Notes under the pieces: generated by a model
What the model was told of the DNA's origin: nothing
Databases searched by the model: none
The model's input: the letters and a program-made list of their open reading frames with translations, nothing else
In this document: positions 1 to 50,037 of the stretch, in pieces
How positions within the stretch are numbered: position 1 is the first letter of the stretch
Layout: the number at the start of each line of letters is the position of its first letter
Translations under genes and position numbers: made by a program
Assembly (NCBI GenBank): GCA_913030895.1
Contig: CAJWGK010000008.1
Coordinates: 1-50,037 of the forward strand
DNA length: 50,037 bases
Source: an uncultured Flavobacteriaceae bacterium
Lineage (GTDB): Bacteria > Bacteroidota > Bacteroidia > Flavobacteriales > Flavobacteriaceae
Direction of reading: 5' to 3'

Positions 1-9
1 TTGATTAAT

Positions 10-47
10 ACCCACCTTCAGGCCTTGGTTTGTTGGTGGGTTTTTTT
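10..47 (+). terminator. Rho-independent terminator of an upstream rightward gene
   Basis: A 7-bp stem, ACCCACC (10-16) with GGTGGGT (35-41), and an 18-nt loop are followed by a T tract overlapping the stem end (41-47). The T tract is on the + strand, so it ends a rightward transcript starting before the window. The leftward methyltransferase gene stops at 49, so the two transcripts converge. Confidence 0.7.
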
Positions 48-48
48 A

Positions 49-801
49 TTATTTCTCAGCAATGGGTAGGGATTCTTTTTGAAGTCCAAAACGGTTGATT
101 TCGGCTGGCTTTAGTTTTGAAATCAAGTCAAAAGCTTTGGTCTGAAAACCCACGTTTTCCAATCTAGCATAAAAATCCATACCGTAAATCCTAACATGGT
201 CGTATTGTCCAAAGGCTTTTGTTCGTTCTTTAGGTGTCGTGATGCTTTTATCCTCAAATGTTTTTATCCTTTGCGCCTCTAGAGGAACTTGGGCGATCAG
301 TGTACCTCCTTTTTTGAGTACGCGGTACAATTCTGACATGGCTTTTTCATCCTCGGGGATATGTTCTAAGACATGATTACACAAAATAAGGTCAAATTCA
401 ATGTCTTCAAACGGAAGCTCGCAAATGTCAGCCTTCACATCCGCCAATGGAGAATACAAGTCAGCAGTAGTATAATTCCAGTGTTTAAACTGCCTGAAGC
501 GATTGTAAAAAACTTGCTCTGGAGCCAGGTGTAAAACTTTGAGTGGCTGGTGGAGAAAATCGGTTTCTCGATTCAAATAGAGCCATAAAAGCCGATGTCT
601 TTCCAACGAAAGCGTTCCAGGACACAGGGCGTTATCGCGTAATTTTTCTCCATAACCATAAGGTAAAAACTTCCTGTACTTTGACCCATCAATCGGATCT
701 TCAAATTGATTACCGCGAAAATACCAACGCAAAAAGGGTTGCAAGATTAGGCTCAACCTGATCAAAAAAGTTCGGGGAAAAAGTCGTAATACCCATTTCA
801 T
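49..801 (-). CDS. Class I SAM-dependent methyltransferase
   Basis: A 250-residue protein with a Rossmann methyltransferase core in its middle. Visible are a motif-I-like stretch (LHLAPE), an acidic post-I region (TADLYSPLADVKADI), and the segment LCNHVLEHIPEDE followed by LYRVLKKGGTL, typical of the Methyltransf_11 family. No substrate can be read from the sequence. The N-terminus (about residues 1-30) is hydrophobic and basic, so membrane association is possible. Its ATG overlaps the map stop codon by 4 nt (ATGA), so it is translationally coupled as the last gene of the gpmI - thioredoxin-like - map operon. The family call is firm; the biological role is unknown. Confidence 0.8.
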   Translation of the reverse strand: MKWVLRLFPRTFLIRLSLILQPFLRWYFRGNQFEDPIDGSKYRKFLPYGYGEKLRDNALCPGTLSLERHRLLWLYLNRETDFLHQPLKVLHLAPEQVFYNRFRQFKHWNYTTADLYSPLADVKADICELPFEDIEFDLILCNHVLEHIPEDEKAMSELYRVLKKGGTLIAQVPLEAQRIKTFEDKSITTPKERTKAFGQYDHVRIYGMDFYARLENVGFQTKAFDLISKLKPAEINRFGLQKESLPIAEK

Positions 802-1616
802 GGCTTTACACTTGCTTTTCTATAGGGAGCTTCCTCCTCAGAGACGATTTCCAATACCTCGTAGATATAGTCAAAAGTAGAGAGTAGTTCTGGTTTTCCA
901 TCAATTAAGGCAATATTGTGTTCAAAATGTGCACTTGGCTTTCCATCCGCTGTTTTGATAGTCCATCCGTCTTTGAATTGTTTGATATTTTTAGTGCCTT
1001 GGTTGATCATGGGCTCAATGGCGATGACCATACCGTTTACAAACTTTTTTCCACGTCCTTTTCTGCCGTAATTAGGGATTTCAGGCGATTCGTGCATTTC
1101 TTCCCCCAATCCATGTCCTACCAGTTCCCGAACGACGCCATAGCCAAAAGATTCGGTATAGCTTTGTATGGCATGCCCCAAATCACCGACCCTATTGTTT
1201 TGTCGAAACTGAGCTATTCCCCTGTATAATGAGGCTTTGGTAACTTCCAATAATTTTTTTACCGCTGGGTCAACCTCACCTACTTCAAAGGTATAGGCAT
1301 GATCGCCGTAAAATCCATTTTTTAATGCTCCGCAGTCCACGGATAAGATATCGCCTTCCGCCAGTGGAGTTTCATTGGGGATACCGTGTACCACCTGTTC
1401 ATTGGGACTTACGCAAAGGGTGTTTGGAAAATCATACAAGCCCAAAAATCCGGGTGCTGCGCCATGGTCACGGATAAATGTCTCCGCCAGTTGATCCAAT
1501 TTTAATGTGGTCACACCAGGTTGAATTTCTTTGGCAAGCATCCCCAAGGTTTTGGAGACAATCAGCGCACTTTCGCGCATCAATTCAATTTCCTCTGGTG
1601 TTTTGATTTTTACCAT
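798..1616 (-). CDS. map: Type I methionine aminopeptidase
   Basis: Removes the initiator methionine from nascent proteins in the cytoplasm; a dinuclear metalloprotease of the M24 family. The 272-residue protein has the metal-ligand motifs in order: SVDCG and FYGDHAYTF (two Asp), ELVGHGLGEEMHESP (His), AIEPM (Glu) and HFEHNIAL (Glu). There is no N-terminal zinc-finger extension. It carries a C-terminal tail of roughly 25 residues beyond the core, common in Bacteroidota versions. It starts with ATG directly against the stop of the thioredoxin-like gene (0 nt between) and overlaps the following methyltransferase by 4 nt. Confidence 0.96.
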   Translation of the reverse strand: MVKIKTPEEIELMRESALIVSKTLGMLAKEIQPGVTTLKLDQLAETFIRDHGAAPGFLGLYDFPNTLCVSPNEQVVHGIPNETPLAEGDILSVDCGALKNGFYGDHAYTFEVGEVDPAVKKLLEVTKASLYRGIAQFRQNNRVGDLGHAIQSYTESFGYGVVRELVGHGLGEEMHESPEIPNYGRKGRGKKFVNGMVIAIEPMINQGTKNIKQFKDGWTIKTADGKPSAHFEHNIALIDGKPELLSTFDYIYEVLEIVSEEEAPYRKASVKP

Positions 1617-2159
1617 CTAAAAAGCATATGAATGGGTGTAGGCAGCTCCCGTAATGATTTTTTGAATGTCAGATTCGAGTGTTGTTACTGGCAACTCTAC
1701 AAATCTATTGATTTCCTCTCCATTTTTAAAAAAAATAATGGTGGGGATATTGTAAATTTCGAGCCCTTTTTCAAAATTAGAAGGGGTGGTTTTCTCTTCA
1801 GACATGGCAAACATTTCCAAATGGTCTTGGTCAAAATCCATTGCGGCTAGCATTTTAAAAAAGGGAGGCAGTTCCCGCTTACTGTCTGAGCACCAACTCC
1901 CCATAAAGACTTTTATTTTTAGATCTTTGGTAAAGGGCTTTAGGTCTTTTGCCTTTTGATTGTCTATCGCAACCTGATCAAACGCTTTATTAAACCAAGG
2001 CGTAACGCTGGAGGTTTGTAAATTTGCTAAATTGATCTTGCCCAGTAGGATGATTTCCCCACTGGTAGCCTGAATCTCTTGTGCTTCCAATGGTTTTTGT
2101 TGTGGCTTAGAGGAACAAGCGATAAGGATAAAGCAGCTAAAAAAAAGTATTTTTTTCAT
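1617..2159 (-). CDS. Thioredoxin-fold lipoprotein with a CxxS active site
   Basis: A 180-residue exported protein. A signal peptide ends in a lipobox (ILIAC) with the lipidated Cys at residue 15. The thioredoxin fold is shown by FMGSWCSDSKRELPP (about 85-99) and the cis-proline loop NIPTIIFF (about 137-144). The usual CxxC is C90-S-D-S93, so the resolving cysteine is a serine. A CxxS thioredoxin fold cannot cycle as a normal disulfide reductase; family knowledge suggests isomerase, glutathione-linked or binding roles. It lies between gpmI (28 nt gap) and map (0 nt gap), apparently in one operon. Function is inferred from fold only. Confidence 0.85.
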   Translation of the reverse strand: MKKILFFSCFILIACSSKPQQKPLEAQEIQATSGEIILLGKINLANLQTSSVTPWFNKAFDQVAIDNQKAKDLKPFTKDLKIKVFMGSWCSDSKRELPPFFKMLAAMDFDQDHLEMFAMSEEKTTPSNFEKGLEIYNIPTIIFFKNGEEINRFVELPVTTLESDIQKIITGAAYTHSYAF

Positions 2160-2187
2160 GGTAATGAAGTTTTGGAGTCTTTGTTTT

Positions 2188-3705
2188 TTAAATTAAGGGA
2201 TTTCCCGTCATCGCTTTGGGAATAGCAACGGACATAAGTTTTAGGATAGTGGGGGCAATGTCTCCGAGGACTCCGTCACCAATAGTGGTAAGGTCTTTGT
2301 CAACCAAAATTAAAGGTACGGGATTGGTCGTATGGGCGGTATTTGGAGAACCGTCTTCATTAATCATGGTTTCGCAGTTTCCATGATCGGCGATAACAAT
2401 GATCTTATAATCTTGTTTAAGTGCAGCATCGATAATAGTACCGGCACATTGATCTACGGTTTCGCATGCTTTTATAGCAGCATTAAGGTCTCCGGTATGC
2501 CCAACCATATCAGGGTTGGCAAAATTGAGACAGATAAAATCTGGAGGATCATTTTTGATTTTTGTAATAATCGAATCACGAACATCAAAGGCACTCATTT
2601 CTGGTTGGAGGTCATAAGTTGCTACCTTAGGCGAAGGACACATAATTCGTGCTTCACCATCAAAAGGTTCTTCACGACCACCATTAAAAAAGAAAGTTAC
2701 GTGGGGATATTTTTCGGTTTCGGCAATTCGTATTTGCGATTTACCAGCCTTAGCAAGGGTTTCTCCAAGTGTATCTTGTAAATTGTCTTTCTCAAAAACA
2801 ACATTCACCTTTTTAAAGGTTTTGTCATAATTTGTTAGGGTTACATAGTGTAAATCGATTGGGGTCATATCTTGTTCAGGGAAGGCAACTTGAGAAAGGG
2901 CTTCTGTCAATTGACGACCCCGGTCTGTGCGGTAGTTGAAGAAGACGATCACATCTCCTGAATCAATTTTTGCAATGGGTTGATTTTTTTCATCTACAGC
3001 AATCAAGGGCTCAATAAATTCATCGGTAACCCCTTGGTCATAACTGGATTGTATCTGCTGCTTGATATCTGTTGTCAGCGTTCCTTTTCCATGCACCAGC
3101 GCATCATAAGCTTTTTTGACTCGTTCCCATCTTTTATCTCTGTCCATGGCATAGTAGCGACCCGTTATCGAAGCTAATTTACTGCCGGTGGCGTTGAGTT
3201 TTTTCTCTAATTTTTCAATGTAACCAATACCAGACTTGGGGTCAACATCACGTCCGTCAGTAAATCCGTGAACAAAAACATCAGGGCAATCAAACTTTGC
3301 GACCATTTCGAGTAAACCCTCTAAATGATTCAAATGGGAGTGAACGCCTCCATCTGAAAGCAATCCGAGGAAATGAACTTTTTTGCCTTCTTTTTGGGCA
3401 TATTCAAAAGCTTCTGTAAGAACAGGGTTTTGCCTTATGGTTTTATCTTCAATGGCTTTGGTGATTTTAACCAAGTCTTGGTAAACAATTCTCCCGGCAC
3501 CTAAATTCATGTGTCCTACCTCACTATTTCCCATTTGGCCATCGGGTAAGCCCACATTTTCGCCATCGGTTAATAATTCCGCATGCGCATATTTTTTATA
3601 TAGACTATCGATTACTGGAGTTTGGGCAAGATCAACTGCTGATACTTTAGGATTAGGCGCAAAACCCCACCCGTCTAAGATCATTAAAATTACTTTTTGA
3701 GCCAT
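2188..3705 (-). CDS. gpmI: 2,3-bisphosphoglycerate-independent phosphoglycerate mutase
   Basis: Interconverts 3- and 2-phosphoglycerate in glycolysis and gluconeogenesis; a metal-dependent enzyme of the alkaline phosphatase superfamily. The 505-residue length is normal for the family. Visible motifs are LMILDGWG at the N-terminus, MGNSEVGHMNLGAGR with the phosphoserine at Ser61, FVHGFTDGRDVDP, SITGRYYAMDRD, and the C-terminal metal site motifs NPDMVGHTGD, VIADHGNCE and NTAHTTNPVP. It is the first gene of a leftward operon with the thioredoxin-like gene, map and the methyltransferase. A perfect TATCTTTG promoter element lies 16-23 nt upstream of its ATG. Confidence 0.97.
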   Translation of the reverse strand: MAQKVILMILDGWGFAPNPKVSAVDLAQTPVIDSLYKKYAHAELLTDGENVGLPDGQMGNSEVGHMNLGAGRIVYQDLVKITKAIEDKTIRQNPVLTEAFEYAQKEGKKVHFLGLLSDGGVHSHLNHLEGLLEMVAKFDCPDVFVHGFTDGRDVDPKSGIGYIEKLEKKLNATGSKLASITGRYYAMDRDKRWERVKKAYDALVHGKGTLTTDIKQQIQSSYDQGVTDEFIEPLIAVDEKNQPIAKIDSGDVIVFFNYRTDRGRQLTEALSQVAFPEQDMTPIDLHYVTLTNYDKTFKKVNVVFEKDNLQDTLGETLAKAGKSQIRIAETEKYPHVTFFFNGGREEPFDGEARIMCPSPKVATYDLQPEMSAFDVRDSIITKIKNDPPDFICLNFANPDMVGHTGDLNAAIKACETVDQCAGTIIDAALKQDYKIIVIADHGNCETMINEDGSPNTAHTTNPVPLILVDKDLTTIGDGVLGDIAPTILKLMSVAIPKAMTGNPLI

Positions 3706-3720
3706 GAAAAATGTTTTTCA

Positions 3721-3728
3721 CAAAGATA
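3721..3728 (-). promoter_or_regulatory. Promoter -7 element of the gpmI operon
   Basis: On the minus strand this reads TATCTTTG, an exact match to the Bacteroidota -7 consensus TAnnTTTG. It ends 15 nt before the gpmI start codon, implying a leader of roughly 10-13 nt. I saw no good -33 TTG at normal spacing. Confidence 0.65.
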
Positions 3729-3778
3729 GCAATTCCCATAGGCTGCGATCTTTATGGAGAGAGAAAAAATATTTGTTG

Positions 3779-3786
3779 TTACTTTG
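3779..3786 (+). promoter_or_regulatory. Probable promoter -7 element of rsgA-dtd
   Basis: TTACTTTG differs from TAnnTTTG at one position and ends 5 nt before the chosen rsgA ATG at 3792. If it is used, the message would be leaderless or nearly so. That also argues against the longer reading frame upstream. Confidence 0.45.
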
Positions 3787-3791
3787 TAATA

Positions 3792-4715
3792 ATGTTAAAA
3801 AAAGGAATTGTTTATTGTTCCACTGGAAGCCATTATCGTATTAAATCAGAAGGTCAATTTTATGAATGTCGGATCAAAGGAAAATTCAGGATCAAGGGCA
3901 TTAAAAGTACCAACCCAGTGGCGGTAGGCGATAAGGTTTCTTTTACTATTGAGGCAGATAAAGCGGCAGTAGGAGTAATTACGGATATCGAACCTCGCCA
4001 AAATTATATCATTAGAAAATCCGTTAATCTTTCTAAGCAAACACATATTATTGCCGCCAATATCGATCAAGTTTTTTTGATGATTACTATTAAAACTCCG
4101 CCTACTTTACCCGCTTTTATTGATCGTTTTTTAATTACTGCAAAGGCTTATGAAATTAATGCTGTATTGGTATTCAATAAAGTTGACTTGTATGATAAAA
4201 ATGAATTGAAAGCGATGCGAGATTTAAAAGAGATTTATAAAAAAATAGGTTACGAATGTTTTGAAGTAGTTGCCAAAGATGTTGAAACATTGGCAGCTAT
4301 TAAGACAAAAATGGAAGCTAAGGTAAGTATGTTCTCTGGCCATAGTGGCGTTGGGAAATCTACTTTGGTTAATAGCTTGTCTCCGGGCTTAGATCTCAAA
4401 ACTGCAAGTGTTTCCCAACAACATCAACAAGGACAACATACCACTACATTTGCTGAAATGTTTGATCTTGGTAAATCTAGAATTATTGATACCCCAGGGA
4501 TAAAAGGTTTTGGTGTTGTAGATATTCAACCAGAGGAATTGTCAGGATATTTTCTAGAGTTTGCTGCACTAAAAGGTAATTGTAAGTTTAACAATTGCCT
4601 GCATACCAATGAGCCCAATTGTGCCATAAAGGAAGCTGTTGAGTCAGGTAAAATTGCGCCCAGTCGTTACAAATCCTATTTGCAACTTTTGGAAGAAGAT
4701 TCGCTATATCGCTAA
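3792..4715 (+). CDS. rsgA: Ribosome small subunit-dependent GTPase A
   Basis: A circularly permuted GTPase that acts in late 30S ribosome assembly. From the ATG at 3792 it is 307 residues: an OB-fold (about 1-75), then G motifs in permuted order, NKVD (129-132), GHSGVGKST (183-191) and DTPG (233-236), then a C-terminal zinc site with Cys264, Cys269, His271 and Cys277. The frame is open further upstream to 3711, but that extension matches no family N-terminus and overlaps the promoter region, so 3792 is preferred. dtd follows after 3 nt, so the two are cotranscribed. Confidence 0.95.
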   Translation: MLKKGIVYCSTGSHYRIKSEGQFYECRIKGKFRIKGIKSTNPVAVGDKVSFTIEADKAAVGVITDIEPRQNYIIRKSVNLSKQTHIIAANIDQVFLMITIKTPPTLPAFIDRFLITAKAYEINAVLVFNKVDLYDKNELKAMRDLKEIYKKIGYECFEVVAKDVETLAAIKTKMEAKVSMFSGHSGVGKSTLVNSLSPGLDLKTASVSQQHQQGQHTTTFAEMFDLGKSRIIDTPGIKGFGVVDIQPEELSGYFLEFAALKGNCKFNNCLHTNEPNCAIKEAVESGKIAPSRYKSYLQLLEEDSLYR

Positions 4716-4718
4716 ATT

Positions 4719-5171
4719 ATGAGGGTAGTTATTCAGAGAGTTTTAGCAGCGTCGGTTGAAGTCAAGGGAAAAGTCGAAGGAAGTATTGGCAATGGCTTAC
4801 TGCTGCTTTTGGGAATAGAAAACGAAGACGATCAGACTGATGTGACCTGGTTGGTAAATAAAGTTTTGAATCTCAGAATCTTTAATGACACTTCGGGCGT
4901 AATGAACCGTTCTTTGCTGCAAGAGCAGGGGGAATTGTTGGTGATCAGTCAGTTTACTTTGATGGCTGCCACCAAAAAGGGGAATCGTCCTTCTTATATT
5001 CGCGCTGCCAAACATGAGATTGCAATCCCGCTTTATGAAAAATTTGTCGCTTTGGCAGAAGAGGGTTTAGACAAAAGAGTAGCAACTGGAATTTTTGGAG
5101 CAGATATGAAAGTTAGCCTAATCAATGATGGCCCTGTTACGCTGGTGATCGATTCAAAAAATCGGGAATAG
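4719..5171 (+). CDS. dtd: D-aminoacyl-tRNA deacylase
   Basis: Hydrolyses D-aminoacyl-tRNA, and glycine mischarged on tRNA-Ala, to keep D-amino acids out of proteins. The 150-residue protein matches the family length. It has the two signature motifs ISQFTL (about 85-90) and the Gly-cisPro motif NDGPVT (about 137-142), plus the typical N-terminus MRVVIQRV. It follows rsgA after 3 nt and converges on murB with 2 nt between the stop codons. Confidence 0.97.
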   Translation: MRVVIQRVLAASVEVKGKVEGSIGNGLLLLLGIENEDDQTDVTWLVNKVLNLRIFNDTSGVMNRSLLQEQGELLVISQFTLMAATKKGNRPSYIRAAKHEIAIPLYEKFVALAEEGLDKRVATGIFGADMKVSLINDGPVTLVIDSKNRE

Positions 5172-5173
5172 GC

Positions 5174-6184
5174 TTATATAATATTGACCTCAGCGGTTAG
5201 ATTGACACCAAATTTTTTAGCGACTTCAGATTGAATTTTTTCAGCTAATGCGTTAATGTCTTTTCCGGTAGCATTCCCATAATTGACCAAAACCAGTGCT
5301 TGGTTTTTATGTATTCCAGCATCTCCATTTCGAAAACCTTTTAATCCTAGGGTATCAATCATCCATGCAGCGGGGATTTTTATTTTACTTGCATTATCTG
5401 GATAATGAGGGATATTGGGGTATTGATTTTGGAGGTTCTTAAACTGGGCCTCAGTAATAACGGGATTTTTAAAAAAACTTCCACTATTGCCTATTTCTTT
5501 GGGGTCGGGCAGTTTTTCCGAACGGATAGCTATAACTGCTTTAGCAACATTTTGAATGGTTTTGTTTTTTTTCTCCATTTTTTCTCGCAAGCCTTTGTAT
5601 GAGGCATTGATCGTATGGGGTGCTTTATTCAGTAAAAAATTAACGGAAGTAATAATATACTGCCCTTTGAGCTGGTTTTTAAAAATTGAATTTCTGTATC
5701 CAAATTGACAGCCTGCCTTATCAAATATCATCGTAGTTCCGTTGTCAATTGCAATGGCTTCACAACTCAAAAAAACAGATTTGAGTTCTACACCATAGGC
5801 ACCGATATTTTGAATAGGTGCCGCTCCTACACTTCCTGGGATTAAAGCCAGATTTTCCACACCTCCCAAATCATTTTCCAAGCACCACAACACAAATTCG
5901 TGCCAGTTTTCTCCTGCGGCTACTTTTACGGTTGCAAATTTTTCGTTTTCTTCAATAATTTGAATACCCTTGGATTCTATTCTTACGGTAAGCCCCTCGA
6001 AATCCTCAGTAAGCAGTAAATTGCTCCCGCCACCTAGGATTAGGGTTTTTTCATTTTTTTTATGACGAAGAACGTATTGGAGTTCCTCTGTATTTTTAAC
6101 GCCGATAAATTGTTTTGATTGAACGTTGATCCCGAAAGTATTGTAGGATCGTAGGGAAAAGTTTTTTTGGAAATTTAAATCCAT
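5174..6184 (-). CDS. murB: UDP-N-acetylenolpyruvoylglucosamine reductase
   Basis: FAD- and NADPH-dependent reduction of UDP-GlcNAc-enolpyruvate to UDP-MurNAc, the second committed step of peptidoglycan synthesis. At 336 residues it resembles the long, E. coli-type enzyme. Visible are the N-terminal NTFGI, the FAD-binding LILGGGSNLLL, GSVGAAPIQNIGAYGVEL, the FGYRNSIFK loop, and the catalytic-serine region GNSGSFFKNP. It lies 20 nt downstream of the aminotransferase and is probably cotranscribed with it. Confidence 0.96.
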   Translation of the reverse strand: MDLNFQKNFSLRSYNTFGINVQSKQFIGVKNTEELQYVLRHKKNEKTLILGGGSNLLLTEDFEGLTVRIESKGIQIIEENEKFATVKVAAGENWHEFVLWCLENDLGGVENLALIPGSVGAAPIQNIGAYGVELKSVFLSCEAIAIDNGTTMIFDKAGCQFGYRNSIFKNQLKGQYIITSVNFLLNKAPHTINASYKGLREKMEKKNKTIQNVAKAVIAIRSEKLPDPKEIGNSGSFFKNPVITEAQFKNLQNQYPNIPHYPDNASKIKIPAAWMIDTLGLKGFRNGDAGIHKNQALVLVNYGNATGKDINALAEKIQSEVAKKFGVNLTAEVNII

Positions 6185-6204
6185 TCTCTAATATAGAAAA
6201 TTGC

Positions 6205-7398
6205 CTAGGAATTATTGTAGGCAGTCAAAGCTTTTTCCAAAATCTCAGCCGCACGTTTGAGCTTATTGCTCTCTAAAACAAATGCCAATCGGACTTGGTC
6301 TTTACCTAATTCTGGGGAGGAGTAGAACCCGGCAGCAGGGGCGAGCATAACTGTTTGCCCATTGTCCTGAAAGTCGGTCAGTAGAAATCTAGAAAAATCT
6401 TCAGCACTTTCTACTGGTAGTTTGGCAATACAATAGAAGGCACCCATAGGGATAGAAACTTCAACATCCTTGATTTTCTCAAGTGCTTCAACAGTTACTT
6501 CTCTTCGTAATGCATATTCATTTTTGACGGCTTCCAAATAGGAGTCAGGTGCCGCAATGGCCGCTTCACTTGCCATCAAGGCTAGGGCTGGTGGTGACAA
6601 TCTCAGGTGCGCGAACTTTAAGGCTGTCGCAATTAGACGTTTGTTTTTTGAAATCATACAACCTACTCTTGCTCCACAAAGGCTGTATCGTTTTGAGACA
6701 GAGTCAATCATCACCGCGTGTTGACTCCCTTTTTCACTTTTAAGCACGGAGTAATGATCAGCACCGGTGTAAATAAATTCCCGGTAAACTTCATCAACGA
6801 TAATAAAAATGTCGTTTTCGACTGCTAAGTCTACCAGTGCCTTAATTTCAGTTTCTGTATAAAGATAGCCTGTTGGGTTACTGGGATTACAAATTAGTAT
6901 TGCTCGGGTTTTGTCTGTTATCTTTTCTTTTAAGTCTTCTATTGGGGGCAACTCAAATTTGTTGTCAAAATGAGAAACTACTGGAATTACCTCGACACTT
7001 GATGAAGCGGCAAAACCGTTATAGTTGGCGTAAAAAGGTTCTGGAATAATAATTTCATCCCCAGCGTCACAAATGACGTTAAGGGTAAAGGAAAGTGCCT
7101 CACTCGCCCCAGTAGTCACGATAATATCATTGGCTTCGATGGTAATACCATGCTGCTCATAATAGGAACAAAGTTTTTGACGGTAGGATGATGCGCCTTG
7201 GGAGGAGCCATAGGGAAGGAGTTTCAAGTCGTGATGACGAATAATCTCCATTGCCTCAGCAGGTGCCTCAATATCGGGCTGTCCAATGTTCAGATGTAAT
7301 ATTTCTACACCACGTGACTTGGCTTCGTCCGCGTGAACTACTAATTTCCTTATGGGGGAGGAGGGCAGTTCTTGTCCTTTCTTTGAGATCTTTGGCAT
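6205..7398 (-). CDS. Class I PLP-dependent aminotransferase (aspartate aminotransferase-like)
   Basis: A fold-type I aminotransferase of 397 residues. The PLP lysine is K236 in DSVSKRYSLCGARVG, with the usual N and D/Y residues in ICNPSNPTG (about 169-177) and IIVDEVYREF (about 199-208). The substrate-carboxylate Arg is in DQVRLAF near the C-terminus. The family covers aspartate, aromatic and other transamination, so the exact substrate is not proven. It is the first gene of a leftward pair with murB. A near-consensus AATATTTG lies at 7416-7423 on the minus strand. Confidence 0.85.
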   Translation of the reverse strand: MPKISKKGQELPSSPIRKLVVHADEAKSRGVEILHLNIGQPDIEAPAEAMEIIRHHDLKLLPYGSSQGASSYRQKLCSYYEQHGITIEANDIIVTTGASEALSFTLNVICDAGDEIIIPEPFYANYNGFAASSSVEVIPVVSHFDNKFELPPIEDLKEKITDKTRAILICNPSNPTGYLYTETEIKALVDLAVENDIFIIVDEVYREFIYTGADHYSVLKSEKGSQHAVMIDSVSKRYSLCGARVGCMISKNKRLIATALKFAHLRLSPPALALMASEAAIAAPDSYLEAVKNEYALRREVTVEALEKIKDVEVSIPMGAFYCIAKLPVESAEDFSRFLLTDFQDNGQTVMLAPAAGFYSSPELGKDQVRLAFVLESNKLKRAAEILEKALTAYNNS

Positions 7399-7493
7399 TG
7401 CTATTTTTGTGATTGCAAATATTCAAAAAAAAACCCCTCATATTCAATCCTTGGCTGAAAATTGTGAATTATTGGGATAGCTATAGGTATAAT

Positions 7494-7883
7494 TTAGTTT
7501 GCTAAGACGTTTCCTTTAATTTTTAAGGCAATGATCGCAGCAGTGGGAACGTTGGTGTTGACGGTTATAGTTTTTCTAAAAATGCCGACACGGTTGGTGT
7601 CATATTTTACCTGTATTTCTCCTTTTTCTCCAGGAGGTATTGGCGCTTTGGGTTTATTGGGTACGGTACAGCCACAACTGGATCTAACGTTCTGAATTTC
7701 AATAGGTGCATCACCGATATTTTCAAATGTAAAAGTGCGAACCCCATCGCTTCCTTTGGCAATTTCGCCGTAATCAATAGTGTCGGTTTCAAAACTGATT
7801 AGCGCTCCTTTTTCCTGTCCAATTAAGAACAATGGTGCAAAAATAAAAAAGGCAAGTAGTGCAAATCGTTTCATGTTTTCCAT
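7494..7883 (-). CDS. DUF1573 domain-containing exported protein
   Basis: A 129-residue protein with a signal peptide (LLAFFIFAPLFLIGQ) followed by a single DUF1573 Ig-like domain. The diagnostic features are FTFENIGDAPIEIQNV, SSCGCTVP and PGEKGEIQVKYDT. DUF1573 proteins are common in Bacteroidota, probably periplasmic or surface-associated, with no established biochemical role. Two in-frame ATGs exist (7883 and 7874); MKRFALL from 7874 looks more like a typical signal peptide start. It is monocistronic, with about 95 nt to the aminotransferase. Confidence 0.85.
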   Translation of the reverse strand: MENMKRFALLAFFIFAPLFLIGQEKGALISFETDTIDYGEIAKGSDGVRTFTFENIGDAPIEIQNVRSSCGCTVPNKPKAPIPPGEKGEIQVKYDTNRVGIFRKTITVNTNVPTAAIIALKIKGNVLAN

Positions 7884-7933
7884 TATTTATTATCATAAAT
7901 TTACAATTTTAATGCCAAAAGCAAAATAGATAC

Positions 7934-7955
7934 ACCTTTTATAATATCAAAAGGT
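7934..7955. promoter_or_regulatory. Inverted repeat in the valS promoter region
   Basis: ACCTTTT (7934-7940) and AAAAGGT (7949-7955) form a perfect 7-bp inverted repeat around an 8-nt AT-rich spacer. It sits just upstream of the valS -7 element, where the -33 contact would fall, and could be an operator. No T tract follows, so it is not a terminator. Confidence 0.35.
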
Positions 7956-7959
7956 ATGT

Positions 7960-7967
7960 TACTTTTG
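7960..7967 (+). promoter_or_regulatory. Promoter -7 element of valS
   Basis: TACTTTTG is an exact match to TAnnTTTG, 27 nt before the valS ATG at 7995. Confidence 0.6.
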
Positions 7968-7994
7968 TCAGGCAATTAAGTTTCTAAATAATTT

Positions 7995-10616
7995 ATGGAT
8001 ATCCCATCTAAGTTTATCTCCAAAAACGTTGAAAAGAAGTGGTATGCCTATTGGATGGAAAATGACTTTTTTAGTTCTTCTCCAGACGAACGGGAGCCTT
8101 ATACTATAGTAATACCACCACCCAATGTAACTGGAGTATTACATATGGGACACATGCTGAACAATACGCTTCAGGACATCCTCATTCGTCGTGCAAGAAT
8201 GCAAGGCTATAATGCTTGTTGGGTACCTGGGACAGATCACGCTTCGATTGCAACTGAGGCTAAGGTGGTTGCCAAATTAAAATCGGAGGGCGTTGACAAG
8301 TCAGACTTGTCCAGAGAAGAATTTCTCAAACACGCTTGGGATTGGACGCACGAATACGGGGGTGTTATTCTCGAACAGCTCAAGAAGTTGGGTTGTTCTT
8401 GTGACTGGAATCGAACTAAATTTACTTTGGATGAGGAGATGTCGGCAGCTGTTATAGAAACTTTTATTCGCCTCCATGACAAAGGGATGATTTACAGGGG
8501 GCATCGAATGGTCAACTGGGATCCAGAAGCTAAAACAACTTTGTCAGATGAGGAGGTGATTTATGAGGTGCGCGACGGCCAATTGTATCACATAGCTTAT
8601 CAGGTAGTGGATAGTGAGGAAAAAGTTATCATTGCTACTACAAGACCTGAAACGCTTTTGGGAGACACGGCAGTTTGTGTCAACCCCGAAGATGAACGTT
8701 ATTTTCATTTAAAAGGGAAAAAATTAATAGTCCCCATCGCCAATAGAGAAATTCCTGTCATAACGGACGAATATGTGGATATGGAATTCGGTACTGGATG
8801 TTTGAAGGTTACCCCCGCACATGATATTAATGACAAAGCACTAGGTGAGAAACACGGGCTGAAGATAATTGATATTTTTCATGAAGACGCTACACTCAAT
8901 CATCATGGTTTAGTTTTTGAAGGTTTGGATCGATTTGTGGCACGTAAAAAAATAGCCAAAGCACTGGAGGAGATGGGTGCGTTGGAAAAAAAAGAAAATT
9001 ACCGCCATAAAGTAGGTACCTCGGAACGAACAAAAGCAGTGATTGAACCAAGGCTCTCAGACCAGTGGTTTCTAAAAATGGAAGAATTGGTAAAACCCGC
9101 CATCAAAGCAGTTTTGGAAAGTGATGCTATTCAAATGGTTCCTGAAAAGTTTAAAAATACTTACCGTCATTGGATGGAAAATATTCGAGATTGGAACATT
9201 TCCCGCCAGCTTTGGTGGGGTCAGCAAATTCCAGCCTATTATTACGGTAAGGATAAAACGGAATTTGTAGTAGCCAAAAGTGCTGAAAGTGCTTTGGTAA
9301 AGGCCAAGGAGGTTTCTGGAATGGAAGATTTGACCATTTCTGATTTGAAACAAGATGAAGATGTTTTAGATACTTGGTTTTCTTCATGGTTGTGGCCTAT
9401 CTCAGTATTTAATGGGGTGCTAGAGCCTGAAAACTCTGAGATTAATTATTATTACCCAACACAAGACTTGGTCACCGGGCCAGATATTTTATTTTTTTGG
9501 GTGGTACGGATGATAATTTCTGGCTATGAGCTCAGAGATCAGCAACCTTTCTCAAAAGTTTATTTGACAGGATTGGTTAGAGATAAACAGGGTAGAAAGA
9601 TGTCTAAGCAATTGGGGAATTCTCCCGATGCGTTGGCGTTAATTGACAATTATGGTGCAGACGCCGTAAGGGTTGGTCTGATGCTTAGTTCTGCGGCAGG
9701 AAATGATCTCTTATTTGATGAAAGCCTGTGCCAACAAGGAAAAAATTTCTGTAATAAAATTTGGAATGCCTACCGACTGATTGACGGATGGGAGGTAATA
9801 GAAACGGAGACTATTCCGCCATTGAATGCTGCAGCGATAAAATGGTATCAGTCATTATTAGCTCAAACATTAAATACGGTTGAAGATCATTTTAATAAAT
9901 ACAGAATTTCAGATGCTTTGATGTCCCTATATAAATTGATTTGGGACGATTTTTGCTCTTGGTTTTTAGAAATGATTAAACCAAGTTATGGTGAACCAAT
10001 TGACCGAGGAACATTGGTAGCTGTTAAGTCTCTTTTTGAAGATAATCTCAAAATGTTACATCCGTTTATGCCGTTTTTAACGGAGGAACTTTGGCATGTT
10101 ATTGCTGATCGAAATAAAGAGGAGGCGCTGATCGTTTCCCCATGGCCAAAACCCGAGTCGGTAAATGATATGATTATTTCTGAATTTGAAACGGTCAAGC
10201 AGGTTGTTGGGGGAATAAGAAATTTCAGAAAGGAGAAAAATATAGGTTTCAAAGAACAACTTGTATTGATTAGTGAGGCTGAGATTCCCTATGAGGAGGT
10301 GATCAAGAAATTGGGTCAGATTGAAAAGATAGAAATGGAAGTTGAAGATAAAAATCAATCTTTAGGGTCGTTTCGTGTGGGTCAATCAGCGTTTTATATT
10401 CCGCTTAATGAGGAAGTTGACCAAGAGGAGGAACGTAAAAAATTGACACAAGAACTGACTTATGCTAAAGGTTTTTTGAAGTCGGTAGAGAAAAAGTTAG
10501 CTAACGAGCGGTTTGTTTCTAATGCGCCTGAGAAGGTAATTGAATTAGAGCGAAAAAAAGCCGCGGATGCAAAAGAGAAAATTGCACTTTTAGAGAAAAG
10601 CTTAGGCGATTGTTAG
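7995..10616 (+). CDS. valS: Valyl-tRNA synthetase
   Basis: Class Ia aminoacyl-tRNA synthetase charging tRNA-Val. The 873 residues are normal for bacterial ValRS. The HIGH-type motif is HMGH (50-53) in PPPNVTGVLHMGH. The KMSKS-type motif is KMSKQ (535-539), followed by GNSPD. The CP1 editing domain includes ATTRPETLLGDTA and GTGCLKVTPAHDIND. The C-terminal tRNA-binding coiled coil is rich in Lys and Glu. It stands alone and converges on psd with 0 nt between the two stops (TAG/CTA). This window also encodes a substrate, tRNA-Val(GAC), at 29.6 kb. Confidence 0.98.
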   Translation: MDIPSKFISKNVEKKWYAYWMENDFFSSSPDEREPYTIVIPPPNVTGVLHMGHMLNNTLQDILIRRARMQGYNACWVPGTDHASIATEAKVVAKLKSEGVDKSDLSREEFLKHAWDWTHEYGGVILEQLKKLGCSCDWNRTKFTLDEEMSAAVIETFIRLHDKGMIYRGHRMVNWDPEAKTTLSDEEVIYEVRDGQLYHIAYQVVDSEEKVIIATTRPETLLGDTAVCVNPEDERYFHLKGKKLIVPIANREIPVITDEYVDMEFGTGCLKVTPAHDINDKALGEKHGLKIIDIFHEDATLNHHGLVFEGLDRFVARKKIAKALEEMGALEKKENYRHKVGTSERTKAVIEPRLSDQWFLKMEELVKPAIKAVLESDAIQMVPEKFKNTYRHWMENIRDWNISRQLWWGQQIPAYYYGKDKTEFVVAKSAESALVKAKEVSGMEDLTISDLKQDEDVLDTWFSSWLWPISVFNGVLEPENSEINYYYPTQDLVTGPDILFFWVVRMIISGYELRDQQPFSKVYLTGLVRDKQGRKMSKQLGNSPDALALIDNYGADAVRVGLMLSSAAGNDLLFDESLCQQGKNFCNKIWNAYRLIDGWEVIETETIPPLNAAAIKWYQSLLAQTLNTVEDHFNKYRISDALMSLYKLIWDDFCSWFLEMIKPSYGEPIDRGTLVAVKSLFEDNLKMLHPFMPFLTEELWHVIADRNKEEALIVSPWPKPESVNDMIISEFETVKQVVGGIRNFRKEKNIGFKEQLVLISEAEIPYEEVIKKLGQIEKIEMEVEDKNQSLGSFRVGQSAFYIPLNEEVDQEEERKKLTQELTYAKGFLKSVEKKLANERFVSNAPEKVIELERKKAADAKEKIALLEKSLGDC

Positions 10617-11267
10617 CTAAATTTCTGCAATTTTATCAATACCACCTTTAACAACTTGGTCAACGCTAACGTTGATTTTTGTACCAACAGGTAGGAAGAC
10701 ATCTACTCTTGAACCAAATTTTATAAATCCAGCATCAGTTCCTTGAACAACTGTGTCACCTACTTTGGCGTAGTTTACGATTCTTCTTGCTACTGCTCCT
10801 GCAATTTGGCGATAAAGCATTTTTCCTACGGTTTTGTTTTGGACCACCACTGTTGTCCTTTCGTTTAATTCGGATGATTTGGGATGCCAAGCTACAAGGT
10901 ATTTTCCGGGATGATATTTACTGAAAACAACATTACCACTAATGGCATATCTTGTTACATGAACGTTGAGAGGAGACATGAAAATGGAAACTTGTAAACG
11001 TTTATCTTTAAAATACTCTTTTTCAAAAACTTCCTCAATAACGACTACTTTTCCATCTACTGGCGCAATGACATGATTTTCGTTAGGGGTAGTGACACGC
11101 TTTGGATTTCTGAAAAATTGAAGCACCAAAACCAATAGTATGATGGCGGTCAGTTGAAGTAGTTTTTTTATCCAGTAATTTTCGATGGCGTACTCAGCAC
11201 CCACAGCAATAATAACTGCGATTAGAAAGGTGTTGGTTATAATTTTAAATCCTTCTTTATGAAACAT
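10617..11267 (-). CDS. psd: Phosphatidylserine decarboxylase family protein
   Basis: Makes phosphatidylethanolamine from phosphatidylserine; a pyruvoyl enzyme formed by self-cleavage. The 216-residue short form has N-terminal hydrophobic segments (about 8-50), then VIAPVDGKVV, MSPLNVHVTRYA and YHPGKYLVAWHPKSSELNER. The cleavage site is FGSRVD, with Gly185-Ser186 as the predicted processing point. It overlaps cdsA by 11 nt, so it is the last gene of the rsfS-ftsH-LUD-cdsA-psd operon. Pairing with cdsA fits a shared phospholipid role. Confidence 0.93.
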   Translation of the reverse strand: MFHKEGFKIITNTFLIAVIIAVGAEYAIENYWIKKLLQLTAIILLVLVLQFFRNPKRVTTPNENHVIAPVDGKVVVIEEVFEKEYFKDKRLQVSIFMSPLNVHVTRYAISGNVVFSKYHPGKYLVAWHPKSSELNERTTVVVQNKTVGKMLYRQIAGAVARRIVNYAKVGDTVVQGTDAGFIKFGSRVDVFLPVGTKINVSVDQVVKGGIDKIAEI

Positions 11268-12060
11268 ATTGATGTAAGTTTATGATGAGATAAATCCATG
11301 GGGAAGAAAAAATAACACTATCCATACGATCAAAAAAACCACCATGCCCTGGGATTAGTGAGCCACTATCTTTAACATCGGCATGGCGTTTAAATTTGGA
11401 CTGTATCAGATCACCTATAGTGGCTAAAATAGCAATCACTATTCCAAAGATGATGTAAAAACCCAATGAAAAATCAAGTTGAAACTGTTGAAAAATCACA
11501 GCCGTGATTACCGTAAAAAAAAGTCCACCTAAAAAGCCTTCCCATGTTTTTTTGGGTGAGATGGATGGGAAAAGAGGTTTTTTACCCAATTTTTTTCCCA
11601 CAAAGTAAGCAAAGGAATTGTTAACCCAAACCAGTAAATAGAACAATAACAGTGTCTTTGGTTGGTAGTTTTCATCAGTGCCAGCTAATGCGATGATGAA
11701 AAAACATCCAAATGCTAAATAACAAATACTTAAAAAACTTTTGAAACCGTAATTGAATTTAAATGATTTCTCAAAAAATAATCGCTCCAATAAAAAAATT
11801 TGACAGACTAAATTGGCCGCCAAAGGGAAAATAAGTACAGATTGATCAATATGAGATTGGTAAAAATTATAAACCAAAAGTAAGAGCAACGCAATGGCTA
11901 AAAAACTTTTGTGATTAATTAGTCGGTGAAACTCTAAAATAGCGAGAGTGGAGAAAATCATTAAGACAATAGAAAAAGTCAATTGATTGAAGAAGAGTGA
12001 ACTCAAGATCAAGACAACGTACAATAGCCCAGATACACCTCTCACAATAAGCTCTCTCAT
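11257..12060 (-). CDS. cdsA: Phosphatidate cytidylyltransferase
   Basis: Makes CDP-diacylglycerol from phosphatidic acid and CTP in the inner membrane, the branch point of phospholipid synthesis. The 267-residue polytopic protein has many hydrophobic helices. Near the C-terminus it carries the CdsA signature: SPKKTWEGFLGG, then GDLIQSKFKRHADVKDSG and IPGHGGFFDRMDS with the conserved acidic and basic residues. It overlaps psd by 11 nt and follows the LUD-domain gene by 3 nt. Confidence 0.95.
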   Translation of the reverse strand: MRELIVRGVSGLLYVVLILSSLFFNQLTFSIVLMIFSTLAILEFHRLINHKSFLAIALLLLLVYNFYQSHIDQSVLIFPLAANLVCQIFLLERLFFEKSFKFNYGFKSFLSICYLAFGCFFIIALAGTDENYQPKTLLLFYLLVWVNNSFAYFVGKKLGKKPLFPSISPKKTWEGFLGGLFFTVITAVIFQQFQLDFSLGFYIIFGIVIAILATIGDLIQSKFKRHADVKDSGSLIPGHGGFFDRMDSVIFSSPWIYLIINLHQYVS

Positions 12061-12063
12061 GAC

Positions 12064-12657
12064 TTAGTCTTCTTGAAGCAATAAATATAAGTTTTTGGCA
12101 CTATTGCCATAGGATAAAAAGTCTTTTTCTTCACTTAAATTTTTAACATTCAAGGTGGTAATATTAGAGGGTAGCTTATCGGTATATTTATTTTTAAGAT
12201 TTGTCATTCCCTCACTTACATCACTAACAAAATTATCCAGACCAGAAAAAACGATAAAAAAAGATGGGAGATTTTCTAGCTTAAAATCCATTAATTGATG
12301 GTTGCAAATAAGAATGGTGCCTTTGTTTGCAATAAGGTATTCACAGCGAATTAAAAAAACTTTAAATTGACTGGTGTCAACATCAATAGATTGGATTGGT
12401 AAGTGAAATCTATCCGTTAGGTTTTGATCAAAACAAAGGATTTCCTCATTTTTCCAATGGTTTTCTTCTAGTATTAATTTAAAGTATTCGTCAGATGTTT
12501 TCGCATCTTCGCTATAAATAAATTTGCCTCCTTTTTGGGTGAATTTAGTTGCAAAGGAAATATCAATTGGGTCTTTTTTTGGAGTAAGATACGGACTTCC
12601 CCCCGTTAGGTTACGGGTGCTGGTTTTAGCACCGAATAGTTTACTCCAAAAACCCAC
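12064..12657 (-). CDS. LUD-domain (LutC-like) protein
   Basis: A 197-residue soluble protein resembling the LUD domain of lactate-utilisation proteins. Visible are FTQKGGKFIYSEDAKTSDEY, the segment CEYLIANKGTILICN, and the LPSFFIVFSGLDNFVSDVSEGM stretch. No lutA- or lutB-like gene is nearby, so lactate oxidation should not be assumed. From memory, flavobacteria keep this gene between ftsH and cdsA, which suggests a link to membrane maintenance instead. The start appears to be GTG at 12657, six nt after the ftsH stop; no in-frame ATG lies upstream within the gap. Confidence 0.75.
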   Translation of the reverse strand: MGFWSKLFGAKTSTRNLTGGSPYLTPKKDPIDISFATKFTQKGGKFIYSEDAKTSDEYFKLILEENHWKNEEILCFDQNLTDRFHLPIQSIDVDTSQFKVFLIRCEYLIANKGTILICNHQLMDFKLENLPSFFIVFSGLDNFVSDVSEGMTNLKNKYTDKLPSNITTLNVKNLSEEKDFLSYGNSAKNLYLLLQED

Positions 12658-12663
12658 AATTGT

Positions 12664-14622
12664 TTAGTTAACAGCAACCTTAATGTCTTTGCCATCCAAA
12701 TCGGTCTTCTTATTCTTTTTTTCGTAGGGTCTTTCCCCTAAAATATTGAATAAATCGTCTTTGAAAATTACTTCTTTTTCGAGTAATCTCTCGGCAAGTT
12801 GCTTAAGTTTACTTTTGTTTTTCTTTAAAATATCACAAGCTCTTTTGTATTGGAGTTCGATTATATTCGAAATTTCTTTATCGATAACTTGAGCTGTTTT
12901 TTCAGAGTAAGGTTTGGTAAAGCTGTTTTCCATCTGTCCCGATGAATCGTAGTAAGTTATGTTACCTAGCGTATCGTTAAGCCCGTAAACAGATACCATA
13001 GCTCTGGCTTGTCGGGTAACTTTTTCGAGATCGCTGAGTGCACCAGTTGAGATTTTATCGAACATAATCTTCTCGGCAGCCCTTCCGCCAAGTGCAGCAC
13101 ACATTTCATCCAACATTTGTTCAGTTCTCACAATCAATCGCTCTTCTGGAAGGTACCAAGCAGCACCTAGAGATTGACCTCTTGGGACAATGGTTACCTT
13201 GACCAGTGGTGCGGCATGTTCGAGTAACCAACTGACAATGGCGTGACCAGCTTCATGGAAAGCGATGGTTTTCTTCTCTTCGTCAGTTACAATTTTATTT
13301 TTCTTTTCTAGCCCACCGACAATTCTGTCAACTGCATCAAGGAAATCTTGTTTTCCAACGGATTTTTTATTTTTTCTAGCAGCAATTAATGCAGCTTCAT
13401 TACATACATTAGCAATATCGGCACCTGAGAAGCCAGGAGTCTGCTTTGATAAAAACTCAATGTCTAATGTTTTAACTGTCTTTAGTGGTTTGAGGTGAAC
13501 CTTGAATATTTCTCTTCTCTCATTTAAATCGGGTAAATCAACATAAATTTGACGATCGAATCTTCCAGCTCTCATCAGTGCTTTATCTAACACATCAGCT
13601 CGGTTAGTCGCCGCAATCACAATGACATTGGTATCGGTCCCAAATCCATCCATTTCAGTTAATAATTGATTGAGCGTATTCTCTCTCTCGTCGTTGGAGC
13701 CGGTAAAATTACTTTTTCCTCTGGCGCGACCTATAGCGTCAATTTCGTCTATAAAAATAATGGAGGGTGATTTGTCTTTGGCTTGCTTGAAAAGGTCTCT
13801 AACTCTTGAAGCACCAACGCCAACAAACATTTCAACGAAATCCGATCCAGACAAAGAAAAGAAAGGTACTTTTGCCTCCCCTGCAACAGCTTTTGCAAGT
13901 AATGTTTTACCAGTCCCCGGAGACCCCACTAGCAAGGCACCTTTTGGAATCTTACCACCCAGAACAGTGTATTTCTTTGGGTTTTTTAAAAAATCTACGA
14001 TTTCCTGTATTTCTTCTTTTGCTCCTTCTAGTCCAGCGACATCTCTAAAAGTAGTTTTTACCTCAGTGTTTTGGTCAAACAGTTTAGCTTTTGATTTTCC
14101 AATATTAAAAATCTGACCTCCAGGGCCTCCAGCTCCGCCACCTGACATTCTTCTCATCAAGAAAAACCATACGCCTATGATTATAATGATAGGTAAAAAT
14201 CCAAGAATGACATCCATCCAACGGTTTTCGACAGTCATAAACTCATATCTAAAATTGATGCCTTTATCCTCAGCTTGTTCGAGTTTTTTCTGAAATAATT
14301 CTAGATTACCAACTTCAAATTCGTAGTGTGGTCCACTGGTATTTTCTTGCCCCAAAATATTTTTTGACTTTACATTTTGGTGAACACTTTTTTCAAGACC
14401 GTTTTTATTTAAAGTTACTCTAGCCAACTTCTGGTTGATTACAGTGACTTCCTCAACATCTCCTTCGTTGAGGTATCTTTCAAAATCAGAAATATTTGTT
14501 TTGTTGAGCGTTTGCCAATTGCTATCCCCTCCAAACATACTCATCCCAAGTAGTATGGTAATAATAATCCCATAAAGCCAGTAGGGGCTGAACTTTGGTT
14601 TATTTTTTTTTATCTCTTTCAT
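12664..14622 (-). CDS. ftsH: ATP-dependent zinc metalloprotease FtsH
   Basis: Membrane-anchored AAA+ protease that degrades misfolded and regulatory proteins. The 652-residue protein has two transmembrane segments (about 14-31 and 138-156) around an extracytoplasmic domain. The AAA domain has Walker A GSPGTGKT (233-240), Walker B IIFIDEID (288-295) and the arginine-finger region RAGRFDRQ. The M41 zinc motif is HEAGH (456-460). The C-terminus is long and charged. It sits between rsfS (7 nt) and the LUD gene (6 nt). Confidence 0.98.
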
Positions 14623-14629
14623 AATTCAA

Positions 14630-15001
14630 TTAATAATTGGATGCGATCTTTGTGGTTTTTGCATCTCCCCAAAGCCCTTCAATATTATAGTATTCTCTGA
14701 CTTGCTTCTGAAAAATATGGACTACTACATTGACGTAATCAATCAAAACCCATTCGGAGTTACTATTCCCCTCAGAATGAAAAGGTTTTTCTTTTAGCTC
14801 TTTACTTACTTTTTTTTGCACTGAACTCACAATTGCATTTACATGTGTGTTTGAGCTGCCAGTGCAAACAACAAAATAGCTACAAACCGTATTATCAATG
14901 TCTCTAAGATCCAATAAGCTTATGTCAATTCCTTTAACATCATCAATTCCTGCTACGATAGTTGTAATAAGCTCGTCCTCAGTAGACTTCGGTTTTAACA
15001 T
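14630..15001 (-). CDS. rsfS: Ribosomal silencing factor RsfS
   Basis: Binds ribosomal protein uL14 and blocks subunit joining when nutrients are scarce. The 123 residues match the family. Visible are the DUF143 motifs GIDISLLDLRDI, YFVVCTGSSNTHVNAI, EWVLIDYVNVVVHIF and REYYNIEGLWGDA. It is the first gene of the leftward ftsH operon, with a perfect -7 element about 20 nt upstream. Confidence 0.96.
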   Translation of the reverse strand: MLKPKSTEDELITTIVAGIDDVKGIDISLLDLRDIDNTVCSYFVVCTGSSNTHVNAIVSSVQKKVSKELKEKPFHSEGNSNSEWVLIDYVNVVVHIFQKQVREYYNIEGLWGDAKTTKIASNY

Positions 15002-15021
15002 TAAATTACTTTAGTTTTACA

Positions 15022-15029
15022 CAAATTTA
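15022..15029 (-). promoter_or_regulatory. Promoter -7 element of the rsfS-ftsH operon
   Basis: The minus strand reads TAAATTTG, an exact TAnnTTTG match, ending 20 nt before the rsfS start codon. It lies in the 58-nt divergent gap shared with birA. Confidence 0.6.
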
Positions 15030-15059
15030 TTACTTTTTAAGTTCATAGCATCTTAATCC

Positions 15060-15797
15060 ATGAGCAAATTCAATATAATCAAACTTGATGCCATCGGCTC
15101 TACAAACGACTGGTTAAAAGACAAATTTTTTAATGGAAATTGTAGTGATGGCGATGTGATTTGGGTAATGAATCAGACAGCTGGTAAGGGGCAGCGATCT
15201 AAGGTTTGGACTTCCGAGGCTTGTAAAAACCTTACTTTCAGTATGTTTAAGCATTTTCCGACCTTGCCCACTAATCAATCTTTTTTAATCAATTGTGCCG
15301 TTACTTTGGGAATTGTCAAAGCACTTGAAAAATTTGGCATCCCGAAGTTGAAAATTAAATGGCCAAACGACATTTTGTCAGCTAATAAAAAAATTGGCGG
15401 TGTTTTGATCGAAAATTTCATTAAGGGAAATGAATTCAATGGCACGATTATCGGTGTAGGGATCAATGTAAATCAGGAATCATTTGATGATTTACCTTAT
15501 GCTAGTTCCATGATCCTTGAAGCGCATACCAATTTTGATTTAAATCAAGTTTTAGTTGAAGTGCTCAATATGCTTTCCAATTATATCGAAATATTAAATA
15601 AGCTTGGCGGAATGAACTTATTATCTGATTTTGAAAAAAATATGTACAAAAAGGGAGAGTTGAGTGAATTCAAATCGGGTGAGGAAATATTTGAAGGAAA
15701 AATTATTGGAGTAAGTAAAGAGGGCTCCATCTTAATTGAAAAAAGTCCTACTGAGATATTGCGTTACGCTAATGGGGAGATTGAAATGATTTATTGA
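15060..15797 (+). CDS. birA: Biotin--[acetyl-CoA-carboxylase] ligase
   Basis: Activates biotin as biotinyl-AMP and attaches it to carboxyl-carrier protein. The 245 residues form the catalytic domain only: no N-terminal helix-turn-helix is present, so it is not the repressor type. Motifs are GSTNDWLKD, TAGKGQRSKVWTSE (biotinyl-AMP loop, GKGQR in place of the common GRGR), KIKWPNDI and KKIGGVLIEN. The C-terminal SH3-like region ends EILRYANGEIEMIY. It is divergent from rsfS and its last 7 nt overlap the end of pyrE. Confidence 0.95.
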   Translation: MSKFNIIKLDAIGSTNDWLKDKFFNGNCSDGDVIWVMNQTAGKGQRSKVWTSEACKNLTFSMFKHFPTLPTNQSFLINCAVTLGIVKALEKFGIPKLKIKWPNDILSANKKIGGVLIENFIKGNEFNGTIIGVGINVNQESFDDLPYASSMILEAHTNFDLNQVLVEVLNMLSNYIEILNKLGGMNLLSDFEKNMYKKGELSEFKSGEEIFEGKIIGVSKEGSILIEKSPTEILRYANGEIEMIY

Positions 15798-16438
15798 TTT
15801 GTGGTCCATGTTGATGGACTAGATCGCCAAGATTGCAGAAGCGCCATCTCATCTTGTTTGATATAATCAGAATTAACTGCTTCTTTTATCAGGTGGTCAT
15901 AATCACTTAATGTATTCAATGTAACTTTGGCTGTTGAAAAATCTTCATTGGCAATTTCAAAATTGTAAGTAAACAATGCCAGCATTCCCAACACTTCAGC
16001 ACCAGCTTTTTCTAGGGCATTAACTGCTCCCAAGCTACTTTTTCCAGTGGAGATAAGGTCTTCAATGACTAAAACTTTTGAACCTTTTTGCAGTTTCCCC
16101 TCAATCTGATTTTGTCTGCCGTGAGATTTTGGTTCGGGTCTAACATAAACAAATGGCAAATCCATCGCATTAGCGACTAACATTCCAATACCAATTGCTC
16201 CTGTTGCTACTCCTGCGATGACATAATTTTCTCCGTAAATTTCTCTGGCTTGCTCGACTAGTTTTTCACACAAATAATTTCTCAACTCAGGGAATGATAG
16301 CGCAATTCTATTGTCGCAGTAAATAGGAGATTTCCAACCGCTAGCCCAACGAAAAGGATTTTTAGGATTCAATTTTATTGCATTAATTTGCAATAAATTT
16401 TTAGCCGTTTCAAAGGCCGTTTTTTGGTCGTGAATCAT
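15791..16438 (-). CDS. pyrE: Orotate phosphoribosyltransferase
   Basis: Converts orotate and PRPP to orotidine 5'-phosphate in pyrimidine synthesis. From ATG 16438 it is 215 residues. The PRPP-binding signature is VLVIEDLISTGKSS, with YVRPEPKSHGRQNQIEG as the flexible catalytic loop and WKSPIYCDNR near the N-terminus. A TTG two codons further upstream is possible but would overlap the promoter element. Its 3' end overlaps birA by 7 nt, and its start lies 6 nt from the divergent Nudix gene. Confidence 0.96.
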   Translation of the reverse strand: MIHDQKTAFETAKNLLQINAIKLNPKNPFRWASGWKSPIYCDNRIALSFPELRNYLCEKLVEQAREIYGENYVIAGVATGAIGIGMLVANAMDLPFVYVRPEPKSHGRQNQIEGKLQKGSKVLVIEDLISTGKSSLGAVNALEKAGAEVLGMLALFTYNFEIANEDFSTAKVTLNTLSDYDHLIKEAVNSDYIKQDEMALLQSWRSSPSTWTTNQ

Positions 16439-16441
16439 ACA

Positions 16442-16449
16442 CAAATGTA
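16442..16449 (-). promoter_or_regulatory. Promoter -7 element abutting the pyrE start
   Basis: The minus strand reads TACATTTG, an exact TAnnTTTG match. It ends only 3 nt before the pyrE ATG, so transcription would begin at or next to the start codon. The element overlaps the ATG of the divergent Nudix gene (16445-16447). Confidence 0.5.
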
Positions 16450-17050
16450 TAAAGTTTTTTTTAATAGAAAATTTTTAGAATTGACTACAGAATTTGTTGC
16501 TCACGACGATACTACGCCCTTTTTCTATATCAAATACAGCAGCGCAAAATTGATTATTACAGCACTTAAATCCAAAAAAGTGAAGGGCATATATTTGTAT
16601 CATCCCAAGAATGTGAAATTGTGGAAGCATTTCTCAAAACGCTTTCCAGTGGTTGAGGCAGCGGGGGGGATTGTCCGCCATGCTAATGGAAAAATCCTTT
16701 TTATACACCGAAAGAACAAATGGGATATGCCGAAGGGAAGAATAGAAAAAAAAGAGACCATAATCGATGGCGCTGTAAGAGAAGTAATGGAGGAGACAGG
16801 GGTTAGAGATCTAATTGTTAAAAAACCTCTTCCCATAACCTATCATATTTTTTCTAACAATGGAAGGTATAAACTTAAAAAAACATATTGGTATCTAATG
16901 TCCACTAGCTATGCTGGACCACTGGTGCCTCAAATCGAGGAGGATATTATGTCGGCGGTTTGGAAAGATGTAGAAGAGATTCCAGAAATGATGAAAAATG
17001 CCTTTGAAAACATCAAAATTTTAATCGGGGACTTAGATCTCCAAAGTTAA
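16445..17050 (+). CDS. Nudix hydrolase
   Basis: A 201-residue protein, starting at the first ATG (16445). The frame is open a little further upstream, but only with a TTG inside pyrE. The Nudix box spans residues 98-120: it begins GRIEKKE, ends REVMEETGV, and fits the GX5EX7REUXEEXGU pattern. About 70 residues precede the domain. The substrate (a nucleoside diphosphate derivative) cannot be read from the sequence. Its stop abuts the coaD stop with no gap. Confidence 0.9.
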   Translation: MYKVFFNRKFLELTTEFVAHDDTTPFFYIKYSSAKLIITALKSKKVKGIYLYHPKNVKLWKHFSKRFPVVEAAGGIVRHANGKILFIHRKNKWDMPKGRIEKKETIIDGAVREVMEETGVRDLIVKKPLPITYHIFSNNGRYKLKKTYWYLMSTSYAGPLVPQIEEDIMSAVWKDVEEIPEMMKNAFENIKILIGDLDLQS

Positions 17051-17503
17051 TTAGAATCTCACGGCATCAGGAACCAATTTAGTATAGTCTCCTTTGTTGG
17101 TAATAATTTCTCTGACGATACTGCTACTTATATAAGAGGTTTTTGCTGCGGTAAGTAAAAAAACAGTTTCAATCCCAGATAAACTTCTATTGGTGTGAGC
17201 GATGGCCTTTTCGAACTCAAAATCAGCAGGATTTCTAAGTCCACGGATGATAAAATCAGCTTTTGATTTTTTACAAAATTCAATGGTTAGTCCTTGATAG
17301 CTGGCTATAGAGATTGATTTTTTTTTGGCAAAAGTCTCTTTTATGAATTTTATTCTCTGCTCCAACGTAAACATATATTTTTTGTCCGAATTGGTGCCCA
17401 CAGCAATAATGATTTCATCAAAAAGCGGAATACTTCGCTCAATAATGTCTTGATGTCCAAGAGTGATGGGATCAAAAGAACCTGGAAAAATCGCACGTCT
17501 CAT
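17051..17503 (-). CDS. coaD: Phosphopantetheine adenylyltransferase
   Basis: Penultimate step of coenzyme A synthesis: 4'-phosphopantetheine plus ATP to dephospho-CoA. The 150-residue protein begins MRRAIFPGSFDPITLGHQD, with the TxGH nucleotidyltransferase motif at His17. It also shows FIIRGLRNPADFEFE and the ISSSIVREI motif near the C-terminus. It lies 10 nt downstream of ddl and is probably cotranscribed with it. Confidence 0.97.
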   Translation of the reverse strand: MRRAIFPGSFDPITLGHQDIIERSIPLFDEIIIAVGTNSDKKYMFTLEQRIKFIKETFAKKKSISIASYQGLTIEFCKKSKADFIIRGLRNPADFEFEKAIAHTNRSLSGIETVFLLTAAKTSYISSSIVREIITNKGDYTKLVPDAVRF

Positions 17504-17513
17504 AAAATCAAAA

Positions 17514-18500
17514 TTAAATGTTTTTTTTCAATGCCTCCTCAAGCAATTGATCAAAAAAGGTGGAAAGCTTTATTCCAGCTACTTCAAGCTGCTGGGGAAT
17601 AAGGCTGGCTGTGGTAAGCCCAGGAATGGTATTTATCTCTAGGAGGTGCGGTTGGTCATTGACCAATATAAATTCACTTCTACAAACCCCTTTAAGTTTT
17701 AATTCTCTGTAAAGCTTTTCAGAAATTTCATTGACTTTTTTTATCACACTTGAATTTAGTTTTGCAGGTGTAATTTCTTCAGATTTTCCCTCATATTTGG
17801 CTTGATAATCAAAAAAATCATTCTCGGTAATAATTTCTGTGGGGGGAAGCACAATAACTTTTTCGCCATAAGCATAGATACCTACAGAAATTTCAGGGCC
17901 TTCAAGAGCCGATTCGATAATCAATTCATTATCCTCTGATAAAGCGGTTGCTACAGCTTGGTCTAATTTGGCTTTCTCATACACTTTTACGATTCCATAG
18001 CTACTTCCAGACCTGTTAGGTTTGACAAAACATGGAAGACCAACAACATCGACAATTAAATCTTTGTCAAGCTGGTTCCCTTGGTCAAAAGTAATCGATT
18101 CAGCAGTTGCTACCCCCATTTTTTTTACAATCTTCAAGCACTCTCTTTTGTCAAAAGTTAGTTTAGCAGCATATCGGTCACAGCCAGTTTGCGGAATATT
18201 GTGTGATTTGAGTATTGACGCCAGTTCACCATTTTCACCAGGTATGCCGTGAACTGCGTTGAATATAATATCAAACTGAAGTGTTTCTTGTTCAATGGTA
18301 AAGTCAAAATCTTTTAAATTGAATGGTGTTTCAAGATTGTTTTGATCCAAAACCACCCATTGATTTTCGTCAATGATTAGTCGGTAAATGTCCCATTTTT
18401 CTTGCGATAGATTTTGGAAAACAGTATTGCCACTTTCCATTGAGATTGCTCTTTCAGAGGAGTAGCCTCCCATTGCAATACCTACAACCTTTTTGCTCAT
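17514..18500 (-). CDS. ddl: D-alanine--D-alanine ligase
   Basis: ATP-grasp enzyme joining two D-alanines for the peptidoglycan stem peptide. From ATG 18500 it is 328 residues and begins MSKKVVGIAMGGYSSERAIS. Other motifs are FNAVHGIPGENG, LPCFVKPNRSGSSYGIVKV, the LKGVCRSEFI segment and LLEINTIPGLT. The open frame continues 27 codons upstream, but that part lacks family similarity and contains the promoter element. It is first in a leftward pair with coaD and divergent from the PASTA gene. Confidence 0.96.
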   Translation of the reverse strand: MSKKVVGIAMGGYSSERAISMESGNTVFQNLSQEKWDIYRLIIDENQWVVLDQNNLETPFNLKDFDFTIEQETLQFDIIFNAVHGIPGENGELASILKSHNIPQTGCDRYAAKLTFDKRECLKIVKKMGVATAESITFDQGNQLDKDLIVDVVGLPCFVKPNRSGSSYGIVKVYEKAKLDQAVATALSEDNELIIESALEGPEISVGIYAYGEKVIVLPPTEIITENDFFDYQAKYEGKSEEITPAKLNSSVIKKVNEISEKLYRELKLKGVCRSEFILVNDQPHLLEINTIPGLTTASLIPQQLEVAGIKLSTFFDQLLEEALKKNI

Positions 18501-18514
18501 AAATAAGCTTTTAA

Positions 18515-18522
18515 CAAAGGTA
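18515..18522 (-). promoter_or_regulatory. Promoter -7 element of ddl-coaD
   Basis: The minus strand reads TACCTTTG, an exact TAnnTTTG match, ending 14 nt before the chosen ddl ATG at 18500. It supports that start over the longer open frame. Confidence 0.6.
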
Positions 18523-18559
18523 TTGCATTTAAGATTAATCCAAAAGCCAGTTGATTTAT

Positions 18560-18567
18560 TATCTTTG
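18560..18567 (+). promoter_or_regulatory. Promoter -7 element of the PASTA-rluD operon
   Basis: TATCTTTG is an exact TAnnTTTG match, ending 13 nt before the first of two in-frame ATGs at 18581. Confidence 0.6.
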
Positions 18568-18580
18568 GCAACAATTATCA

Positions 18581-19135
18581 ATGATGAATTTTTTCAAATT
18601 TCTTTTCAGTAAAATTTTTTTAAAACAGTTAATTCTTGCCTGTTTTACATTGATATTGTTTATCTATCTGATATTAAACTTATTAAAATTAATCACTTAT
18701 CACGATGAACTGCAAGAGGTTCCCGATCTGAAAGGCGTTTCGATTATAAATCTTGAAGAAATCATTCAAGCACAAAACTTGAGATTTGAGATTATTGACT
18801 CCTCAAAGTTTACAACCAATTTTCCTCCACTAAGCGTAATGGAACATTTGCCTGATGCTGGAGCCTTAGTTAAAAAGAATCGTAAAATTTACATTACCCT
18901 AAACCCTGCTGGATACAGAAAAATTAGTGTTCCCAATGTAGTTCAAATCACAAAAAGAAATGCAGAGGCAACCCTGCAATCAGTAGGTTTTTCGATTGGT
19001 GAAATTTCCTATGAAAATAATATAGGCAAGGATATGGTATTAGAGGTGAGGTATAAAGGTGAGCCTCTAGCTCCTGGAACTTTATTGCAAAAGACTGCTA
19101 GAATAGATTTGGTTTTGGGCAATGGAAAAAAATAA
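18581..19135 (+). CDS. Membrane-anchored PASTA-domain protein
   Basis: About 184 residues. One N-terminal transmembrane segment (about residues 12-35, LILACFTLILFIYLILNLL) is followed by two PASTA domains. These begin at VPDLKGVS (about 47) and VPNVVQIT (about 118), so the protein would face the periplasm. PASTA domains bind muropeptides or act as spacers in cell-wall proteins. There is no kinase or transpeptidase domain, so it is a stand-alone PASTA protein. Two adjacent in-frame ATGs (18581 and 18584) leave the start ambiguous by one codon. Its end overlaps rluD by 14 nt. A cell-envelope role beside ddl is inference. Confidence 0.88.
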   Translation: MMNFFKFLFSKIFLKQLILACFTLILFIYLILNLLKLITYHDELQEVPDLKGVSIINLEEIIQAQNLRFEIIDSSKFTTNFPPLSVMEHLPDAGALVKKNRKIYITLNPAGYRKISVPNVVQITKRNAEATLQSVGFSIGEISYENNIGKDMVLEVRYKGEPLAPGTLLQKTARIDLVLGNGKK

Positions 19136-20162
19136 TAATATTCCTATCGATTCAACAATAGGCGAGGAGCAGCTTTATGAACATTTTTCATTCCAAGCAG
19201 ATCAGGGACAAGAACCATTGAGGGTTGACAAGTTTTTAATGAATCGAATTGAAAATGCCACCAGAAATAAAATTCAACAAGCAGCGAAACTAGGCGCAAT
19301 TCAAGTAGACGGAAAAACGGTAAAGGCTAACTATAAGGTCAAAGGCGGTGATCATGTCAAAGTCATGTTTTCTCATCCACCACATGAAAATTTATTGGTT
19401 GCAGAGGATTTACCCATCGAAATTGTCTATGAGGATGATGATTTGGTGGTGGTCAATAAAGCTGCTGGAATGGTTGTTCATCCCGGACATGGAAATTACA
19501 CGGGTACTTTAATTAATGGTTTACTTCATCATTTTGAAAAGCTACCCTTAAACTCGAATGATCGCCCGGGATTAGTCCATCGAATCGATAAAGACACCAG
19601 CGGTTTACTTGTAGTTGCTAAGACAGAAACTTCAATGGTTAATTTGGCAAAGCAATTTCATGATAAAACCTCATCAAGAAAATATATTGCCCTAGTTTGG
19701 GGGGCACTTAAAGAAGATGAAGGGACGATTGAGGGGCATATCGGTAGGCATCCCAAAAACCGCCTTCAAATGACTGTTTTTCCAGATGGTAGTTCAGGGA
19801 AAACTGCGGTAACCCACTATAAAGTTCTCGAAAGACTGGGTTATGTCACTCTAGTTTCTTGTCGCCTTGAAACCGGGAGGACGCATCAAATTAGAGCGCA
19901 TATGAAACACATTGGACACACTTTATTCAACGATGCACGATATGGAGGTGATGTAATATTGAAAGGGACTACTTTTACAAAATATAGACAGTTCATTCAA
20001 AATTGCTTTACAAGTCTTCCCCGTCAGGCGTTGCATGCAAAAACGCTTGGTTTTAATCACCCGAGAACGAATGAATGGATGGATTTTGATTCTCCATTAC
20101 CTCAAGATTTCGAAATTACCCTAGAACGTTGGCGGAATTACGTTCAGCATAAGCATTCTTGA
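19122..20162 (+). CDS. rluD: RluA-family pseudouridine synthase (RluD-like)
   Basis: Converts uridines to pseudouridine in 23S rRNA. The 346 residues have an N-terminal S4 RNA-binding domain (about 28-85, RVDKFLMNRIENATRNKIQ) and a catalytic domain with HRIDKDTSGLLVVAK. The Asp in RIDKDTSG is the catalytic nucleophile. Also present are GRTHQIRAHMKHIGH and LPRQALHAKTLGF. RluD is the closest match, but RluC and other RluA members share this layout. It overlaps the PASTA gene by 14 nt. Confidence 0.9.
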   Translation: MEKNNNIPIDSTIGEEQLYEHFSFQADQGQEPLRVDKFLMNRIENATRNKIQQAAKLGAIQVDGKTVKANYKVKGGDHVKVMFSHPPHENLLVAEDLPIEIVYEDDDLVVVNKAAGMVVHPGHGNYTGTLINGLLHHFEKLPLNSNDRPGLVHRIDKDTSGLLVVAKTETSMVNLAKQFHDKTSSRKYIALVWGALKEDEGTIEGHIGRHPKNRLQMTVFPDGSSGKTAVTHYKVLERLGYVTLVSCRLETGRTHQIRAHMKHIGHTLFNDARYGGDVILKGTTFTKYRQFIQNCFTSLPRQALHAKTLGFNHPRTNEWMDFDSPLPQDFEITLERWRNYVQHKHS

Positions 20163-20238
20163 TGTCTCGATAAGTTCTGACAATTCAATGGAATTGTTTT
20201 TCCCCAAAAATCCTCATAAATTTGAAAAAATGTGTATT

Positions 20239-21000
20239 ATGAAAATGGTTATTTCACCGGCAAAGTCTCTTAACTATGATACAGACTTACCAATCGAAAA
20301 AAATTCTCAACCTTGCTTCATTGCAGAGGCAAACCGAATAAATGAACTTTTAAAAGAAAAATCTCCTGCAGAGCTTTCTCAAATGATGAAAATTTCCGAG
20401 AAGCTGGGGAATTTGAATTGGGAGAGAAATCAAAACTTTACAACCCCTTTCAACACTGACAATGCGCGACCGGCAGTTTATACTTTTGATGGCGATGTAT
20501 ATGCTGGTCTAGATGTCTTTACGCTTTCGGAGGATAAGATTCATGCTATGCAGAACAGTCTGAGGATTCTTTCTGGCCTATATGGCGTTCTAAAACCGCT
20601 AGATTTAATTCAGCCTTACAGACTGGAAATGGGGACTAAATTCCCTGTTGATACTAACAAAAATCTCTACGAATTCTGGAAAGAGAAAGTAACTAACTTT
20701 CTAAATGATGAGTTAGAGGCTGATGAACTCTTTGTGAATCTAGCCAGCAATGAGTACTTCTCAGCAATCAATACGAAAGTTTTAAAAACTCAGGTGATAA
20801 CGCCACAGTTTAAAGATTACAAAAATGGAAAATTAAAGATGATTTCATTTTTCGCGAAAAAAGCAAGAGGGATGATGGTACGTTACTTATTGGAGTCAGA
20901 AGAGGTAACTGCAGCACATTTATTGGGCTTTAATTATGGTGGTTATGCTTACAGTGAAGAGCATACTGAATCAAAACTCACTCCTGTATTTATTCGCTGA
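20239..21000 (+). CDS. yaaA: Peroxide stress protein YaaA family
   Basis: A DUF328/YaaA protein; family members limit intracellular iron and oxidative damage. The start is set at 20239, giving about 253 residues and the N-terminus MKMVISPAKSLNY that defines the family. The frame is open to 20188, but with no family similarity. Conserved segments are ARPAVYTFDGDVYAGLD, LRILSGLYGVLKPLDLIQPYRLEMG, VNLASNEYF and FFAKKARGMMVRY. It lies about 75 nt after rluD and converges on the VanY gene with 1 nt between stops. Confidence 0.93.
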   Translation: MKMVISPAKSLNYDTDLPIEKNSQPCFIAEANRINELLKEKSPAELSQMMKISEKLGNLNWERNQNFTTPFNTDNARPAVYTFDGDVYAGLDVFTLSEDKIHAMQNSLRILSGLYGVLKPLDLIQPYRLEMGTKFPVDTNKNLYEFWKEKVTNFLNDELEADELFVNLASNEYFSAINTKVLKTQVITPQFKDYKNGKLKMISFFAKKARGMMVRYLLESEEVTAAHLLGFNYGGYAYSEEHTESKLTPVFIR

Positions 21001-21001
21001 T

Positions 21002-21721
21002 TTACAACAAATCACTATCTATTCCCAACACGTGATTTTTCAGGTAGGTGTTAATGAATTTTGAGTCTAATAATTCGGCGCCCAATAAATCGTTATCTTT
21101 AATTAAAGCAATAGCGTCCTGATCGATGTAGGCCTTTAGCATTGGTTTGGATAAGTTAGCATAGCTGTAATGCCAAGGCTCATATAGAAAACCTTTTCTT
21201 TCAGGATCTTGGGTGTAGGGTTTAATAAAACCAAAATTATTAGCATTGGTTTCCATCCATGTTCTAAGCTTGTTGTAGGGACCATTACCATGAAATTTTT
21301 CCTTCAGTAGCAGGTCTCCCTCCGCAGATTGTGAACCATCAATGATATCAATCTCTGTGCCCCAATGATGCCTTGAAGTCCCTGGAATGGTAGAGTATTT
21401 TATAATTTGATTTACAATATCCATGCCTTTCAGGCCTTGTTTTTCAAATCGACTGAATTTTTTGTTCCAAATTGCTTTTTGTCTATCATAGGAACGGTAT
21501 GCAGAAACAACTTTGATTTGGATACCCTCATTTTCTGCAGCCTGAGTCATTTTCTTCAAGGCGATAGCGACTTCTGGAAGCATGGGGTGGCTATTGCCTA
21601 CCATTTGTGGATTTCCTTTTCCAATCAGTAGTAACAAGTCGAAATTTCTCAATGGTTTTGCATCTATATTGGAAAAAGCGAAAAGTCCTAAAGCAGTGCT
21701 TAAAAATTCAGATCGATTCAT
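21002..21721 (-). CDS. M15-family D-alanyl-D-alanine carboxypeptidase (VanY-like)
   Basis: A zinc peptidase that trims D-Ala from peptidoglycan stem peptides. The 239 residues have an N-terminal hydrophobic stretch and the M15 motifs: SAYRSYDRQK (about 73-82), the zinc-binding SxHxxGxxxD pattern as S116-R-H118-H-W-G-T-E-I-D125, and EPWHYSY near residue 198. The N-terminal signal is short and not classical. Resistance is not implied; VanY-like enzymes are common housekeeping genes. Its ATG overlaps the stop of a 33-codon upstream ORF. Confidence 0.9.
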   Translation of the reverse strand: MNRSEFLSTALGLFAFSNIDAKPLRNFDLLLLIGKGNPQMVGNSHPMLPEVAIALKKMTQAAENEGIQIKVVSAYRSYDRQKAIWNKKFSRFEKQGLKGMDIVNQIIKYSTIPGTSRHHWGTEIDIIDGSQSAEGDLLLKEKFHGNGPYNKLRTWMETNANNFGFIKPYTQDPERKGFLYEPWHYSYANLSKPMLKAYIDQDAIALIKDNDLLGAELLDSKFINTYLKNHVLGIDSDLL

Positions 21722-21819
21722 TCCAAAATTTTTTTAAAATGATTTTGAAGTACCTCATACCTCAACATTAAAATTTGTTCTCGTGGCCTACTAATGTCAT
21801 AGATTTCCTCATATTCCAT
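21718..21819 (-). CDS. Candidate 33-residue small protein coupled to the VanY gene
   Basis: A short frame starts MEYEEIYDISRPREQ and ends HFKKILE. Its TGA overlaps the VanY ATG as ATGA, the arrangement of translationally coupled genes. It is charged, with no signal peptide or membrane segment. I do not recognise a family. The exact coupling is the main reason to list it; 33 open codons could occur by chance. A hairpin lies immediately upstream. Confidence 0.35.
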   Translation of the reverse strand: MEYEEIYDISRPREQILMLRYEVLQNHFKKILE

Positions 21820-22067
21820 TTGTTTGACAAAAAGTAGTTCCTATGAGCTACTTATTTTTTTTCAATTTAAGCAATCTTTTTTCAAACGCCATCTTGAATT
21901 GGTTGCCTAATTTTTTTCATGTGAAGTGATAGAAACTTTCAGGTCGAGCTGCCACAAAAGATATATTTTTGATTTAGATGACAAAAATATTTGTAAATAA
22001 TGTTGTGGGAATTAAAAATTAACAAGCTTTTAAATCGTATGTTCAAATTAGCTTTTATCTTTAAAAC
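21722..22067. other. 346-nt gap: leader of the VanY gene and upstream region of the 22068 gene
   Basis: Read leftward, this AT-rich gap holds two tiny overlapping ORFs (21882-21920 and 21848-21892), a hairpin (21832-21853), and the 33-codon ORF. A partial -7-like TATCTTTTG (21955-21963, minus strand) could start a leader transcript. Read rightward, a near-consensus TATCTTTA at 22056-22063 precedes the 22068 gene. Confidence 0.5.
21832..21862 (+). terminator. Hairpin with flanking T tracts, possibly bidirectional
   Basis: AAGTAGTTC (21832-21840) pairs with GAGCTACTT (21845-21853), one G-T wobble, with a 4-nt loop. A run of T follows on the + strand (21855-21862). On the minus strand a shorter run (TTTTTG) follows. 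No + strand gene ends just upstream, so in context it is more likely to act on the leftward VanY leader. Confidence 0.5.
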
Positions 22068-22790
22068 ATGAAACTAAAACTTCTAATTTGCTTAATAATG
22101 CTGCACGTGGTTGCTCTTGCTCAAGAGAGAAAACCTATTAAAGGAAGGTTGATTTACCGTAATGTGAATGTTGTAGCTGCCAATGTTGTGAATGTAACTG
22201 CCCAAATCAATACGATTACTGATGGTGAAGGAGCATTTGAAATTCCCGTTAAAATAGGGGATGAGATTGTTTTTTCATCGGTTCAATACATGATTCGAAC
22301 GGTAGAAATTACCCCGGAAATAATTCAAAAAAATAGACTTATCATTACCGTAAATGAGAAGATTAATGCTTTGGAAGAAGTTGTCATAACTCCAGACGAT
22401 ACTGAAAAGTTTCTCGATTTAAAGGAGGAAGAGTTCAAAGGATATGACTATGAACGGGATAAATCCACCCGACTAGAGAATACAATCGTTAGGCAGGGGC
22501 AACTTAAAAACGGACTGAATCTGATCAATATCGCCAAGTTAATTGTTAAGGCGGTTAATGATAAAACTGAAGAAGAAAAAAGAAATTTAAAGCCAAGCGA
22601 GATTTTGAGTTATGTATTCGATACGGAATTTTTTACAGGTGACCTTGAGCTGAAAAACGATCAGATCGTTGGTTTTTTGGAACACATTGACAAAAATTTA
22701 CCTTCACAAAAATTGCTGAGTCAAAGTCAGCAATTTCAGCTCATTGATTACTTAATTTCCGAAAGTAAAAAGTACCGCAATCAATTGTGA
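22068..22790 (+). CDS. Carboxypeptidase-D regulatory-like domain protein
   Basis: A 240-residue exported protein. A signal peptide (about 1-18, ending VVALAQ) is followed by a CarboxypepD_reg-like beta-sandwich (KPIKGRLIYRNVNVVAANVVNV, TDGEGAFEIPVKIGDEIVFSSVQY). The domain ends with ALEEVVITP, as in the N-terminal region of TonB-linked receptors, but here no barrel follows. The C-terminal part (about 125-240) is charged and uncharacterised. Similar stand-alone proteins are frequent in flavobacteria. It leads a likely operon with the DUF6702 and M1-peptidase genes. Confidence 0.82.
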   Translation: MKLKLLICLIMLHVVALAQERKPIKGRLIYRNVNVVAANVVNVTAQINTITDGEGAFEIPVKIGDEIVFSSVQYMIRTVEITPEIIQKNRLIITVNEKINALEEVVITPDDTEKFLDLKEEEFKGYDYERDKSTRLENTIVRQGQLKNGLNLINIAKLIVKAVNDKTEEEKRNLKPSEILSYVFDTEFFTGDLELKNDQIVGFLEHIDKNLPSQKLLSQSQQFQLIDYLISESKKYRNQL

Positions 22791-22798
22791 TCCTTCAA

Positions 22799-23308
22799 AT
22801 GAAAAAGGTAATCTTTATTTTTTTGGCTTTGATGTCAACTGCTTTTTCGATACATAAATTTTATGTCTCAACGACTTCAATTAAATATATTCCAAACGAG
22901 AGGAGTTTACAGATTACAGCGCAAGTATTTGCAGATGATTTTGAGTCCACTTTGAAGCAACATGTCCAAGAAATTAGATTAAACCCTGATAATAAAGTCG
23001 AATTGATCGACAGTCTCACCAAAAAATATTTTCAAAAAAATTTAGTATTCAAAACCCAAGATGGTATTCTTTCATTTGATTATCTGGGCAAAGTTTACCG
23101 CAATGATTTGTTGGTTGCTTACCTTGAAATTGTTTTGGATAGTACTGTACAAAATTTGGTGGTCCAAAATACTTTGCTCTTTGATTTTTCTGAGGATCAA
23201 AAAAATATACTGCATTTTCGCAATGCGGGAAAAAGAAAAAGTTTTTTGAGTGTTCCCTCGAACAATCGTTTTAATATTGAAATAAATTCCTTCCAAAAGG
23301 AACCCTAA
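22799..23308 (+). CDS. DUF6702-like exported protein
   Basis: A 169-residue protein with a signal peptide (IFIFLALMSTAFS) followed by HKFYVSTTSIKYIPNERSLQITAQVFADDFE. The His-x-Tyr-Val-Ser start and the 'VFADDFE' stretch are what I associate with DUF6702 of Bacteroidota. Function is unknown. From memory, flavobacteria keep it upstream of an M1 peptidase, as here. ATG 22799 is preferred to a GTG at 22787, which overlaps the previous gene's stop. Confidence 0.75.
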   Translation: MKKVIFIFLALMSTAFSIHKFYVSTTSIKYIPNERSLQITAQVFADDFESTLKQHVQEIRLNPDNKVELIDSLTKKYFQKNLVFKTQDGILSFDYLGKVYRNDLLVAYLEIVLDSTVQNLVVQNTLLFDFSEDQKNILHFRNAGKRKSFLSVPSNNRFNIEINSFQKEP

Positions 23309-23361
23309 TCTGACGGTACATAAAATTATATTAATTTAGTAGATCACGTAAGTATCAGATT

Positions 23362-25665
23362 ATGAAAGCAAAAAAAATCTTGTTTTTCCCATTGGTGTTG
23401 TTCAACTTTTTTATTCACGCACAAGAGCGTGACGATACTCCAGCCGTTGGAGGTCATTTCAATACTAATAAGTTCAAACAATTGAAAGAAGAACTCCCAA
23501 CTCCCAATAAGTTTAGGACAGCTTCTGGTGCTCCAGGTGTAGACTATTATCAACAAAAAGTAGACTATGTCATGGACTTAGAATTGGATGATAAAAACAA
23601 AAGATTGTATGGTGAGGAAGAAATTACTTACACGAATAATTCACCAGATGAGTTAGAATATTTATGGTTACAGTTAGATCAAAATATTCGAAAAAAAGAC
23701 GCTCCCGCGTTGCAAAAGAATTCTGAAGGAGACACTGCACATAATATCATATATGATTTAATAGGTGAATCTCAGGTTGATCGTTTTGCCTCTAGACATC
23801 TTAGTGAACCCTTTGATGGTGGATTTAAAATCCAGTGGGTAAAAGACGATTTAAACCAGCTTTTAAAATATAAAGTTAACATGACGATGATGCGTGTGGA
23901 TTTACCGCAACCGCTAAAAAGTGGAGAACAATTCAAGTTTTCCATAAAATGGTGGTATAATATCAATGATCATGTAAAAAAACGTGCAAGGTCAGGCTAT
24001 GAGTTTTTTCCCAAAGATGGCAATAGACTTTACGTTATCGCCCAGTTTTTTCCGCGTTTAGCTGTTTACAACGATGTCGAAGGTTGGCAAAACCATCAGT
24101 TTTGGGGTAATGGTGAGTTCGCATTGAATTTTGGGGATTATCATGTCAATATAACTGTTCCGGCTGACCATATATTGGAGGCTACGGGCTCACTACAGAA
24201 CCCCAAAGAGGTGCTTACTCGGGATCAGTATAGGCGTTACAAGAGGGCGGAAAAATCATTTGATGAACCTGTCTTAATTGTCAATCAAGAAGAAGCTGAG
24301 GCTAATGAAAAAGGCTTTTCTGAGGCAAAAAAAACATGGAAGTTTGTCGCTGAAAACGTCAGAGATTTTGCCTTTGCCAGTTCAAGAAAGTTTATATGGG
24401 AAATGATGGCTGTGCCTGTGGGAGATAAAAATGTAATGGCAGTTTCGCTTTATCCTAAAGAAGGTAATCCACTTTGGGAACAGTTTTCTACAAAAGCGGT
24501 TGTGCAAACCCTAAAAACGTATTCTAAATTTACCTTTGATTACCCTTATCCCAAGGCGGTATCAGTTCATTCTAAAAATCAAGGAATGGAATACCCTATG
24601 ATTTGTTGGAATTACGGGCGACCAGATGAAGATGGTACTTATTCTTTAACTGTAAAATATGGAATGATCAGTGTTATCATCCACGAAATTGGTCATAACT
24701 ACTTTCCTATGATTGTCAACTCTGACGAGAGGCAATGGGGCTGGATGGACGAGGGGCTAAACACATTTGTGCAATACTTAACGGAACAGGAGTTTGCAAA
24801 ACGCAATCCCTTATCTATGGACGGTTTGCCTAAGTATCCTTCTCGAAGAGGAGACCCAGCGCTGATTGTTAATTATATGGCTGGAGATCAAAGTTATTTA
24901 TCTCCGATTATGTCAAATCCTGAGAATATTTACCAGTTGGGCCCAAATGCCTATGGAAAACCTGCTACTGCACTTAATATTTTGAGAGAAACGGTAATGG
25001 GACACGAATTATTTGATCATGCTTTTAAGACTTACGCCAATAGATGGAAATTTAAACACCCTACACCTGCAGATTTTTTTAGAACGATGGAAGATGCCTC
25101 AGCCGTTGACTTAGATTGGTTTTGGAGGGGATGGTTTTATTCTACAGACTACGTTGATATCGGCGTGAAAAGTGTCAAGAAACTCAGGTTTACCAATACT
25201 CCTAATGCTAAGGCAAAGGTGTTGATCGATAAATATGGATTGACGGATGAAGATTATCCCCTTGTTTTTTTGGAAGAGAACGATTCGCCTGAAATATCAG
25301 ATCAATCAGGGTCAGATATCCTGAATACCTATCTAGAAAAAATCGAGGCTAATGAAGGTGTTATGCCTAAGCTTCCCAAAAACTTCTACGAGGTTACTTT
25401 CGAGAAACCAGGGGGATTGGTAATGCCGATTCTCGTTCAATATAATTACAATGACGGAACTTCAGAGCAGATCAAGTATCCTGCTGAGATCTGGCGAAAA
25501 AATGATAAAACGGTGAAGAAAATTATTGCAACAGATAAAGAGATTGTTTCCCTAGAACTAGATGCAAATGCTTCCACCGCAGATGTAGAGACAGCAAACA
25601 ATATTTGGCCTAAAAAAGAATCTGAATCTGAATTTGATCAATTTAAGTCAGAAGCCAATCGTTAA
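23362..25665 (+). CDS. M1-family metallopeptidase
   Basis: A 767-residue exported zinc aminopeptidase-like enzyme with a signal peptide ending FFIHAQ. The zinc site is HEIGH (441-445) with the third ligand Glu464 in WMDEGLN, exactly the HExxH-x18-E spacing of gluzincins. The usual GxMEN substrate motif appears as QGMEYP, a variant of large Bacteroidota M1 proteins. The N-terminal beta domain and C-terminal Ig-like part are present. No type IX secretion C-terminal domain is visible, so a periplasmic location is likely. Confidence 0.9.
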   Translation: MKAKKILFFPLVLFNFFIHAQERDDTPAVGGHFNTNKFKQLKEELPTPNKFRTASGAPGVDYYQQKVDYVMDLELDDKNKRLYGEEEITYTNNSPDELEYLWLQLDQNIRKKDAPALQKNSEGDTAHNIIYDLIGESQVDRFASRHLSEPFDGGFKIQWVKDDLNQLLKYKVNMTMMRVDLPQPLKSGEQFKFSIKWWYNINDHVKKRARSGYEFFPKDGNRLYVIAQFFPRLAVYNDVEGWQNHQFWGNGEFALNFGDYHVNITVPADHILEATGSLQNPKEVLTRDQYRRYKRAEKSFDEPVLIVNQEEAEANEKGFSEAKKTWKFVAENVRDFAFASSRKFIWEMMAVPVGDKNVMAVSLYPKEGNPLWEQFSTKAVVQTLKTYSKFTFDYPYPKAVSVHSKNQGMEYPMICWNYGRPDEDGTYSLTVKYGMISVIIHEIGHNYFPMIVNSDERQWGWMDEGLNTFVQYLTEQEFAKRNPLSMDGLPKYPSRRGDPALIVNYMAGDQSYLSPIMSNPENIYQLGPNAYGKPATALNILRETVMGHELFDHAFKTYANRWKFKHPTPADFFRTMEDASAVDLDWFWRGWFYSTDYVDIGVKSVKKLRFTNTPNAKAKVLIDKYGLTDEDYPLVFLEENDSPEISDQSGSDILNTYLEKIEANEGVMPKLPKNFYEVTFEKPGGLVMPILVQYNYNDGTSEQIKYPAEIWRKNDKTVKKIIATDKEIVSLELDANASTADVETANNIWPKKESESEFDQFKSEANR

Positions 25666-25717
25666 TTTCAACTGTTTTGAATATAGAAACAGTAACACTA
25701 TAACTTGCCCTTTTTTA

Positions 25718-25725
25718 TATATTTG
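25718..25725 (+). promoter_or_regulatory. Promoter -7 element of tatA
   Basis: TATATTTG is an exact TAnnTTTG match ending 14 nt before the tatA ATG at 25740. Confidence 0.55.
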
Positions 25726-25739
25726 TCAAAAAATCGGCT

Positions 25740-26012
25740 ATGTTTCTTTTTATCAGCGGGGCTGAGTTAGTTTTCATCTTTTTTATTGTGCTGCTCGTTT
25801 TCGGTGCGGACAAAATTCCTTCAATTGCTAAGACCCTAGCCAAGGGAGTGACGCAGGTGAGAAATGCTACCAATGAAATAAAATCCGAGATTCAAAAGTC
25901 AGTAGACTCAAACGATACTGTGGGTGGTGTCGGTAAAGACATAAAGAAACAGGTTGATAAAGTAAAAGAAGATTTTGATGAGCTGACCGATTCTATAAAG
26001 AGAGATCTTTAA
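25740..26012 (+). CDS. tatA: Sec-independent translocase TatA/TatE family protein
   Basis: Forms the variable-size channel that moves folded proteins through the inner membrane. The 90 residues have one N-terminal transmembrane helix (about 5-20) followed by FGADKIPSIAKTLAKG, the conserved hinge and amphipathic helix (canonical FG at the hinge). A charged, coiled-coil-like tail follows. TatC is not in the window. Its last 4 nt overlap the end of the convergent O-methyltransferase gene (shared TTAA). Confidence 0.94.
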   Translation: MFLFISGAELVFIFFIVLLVFGADKIPSIAKTLAKGVTQVRNATNEIKSEIQKSVDSNDTVGGVGKDIKKQVDKVKEDFDELTDSIKRDL

Positions 26013-26650
26013 ATTTTCTTACAAATCATCAGTCCATCTCGAATCGGTAAAAGTAGTGTTTCTAAACGCGGGTCTTTTTTGACCAGTTCGTTAAACTGAA
26101 TGATCCCATGAGTTTCAGAATCAGATTTCTCATTCTTATCCAATACTTTGCCACTCCACAAAACATTATCAGCGATCAAAATCCCACCTTTTTTAATTAG
26201 TGGAACTACCAATTCAAAATAGTTGGGGTAGTTGGATTTATCCGCATCAATAAATACTAAATCTGGCTTTAAGTTGAGTTGAGGAATGATATTTTTGGCT
26301 TCTCCCAAATGGGCAAAAATTTGATTTTTAAACTGAGTTTGGTCAAAGTATTTTTTCTGAAAATCCATTAGCTCTTCATTGATTTCAATGGTATGGATTT
26401 GCCCCTCTTTGTTTAATCCCTCTGCAAGACATAGTGTGGCGTAGCCAGTGTAGGTTCCAATTTCAAGTATGGTTTGAGGTTTAAGCATTTGAGCAATAAA
26501 ACTTAAAAACCTTCCTTGAAAGTGCCCACTTATCATTCGAGGTTGAAGAATTTTCTGGTGGGTTTCTTTATTGAGTTTTTTTAAAAGTTGAGATTCCTCT
26601 TGAGTGTATTTGATGGCATAAGCCATTATATCATCGTTTATGAAATCCAT
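26009..26650 (-). CDS. Family 3 O-methyltransferase (class I SAM)
   Basis: About 213 residues from ATG 26650; a GTG at 26656 would add two residues and overlaps the preceding stop. SAM motif I is ILEIGTYTGYATLCLA. The acidic DLVFIDADKSNYPNYFE and ILIADNVLWSGKVLD are the metal-binding signatures of catechol- and caffeoyl-CoA-type O-methyltransferases. The physiological substrate is unknown. It directly follows the flavin reductase gene. Confidence 0.9.
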   Translation of the reverse strand: MDFINDDIMAYAIKYTQEESQLLKKLNKETHQKILQPRMISGHFQGRFLSFIAQMLKPQTILEIGTYTGYATLCLAEGLNKEGQIHTIEINEELMDFQKKYFDQTQFKNQIFAHLGEAKNIIPQLNLKPDLVFIDADKSNYPNYFELVVPLIKKGGILIADNVLWSGKVLDKNEKSDSETHGIIQFNELVKKDPRLETLLLPIRDGLMICKKI

Positions 26651-26655
26651 TTTCA

Positions 26656-27300
26656 CTAAATGGGTTTAGATTTGGTCGTTAAAATTGCTTTAGGTCTGGC
26701 GTATTCGAGTCTTTTCTCAAGTTTTGGTAGGGCGTAACCATCGAGTCCGTTAATGGTCATTACTTTTCCGTCCTCAAGTTTTACCCAGCCGTCTTCTTTG
26801 AGGAGTTGATCTTCTACAAATATATATTCGATGGCAGCAACAATCAATACACACCCATTTTCTTTAATATCGTATTCGTTTAGGTAGCGGCAACCCAGCT
26901 GAATCGGCGATCCTTTGACAAAAGGTGCATACCAATCGTTTTTGTATTCTGGAGTCAAATCTGTTTGATTGAACTCGGAGATTTCCTCATCGTATTTTGC
27001 GCTGGTATGATGGGCATCTTCTATTTGATCTAGTGTTACATGATTTACGGTAAACACTTGATTTTCCTTAAAATTTTTGTAAGTGTGGCGAGGGACGGTG
27101 TTGGGTCTTAAGGTAAAACTAAGTAAGGCTGGATCACTGCCCAAATGTGTGATAGAACTAAAAATAGCTAAATTTTCGTTTCCTGAATTGGAACGGCTAC
27201 CTATCATATTCGCAGATTTATAGCCTGTAATACTATTGATTAAGTTAAGTCGATAAACCTTTGGAAAGCTTTTGATATCATTCAGGTCAAAATACTTCAT
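26656..27300 (-). CDS. Flavin reductase-like (FMN-binding) family protein
   Basis: A 214-residue protein, starting at ATG 27300 (MKYFDLND) rather than the longer frame to 27333. The Flavin_Reduct-type split-barrel is seen in RSNSGNENLAIFSSITHLGSDPALLSFTLRP, RHTYKNFKENQVFTVNHV, and the central PIQLGCRYL stretch. The family reduces flavin with NAD(P)H or works as an FMN-binding oxidoreductase; no partner monooxygenase is nearby. It is next to the O-methyltransferase (5 nt between coding regions). Confidence 0.85.
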   Translation of the reverse strand: MKYFDLNDIKSFPKVYRLNLINSITGYKSANMIGSRSNSGNENLAIFSSITHLGSDPALLSFTLRPNTVPRHTYKNFKENQVFTVNHVTLDQIEDAHHTSAKYDEEISEFNQTDLTPEYKNDWYAPFVKGSPIQLGCRYLNEYDIKENGCVLIVAAIEYIFVEDQLLKEDGWVKLEDGKVMTINGLDGYALPKLEKRLEYARPKAILTTKSKPI

Positions 27301-27310
27301 AAAAGATGTT

Positions 27311-27511
27311 TTATGTATTAGATTTTTTGTCAAAATAGAGTACTGCAGCTAATAATCCAATGACGATAACAACCAGACCACCTATAAAAAGGTAATGATC
27401 TGATAATTCATTTGTGGACAAAAAGTCGTCTTGGGTTACTTTTAGATCGACAAACCGAATTAGAATCCCTAGGGGAATAAGTAGCAGAAGGAATCGGATT
27501 TTTTTAAACAT
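27311..27511 (-). CDS. Small membrane protein with two transmembrane segments
   Basis: A 66-residue protein. A first hydrophobic segment (about 6-22, RFLLLLIPLGILIRFV) and a second (about 42-60, YLFIGGLVVIVIGLLAAVLYF) enclose a short polar loop. The tail is DKKSNT. I recognise no family. It lies 10 nt upstream of the flavin reductase start and may be the first gene of that operon. Confidence 0.65.
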   Translation of the reverse strand: MFKKIRFLLLLIPLGILIRFVDLKVTQDDFLSTNELSDHYLFIGGLVVIVIGLLAAVLYFDKKSNT

Positions 27512-27571
27512 AGTTTTAGTAAGTTAAAAAGAATTGTTTTTATTGTAAAATAAAAAAAACATTCGATTAAA

Positions 27572-27844
27572 TCATATAGATTTTAAGGAATCGATGGTAA
27601 TTTCTGGGTGTTCAAATGGAATCGTTTTAATGCACTCGAGATGTGCATTTTCAAAATCTTCAAAAGATTTTAAACAATTTTTCACCGAGGGCATTTTATT
27701 TTGCTCTTCAATAAAATTATCTTCACTCAAAATCTTAGTACATAAACAAGCATCAGCCATACCGATTTCGTTATTTTTTTTGGATATAAAAATTACTATT
27801 AGAGTAATTATGAATATAACAAATAATAAAAGTTTTTTGATCAT
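27572..27844 (-). CDS. Small secreted or membrane-anchored hypothetical protein
   Basis: A 90-residue protein. An N-terminal hydrophobic helix (about 4-20, KLLLFVIFIITLIVIFIS) is a signal anchor or signal peptide. The rest is polar with four Cys (two in ACLCTK, one in VKNCLKS, one in HLECIKT), suggesting disulfides outside the cytoplasm. I know no family. It is followed 60 nt later by the next leftward gene and preceded by a long spacer. Confidence 0.55.
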   Translation of the reverse strand: MIKKLLLFVIFIITLIVIFISKKNNEIGMADACLCTKILSEDNFIEEQNKMPSVKNCLKSFEDFENAHLECIKTIPFEHPEITIDSLKSI

Positions 27845-27886
27845 GATATTTTAAAGCTAAGCATTTTAATAGTCAATGAATATATT

Positions 27887-27924
27887 AGAAAAAAATTGGG
27901 CGAGATGAAGATTCCCGCCCAATT
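27887..27924 (-). terminator. Leftward rho-independent terminator with no assigned gene
   Basis: AATTGGGCG (27894-27902) and CGCCCAATT (27916-27924) form a perfect 9-bp stem with a 13-nt loop. On the minus strand it is followed by a run of T (complement of 27889-27895). It should end a leftward transcript, but no leftward gene is visible between it and 28784, so an unannotated RNA is possible. Confidence 0.65.
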
Positions 27925-28077
27925 CACGAAATAATAAAAAAACCAAACAATTAAATTAACTAAACTAAGTGTGTTATTCTTTAAGAATATAACTTAATAA
28001 TACTGCTAAAATAATTTGGTATTTTATTAATCTTTGTCAGACAAATGTTTAATTTATTCTTTTTGTCACTTAAACAA

Positions 28078-28109
28078 TTTTCTAATTAATTTTTTTAATA
28101 ATTAGAAAA
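28078..28109. repeat. Perfect 11-bp inverted repeat
   Basis: TTTTCTAATTA (28078-28088) and TAATTAGAAAA (28099-28109) flank a 10-nt AT spacer. All but two base pairs are A/T, so stability is low. It may be an incidental product of base composition. Confidence 0.4.
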
Positions 28110-28328
28110 ATACAATAGTCCAAAATGAGGATTATTCAATAAAATGATTGATTCCTAAAGATTAGTTGCTCTTCTTTGACCAAAAAACAGATATAACTGT
28201 TTATTTTTTAATAGTATTTTCATATTGTTTAGCTTTTGAGCGTTTAATTCTAATATCAAGGATCACTAAAAAGTATCATTTGTTTAATTTCTGAAACTAA
28301 ATACTGTTTGCTTAGTTATGTCGACGCT

Positions 28329-28403
28329 TTAGTTTTATCTCAATAGGTTTAGAGTGCTAACTTGAAAGGGTCAAGGTCATGAGTTTTAATCCAGTAGCAC
28401 CCA
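28329..28403 (+). pseudogene. Decayed tRNA-Val copy
   Basis: This stretch aligns without gaps to the intact tRNA-Val at 29609-29683, at a constant offset of 1,280 bp. By my count 75 of 100 positions match over 28331-28430, including the following terminator relic. Conserved blocks include GGTTTAGAG, CTTGA, AAGGTCA and CCAGT. The acceptor 5' strand and the anticodon stem no longer pair, and the anticodon position reads GAA, so it cannot be a working valine tRNA. Its age relative to the intact copy cannot be told from sequence alone. Confidence 0.75.
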
Positions 28404-28406
28404 AAA

Positions 28407-28434
28407 GGGTTTGTAATAAATTGCTAAAGCTTTT
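28407..28434 (+). terminator. Eroded terminator of the tRNA-Val pseudogene
   Basis: AGGGTTTGTAATAAATTGCTAAAGC aligns with the hairpin after the intact tRNA-Val, but several stem pairs are lost and the T tract is down to four. It is listed to show that the duplicated unit included the terminator. Confidence 0.5.
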
Positions 28435-28784
28435 CTAAAATATTTTTTAAACAATCTAAATTGAATATAACTATCTTATACACTCACGACAAAAGTTTTT
28501 TATTATTCAGGAGGCAGGTATAGATGCTTTTAATGTAATTGACACTTGGTGCTTATAACTTGCAAAAGCTACCGAATTGGGGTTATACCTAATGGATTTA
28601 TAATAAGTGGTTTTGATAAGGGAATGATAAAAAAGTAAGCTATTAGGAACGAAATGGTTTGAAGAGTGGTAGCTATATAAAACCGATGAAAAGCAGTTGC
28701 AGAATTTGGTAACAAAGAAGATACAGATAAAGCTTAAGGTATATATACTTTGCTTTTAAAAGAGTTGCGCTTTAAAATAGTAGG

Positions 28785-29147
28785 TCAATAAAGATTCTTC
28801 TTGAAAAAGAAACTTGCCCAAATTGCCTTTGACCAAGCATTTAGGTAAGCGTTTAAAACCAATAGTATTCCAACGATCCAAAGAAAGCAATATAGAACTG
28901 AAAAAGAACTGCTCAATGACCAATAAATAAAAGTGGTAAACATCATTAAACCAACACCTAAAGCATACGCCACATACATTGAACCATAGTAAAAGCTTGG
29001 CTCAATTTTTAAACGGGTTTGACAGTTTGAACAACGGTTCCTAACTCGTATAATTTTGAAGAACAGACGAGGTCGACTTTCTAAAAATTCTCCTTTACAA
29101 CATACAGGACATTTTAATCTAAATATATTAATGAGCGTCAATACCAT
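28785..29147 (-). CDS. DUF983 domain-containing membrane protein
   Basis: A 120-residue protein with two N-terminal zinc-ribbon-like pairs: CPVC (about 14-17) and CSNC (about 39-42). Then follow the family stretch EPSFYYGSMYVAYALGVG and two transmembrane segments (about 55-75 and 80-100). DUF983 is widespread in Bacteroidota and alphaproteobacteria, with no settled function. It lies between the decayed and intact tRNA-Val copies, with long spacers on both sides. Confidence 0.85.
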   Translation of the reverse strand: MVLTLINIFRLKCPVCCKGEFLESRPRLFFKIIRVRNRCSNCQTRLKIEPSFYYGSMYVAYALGVGLMMFTTFIYWSLSSSFSVLYCFLWIVGILLVLNAYLNAWSKAIWASFFFKKNLY

Positions 29148-29552
29148 TATTGATTGATTTTTGATTAGTATTTATTTAGTTTTAATTTGATAATTCTAAC
29201 GAATATCATTGCGATATCTTTAGCAAGCTAAGCACGTTGTTGTGTATTAGTTTAAGATTAAAGGAAATTCAAAGATTTATTTGTTTTGTTGTAGTAAATG
29301 AAATCCTGTAATTATTCTAAGTTATAAAAAACAATGAAAAAAAGTTCAAATTTCGGGCTTTAACAACCCAAAATCAGTTTGATTATTAATCATCAGTTGA
29401 AAATAAGCCATACCCTGGTTAACAACAGAGTAACTACTTCCTTTTTTCTGTTCAACTATTATAATGGAAAGGGTATTTCTACAAGTAAATTCTATAAGCT
29501 AAGATGGGAATTAAGAAAGGAATAAATATCCTATATTTGTTTGCCAAAGGAA

Positions 29553-29560
29553 TAAATTTG
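29553..29560 (+). promoter_or_regulatory. Promoter -7 element of tRNA-Val
   Basis: TAAATTTG is an exact TAnnTTTG match 48 nt before the mature tRNA. It would give a precursor with a leader of roughly 40-45 nt containing the GGGCACTATT direct repeat. Confidence 0.5.
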
Positions 29561-29581
29561 GGCACTATTACGGGCACTATT
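29560..29581 (+). repeat. Direct repeat GGGCACTATT x2
   Basis: GGGCACTATT occurs at 29560-29569 and 29572-29581, separated by 2 nt, 27 nt before tRNA-Val. Such GC-containing short repeats stand out in this AT-rich spacer. They could be a protein-binding site, or arm-type sites left by an integrated element; this is inference. Confidence 0.45.
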
Positions 29582-29608
29582 TTATTCTAGATAACTTAAT
29601 TGGCTTAC

Positions 29609-29683
29609 GGGTGTTTAGCTCAGTTGGTTTAGAGCGCTACCTTGACAGGGTAGAGGTCACCGGTTCGAATCCAGTAACACCCA
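29609..29683 (+). tRNA. tRNA-Val (anticodon GAC)
   Basis: A full cloverleaf can be drawn. Acceptor: GGGTGTT (29609-29615) with AACACCC (29676-29682), discriminator A at 29683. D stem: GCTC/GAGC. Anticodon stem: CTACC/GGTAG with loop TTGACAG, giving anticodon GAC (29644-29646), which reads GUC and GUU valine codons. T arm: ACCGG-TTCGAAT-CCAGT, with one C-A mismatch at 29661/29673. CCA is not encoded. It is followed by a strong terminator and preceded by a -7 element. Confidence 0.95.
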
Positions 29684-29686
29684 CAA

Positions 29687-29717
29687 GGGTTTGCAAGAAG
29701 TTGCAAGCCCTTTTTTT
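29687..29717 (+). terminator. Terminator of tRNA-Val
   Basis: GGGTTTGCAA (29687-29696) pairs with TTGCAAGCCC (29701-29710), one G-T wobble, loop GAAG, followed by seven T. Confidence 0.85.
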
Positions 29718-29786
29718 ATGTTTATAGAACTTTAACCCAATAAAGTATCTCCGCTCTTAAATAATTAATCCTCTTCGGGATAGGAA

Positions 29787-31094
29787 CTATTCCCTTCTGT
29801 AACTGATATAGGATTTTAGTGCTTCTAAGAATGTTTTATTAAGCTTTTTTTCATCAGTCGACATTTCATTATGGCTGATAGGATTTTTTTCTTCAGGATC
29901 ATTTTTAATATTGTAAAACCTGTCTCCAACATATAACTTATATGTGTCATTTCGAACCCACTCTTGGGATTGATGTTTTGGATTTGAACCTCCATCTCGG
30001 TTATACCAGGTATGTATCCAATCTTTTACTCTGCCTTCTTCACCTAATAGTTCAGAATAAAAACTTACCCCGTCTAAATCTAATTCGGGATCGATACTTA
30101 TTCCAGCCGCATCACATATTGTAGGAAAAAAATCGCCTAAATCAACAAGAGCTTTGGAATTTTGATTGGGTTTTATCACACCTTTCCAGCTCGCAATTAA
30201 TGGTACATGGGTACCATTGTCAGTAGTATTTCCTTTTCCTCCAACCACTGATTTGTTGTCCATCATCGAAACAACAGGGACGTCTGTACCGTTATCCCCA
30301 GTAAATAGAATTAAGGTGTTTTCTCTTAATCCTAACTTTTCTAATTGTTTGACAATACGACCAATTGAATAATCCATGTAGGAGACCATATCTCCAAAAT
30401 ACTTCGCGTTCCCCTTATAGGTTTTTGATCCAAGATCATTGGGGTCCCAATCCTCAGAATGGGGGGTAGGATCAAATGGACAATGGGTTAGAATCATCGG
30501 GTAGTACACCAAAAAAGGATCGTCTTTTTTCCTTTTTATGAAGTCATTGATGTAATCTACAACGATATCCGTGGAGTACTCCCCCTTATTTTCATCGTAT
30601 AGCTCTCCATTTATTTCTAGAACAGGGTTGACATATCTTTTGTCTAATCCATCAGCGTTTCTTCCAGTGGTTGTCAATTGCCATAAAATATGTTCGTCAA
30701 ACCCAAAATGATCTGGTAGTGAAACATCTTTTCCAAGTTGCCATTTTCCTGCAATTAAAGTCGCATAGCCTTCTTTTCTAAGGATTTGACTAAAAGTTTT
30801 TTCATTTGGGTCTAAAAAGCCGAACATGGTATGATTTTTCTTGTTAGATCTACCTGTCATCAGACGTACTCTCGAGGGGGTACAGATGGGTTGCGCATGA
30901 CAATTTTCAAATTGGATTCCACTTGCCGCTAGCTCAGTGAGAAAAGGCGTTTTATAAGAAGTTCCTCCATAGGAGTTAAGACACTCATATCCCAGATCAT
31001 CGGCCATTATCATAACGATATTGGGTCGTTTGTCTTTTTGAGCATTGACTAGGAATGAAAAAAATATCAAAAAAGAAAAGATAGAATATTTCAT
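29787..31094 (-). CDS. Secreted S1-type sulfatase
   Basis: Hydrolyses sulfate esters, here probably of sulfated sugars. The 435-residue protein has a signal peptide ending FLVNAQ. The formylglycine motif is CTPSR (71-75), where Cys71 would be converted to formylglycine. Metal ligands are in MADDLGY (about 30-36) and FTGDNGTD (about 252). The second signature reads GKWQLG (116-121), with Gln where His is more usual. No C-terminal type IX domain is visible, and no active formylglycine-generating enzyme lies in the window. It lies 37 nt downstream of an esterase gene in the same direction. Confidence 0.9.
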   Translation of the reverse strand: MKYSIFSFLIFFSFLVNAQKDKRPNIVMIMADDLGYECLNSYGGTSYKTPFLTELAASGIQFENCHAQPICTPSRVRLMTGRSNKKNHTMFGFLDPNEKTFSQILRKEGYATLIAGKWQLGKDVSLPDHFGFDEHILWQLTTTGRNADGLDKRYVNPVLEINGELYDENKGEYSTDIVVDYINDFIKRKKDDPFLVYYPMILTHCPFDPTPHSEDWDPNDLGSKTYKGNAKYFGDMVSYMDYSIGRIVKQLEKLGLRENTLILFTGDNGTDVPVVSMMDNKSVVGGKGNTTDNGTHVPLIASWKGVIKPNQNSKALVDLGDFFPTICDAAGISIDPELDLDGVSFYSELLGEEGRVKDWIHTWYNRDGGSNPKHQSQEWVRNDTYKLYVGDRFYNIKNDPEEKNPISHNEMSTDEKKLNKTFLEALKSYISYRRE

Positions 31095-31131
31095 ATGTAA
31101 TTGATTAAAACTTAGTGTTAATAGGTGTAAA

Positions 31132-32022
31132 TTAATTGTTTTCTATAAAATTTTTTATAATTCGATTAGCCTCTGTTGACATTGAACCAAATCCATGACC
31201 AGCTCCCTGCAACCTGTAATGAATAATTTGTCCATCAAGATAGCTATATTTGAAAAAATTTTGGGGATCCTCCACCGCCATATTATCTGCTATTTCTTCG
31301 CCAGTATATCCCATAGCCTTAGCAAAAATAAAAGCACTGTATTCGGCATCTAAAAATACATATTCTAAAACCCCCTGACCGCCATAGTAGGGGGCTACTT
31401 TGTCATTAGATCCAGCAAGACAAAGAATTTTTCTTCCCTGTTGGGGGACAGATGGAACATTAAATTGATTTTTGTCGGATTGTGCCCAAAATATATTTTC
31501 TCGATATTGAAAAGTATTTAACTGAGAAACCCTACAAACAGCCTTTTTAAAAATATCCTTATCAAGTTCAATCAGAAGTTGATTTACCAATGCAGATCCA
31601 TTGGAACTTCCAATTATCGAAATGTTGGTTGTATCCACATTGTTGAATTTTTTTAGATAAGAAATGACTTCTGCTATGAACTCTACGTCTGGAGCTTTAG
31701 ATCTTTCTTTGCTAATATTCCAGCTTCTCATATAACCTTGAGGAGCGACAAGGATATGATTGTCTAAATAATCAAATTGGTTTATAAAGGAATCGGCACG
31801 TCCACCACCCCCGTGTAAAAGGATTGCGACAGGGTATTTGTCCAATCCGCTGGTCGGTATCTTGGTGAATACACTCCGGGCATAGCCATCTGGTGCTTGT
31901 GACCAATTTTGAACGATTTCAAAAACCTCTGAATCTAGTAACTGAAGACCAGTTTCCATTTCCATGTTTTTTTGACAATAACATAGGTTAAAGGCGAGTA
32001 CAAATAAAAAGTATTTTTTCAT
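31132..32022 (-). CDS. Secreted alpha/beta-hydrolase esterase (PHB depolymerase/LpqC-like)
   Basis: A 296-residue exported protein; the N-terminus is a signal peptide with Cys at 14 and 16, but without a canonical lipobox. The oxyanion region is ILLHGGGG (about 67-74), the nucleophile elbow is GSSNG with Ser140, the acid is in AGSNDKVAPYYGG, and the histidine is in QGAGHGFGS. This pattern is shared by polyhydroxybutyrate depolymerases, feruloyl and acetyl-xylan esterases. Beside a sulfatase, de-esterification of a plant or algal polysaccharide is plausible, but the substrate is not shown by sequence. Confidence 0.82.
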   Translation of the reverse strand: MKKYFLFVLAFNLCYCQKNMEMETGLQLLDSEVFEIVQNWSQAPDGYARSVFTKIPTSGLDKYPVAILLHGGGGRADSFINQFDYLDNHILVAPQGYMRSWNISKERSKAPDVEFIAEVISYLKKFNNVDTTNISIIGSSNGSALVNQLLIELDKDIFKKAVCRVSQLNTFQYRENIFWAQSDKNQFNVPSVPQQGRKILCLAGSNDKVAPYYGGQGVLEYVFLDAEYSAFIFAKAMGYTGEEIADNMAVEDPQNFFKYSYLDGQIIHYRLQGAGHGFGSMSTEANRIIKNFIENN

Positions 32023-32083
32023 TTAAAGCTAATGAGTAAAAAGCTAAAATATAGTCTTTAGTTTTTATATCAACTTTGCTAAA

Positions 32084-32109
32084 ATAAAAAAAGCCTCTGG
32101 ATAGAGGCT
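32084..32109 (-). terminator. Terminator of the small membrane protein gene at 32152
   Basis: AGCCTCT (32092-32098) and AGAGGCT (32103-32109) form a 7-bp stem with a 4-nt loop. On the minus strand a T tract follows (complement of 32085-32091). It separates the 32152-32376 gene from the esterase-sulfatase pair downstream. Confidence 0.8.
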
Positions 32110-32151
32110 GTAAAAAATACATTATTAAGGTCAATTTTTATTAATAGGGAA

Positions 32152-32376
32152 TCAGCCTATGACCTTGGCAATGGTATATCCAATTGCAATGCCCAGAAAA
32201 AACATGATGAGGACTTTACTTGAGAAAAACCAGTTGAATTTATCTTCCCAAGCATCCGGGATAAAATTTTGATTTTCATCTTTTGCAAAGCCTGAGCGGA
32301 TAGAATAACCAGCATACCAATAAACGCCTCCGAATAGGACAGCGAGGAAAACTAAAACAACTAAAATATCTTGCAT
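32152..32376 (-). CDS. Small membrane protein with two transmembrane segments
   Basis: A 74-residue protein. An N-terminal helix (about 3-20, DILVVLVFLAVLFGGVYWYAG) and a C-terminal helix (about 53-72, KVLIMFFLGIAIGYTIAKVIG) flank a polar loop containing DENQNFIPDAWEDKF. That loop resembles one calcium-binding type-3-repeat unit (D-x-N-x-N-x-IPD). I recognise no named family. It is a single-gene unit with its own promoter element, terminator and a phased repeat upstream. Confidence 0.7.
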   Translation of the reverse strand: MQDILVVLVFLAVLFGGVYWYAGYSIRSGFAKDENQNFIPDAWEDKFNWFFSSKVLIMFFLGIAIGYTIAKVIG

Positions 32377-32407
32377 GAGATTTGATTTGGGTAAATATCA
32401 ATATTAG

Positions 32408-32415
32408 CAAATTTA
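32408..32415 (-). promoter_or_regulatory. Promoter -7 element of the 32152-32376 gene
   Basis: The minus strand reads TAAATTTG, an exact TAnnTTTG match, 31 nt before the start codon. The three-copy phased repeat begins directly upstream of it. Confidence 0.6.
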
Positions 32416-32447
32416 ATAAAAACCTGATAAAAACCTAATATAAACCT
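32416..32447 (-). promoter_or_regulatory. Three direct repeats phased at 11 bp (candidate regulator site)
   Basis: On the + strand ATAAAAACCT occurs at 32416-32425 and 32427-32436, and ATATAAACCT at 32438-32447: three copies at exactly 11-bp steps, ending flush against the -7 element of the 32152-32376 gene. On the transcribed strand this is AGGTTTTTAT repeated. Direct repeats of about 11 bp are typical of OmpR/PhoB-type regulator sites. The regulator is unknown, and acs lies on the other side about 110 nt away. Confidence 0.5.
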
Positions 32448-32559
32448 CCTTAGTTAGGTATGTTAATGTGTTTTGAGTCAATACCATAAGTGTTTTCTAA
32501 TGTCATTTAATTTTGAATAAACCCATTGAAAGCTTATGTTTACTTAAATATTTTTAGAA

Positions 32560-34461
32560 ATGAATTACCAAATAAAAAACCTGTTAGAATACACTAATGC
32601 ATACGACAAAAGTGTTTCTAATCCTGAGCAATTTTGGGAAGAAATCGCCAATGGATTTCAGTGGAAAAAGAAATGGGATAAAACTTTAGATTGGAATTTT
32701 GATACTCCAAAGTTGGAATGGTTTAGAAATGGAAAACTCAATTTAACAGAGAATATTTTTGAAAAATTACTTCCCACGCACAGAGATAAAACAGCCATTA
32801 TTTGGGAGCCAAATGATCCAGATGCGCCATCAATTCATTTGAGTTATGGTGAACTTTACATTGAAACCTGCAAGTTCGCTAATGCGATGAAAGCCCAGGG
32901 GGTTCAAAAAGGAGATCGGGTGATTATATATATGCCCATGGTGCCAGAGGCTACAGTAGCCATGTTGGCTTGCGCTAGAATTGGAGCAATCCACTCTGTT
33001 GTTTTTGCAGGGTTTTCTGCCGCTGCCCTCGCAGATCGGATTGACGATTGCCAAGCTAAAATGGTACTCACTTCGGATGGTAACTTTAGAGGGAACAAAC
33101 AAATTCAAGTGAAGGCGGTTGTTGATGAGGCGCTTTCAAAAACAGATTCAGTAGAAAAGGTAATTGTACTTAAACGAACTGGAGAGGACGTAATGATGCA
33201 TTCGGGAAGAGATATCTGGTGGGATGAAGCCATTGCGGGTCAGTCTGAAGTAAACCAAGCTGAGGAAATGGATTCGGAGGATTTATTATTTATCCTCTAC
33301 ACTTCTGGTTCAACAGGTAAGCCCAAAGGAGTGGTTCACACTACTGCTGGCTATATGCTCTATACGTATTATTCCTTTATCAATGTATTTCAATATCAGG
33401 AGGACGATGTTTATTGGTGTACGGCTGATATTGGTTGGATTACTGGTCATTCTTACATTGTATATGGACCACTTTTGGCAGGAGCTACAACGTTAATGTT
33501 TGAGGGAGTTCCTACCTACCCTCACCCTGGAAGATTTTGGGAAATTGTAGAAAAATATAAAGTCAATCAATTCTACACTGCCCCCACAGCAATTAGAGCA
33601 TTACAAGTTCACGGAACTGAACCTGTTGAAAAATTTGATTTGAGCTCATTGAGCGTCATTGGTTCTGTAGGAGAACCTATTAACGAAGAAGCTTGGCACT
33701 GGTACCATGAACATATAGGTAAAGGTAAATGTCCTTTGGTAGATACTTGGTGGCAAACTGAGACTGGTGGTATAATGATCGCTCCTCTGGCAGGAATTAC
33801 CCCCAATAAACCCGCCCACGCATCCTTGCCCTTGCCAGGGGTTCAACCAGTTATTGTTGATGCAGAAGGAAATGAATTGATTGGAAATAATGTCGAGGGG
33901 AATCTTTGTATCAAATTTCCATGGCCTTCAATGATCAGAACAACCTATGGTGATCATCAACGCTGTAAAGACACTTATTTTTCTACCTACAAAGGAATGT
34001 ACTTCACTGGAGATGGTGTAAAAAGAGATCATGATGGTTATCTCAGGATTTTAGGTAGGGTGGATGACGTTATTAATGTGTCAGGTCACCGAATGGGAAC
34101 TGCAGAGGTTGAAAATGCTATAGATGAACATCCCGAGGTGGTTGAATCTGCTGTAGTGGGCTATCCCCATGAAATCAAAGGTCAAGGAATTTATGCTTTC
34201 GCTATTTGTGACAGCTCAGAAAAATCTAATGAGCAATTAGCAGAAGAAATCAAACAACTAGTTAGAAAAATTATTGGCCCTATTGCTAAACCAGAACATG
34301 TTCAAGTGGTATCTGGTTTACCCAAAACCAGATCGGGAAAAATTATGCGTAGAATCCTTAGGAAGGTAGCCAGTAGAGATCTTTCAAATATGGGTGATAT
34401 TTCAACATTGCTCAACCCAGAGGTGGTAGACGAAATTATTAAAGGTGCGGGATTATATTAA
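32560..34461 (+). CDS. acs: Acetyl-CoA synthetase (acetate--CoA ligase)
   Basis: Activates acetate to acetyl-CoA through acetyl-AMP. The 633 residues fit the family. Motifs are the P-loop-like YTSGSTGKPKGVVH, the WWQTETGG substrate/adenylate motif, the YFTGDGVKRDHDGY hinge region, and the C-terminal KTRSGKIMRRILRK whose Lys is the usual acetylation site. GDRVIIYMPM and ADIGWITGHSY also fit. It converges on murF with 2 nt between stops. Confidence 0.95.
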   Translation: MNYQIKNLLEYTNAYDKSVSNPEQFWEEIANGFQWKKKWDKTLDWNFDTPKLEWFRNGKLNLTENIFEKLLPTHRDKTAIIWEPNDPDAPSIHLSYGELYIETCKFANAMKAQGVQKGDRVIIYMPMVPEATVAMLACARIGAIHSVVFAGFSAAALADRIDDCQAKMVLTSDGNFRGNKQIQVKAVVDEALSKTDSVEKVIVLKRTGEDVMMHSGRDIWWDEAIAGQSEVNQAEEMDSEDLLFILYTSGSTGKPKGVVHTTAGYMLYTYYSFINVFQYQEDDVYWCTADIGWITGHSYIVYGPLLAGATTLMFEGVPTYPHPGRFWEIVEKYKVNQFYTAPTAIRALQVHGTEPVEKFDLSSLSVIGSVGEPINEEAWHWYHEHIGKGKCPLVDTWWQTETGGIMIAPLAGITPNKPAHASLPLPGVQPVIVDAEGNELIGNNVEGNLCIKFPWPSMIRTTYGDHQRCKDTYFSTYKGMYFTGDGVKRDHDGYLRILGRVDDVINVSGHRMGTAEVENAIDEHPEVVESAVVGYPHEIKGQGIYAFAICDSSEKSNEQLAEEIKQLVRKIIGPIAKPEHVQVVSGLPKTRSGKIMRRILRKVASRDLSNMGDISTLLNPEVVDEIIKGAGLY

Positions 34462-34463
34462 AA

Positions 34464-35750
34464 TTAAAGAAAATCTAACAACCCTTCTAGTGCCATACCT
34501 CTTGACCCTTTGATTAGGATATCTGTTTGATCAAAACGGTTTTGAGCAATATATTTTTTCGTTTCTTCTAGTGTTCTAAACTTTTTAAATTTTTGACCTT
34601 CTGTTTGCGTTTGATAAAAATGATCTCCAACGGTTATAACTTTCTCTACTGCCGAATGGATTAATTGATCAATAACCTCCTGATGAGCTGCTGATGCATA
34701 TGTACCCAACTCAAACATGTCACCTATAATGACAATTGATTTCCTTTGTTTTGTGGGACAAAATGATGAAATGGATGCTCTCATACTGGTGGGATTAGCG
34801 TTGTAAGCATCTAAGGTAATTCGGTTGGTACTTTTTGAAATTATTTGAGATCGATTATTGGCGGGTAAGTAAGAAGCTATTCCTTTTTTTATTTCTTCTT
34901 GGTTTAGTTCAAAATATTTCCCAATTGCAATCGCTGTGGCAAGGTTGGTGAAATTGTAATCGCCATAAAGTTGACTTTGTATTTTTTCTTTTTCAAACCC
35001 TATTGTAAGTGGTCCAGATTTCTCCCTTATATAATTAACGTTACAATCAGCTTGATTATCCTCACCAAAGGTAAAAGCGGACAAGCTGTTTGTCCATTTT
35101 TTTTGAATCGGATCATCTATGTTTAAAAAAACCATGCCTGGTTTTTCTAAAAGGTAGTCATACAGTTCAGATTTCCCCTTTATAACCCCCTCAAAACTGC
35201 CAAAGCCCTCCAAGTGGGCATAACCATAATTAGTAATCAACCCAAAGTCCGGCGCAGCAATACGGCTTAAAAAATCAATTTCTCCTATATGATTGGCGCC
35301 CATCTCTACCACACCTATCTCAGTTTTTTCGTCAAACTCTAATAAAGTCAATGGTACACCGATATGATTATTGAGGTTGCCAACTGTGGCTCTTGTAACA
35401 TATTTTTGGGAGAGAACGCTATGAATTAATTCTTTGGTAGTAGTTTTTCCGTTACTTCCTGTAAGTGCAATAATTTTTGCGGGAATTTGTTTTCGGTGGT
35501 AATTGGCAAGTTGCTGTAAGGACTTTAACGTATCCTCAACCAAAATCATTTTATCGTTCTTTTCAGCAATTTCTGGTCGATCTACAACTGCAAATTTAGC
35601 ACCTTTTTCTATTGCCATTTCGGCAAATTCATTGCCATCAAAATTAACACCTTTAAGGGCAATGAATAAACAGTTTTGCTCAAGCTTTCTGCTATCAGTT
35701 ATCACTCCTGAAGAAGCTTTGAAACATTCGTGGAGTTTTGCTAGATCCAT
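34464..35750 (-). CDS. murF: UDP-N-acetylmuramoyl-tripeptide--D-alanyl-D-alanine ligase
   Basis: Adds D-Ala-D-Ala, the product of Ddl, to the UDP-MurNAc-tripeptide in the cytoplasm. The 428 residues have the Mur ligase ATP motif LTGSNGKTTTKE (98-105 core), the VVEMGANHIGEI motif, and NANPTSMRAS in the C-terminal part. It directly follows the gldJ terminator: the hairpin's T tract ends about 4 nt before the murF ATG. No clear promoter element is seen between them, so read-through or an overlapping promoter must feed it. Confidence 0.95.
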   Translation of the reverse strand: MDLAKLHECFKASSGVITDSRKLEQNCLFIALKGVNFDGNEFAEMAIEKGAKFAVVDRPEIAEKNDKMILVEDTLKSLQQLANYHRKQIPAKIIALTGSNGKTTTKELIHSVLSQKYVTRATVGNLNNHIGVPLTLLEFDEKTEIGVVEMGANHIGEIDFLSRIAAPDFGLITNYGYAHLEGFGSFEGVIKGKSELYDYLLEKPGMVFLNIDDPIQKKWTNSLSAFTFGEDNQADCNVNYIREKSGPLTIGFEKEKIQSQLYGDYNFTNLATAIAIGKYFELNQEEIKKGIASYLPANNRSQIISKSTNRITLDAYNANPTSMRASISSFCPTKQRKSIVIIGDMFELGTYASAAHQEVIDQLIHSAVEKVITVGDHFYQTQTEGQKFKKFRTLEETKKYIAQNRFDQTDILIKGSRGMALEGLLDFL

Positions 35751-35753
35751 AAC

Positions 35754-35780
35754 AAAAAAAAAGGCATCATGAGATGCCTT
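35754..35780 (-). terminator. Terminator between gldJ and murF
   Basis: AAGGCATC (35761-35768) and GATGCCTT (35773-35780) form a perfect 8-bp stem with loop ATGA. On the minus strand a T tract follows (35760 down to 35754). It lies 7 nt after the gldJ stop and directly before the murF start codon. Confidence 0.85.
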
Positions 35781-35786
35781 ATCAGA

Positions 35787-37487
35787 TTATCTTCCGCGTT
35801 TGTGTCTTGCGGTTTTCTTGATTTTACTTTTTTGCCCTAAACGAGACATTGCACAGCGGAAACCTATGTAGTCCGTTGCGATGTATTGAGGGAGGTATCT
35901 TCTCTGAGCTGGGTCTAACCAGTAAGCTCGATCTTTCCAAGAACCACCTTTGTATACTCTAACTTCATCGGTAATCAAAGAAGTTCTTTTAGTGGATTTA
36001 TCAATATTTCTAACAATGTTACCCTCTTCATCAACCGTTACTTTAGGATGCGTTGGAGCATCGTACATGGTAGTTGTTTCCGGTCTTTTATTTGGGTTGT
36101 TTTCGTCAATGTTATTGTAGCTGGCAAATAATCGCGTTGACTCTTTATCACCGTCACGGAAATTTCGATTATCACTCTTAGAAAAATTTTGTCTTAAAAA
36201 AGTTTCTTCCTCATCAATGGCAACCTGATCAAGTTGTCCTGGAAGTCTTTTAAGCATTACTTTTCCGTTGGGTAGGGTGTCATAAACTAACTCATCCGGA
36301 GATAGTATGGTAGCAGTTCCATCTTCACCAATTGCATTTTTTAGATAAATATTACCACGGAAATAATTAAAATCATTGGCTTCGTCATCAACGATAGGTC
36401 TGTAAACGTCTGAAACCCATTCGGCTACATTACCCGCCATATCATAAACGCCAAAATCATTAGGAGGATAACTTTTTACTTGAACAGTAATATCACCACC
36501 ATCGTCAGACCATCCTGCTATGCCGCCATAGTCTCCTTTTCCAAATTTAAAGTTGGCTAATTGATCCCCTTCACTCCTTCTCTCCTCGGATCGGGTATAC
36601 TCCCCAGACCAAGGGTATTTTTTCTTACCTCGGTAAGTATTGTATTCTCTATCACCAACAAGTGCAATTGCAGCGTACTCCCATTCGGTTTCAGTAGGAA
36701 GTCGATAAGAGGGTTGTAACAAGCCTTTTTCAACTCCTGCATATACATTGACCGTTGCAGTATCTTTTTTCATTGTTCCTCTTTTTCCCATCAGACTGTC
36801 AGAGGCCATCAAACCACCATAGGCAGTTTCAGGTCGCTTGAGATAGGCATCAGTATTAAAGGTATTATTTGCATTAACAATGCCTCCATCTACTTCACTG
36901 TATCTAACTTCTTTTTGAATATAACCTTCACGCTCGAGTAAAAACTCGTTTACTCTATTTGTTCTCCATTCAGCAAATTGAACAGCCTGAAGCCAATTTA
37001 CGCCTACTACGGGATATTCAGCATAGGCAGGGTGTCTAAGATAGTTGGTAGTCAATTCTTCCATATAACCCAAAGTATTGCGCCAAACTAGGGTGTCTGG
37101 GAGGGCTCCTTCATATATCTGTCTATATCTGGGCTCATTCACGGGAAAAACAGTTTCCAACCAATCTAAATATTCAATATACATAAGGTTGGTCACCTCA
37201 GTTTCATCAATATAAAAGGACATTACATGCTGTTGAGTCGGTGAATTGTTCCAATCGTGTAAAACATCATCTTGAACTTGTCCTTTGGTATAGGTTCCTC
37301 CTTCTATGAACACCAATCCAGGAGCTGTTTCCTGATTATCAAAGTCTATATTATATTGGAAACCTCCTTTTTTTGAATTAATTCCCCATCCTGTCGCACG
37401 AGAAACGTTGTTTCTTCCGCCACAGGCAAGAAAAAGTGAAACGCTCGAAAGAAGAAGAAAGTTTTTAAGCAAAAAATTAATTTTCAT
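35787..37487 (-). CDS. gldJ: Gliding motility lipoprotein GldJ
   Basis: Outer-membrane-associated lipoprotein needed for gliding and for stability of the type IX secretion machinery in flavobacteria. The 566 residues start with a signal ending in lipobox LFLAC (Cys22). A formylglycine-generating-enzyme-like fold follows: VFIEGGTYTKG, DETEVTNLMYIEYLDW, YPVVGVNWLQAVQFAEWRT, RLPTETEWEYAA, VYDMAGNVAEWVSD and the end GGSWKD...YIGFRCAMS. Apart from the lipobox and the GFRC cysteine it lacks the catalytic Cys pair, so it is not expected to be an active formylglycine-generating enzyme. The C-terminus is strongly basic. Confidence 0.93.
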   Translation of the reverse strand: MKINFLLKNFLLLSSVSLFLACGGRNNVSRATGWGINSKKGGFQYNIDFDNQETAPGLVFIEGGTYTKGQVQDDVLHDWNNSPTQQHVMSFYIDETEVTNLMYIEYLDWLETVFPVNEPRYRQIYEGALPDTLVWRNTLGYMEELTTNYLRHPAYAEYPVVGVNWLQAVQFAEWRTNRVNEFLLEREGYIQKEVRYSEVDGGIVNANNTFNTDAYLKRPETAYGGLMASDSLMGKRGTMKKDTATVNVYAGVEKGLLQPSYRLPTETEWEYAAIALVGDREYNTYRGKKKYPWSGEYTRSEERRSEGDQLANFKFGKGDYGGIAGWSDDGGDITVQVKSYPPNDFGVYDMAGNVAEWVSDVYRPIVDDEANDFNYFRGNIYLKNAIGEDGTATILSPDELVYDTLPNGKVMLKRLPGQLDQVAIDEEETFLRQNFSKSDNRNFRDGDKESTRLFASYNNIDENNPNKRPETTTMYDAPTHPKVTVDEEGNIVRNIDKSTKRTSLITDEVRVYKGGSWKDRAYWLDPAQRRYLPQYIATDYIGFRCAMSRLGQKSKIKKTARHKRGR

Positions 37488-37553
37488 ATGGACAGTAAGT
37501 CTATAATTTATAGCGCAATATACTAATTATCTGTATTTCTAATTTTAATCCTC

Positions 37554-37568
37554 GAATCAAATTGATTC
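37554..37568. promoter_or_regulatory. Palindrome in the gldJ-porV divergent region
   Basis: GAATCAA (37554-37560) and TTGATTC (37562-37568) form a perfect 7-bp inverted repeat around a single A. It lies in the 225-nt gap between the two divergent genes, 67 nt from the gldJ start and 145 nt from the porV start. It could be a dimeric regulator site; there is no T tract. Confidence 0.35.
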
Positions 37569-37712
37569 ACAAATCTTCTACTATAACGTATTATAAAATA
37601 ATTTATTATGGGATTACACATAAAAGTAAGTCAAAAGAGTTTGTTGATAACTTGAACTTGGAAATACAACATTCCCCAGATATCACCGTTATGTAGATAA
37701 ATCTTAGTTTTT

Positions 37713-38846
37713 ATGAGGATTACAAAATTCTTTTGTGTGGTGCTATTGATCATTTCGAATACGCTTAAGTTATGTGCACAAGAGCGTGTGATTACCACGG
37801 GAGTCCCCTTCTTGTTAATTACTCCGGATGCACGAGCAGCAGGTATGGGAGAACTTGGCGTATCAACTTCAGCGGATGCTTATGCGCAACAATGGAATCC
37901 GGCTAAGTATGCCTTTTCTGAAAGTAATGCTGGATTGGGGCTAAGTTACACCCCGTATTTAAGACAGTTGGTGGATGATATTTTTTTAGGAAGCCTTACT
38001 TACTTTAATAAAATTAATGAAAGAAGTGCTTGGGCCGCTAGTCTTAAATATTTCAGTTTAGGTAATATTCAGTTTAATGAAAGTATTGCAGGTACTATAG
38101 TTGATCAGGGTTCAAAGCGACCTAACGAAATTACACTTGACCTTTCTTATTCTTTAAAATTGAGCGATAAGTTTTCTATGTCTGTTGCAGGTAGATACAT
38201 AAGGTCAGATTTAAAAATCAATATGGATATGGATGCTACCTCTGCAAATAGCCTAGGGGTTGATATAGCTGGTTTTTATCAAGGTGACTCATTTGGACTG
38301 GGAAGTAAAGATGCTATTTTCAGGGCTGGATTTAATATTTCTAATATGGGACCTAGACTTAAATATGATGAAGGAGGTCAAAAAGATTTTATTCCTACCA
38401 ACCTCAGGGTTGGAAGTGGGCTTGATTTAATTTTTGACCAGTCTAATATACTGGGAATTAATATCGAGTTTTCAAAGCTTTTAGTGCCTTCCCCAATAGC
38501 TTTTTATGATGAAAATAATAATCTATACTACCAACAACCAGACATTAGTTTTTTCAAAGGTATATTCGAATCTTTTAGTGATGCACCAGGAGGAATGAAG
38601 GAGGAATTAAAGGAGATTACCTGGGCAATCGGAACAGAATACAAGTTTGGAGAAAATTTTGCATTGCGAACTGGCTATTTCAACGAGAGCGAGCAAAAGG
38701 GCTCTAGAAAGTATTTTACTTTTGGTGCAGGATTTAAATATAAGAGTACTAATATTGATATCTCTTATTTGTCCTCTACTTCTAAAATTCGCAACCCCCT
38801 TCAAAACACCCTTAGGTTTTCATTAACCTTTAATTTTAATGGATAA
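37713..38846 (+). CDS. porV: Type IX secretion outer membrane channel-associated protein PorV
   Basis: A 377-residue outer membrane beta-barrel of the FadL-like PorV/LptO family; it shuttles type IX cargo from the SprA translocon to the PorU sortase. It has a signal peptide ending LKLCAQ, then the family N-terminus VITTGVPFLLITPDARAAGMGELGVSTSADAYAQQWNPAKYAF. Repeated amphipathic strands end with an aromatic-rich C-terminal strand (NTLRFSLTFNFNG). In related genomes porU normally precedes it; here the divergent neighbour is gldJ. Confidence 0.93.
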   Translation: MRITKFFCVVLLIISNTLKLCAQERVITTGVPFLLITPDARAAGMGELGVSTSADAYAQQWNPAKYAFSESNAGLGLSYTPYLRQLVDDIFLGSLTYFNKINERSAWAASLKYFSLGNIQFNESIAGTIVDQGSKRPNEITLDLSYSLKLSDKFSMSVAGRYIRSDLKINMDMDATSANSLGVDIAGFYQGDSFGLGSKDAIFRAGFNISNMGPRLKYDEGGQKDFIPTNLRVGSGLDLIFDQSNILGINIEFSKLLVPSPIAFYDENNNLYYQQPDISFFKGIFESFSDAPGGMKEELKEITWAIGTEYKFGENFALRTGYFNESEQKGSRKYFTFGAGFKYKSTNIDISYLSSTSKIRNPLQNTLRFSLTFNFNG

Positions 38847-38948
38847 AATTGTGGTGTTTGGGGACAATTAAACTCTATGAGGTTTATCACTCATATTTAC
38901 TTAATAATTATTTAGGGAATAAATTTTTATCAAAAGGATTGAATTCAG

Positions 38949-38956
38949 TAATTTTG
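38949..38956 (+). promoter_or_regulatory. Promoter -7 element of the pdhA operon
   Basis: TAATTTTG is an exact TAnnTTTG match, 34 nt before the pdhA ATG at 38991. Confidence 0.5.
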
Positions 38957-38990
38957 GAAATAATTTGAATTTGATTATCACGTCCGTTTA

Positions 38991-39992
38991 ATGAAAAAAA
39001 TAACTAAGACTACTTACCTGAAATGGTATGAGGACATGCTGTTTTGGAGGAAATTTGAAGACAAATTAGCAGCCGTCTACATTCAACAAAAAGTAAGGGG
39101 CTTTTTGCATCTTTACAACGGACAAGAGGCTGTTCTTGCTGGAGCACTCCATGTCATGGATCTTGATAAGGATCGTATGATCACAGCATATAGAAACCAC
39201 GTTCAACCTATTGGTATGGGTGTCGATCCCAAACGAGTAATGGCTGAGCTATTTGGTAAGTCTACCGGAACCTCAATGGGATTGGGTGGATCAATGCATA
39301 TTTTTTCCAAAGAAAAAAGGTTTCACGGTGGTCATGGAATTGTTGGAGGACAAATACCACTGGGAGCGGGTATGGCTTTCGGAGATAAGTATTTTGATCG
39401 AGACAATGTTACTTTATGCTTTATGGGAGATGGGGCTGTTAGACAAGGGTCGCTACATGAGACCTTGAATTTGGCAACGCTATGGCAATTACCTGTAGTT
39501 TTTGTTGTTGAAAATAATGGCTATGCAATGGGAACTTCTGTAGCTCGAACCGCTAGCCACCAAGAAATATGGAAATTAGGTTTGGGATATGAAATGCCTT
39601 GTGGTCCTGTAGATGGGATGGATCCCGTGGCAGTAGCCGATGCATTAGATAAGGCAATTGAACTGGCAAGAACTGGAAAAGGCCCATCCTTCCTTGAGAT
39701 GAAAACTTATCGCTACAGGGGACACTCCATGTCTGACGCCCAAAAATACCGAACTAAAGAAGAAGTTGAAGAATACAGAAAAATTGATCCAATCACACAA
39801 GTCAAAGATGTAATTCTCAAAAATAAGTACGCTACACAAAAGCAATTGGACGAAATTGATGCTAACGTTAAAGCAGCTGTTATCGAATGTGAAAAATTTG
39901 CGGAGGAATCTCCATTCCCTGAAAAATCAGTAATGTATGATGCAGTGTATGAACAGGAACACTACCCCTTTATAAAGCACAAATTAGACTAG
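38991..39992 (+). CDS. pdhA: Pyruvate dehydrogenase E1 component, alpha subunit
   Basis: The TPP-dependent subunit of the pyruvate dehydrogenase complex that decarboxylates pyruvate. The 333 residues show YIQQKVRGFLHLYNGQEAV, GLGGSMHIF, GGHGIVGGQIPLGAGMA, and the TPP motif GDGAVRQGS ending in VVENNGYAMGTS. The regulated-loop-like YRYRGHSMSDAQKYR is also present. The E1 beta and E3 subunits are not in the window, which is usual for flavobacteria. It is 1 nt from the E2 gene. Confidence 0.96.
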   Translation: MKKITKTTYLKWYEDMLFWRKFEDKLAAVYIQQKVRGFLHLYNGQEAVLAGALHVMDLDKDRMITAYRNHVQPIGMGVDPKRVMAELFGKSTGTSMGLGGSMHIFSKEKRFHGGHGIVGGQIPLGAGMAFGDKYFDRDNVTLCFMGDGAVRQGSLHETLNLATLWQLPVVFVVENNGYAMGTSVARTASHQEIWKLGLGYEMPCGPVDGMDPVAVADALDKAIELARTGKGPSFLEMKTYRYRGHSMSDAQKYRTKEEVEEYRKIDPITQVKDVILKNKYATQKQLDEIDANVKAAVIECEKFAEESPFPEKSVMYDAVYEQEHYPFIKHKLD

Positions 39993-39993
39993 T

Positions 39994-41613
39994 ATGGCTG
40001 AATTAGTAAACATGCCCCGTTTGAGCGATACCATGGAAGAAGGCACCGTTGCTAAATGGTACAAAAAAGTGGGTGACACTGTCAAAGAAGGAGATATTTT
40101 AGCTGAAATAGAAACCGATAAGGCAACGATGGAATTTGAATCCTTTCAGGAGGGTGAGTTGTTGCATATTGGTATTGAGGAGGGCGGAACAGCACCTGTA
40201 GATTCTCTATTGGCTATAATTGGAGAAAAGGGTGAGGACATCTCTGCTATGTTGGGTGGTGCATCTACTGAAGTGCCCACGCAAGAAGAAGAAAAGACCG
40301 CAGCTAAAGAATCGACAGCGGCGACCGCTGATGAAAAAGCACAAATGCCCGATGGTGTAGAAGTGATTACCATGCCGCGATTGAGTGATACCATGGATGA
40401 GGGAACAGTTGCAAAGTGGAATAAAAAAGTAGGTGACAAGGTTGCCGAAGGTGATATCTTGGCTGAAATAGAGACCGATAAGGCGACTATGGAGTTTGAG
40501 TCCTTCTATTCGGGAGTATTATTGCACATTGGATTAGACGAGGGTGATTCTGCCCCCGTAGATTCAGTTTTGGCAGCTATAGGTGAGGAAGGGACTGACC
40601 CAGAACTTGTCAAAGCAGCCTTGGCGGTAAGTGCAACACCAGAAGTTAAACCTGCTAAGCCAGTTAATGAAAATCCCCCACCTGTTGAAGTCGTTGAAAA
40701 GAAAGTAGCTCCTGAACCTATTCCTGTCCAGTCTCCAAAGCCAGTGATTCCCCAAAACACAAACGGAAGATTAATCGCCTCGCCACTAGCAAAAAAATTA
40801 GCTGAGGAAAAAGGAGTTGACTTGGGTCAGGTCCAAGGAACTGGAGAAGGTGGTAGGATTATCAAGCGAGATATTGAGAATTTTAAAGGTGGATTTGGTA
40901 GTATTACCATGCAAGCACCTAGTGGAGTGGAGCGTATCACTGAAACGGCTAATAGTAGCATGAGAAAGGCGATCGCTAAACGCCTTTCCGAATCAAAGTT
41001 TTCTGCTCCTCATTATTATCTTGGTGTAGAATTGAACATGGACAATGCTATTGCCTTCAGGGCTCAATACAACACGCTTCCAGAGACTAAAATTTCATTT
41101 AATGACATTGTTTTAAAAGCAGTGGCACTCTCGTTAAAAGAACACCCTCAAGTTAACGCGCAATGGTTTGACGATAAGATAATTCAAAATCATCATGTTC
41201 ATTTGGGTGTTGCAGTTGCAGTTGATGATGGTTTGATAGTTCCTGTTGTCAAGTTTACAGATGAATTGGATCTAAGACAAATAGGGTCTTTGGTGAAGGA
41301 CTATGCTCTTAGGGCGAGAGATAAAAAATTAACTCCCTCAGAAATTGAAGGAAGTACTTTTACCGTTTCTAATTTAGGAATGTTTGGTATTCAGGAATTT
41401 ACTTCGATTATCAATCAACCCAATTCGGCGATATTATCTGTCGGCGCCATCGAGAAAAAGCCAGTTGTCAGAGAAGATGCAATCGTTGTGGGGAACACAA
41501 TGAAGCTCACATTGGCTTGTGATCACAGAACAGTAGATGGGGCAACAGGAGCACAATTTTTGCAGACGCTTAGGATGTACATCGAAAATCCAATCCGATT
41601 ACTGGTTTCCTAG
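39994..41613 (+). CDS. pdhC: Pyruvate dehydrogenase E2 (dihydrolipoamide acetyltransferase)
   Basis: Core of the pyruvate dehydrogenase complex. The 539 residues hold two near-identical lipoyl domains (about 3-78 and 124-200) with lipoyl-lysines K43 and K163 in ETDKATMEFE, joined by Ala/Pro/Glu-rich linkers. A peripheral subunit-binding domain follows (about 260-296, ASPLAKKLAEEKGVDL). The catalytic domain carries the DHRTVDGATG motif near the C-terminus. It immediately follows pdhA and is co-expressed with it. Confidence 0.97.
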   Translation: MAELVNMPRLSDTMEEGTVAKWYKKVGDTVKEGDILAEIETDKATMEFESFQEGELLHIGIEEGGTAPVDSLLAIIGEKGEDISAMLGGASTEVPTQEEEKTAAKESTAATADEKAQMPDGVEVITMPRLSDTMDEGTVAKWNKKVGDKVAEGDILAEIETDKATMEFESFYSGVLLHIGLDEGDSAPVDSVLAAIGEEGTDPELVKAALAVSATPEVKPAKPVNENPPPVEVVEKKVAPEPIPVQSPKPVIPQNTNGRLIASPLAKKLAEEKGVDLGQVQGTGEGGRIIKRDIENFKGGFGSITMQAPSGVERITETANSSMRKAIAKRLSESKFSAPHYYLGVELNMDNAIAFRAQYNTLPETKISFNDIVLKAVALSLKEHPQVNAQWFDDKIIQNHHVHLGVAVAVDDGLIVPVVKFTDELDLRQIGSLVKDYALRARDKKLTPSEIEGSTFTVSNLGMFGIQEFTSIINQPNSAILSVGAIEKKPVVREDAIVVGNTMKLTLACDHRTVDGATGAQFLQTLRMYIENPIRLLVS

Positions 41614-41647
41614 ACCCAGAAAGCCATTGATCTAAAATCTCCAAAAG

Positions 41648-42322
41648 ATGAAAACCCTTGTTGTTACCGGTGCCAGTAGGGGAATAGGGTTAGAAATATC
41701 TAAACAAGCTGCTAGCGAAGGGACACAAGTAATAGCTTTGTCCAGAAATATAAAACCTCTCACAGGTATAGAAAATGTTCATCCTTTTGCAGTTGACCTA
41801 AGTGATGAAATTGCAATTCAGGGTTTTATTGAAAAAATAAGTACATCATTCACAAAAGTTGATGCGCTGATTAACAATGCAGGGAGCTTAATTAATAAAC
41901 CATTTCTCAAAACTTCTACTGAGGATTTTAAGAAAGTTTACGAGGTGAATGTATTTGCAGTGGCTTCGTTGATTCGACTAATTTTCCCCATGATTGACCC
42001 TAAAGGTCATGTGATCAATATCAGTAGTATGGGAGGAGTGCAAGGCACAGCAAAATTCCCTGGGTTATCATCCTATTCTAGTAGTAAAGGAGCACTAATT
42101 ATATTAACTGAATTACTGGCGGAGGAATTTAAAGAGAGTGGCCCTGCTTTTAACGCTTTGGCGCTAGGAGCCGTTCAAACTGAAATGTTAGACGAAGCCT
42201 TTCCTGGATATAAAGCTCCAATCTCAGCGAGTCAGATGGCAAGTTACATTCTTGATTTTGCTTTTAATGGGCAACTCCTCTATAATGGAAAAGTGTTACC
42301 AATAGCTTCCAGCACTCCCTAA
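41648..42322 (+). CDS. Short-chain dehydrogenase/reductase
   Basis: A 224-residue classical SDR. The nucleotide-binding motif is TGASRGIG (about 6-13), then INNAGSL, the INISSMGG serine region and the YSSSK catalytic Tyr-Lys pair. The protein is shorter than usual at the C-terminus. Substrate cannot be deduced. It lies 34 nt after the E2 gene and 5 nt before the SprT-like gene, so it may be in the pdh transcript. Confidence 0.85.
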   Translation: MKTLVVTGASRGIGLEISKQAASEGTQVIALSRNIKPLTGIENVHPFAVDLSDEIAIQGFIEKISTSFTKVDALINNAGSLINKPFLKTSTEDFKKVYEVNVFAVASLIRLIFPMIDPKGHVINISSMGGVQGTAKFPGLSSYSSSKGALIILTELLAEEFKESGPAFNALALGAVQTEMLDEAFPGYKAPISASQMASYILDFAFNGQLLYNGKVLPIASSTP

Positions 42323-42327
42323 GCCTG

Positions 42328-42942
42328 ATGGAAAATCAGATCAAAGTTATCCAAGATTTTGTTCCAAATGCTGCGATTCCGCTCCTTTCTAGGTACCTTA
42401 ATTATTGGCAGTTTAACTTGGTGATTGCCAAGAAGCGTATTACTAAACATGGAGATTTTAGGATGCTTTCTCATGGGGGACATCAAATTTCAGTAAACAA
42501 TTCAGCTAACCCCTATCGATTTCTTATCACAGTGGTTCATGAAATAGCTCATTTGGTTGCTTTTAAAGATTTCGGTTATTCCATCAAACCTCATGGCAAA
42601 GAGTGGAAAAACTCTTATCAAAAATTGATGATTCCTTTTTTAAAGCCTGAAATTTTCCCTGAGGATTTATTGAGGTTGCTTGCCAATCACTTTAAAAATC
42701 CAAAGGCATCAACCGATACTGATTTAAAACTTGTTATTGAGCTTGATAAATTCGATCCTGAAACGGAAAAAAGCTATATTTTTGAATTAGAGTTAGGAAC
42801 GGTTTTTGAAATTCATAAAGGCAGAAGATTTGTTTTGGGCTCTAAGCGAAAAAAAAGGTATGAATGTGAAGAAATATCAACTCGCAGAAAATATCTTTTT
42901 AGTCCGCACGCACAAGTAAAAGCGATTGAAAAAAATGGATAA
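42328..42942 (+). CDS. SprT-like domain protein
   Basis: A 204-residue zinc-metallopeptidase-like protein. The active-site motif is VVHEIAHLVAF (HEIAH at 71-75), followed by KPHGKEWKNSY, typical of SprT/Spartan-like folds. The C-terminal half (about 135-204) has a basic KRKKRYECEE stretch, without the paired Cys zinc ribbon of E. coli-type SprT. Function in bacteria is unclear. It overlaps the next gene by 8 nt. Confidence 0.85.
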   Translation: MENQIKVIQDFVPNAAIPLLSRYLNYWQFNLVIAKKRITKHGDFRMLSHGGHQISVNNSANPYRFLITVVHEIAHLVAFKDFGYSIKPHGKEWKNSYQKLMIPFLKPEIFPEDLLRLLANHFKNPKASTDTDLKLVIELDKFDPETEKSYIFELELGTVFEIHKGRRFVLGSKRKKRYECEEISTRRKYLFSPHAQVKAIEKNG

Positions 42943-44002
42943 TAATCATTTCGCAATCATTATGGCAGGTGGAATAGGGGCAAGATTTTGGCCTGCTAGC
43001 ACATCAGACAACCCCAAGCAGTTTATAGATATGTTAAGTACTGGGAGTTCTTTACTTCAAAGTACATTCAGCCGATTAGAAAAAATTATCCCGTCAGAAA
43101 ATATTTATATCGTTACACAAAGTCGTTACCAAAAAATTATTCTAGATCAGTTGGGCGATAAATTGGAAAAATATCAAATCATTTGTGAACCTGATCGGAG
43201 AAATACAGCCCCTTGTATTCTTTTGGCTTGCCTTAAAATCCAAAAACGAAACCCAGCGGCTAAAATTATTGTCTCACCAAGCGATCACAGTATTCTAGAA
43301 GCGGAACTTTTTAAAAGTGACATGGAGTTTGCTTTGGCATCAGCAGGAGATGACCATTTAATTACTTTTGGTATAGTACCTACTTTTCCAGCCACAGGTT
43401 TTGGATACATTGCTGTGAGTAAAGAGGAAGATCGTTTAAAAACTGTTTTACAATTTACCGAAAAACCAGAGCAAGCAAAAGCACAGTCCTTTCTTGACGC
43501 TGGAAATTATTATTGGAATTCCGGTATTTTTGTATGGTCTGTAAAGGCAGTAATGAAGGGGTTTCGACAATATGTACCTATACTCTTTGATCTTTTTAAC
43601 GCTGGAATTGATGTTTTAAATACCCCAGATGAAAAAAAGTTCGTTGACGAAAATTATCCCTTAGCCGAAAATATTTCCATAGATTATGCACTAATGGAAA
43701 AATCTGAGCTGATTCATCTAATTCCAGCCTCCTTTGACTGGGATGATTTAGGTAGTTGGAAATCAATTTATGATGTTAATCAAAAAGACGCTTTGAATAA
43801 TGTAGTGTTAAATGCTAAAGTTTACCTAGATGAATCATCAAATAATTTGATTAAAGCAAACCCCAATAAAAAAATTGTTATCTCTGGATTGAGTGATTTT
43901 ATAGTAGTTGATAATGATGAAGTCCTATTGATTTGCCCTATTGAAAAAGATCAGTACGTGAAAAACCTATCTGAGGAAGCTCGAAAGCAGTTGGGGGACT
44001 AA
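42935..44002 (+). CDS. Mannose-1-phosphate guanylyltransferase
   Basis: Makes GDP-mannose for polysaccharide and glycan synthesis. The start is set at ATG 42935 (MDNNHFAI), giving 355 residues; a TTG nine nt upstream is less likely. The signature is IMAGGIGARFWPASTSDNPKQF. Other motifs are ICEPDRRNTAPCI, SPSDH, GFGYIAVS, FTEKPEQAKA, NYYWNSGIFVW and SFDWDDLGSWKS. No C-terminal phosphomannose isomerase domain is fused. It overlaps the SprT-like gene by 8 nt and converges on the ABC ATPase with 2 nt between stops. Confidence 0.95.
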   Translation: MDNNHFAIIMAGGIGARFWPASTSDNPKQFIDMLSTGSSLLQSTFSRLEKIIPSENIYIVTQSRYQKIILDQLGDKLEKYQIICEPDRRNTAPCILLACLKIQKRNPAAKIIVSPSDHSILEAELFKSDMEFALASAGDDHLITFGIVPTFPATGFGYIAVSKEEDRLKTVLQFTEKPEQAKAQSFLDAGNYYWNSGIFVWSVKAVMKGFRQYVPILFDLFNAGIDVLNTPDEKKFVDENYPLAENISIDYALMEKSELIHLIPASFDWDDLGSWKSIYDVNQKDALNNVVLNAKVYLDESSNNLIKANPNKKIVISGLSDFIVVDNDEVLLICPIEKDQYVKNLSEEARKQLGD

Positions 44003-44004
44003 TA

Positions 44005-44775
44005 CTACCTTTTATTTTCTTGTTGGTAAACACCTCGAACCTTTTTAAAAAGATTTGAAGAATAAATGAAATTACTTACTGTTTCATTTTCTGTATCGAA
44101 TACCTCAGTATTAGAACCTTCCCATCCTTTATTGCCATTTTCAAGAAACAATACTTTCTCACCAATTTCCATTACTGAATTCATGTCATGGGTATTGATG
44201 ATGGTGGTGATTTGGTATTCTTTAGTTATTTCTTGAATTAGGTTGTCAATAATTGTTGATGTTTTGGGATCTAAACCCGAATTGGGTTCATCACAAAAAA
44301 GGTATTTTGGATTCATTACAATAGCTCTAGCTATAGCGACTCTTTTTTGCATTCCTCCTGAAATTTCAGAAGGGAGTTTTTTATTGGCATTGACGAGGTT
44401 TACCCTGTCGATTACTTCATTGGCACGATCTTGCATTTCCTCGACACTCTTTTTTGTGAGCATTTGCATAGGAAACATAATATTTTGTTCAACGGTCATA
44501 GAATCAAAAAGCGCACTTCCCTGAAAAACCATACCAATTTCCCGTCTGAGAATACTTCTCTCATTCACAGACATTTTTTGAAAGGATTTATCATCAAAAA
44601 ATATGTTACCACTATCAATACCGAATAATCCAAGTATACATTTTAATAATACGGTTTTTCCCGATCCACTTTGTCCAATGATCAGGTTGGTTTTACCATT
44701 ATCAAAAGAGGTAGATATGTTATTAAGGACTGGCGTACCATCAAATGTTTTATGTAAATTTTCTACTAAAATCAT
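44005..44775 (-). CDS. ABC transporter ATP-binding protein (MlaF-like)
   Basis: A 256-residue ATPase probably driving lipid transport between membranes. Walker A is GQSGSGKT (34-41), the signature is EISGGMQKRVAIARAI, and Walker B with LFCDEPNSGLDP follows. The SGGMQKR form is characteristic of MlaF/TTG2-type ATPases. The permease gene overlaps it at TGATG. No MlaD-like substrate-binding gene is in the window, so the transporter's third component would be encoded elsewhere. Confidence 0.9.
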   Translation of the reverse strand: MILVENLHKTFDGTPVLNNISTSFDNGKTNLIIGQSGSGKTVLLKCILGLFGIDSGNIFFDDKSFQKMSVNERSILRREIGMVFQGSALFDSMTVEQNIMFPMQMLTKKSVEEMQDRANEVIDRVNLVNANKKLPSEISGGMQKRVAIARAIVMNPKYLFCDEPNSGLDPKTSTIIDNLIQEITKEYQITTIINTHDMNSVMEIGEKVLFLENGNKGWEGSNTEVFDTENETVSNFIYSSNLFKKVRGVYQQENKR

Positions 44776-45512
44776 CAGGTGAGTAGTAATTGGGTTATGA
44801 TGTAATTGGTTAAAATTATCAGTACACTTGTCCAGACAAATGAAGTGGTGCTTGCCTTACCAACTTCAAGTGCACCTCCTTTGAGAAAATAGCCATGATA
44901 GGAGGGGACAGTAGCCAATATAAAGGCGAAGAAAGCGGTTTTAACAAATGCATAGCTAATGTGAAAAGGAATGAAATCAAGTTGTATTCCATCTATAAAA
45001 TCAGCACTAGAGCAAAACCCCCCATAGATCGAGGCAATATAACCCCCAAAAATTCCAAGAAACATGGAGATGGTAATCACAAACGGATAGAGAAGTAAAG
45101 CAATGATTTTTGGAAAAATCAGATAATTGTAAGTATTGATACCCATCACCTTTAAGGCATCAATTTGTTCTGTTACGCGCATTGTGCCTAGACTAGAGGT
45201 GATGAATGAGCCTACTTTGCCTGCCATGATAACAGATATAAATGTGGGCGCAAATTCTAATATAACAGATTGTCTGGTGGCAAAACCGATAAGGTTTTTA
45301 GGCAATAAAGGATTGTTTAAGTTTAAAGCTGTTTGGATTGCAACTACTCCCCCCACAAAAAATGATATGAAGGATACTATTCCAATTGATCCAATGATCA
45401 ATGAGTCAATTTCCTTGACAATTAAGGATCTCATAACACCCCATTTGGTAAACCTTTTAAACACCTTACCAATCATAATAAAGTAGGTGCCGATATTATG
45501 AAATAGTCTCAT
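44775..45512 (-). CDS. ABC transporter permease (MlaE family)
   Basis: A 245-residue inner-membrane protein with about five hydrophobic helices and the MlaE family core: TRQSVILEFAPTFISVIMAGKVGSFITSSLGTMRVTEQIDALKVMGIN. MlaE permeases pair with MlaF-type ATPases to move phospholipids. The ATG at 45512 is preferred over an upstream TTG at 45521, because the latter lies in the -7 element. The stop overlaps the ATPase start by 1 nt. Confidence 0.92.
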   Translation of the reverse strand: MRLFHNIGTYFIMIGKVFKRFTKWGVMRSLIVKEIDSLIIGSIGIVSFISFFVGGVVAIQTALNLNNPLLPKNLIGFATRQSVILEFAPTFISVIMAGKVGSFITSSLGTMRVTEQIDALKVMGINTYNYLIFPKIIALLLYPFVITISMFLGIFGGYIASIYGGFCSSADFIDGIQLDFIPFHISYAFVKTAFFAFILATVPSYHGYFLKGGALEVGKASTTSFVWTSVLIILTNYIITQLLLT

Positions 45513-45518
45513 ACGAAA

Positions 45519-45526
45519 CAAATTTA
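45519..45526 (-). promoter_or_regulatory. Promoter -7 element of the MlaE/F-like operon
   Basis: The minus strand reads TAAATTTG, an exact TAnnTTTG match ending 6 nt before the permease ATG at 45512, implying a nearly leaderless message. Confidence 0.5.
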
Positions 45527-45571
45527 CGCAATTAACCCTTATATATAGTGGGTTTATTGATTAAGTAATTA

Positions 45572-46633
45572 TTATACCTGATAAGTGATGGCATTGATAT
45601 TCATGCCTGCACCAACGCTTGCAAATAAAATGATATCCCCTTTTGCAAGTACGTGGCCTTTGTAGTTTTCTTTAAGCACCAAGTCGAATAGTGTGGGAAC
45701 TGTAGCTACAGAGCTGTTTCCAAACTCCTCAATGTTCATTGGAAGTATATCTTGAGGCATTGGAGTTTTGTAAAGCCTAAAAAATCTTTTGACAATTGCC
45801 TCGTCCATTTTTTTATTGGCTTGATGTATGAATATTTTTTTGAGATCGCCAATAGTAACTCCAGCATCATCAAGACATTTTTTCATCGCAGCAGGTACAT
45901 TGCTAAGCGCAAATTCATATACTTTACGCCCTTGCATTTTAATGAACTTATCGCCATTACGTTCAGCCTTATTATAGGATTCTCCGTAAAAAATAAAGTT
46001 AGCTTCGTCCTCAGCGGTGAAAGTCATAGTACTGTGAGACAAGATTCCGCCTTCCTGATCAGATGCTTCCAAGATTGTTGCTCCAGCACCGTCGGCATAG
46101 ATCATTGAGTCGCGGTCGTGAGAATCAATTACTCTAGAAAGTGCGTCTGCTCCAATAATCAGACATTTTTTAGCCATTTCAGACTTAATAAATGCTTTTG
46201 CTTGTATCATGGCTTCTACCCATCCAGGACAACCAAATAAAATATCGTAAGCAACGCATTCGGGATTTTTAATTTTCAATTTCGCCTTCACTCTAGAGGC
46301 TAAACTTGGGAGGTTATCAATCTGTTTACTATTGCAGGTTATGTCTCCAAAATTGTGAGCTACGATGATATAATCTAGTGTCTCTGGATCAATATCAGCA
46401 TCTTTAATTGCATTTTTAGCAGCTTGATAAGCAATATCTGAGGTCGTTAATTTTGCGGGTATATATTTTCTCTGATCAATTCCTGTAATGGAATTGAACT
46501 TTTCAATAATAGTTTGATTATCGACACCAAATTCCCCTCCAGATTCGTCATAAAAAGAGTGATTCAAAAAGGTGTCGTTGTCTTGAACAACTGATGGAAT
46601 ACAACTACCGCTACCTGTTATTTTGAAACTCAT
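45572..46633 (-). CDS. FabH-like 3-oxoacyl-ACP synthase III family protein
   Basis: A thiolase-fold condensing enzyme of 353 residues. The catalytic triad is intact: Cys135 in ILFGCPGW, His270 in IFIHQANKKM and Asn306 in EEFGNSSVATVP. Additional FabH features are YADGAGATILE and FASVGAGMNINA. FabH proper starts fatty-acid synthesis; this long, charged variant may instead initiate a specialised lipid or elongate another acyl group. It lies upstream of the MlaE/F-like genes on the same strand, but a promoter element separates them. Confidence 0.88.
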   Translation of the reverse strand: MSFKITGSGSCIPSVVQDNDTFLNHSFYDESGGEFGVDNQTIIEKFNSITGIDQRKYIPAKLTTSDIAYQAAKNAIKDADIDPETLDYIIVAHNFGDITCNSKQIDNLPSLASRVKAKLKIKNPECVAYDILFGCPGWVEAMIQAKAFIKSEMAKKCLIIGADALSRVIDSHDRDSMIYADGAGATILEASDQEGGILSHSTMTFTAEDEANFIFYGESYNKAERNGDKFIKMQGRKVYEFALSNVPAAMKKCLDDAGVTIGDLKKIFIHQANKKMDEAIVKRFFRLYKTPMPQDILPMNIEEFGNSSVATVPTLFDLVLKENYKGHVLAKGDIILFASVGAGMNINAITYQV

Positions 46634-46756
46634 AATATAATAACAATATTAGTACTTAAATGGTGATTAGTATCCCAATCCTAAAAAATAGAACGATATT
46701 CAATATAGACTCAGAGGAGTCAGTTGAGTTTAAATAATGATATAAAAATCTGTGAA

Positions 46757-49603
46757 CTAAGCTTTTACATAGCTGTTGATCGATGCACAGCTACAAATCA
46801 AATTACGATCGCCAAATGCTTCATCCACCCTTCTAACGGAAGGCCAAAATTTATTCTCAGAAACGAAAGCCAATGGGTAGGCTGCTTTTTGTCTAGAGTA
46901 GGGAAACTCCCAAGAATCAGCGGTTACTATTTTTAAGGTGTGTGGTGCATTTTTGAGGAGCATTACGATTGATTCATCTTTAGTATCTATTTCCATTCTA
47001 ATGGATATCATCGCATCGCAAAAGCGATCTATTTCATCAAGGTTTTCGCTTTCCGTTGGTTCAATCATCATGGTACCAGCAACAGGAAATGAAACTGTAG
47101 GTGCATGAAATCCATAATCCATTAATCTTTTAGCAATATCTACCACCTCAATATTTTGAGATTTAAAGGGTCGGCAGTCAATGATCAATTCATGAGCAGC
47201 TCTCCCATTCGCTCCTGTATATAGAATCTCGAAGGCTCCCTCAAGTCTTTTCTTGATATAATTTGCATTTAAAATGGCAATTTCACTGGCGCGTTTTAAT
47301 CCCTTTGCACCGAGCATTTTTATGTAGCCGTAGGAAATCAAACAAGCCAATGCAGATCCCCAGGGGGCTGCTGATAGTGCATCAATACTTTGCTCCCCAC
47401 CTGTTTTAATTACTGGATGTGAAGGTAGAAACTTGGCTAAATGTTTTGCGACACAAATTGGTCCAACGCCTGGTCCACCACCACCGTGTGGGATGGCAAA
47501 AGTCTTGTGTAAATTGAGGTGACATACGTCAGCTCCTATTATTCCCGGACTTGTAAGTCCTACTTGAGCATTCATGTTGGCGCCATCCATGTAGACTTGA
47601 CCACCACAAACATGAATCTTTTCAGTTATTTGCTTGATATTGGTTTCAAAAACCCCGTGAGTAGAGGGATAGGTGATCATTAATGCAGCCAAGTTTTCAC
47701 TATTTTCGTCAGCTTTTTGGCAGAGGTCTTCCCAGTCGATATTACCGGCTTCATCGGTTTTGACAACAACAACTTTCATCCCTGCCATAACTGCAGAAGC
47801 AGGATTAGTCCCGTGTGCAGAGGAAGGAATCAAACAGATGTTTCTGTGTTGATCTCCATTGGCTTTGTGATATGCGCGAATCACCATTAATCCAGAATAT
47901 TCTCCTTGAGCTCCAGAATTAGGCTGGAGTGAGGTAGCGTGAAATCCTGTAATCTCACTTAATTGTGACGCTAAACTTGAAAGCATTTTCTGATAACCTT
48001 GTGCTTGGTCAATGGGCACAAATGGATGAATCGCAGACCATCTGGGCCAACTCAAAGGCAGCATTTCCGCTGCAGCATTCAATTTCATGGTGCAAGATCC
48101 CAAAGAAATCATGGAGTGGTTCAAAGCCAAATCTTTCCTTTCCAAGGATTTTATATATCGCATCAAAGCGGTTTCCGAATGATGGGAATTAAACACCTTA
48201 TGGTTCAAAAAAGGGCTAACTCTTTTCTGATTGATTGGATAACGGTGGCTTTCAATTTTGACTTTTCCAGTAATATTTTTTTGGAGAGTTACCTCCTCAA
48301 AAATGGTTAGAATTTTGAGTAAAGCAACTTCATCAGTTATCTCGTTAATACTTATTCCAACCGTATCATTGTCTATATAAAGGAAGTTGATTTCTTTTTT
48401 TTCAGCAATTTTCCTGACCCTACTTGCATTAATTTTAATTCTTATGGTATCAAAGTAGTATTCGTTGAGTTGGGTCAGCCCTAAATCAGTAAGTTTTTTT
48501 TCAAGCTTCGCCGTATTTAAATGAATCTTTTTAGCGATTTTTTTTAGTCCTTTTGGTCCGTGATATACGCCATACATTCCTGCCATCACTGCCAATAAAA
48601 CCTGAGCAGTACAAATATTTGAAGTGGCGCGATCCCGCTTGATATGTTGTTCTCTTGTTTGCAAAGCCATTCGTAAGGCAGGGTTTCCATCTTGATCAAT
48701 GGTTTGCCCTATAATCCTTCCAGGTATATACCTCTTGTAGTCTACTTTGGTTGCAAAATAAGCCGCGTGGGGGCCACCATACCCCAACGGAATTCCAAAA
48801 CGTTGTGTAGTGCCAACCACCACATCAACGTCGTATTGGCCGGGTGCCTCCAAGAGGGTTAAGCTTAATAAATCTGCTGCTATAATGGTTTTTATATCGA
48901 GTGCCTTGGCCTTGTTAACCGCTTTAGGTAAATCGATTATTTTTCCAAATTTTCCGGGGTATTGAAATAGGGCTCCAAAAAAGGTTTCATCATAGTCAAA
49001 ATCTTTTTCATCGCCGACAACTAATTCGATTTCTAAGGGATTCGCCCTAGTTTCTAAAACAGCAAGGGTTTGAGGTAAAACTTGATCGGATACAAATAGT
49101 TTTGAGGCATTATTTTTTTTCTGATCTCTGGATCTCAATGCATAGATCATCGACATGGCTTCTGCTGCTGCGGTACTTTCGTCGAGAAGAGAAGCGTTGG
49201 ATAATTCCATTCCAGTGAGATCACATACCATGGTTTGAAAGTTAAAAAGTGCCTCCAATCTACCCTGAGCGATTTCTGCTTGGTAAGGAGTATATGCAGT
49301 ATACCATCCAGGATTTTCTAGGATATTTCTTTGGATTACCGCAGGGGTAACGGTTGGATGATAACCCAAACCGATGTAAGTTTCAAACAGTTTGTTTTCA
49401 TCGGATAACGAACGGAGTTCGTTGAGAAATTTATTTTCACTGATTCCCTTTGGGAGCGAAAGAGGAGATTTTAACCTAATTTCTTGAGGGATCGTTTGCG
49501 TTAAAAGTTCCTCTATGGAGTTCACTTCTAGGCTGGCTAACATTTTTTTAGTTTCGTTCTCACTGGGACCTATATGGCGTAAAACGAAGTCATCCTGCTG
49601 CAT
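46757..49603 (-). CDS. gcvP: Glycine dehydrogenase (aminomethyl-transferring), P-protein
   Basis: The pyridoxal phosphate-dependent subunit of the glycine cleavage system; decarboxylates glycine and passes the aminomethyl group to the H-protein. The 948 residues correspond to the fused alpha-beta form. Motifs: FVLRHIGPSE at the start, LGYHPTVTPAVIQRNILENPGWYTAYTPYQAEIAQGRLE, NASLLDESTAAAEAM, and the PLP lysine in HLNLHKTFAIPHGGGGPG (about residue 698). T-, H- and L-proteins are not in this window. Confidence 0.97.
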   Translation of the reverse strand: MQQDDFVLRHIGPSENETKKMLASLEVNSIEELLTQTIPQEIRLKSPLSLPKGISENKFLNELRSLSDENKLFETYIGLGYHPTVTPAVIQRNILENPGWYTAYTPYQAEIAQGRLEALFNFQTMVCDLTGMELSNASLLDESTAAAEAMSMIYALRSRDQKKNNASKLFVSDQVLPQTLAVLETRANPLEIELVVGDEKDFDYDETFFGALFQYPGKFGKIIDLPKAVNKAKALDIKTIIAADLLSLTLLEAPGQYDVDVVVGTTQRFGIPLGYGGPHAAYFATKVDYKRYIPGRIIGQTIDQDGNPALRMALQTREQHIKRDRATSNICTAQVLLAVMAGMYGVYHGPKGLKKIAKKIHLNTAKLEKKLTDLGLTQLNEYYFDTIRIKINASRVRKIAEKKEINFLYIDNDTVGISINEITDEVALLKILTIFEEVTLQKNITGKVKIESHRYPINQKRVSPFLNHKVFNSHHSETALMRYIKSLERKDLALNHSMISLGSCTMKLNAAAEMLPLSWPRWSAIHPFVPIDQAQGYQKMLSSLASQLSEITGFHATSLQPNSGAQGEYSGLMVIRAYHKANGDQHRNICLIPSSAHGTNPASAVMAGMKVVVVKTDEAGNIDWEDLCQKADENSENLAALMITYPSTHGVFETNIKQITEKIHVCGGQVYMDGANMNAQVGLTSPGIIGADVCHLNLHKTFAIPHGGGGPGVGPICVAKHLAKFLPSHPVIKTGGEQSIDALSAAPWGSALACLISYGYIKMLGAKGLKRASEIAILNANYIKKRLEGAFEILYTGANGRAAHELIIDCRPFKSQNIEVVDIAKRLMDYGFHAPTVSFPVAGTMMIEPTESENLDEIDRFCDAMISIRMEIDTKDESIVMLLKNAPHTLKIVTADSWEFPYSRQKAAYPLAFVSENKFWPSVRRVDEAFGDRNLICSCASINSYVKA

Positions 49604-49619
49604 ATCAATTGTGTTTAAT

Positions 49620-49627
49620 CAAATTTA
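49620..49627 (-). promoter_or_regulatory. Promoter -7 element of gcvP
   Basis: The minus strand reads TAAATTTG, an exact TAnnTTTG match ending 16 nt before the gcvP ATG at 49603. Confidence 0.6.
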
Positions 49628-49714
49628 CCGCTTAGATGGAAATAATTTAAGGGGGATTATAAACAGATATCCATTTTTTTTGAACAAAAACTCCACTTAT
49701 TAACAGTATACGGA

Positions 49715-49722
49715 TACTTTTG
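49715..49722 (+). promoter_or_regulatory. Promoter -7 element of the terminal membrane-protein gene
   Basis: TACTTTTG is an exact TAnnTTTG match ending 4 nt before the GTG at 49727, implying a leaderless or nearly leaderless transcript. Confidence 0.45.
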
Positions 49723-49726
49723 TTTT

Positions 49727-50037
49727 GTGGGAGGGTTTATCAGCATTTTTGACAGCTATATTAAATATAATTTTCATGTCGGTTTGGCCGTGTTATCATT
49801 GGCTCAGATCACCGCCTTGGATTTTGGTGTAAACTTACATTTCACCCATCAAATGATTTTTTTTACAGCGCCATTTTTGGGCTATAATTTTATTAAGTTT
49901 CATCTTTTTTATTGGAAGACTAATATTTTTAAGCCATTTAGAATCAAGTTTTTAATCGGGTTTATTGTGTCGTCTGCCCTTCTCTTGTGGTGGGTTGTTT
50001 TTTATCTTCCGCTTTCTTCTCTGTGGCTGGTTTTTTT
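49727..50037 (+). CDS. Integral membrane protein, 5' part only
   Basis: An open frame running off the window, at least 103 codons. It starts at GTG 49727 (GGFISIFDSYIKYN), 4 nt after a -7 element; no ATG lies earlier in frame before residue 44. Hydrophobic segments are seen around GLAVLSLAQITAL (about 17-30), MIFFTAPFLGYNFI (about 44-57) and FLIGFIVSSALLLWWVVFYLPL (about 75-97). The start and spacing resemble UbiA-related flavobacterial membrane proteins encoded near gcvP, but that is recall and I cannot confirm it from this fragment. Confidence 0.6.
   Translation, partial: MGGFISIFDSYIKYNFHVGLAVLSLAQITALDFGVNLHFTHQMIFFTAPFLGYNFIKFHLFYWKTNIFKPFRIKFLIGFIVSSALLLWWVVFYLPLSSLWLVF

Follow-up and report, generated by a model that had tools for sequence, protein, structure and literature searches.

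The window, by which we mean the whole stretch of 50,037 nt analysed here, comes from a flavobacterial metagenome-assembled genome (G000) that is in 110 contigs and 86.6 % complete. It carries an intact tRNA-Val(GAC) gene and, upstream of it in the same orientation, the relic of a second tRNA-Val gene that is still followed by the remains of a terminator. The features of the locus are listed in Table 1.

Table 1. Features at the tRNA-Val locus of the window
Feature	Position	Strand	Remarks
Left anchor gene	27572-27844	-	90 aa; origin for distance measurements
Full-length tRNA-Val pseudogene (relic)	28329-28404 (start 28329 or 28330)	+	anticodon position GAA
Decayed relic terminator	28405-28434	+	first 25 nt: 18/25 vs intact copy, 19/25 vs G016 terminator
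Gene debris	28425-28790		no long open frame; common to G014 insert upstream of tRNA-Val
DUF983 gene	28785-29147	-	120 aa, intact open frame; above Pfam cut-off
Nuclease-like gene fragment	29361-29468	-	36 aa, 69 % identity to 321-aa ORF of G016
Small ORF tail remnant	29455-29530	+	many other genomes have such a tail before tRNA-Val (about -150 to -75)
Working-gene leader (P2)	29532-29608	+	TATATTTG, presumably promoter-like; tandem GGGCACT at 29560-29579
Working tRNA-Val(GAC)	29609-29684	+	20/21 pairs; found by ARAGORN, Rfam and covariance model
Working-gene terminator	29685-29717	+	GGGTTTGCAAGAAGTTGCAAGCCC, then T run; read from sequence
Sulfatase-like and esterase-like genes	29787-32022	-	variable right neighbours; named by sequence reading, no family search
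Right anchors: 74-aa gene and acetyl-CoA synthetase-like gene	32152-34461		name of second gene presumed

The relic was recognized as a direct repeat of 101 nt in a repeat search of 27000-31000, in which 28334-28434 matches 29614-29714 with 78 % identity at a constant offset of 1280. The original prediction had aligned 28331-28430 with 29611-29710 at this offset and counted 75 matches in 100, and a recount gives exactly that figure. When the intact gene and terminator are placed ungapped along 27845-29600, their best match, 74/101, is to the relic, compared with a mean of 40.1 and a maximum of 48 in 2000 dinucleotide shuffles; elsewhere on the + strand of the window the score is at most 44. A tRNA-Val gene profile (17 relatives plus the window's own gene) finds the relic with an E value of 9.8e-12, and over 20 loci, with the working gene masked, every match other than the relic has an E value of at least 3.3. 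A covariance model made from the tRNA-Val genes of 17 relatives and run over 25000-32000 with filters off gives the relic 30.9 bits (E 7.9e-8), followed by the working gene read antisense (13.3 bits) and by unrelated places at 6.1 bits or less. The earlier claim that a whole gene and its terminator had been copied and had then decayed is upheld by the repeat, the profile and this model. However, ARAGORN reports no tRNA at the relic, and neither does Rfam, at the gathering level or at E values up to 10 on 27850-29600. The general Rfam tRNA model is silent because the fold has been lost, and a covariance test of the relic, which had been put forward with the original prediction, accordingly favours homology with the model of the tRNA-Val family and not with the general one.

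Most of the relic shows homology to a functional tRNA. Its ungapped homology begins at tRNA nucleotide 6, the first five bases being all mismatched, and MAFFT favours a 1-nt deletion near the 5' end, which places the gene start at 28329 or 28330. Positions 6-33 match at 23 of 28 nucleotides, and the 3' part and the terminator match too. BLAST of the relic against its own genome returned the relic itself and one 24-nt match (E 0.74), and as it also missed the intact copy it is too insensitive to exclude a third copy.

The prediction that the relic can neither fold nor read valine codons was also sound. It retains 10 of the 21 cloverleaf pairs, compared with 20/21 in the working gene, and the anticodon has changed from GAC to GAA. 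With the working copy taken as reference, 20 of the 27 differences in the 101 nt are changes from G or C to A or T, a bias that fits decay. To judge from its sequence, the relic has lost both the cloverleaf and its decoding capacity and is a plain member of the tRNA pseudogene class.

The tRNA-Val locus was compared in 18 genomes of the same genus and one other; three of the 21 same-genus relatives (G006, G007 and G020), which lack a strong match to the window tRNA, were left out. Wherever contigs span the locus, gene order is kept in the genus, with the left genes (20188 to 27844) on one side, the right anchors (32152-34461) on the other, and the tRNA and variable DNA on either side of it in between. 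The sulfatase-like and esterase-like genes were not found between the tRNA and the right anchor in L038, L043, L044, L047 and L052, and so look like variable cargo too. The homologue of gene 32152-32376 in L193 (UBA980) lies upstream of tRNA-Val, at about -3.2 to -3.0 kb, whereas the gene is downstream in the window's genus, so that either the homologue or the tRNA has moved. Just upstream of the left anchor gene, 27885-27965 holds a GC-rich hairpin followed by a T run (minus strand), beside AAAAAACCAAACAATTAAATTAACT, which is almost invariant in all eight relatives aligned. No Rfam family exceeds its cut-off in 27885-27965, and this segment is a candidate leader, attenuator or small RNA.

Across the relatives, the tRNA lies ~0.4 to 5.1 kb from the nearest left anchor found, which is a gene further left in G011, G018, G004 and G016. 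An orthologue of the gene at 27572-27844 was found in 13 relatives, with distances taken from the furthest in-frame start. tRNA-Val lies 481, 486, 488 and 490 bp from it in G008, G001 (570 if the aligned part of the anchor alone is used), G009 and G012, respectively, and 399-1509 bp from it in the remaining nine. In the window, the relic is 484 bp and the working gene 1764 bp from the same gene. Because the distance agrees with that in four relatives, ~484 bp would be the old position and the relic the former resident; the relic thus seems to mark an older tRNA-Val site.

Three of these four relatives agree with the place of the relic by distance alone, and it is to this extent that the comparison with sister genomes, to which the original prediction had looked for the ancestral arrangement, bears out the older position (four of 13). 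In a midpoint-rooted tree of 19 genomes, G000 falls in a clade with G013, G003, G005 and G019 that is fully supported and does not include the four short-distance relatives, and in its clade-mates G003, G005 and G019 the tRNA is found at 869-952 bp from the anchor. Homology of the left flank (27985-28250) extends to G019, G005 and G003, for each of which none of 300 shuffles reached the score. None of 300 shuffles reached the score with G012, but the match is marginal (351 vs 345), and homology of this flank to G009, G001 and G008 was not detectable, with 16, 13 and 94 of 300 shuffles reaching the score. For the last 80 bp before the relic (28250-28328), no match was seen in the nine relatives tested.

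By eye, the relic had seemed to retain the leader type of the short-distance relatives (P1), but this was rejected because a leader-only profile gives an E value of 0.46 and the alignments of the 28250-28328 flank were empty. An E value of 1.6e-32 obtained with another profile was carried by the tRNA part, and the relic itself was in that profile.

The DNA between the two copies is foreign. Its first part, the debris at 28425-28790, aligns with the insert upstream of tRNA-Val in G014 with a score of 516, compared with 277 for the best of 100 shuffles and 253 for the best other relative. When the debris was divided into three pieces, two outscored 500 of 500 shuffles; the score of the middle piece was reached in 2/500. 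As neither the relic nor the DNA to its left is detectably shared with G014, the sharing starts at about the end of the relic's terminator. The DUF983 gene, predicted to be trapped between the copies, does lie there and outside the conserved locus: a long DNA match is found in two and a protein match in six of the 22 genus genomes, its own included in both counts, and the copy in G009, which is 88 % identical, is on a different contig. It is likely to be acquired cargo.

The DUF983 gene is the sole ORF of at least 60 aa in the interval, and no integrase gene was found between the copies. Comparison by blastx with 1223 ORFs of related loci added two fragments. For one of them the label nuclease-like derives from family matches of the 321-aa ORF of G016 that fall below Pfam cut-offs; the other, the small ORF tail, is open as 37 aa in UBA980 and is also carried by L131, which is the same contig place as G172, from another genus. 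The interval retains neither a recombinase gene nor a tRNA 3' fragment.

The leader of the working gene, in which we take TATATTTG to be promoter-like, is shared with other species. It matches a leader profile of G002, G017 and G014 with an E value of 4.1e-10 and a profile of six genomes outside the fetched genus set with an E value of 1e-4, and the DNA upstream of the relic matches neither. In pattern searches, the GGGCACT tandem was found in three of the 22 genus genomes, once per matching genome and at tRNA-Val, and a stricter form of the pattern in the window's genome alone among 149 family genomes. That these repeats are integrase arm sites was considered and not adopted. Viral contigs contain no exact copy of the 46-nt 5' half of the tRNA, and nothing in phages and plasmids covers 80 % of leader plus tRNA, the matches listed being to the tRNA region alone. 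The T stem of the working tRNA has a C-A mismatch (ACCGG/CCAGT) that is also present in G002, G015 and G001.

To judge from ordinary 3'-end repeats, tRNA-Val is an integration hotspot in four related genomes (L078, G436, G014 and G016). Among 67 loci with the exact 46-nt 5' half, 17 of which are also among the G-series contigs, three (L078, L115 and L137) have a second tRNA match with E < 0.01. Those in L137 and L115, at +262 and +278 bp, are adjacent tRNA-Pro genes and were discarded. In L078, profile positions 30 (in the anticodon arm) to 76 of the tRNA are repeated 5197 bp downstream, and the same is seen in G436 (the genome to which L085 belongs), with the repeat 5463 bp downstream. A decaying tRNA 3' half is found in G014 at the host's right flank, on a separate contig. 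In G016, a decaying end of the 3' part, together with the terminator, lies 1.8 kb downstream; it is of the CCCTC type, still used by its sister G010, while the working gene of G016 is of the CCAGT type. To judge from these types, G016 looks like a record of an exchange of the tRNA 3' part. G010 (L045) also has a weak covariance match on the opposite strand ~3.5 kb downstream (E 0.028).

Both the L078 and G436 intervals contain a large gene near the far repeat whose product (484 and 588 aa, respectively) passes no Pfam cut-off and is presumed to be recombinase-like only from its place and a motif. The 484-aa protein has no Pfam or PHROGs match and, in NCBIfam, only NF047479 at E 0.07, far below the cut-off; its matches in the genus are to G010, where the gene is broken by stops, and weakly to G018, and it found nothing in phages or viral contigs. 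The 588-aa protein has the sub-cut-off matches Arm-DNA-bind_5 (E 0.0036) and DUF5900 (E 0.072), none in NCBIfam and, among solved structures, one unrelated match (E 0.4). The compact intervals of ~5.2-5.5 kb behind tRNA-Val at L078 1796-7039 and L194 9626-15135, each of which has a small GRxxGxPNK-type protein besides its recombinase-like gene, are poorly covered by Pfam, PHROGs and NCBIfam; that of L078 also has a weakly Rep-like protein (PF23343, below the cut-off).

In alignment A1, the first 46 nt of the tRNA are identical in all 15 same-genus rows (without G021) and the T arm is of several types. In G021, the tRNA-Val(GAC) at the same syntenic place (L052 ~9418-9493) differs in its acceptor stem and T arm (GTTCCG...CGGAAC) and, on its sequence, is most simply seen as a whole-gene replacement. 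In the same locus, an ORF of ~37 codons, found by eye, ends shortly upstream of tRNA-Val. Among 397 family genomes, none was seen to have an element between two intact copies; 149 have a strong match and two have two, on separate contigs, no more than two candidates per genome having been scored. Contig ends inside the tRNA, present in several assemblies, were dismissed as signs of integration polymorphism, since tRNA stretches that are identical between species can break short-read assemblies.

The window is probably a snapshot of the displacement of a resident tRNA gene. A 3'-part exchange puts no DNA upstream of a tRNA and leaves no full-length dead copy, and a second complete tRNA must therefore have arisen or arrived. 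The reading we lean towards, with modest confidence, is that it arrived with an incoming module and that the resident copy then decayed. The resident tRNA-Val(GAC), now the relic, would have stood at its old place beside the gene at 27572-27844, and a mobile module, possibly placed by a tyrosine recombinase, would have inserted just behind its terminator. In what may have been a single event, this module would have brought a second complete tRNA-Val at its far (right) end, with its own promoter and leader. Because a working copy was now supplied, the resident would have been freed from selection and would have decayed, and the module would in time have eroded to ~1.1 kb, in which gene debris, a single DUF983 gene and broken mobile-type genes are left. 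An incoming module is favoured because the leader of the working gene and the scraps upstream of it are common to other species and because the DNA from the relic's terminator onwards is shared with G014. Against it count the E value of 0.46 with which the leader profile of the short-distance relatives misses the DNA upstream of the relic, and the terminator type common to both copies, which also fits a local duplication. The original prediction had offered, as one of two possibilities, an element that, before it eroded, had restored the tRNA. This comes close to an incoming module; from the comparison, moreover, the relic probably holds the older place and the working gene is the displaced one.

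The other possibility offered, a tandem duplication, is disfavoured on the sequence of the flanks. Only the 101-nt unit repeats at length in 27000-31000, which gives no support to a duplication of a larger unit, and the leader of the working gene is shared with other species but is unlike the DNA upstream of the relic. A looser form, in which the tRNA and terminator were copied locally within the genome and the cargo was inserted between the copies later, agrees with the closeness and common orientation of the copies and with their shared terminator type (18/25). However, a local copy of the relic would not be expected to have a leader and upstream tail that are separately shared, nor does this account readily for debris next to the relic that is common to G014, and we consider it unlikely.

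That the order was the reverse, with the working gene ancestral and the relic an incoming copy that failed and decayed, is rather improbable. The working leader and upstream tail occur outside the genus too, so this leader type could be ancestral, and the place of the relic is matched in three of the four short-distance relatives by distance alone. Nevertheless, its 484 bp falls within the 481-490 bp of those four, the flank to its left is homologous to that of clade-mates up to 28250, and the cargo-type DNA lies directly to the left of the working gene and not of the relic. An ordinary integrase scar, the relic being one end of a usual integrated element, would suit a hotspot such as tRNA-Val, but the usual scar is a partial tRNA. 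By the counts given for the Islander collection in the part of that source consulted, a 3' fragment is present in 3760 of 3919 islands, and 159 have a 5' fragment (PMC4383910). A full-length relic that matches in positions 6-33 as well as in the 3' part and terminator makes such a scar very unlikely, and the variant in which the element carries a full tRNA merges into the incoming module favoured above. An assembly chimera, conceivable in a metagenome-assembled genome with the contig number and completeness given above, is hardly credible, as both flanks are syntenic with relatives and a pseudogene that is 25 % diverged is not a product of misassembly.

It is a possible, though tentative, extension that mobile modules of these flavobacteria bring along a complete tRNA-Val with its leader and take the place of the resident time and again, a housekeeping tRNA in effect 'hopping' along a conserved locus. 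The window would then be an intermediate with the old copy dead and the new one live, G021 a finished replacement by a foreign allele, and such replacements would have produced the spread of anchor-tRNA distances (~0.4 to 5.1 kb). For islands at tRNA genes, the usual explanation is exchange at one end, mostly the 3' end, which does not readily cover foreign DNA upstream or replacement of the whole gene. With its full length and apparently older position, the relic is evidence for the possibility of a whole-gene duplication followed by loss of the resident, and it points to a route, open to test, along which cargo may come to sit upstream of a tRNA. The locus is of a known kind, but the full length of the relic and its probable marking of the old position are unusual.

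Tycheposons are reportedly tRNA-linked mobile elements of marine bacteria, and Riemerella anatipestifer, which has a 10K genomic island, is also a flavobacterium. Like tycheposons, for which a tyrosine recombinase is described in the part of the Methylophilaceae study consulted, the window has a tRNA-bordered variable island with cargo genes (PMC10872708). Unlike them, its interval has no recombinase and no large ORF, so that this hallmark is missing; the elements of L078 and G436 are ~5 kb long, with recombinase-like proteins that no Pfam family matches above its cut-off. The 10K island of R. anatipestifer resembles the window in being integrated at a tRNA (Arg) with a direct repeat and differs in that, according to the available portion of its description, the repeat is a 53-bp attachment repeat and no whole tRNA is copied (PMC6764341).

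In the excerpted Islander definition, an island is a tRNA and a displaced fragment of it with an integrase between them (PMC4383910). The window is similar in that a working tRNA and a non-functional copy bracket foreign DNA, but here the second copy lies upstream, has its full length and extends through the terminator, and no integrase gene is left. Because the copy is whole, upstream and without an integrase, the window is not of the Islander type by those criteria; neither a partial tRNA repeat nor an integrase between the copies is present. The length filter (2 kb or more) and the integrase filter, as described there, would drop the interval (PMC4383910). By their repeat structure, the elements in the related genomes are of the Islander type, and the start of their repeat in the anticodon arm corresponds to a crossover sublocation listed for Islander islands (PMC4383910). 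We found no description of a full-length tRNA relic at an island in the open-licence literature, as far as the consulted parts of its papers go (PMC10872708, PMC4383910, PMC6764341 and PMC9897764 among them), which does not prove its absence from print.

Two smaller repeats were noted in the genomes compared. A cassette system flanked by TNAGRTGGGAAYTNAGRAA was considered and not adopted; one or two copies are found in eight of 22 genomes at no more than 1 mismatch. In two genomes (L055 280-722 and L057 4733-5154), a small gene family (MKNIKDITISIF...) is bordered by direct repeats of ~30 bp that resemble the sequence preceding the tRNA leader.
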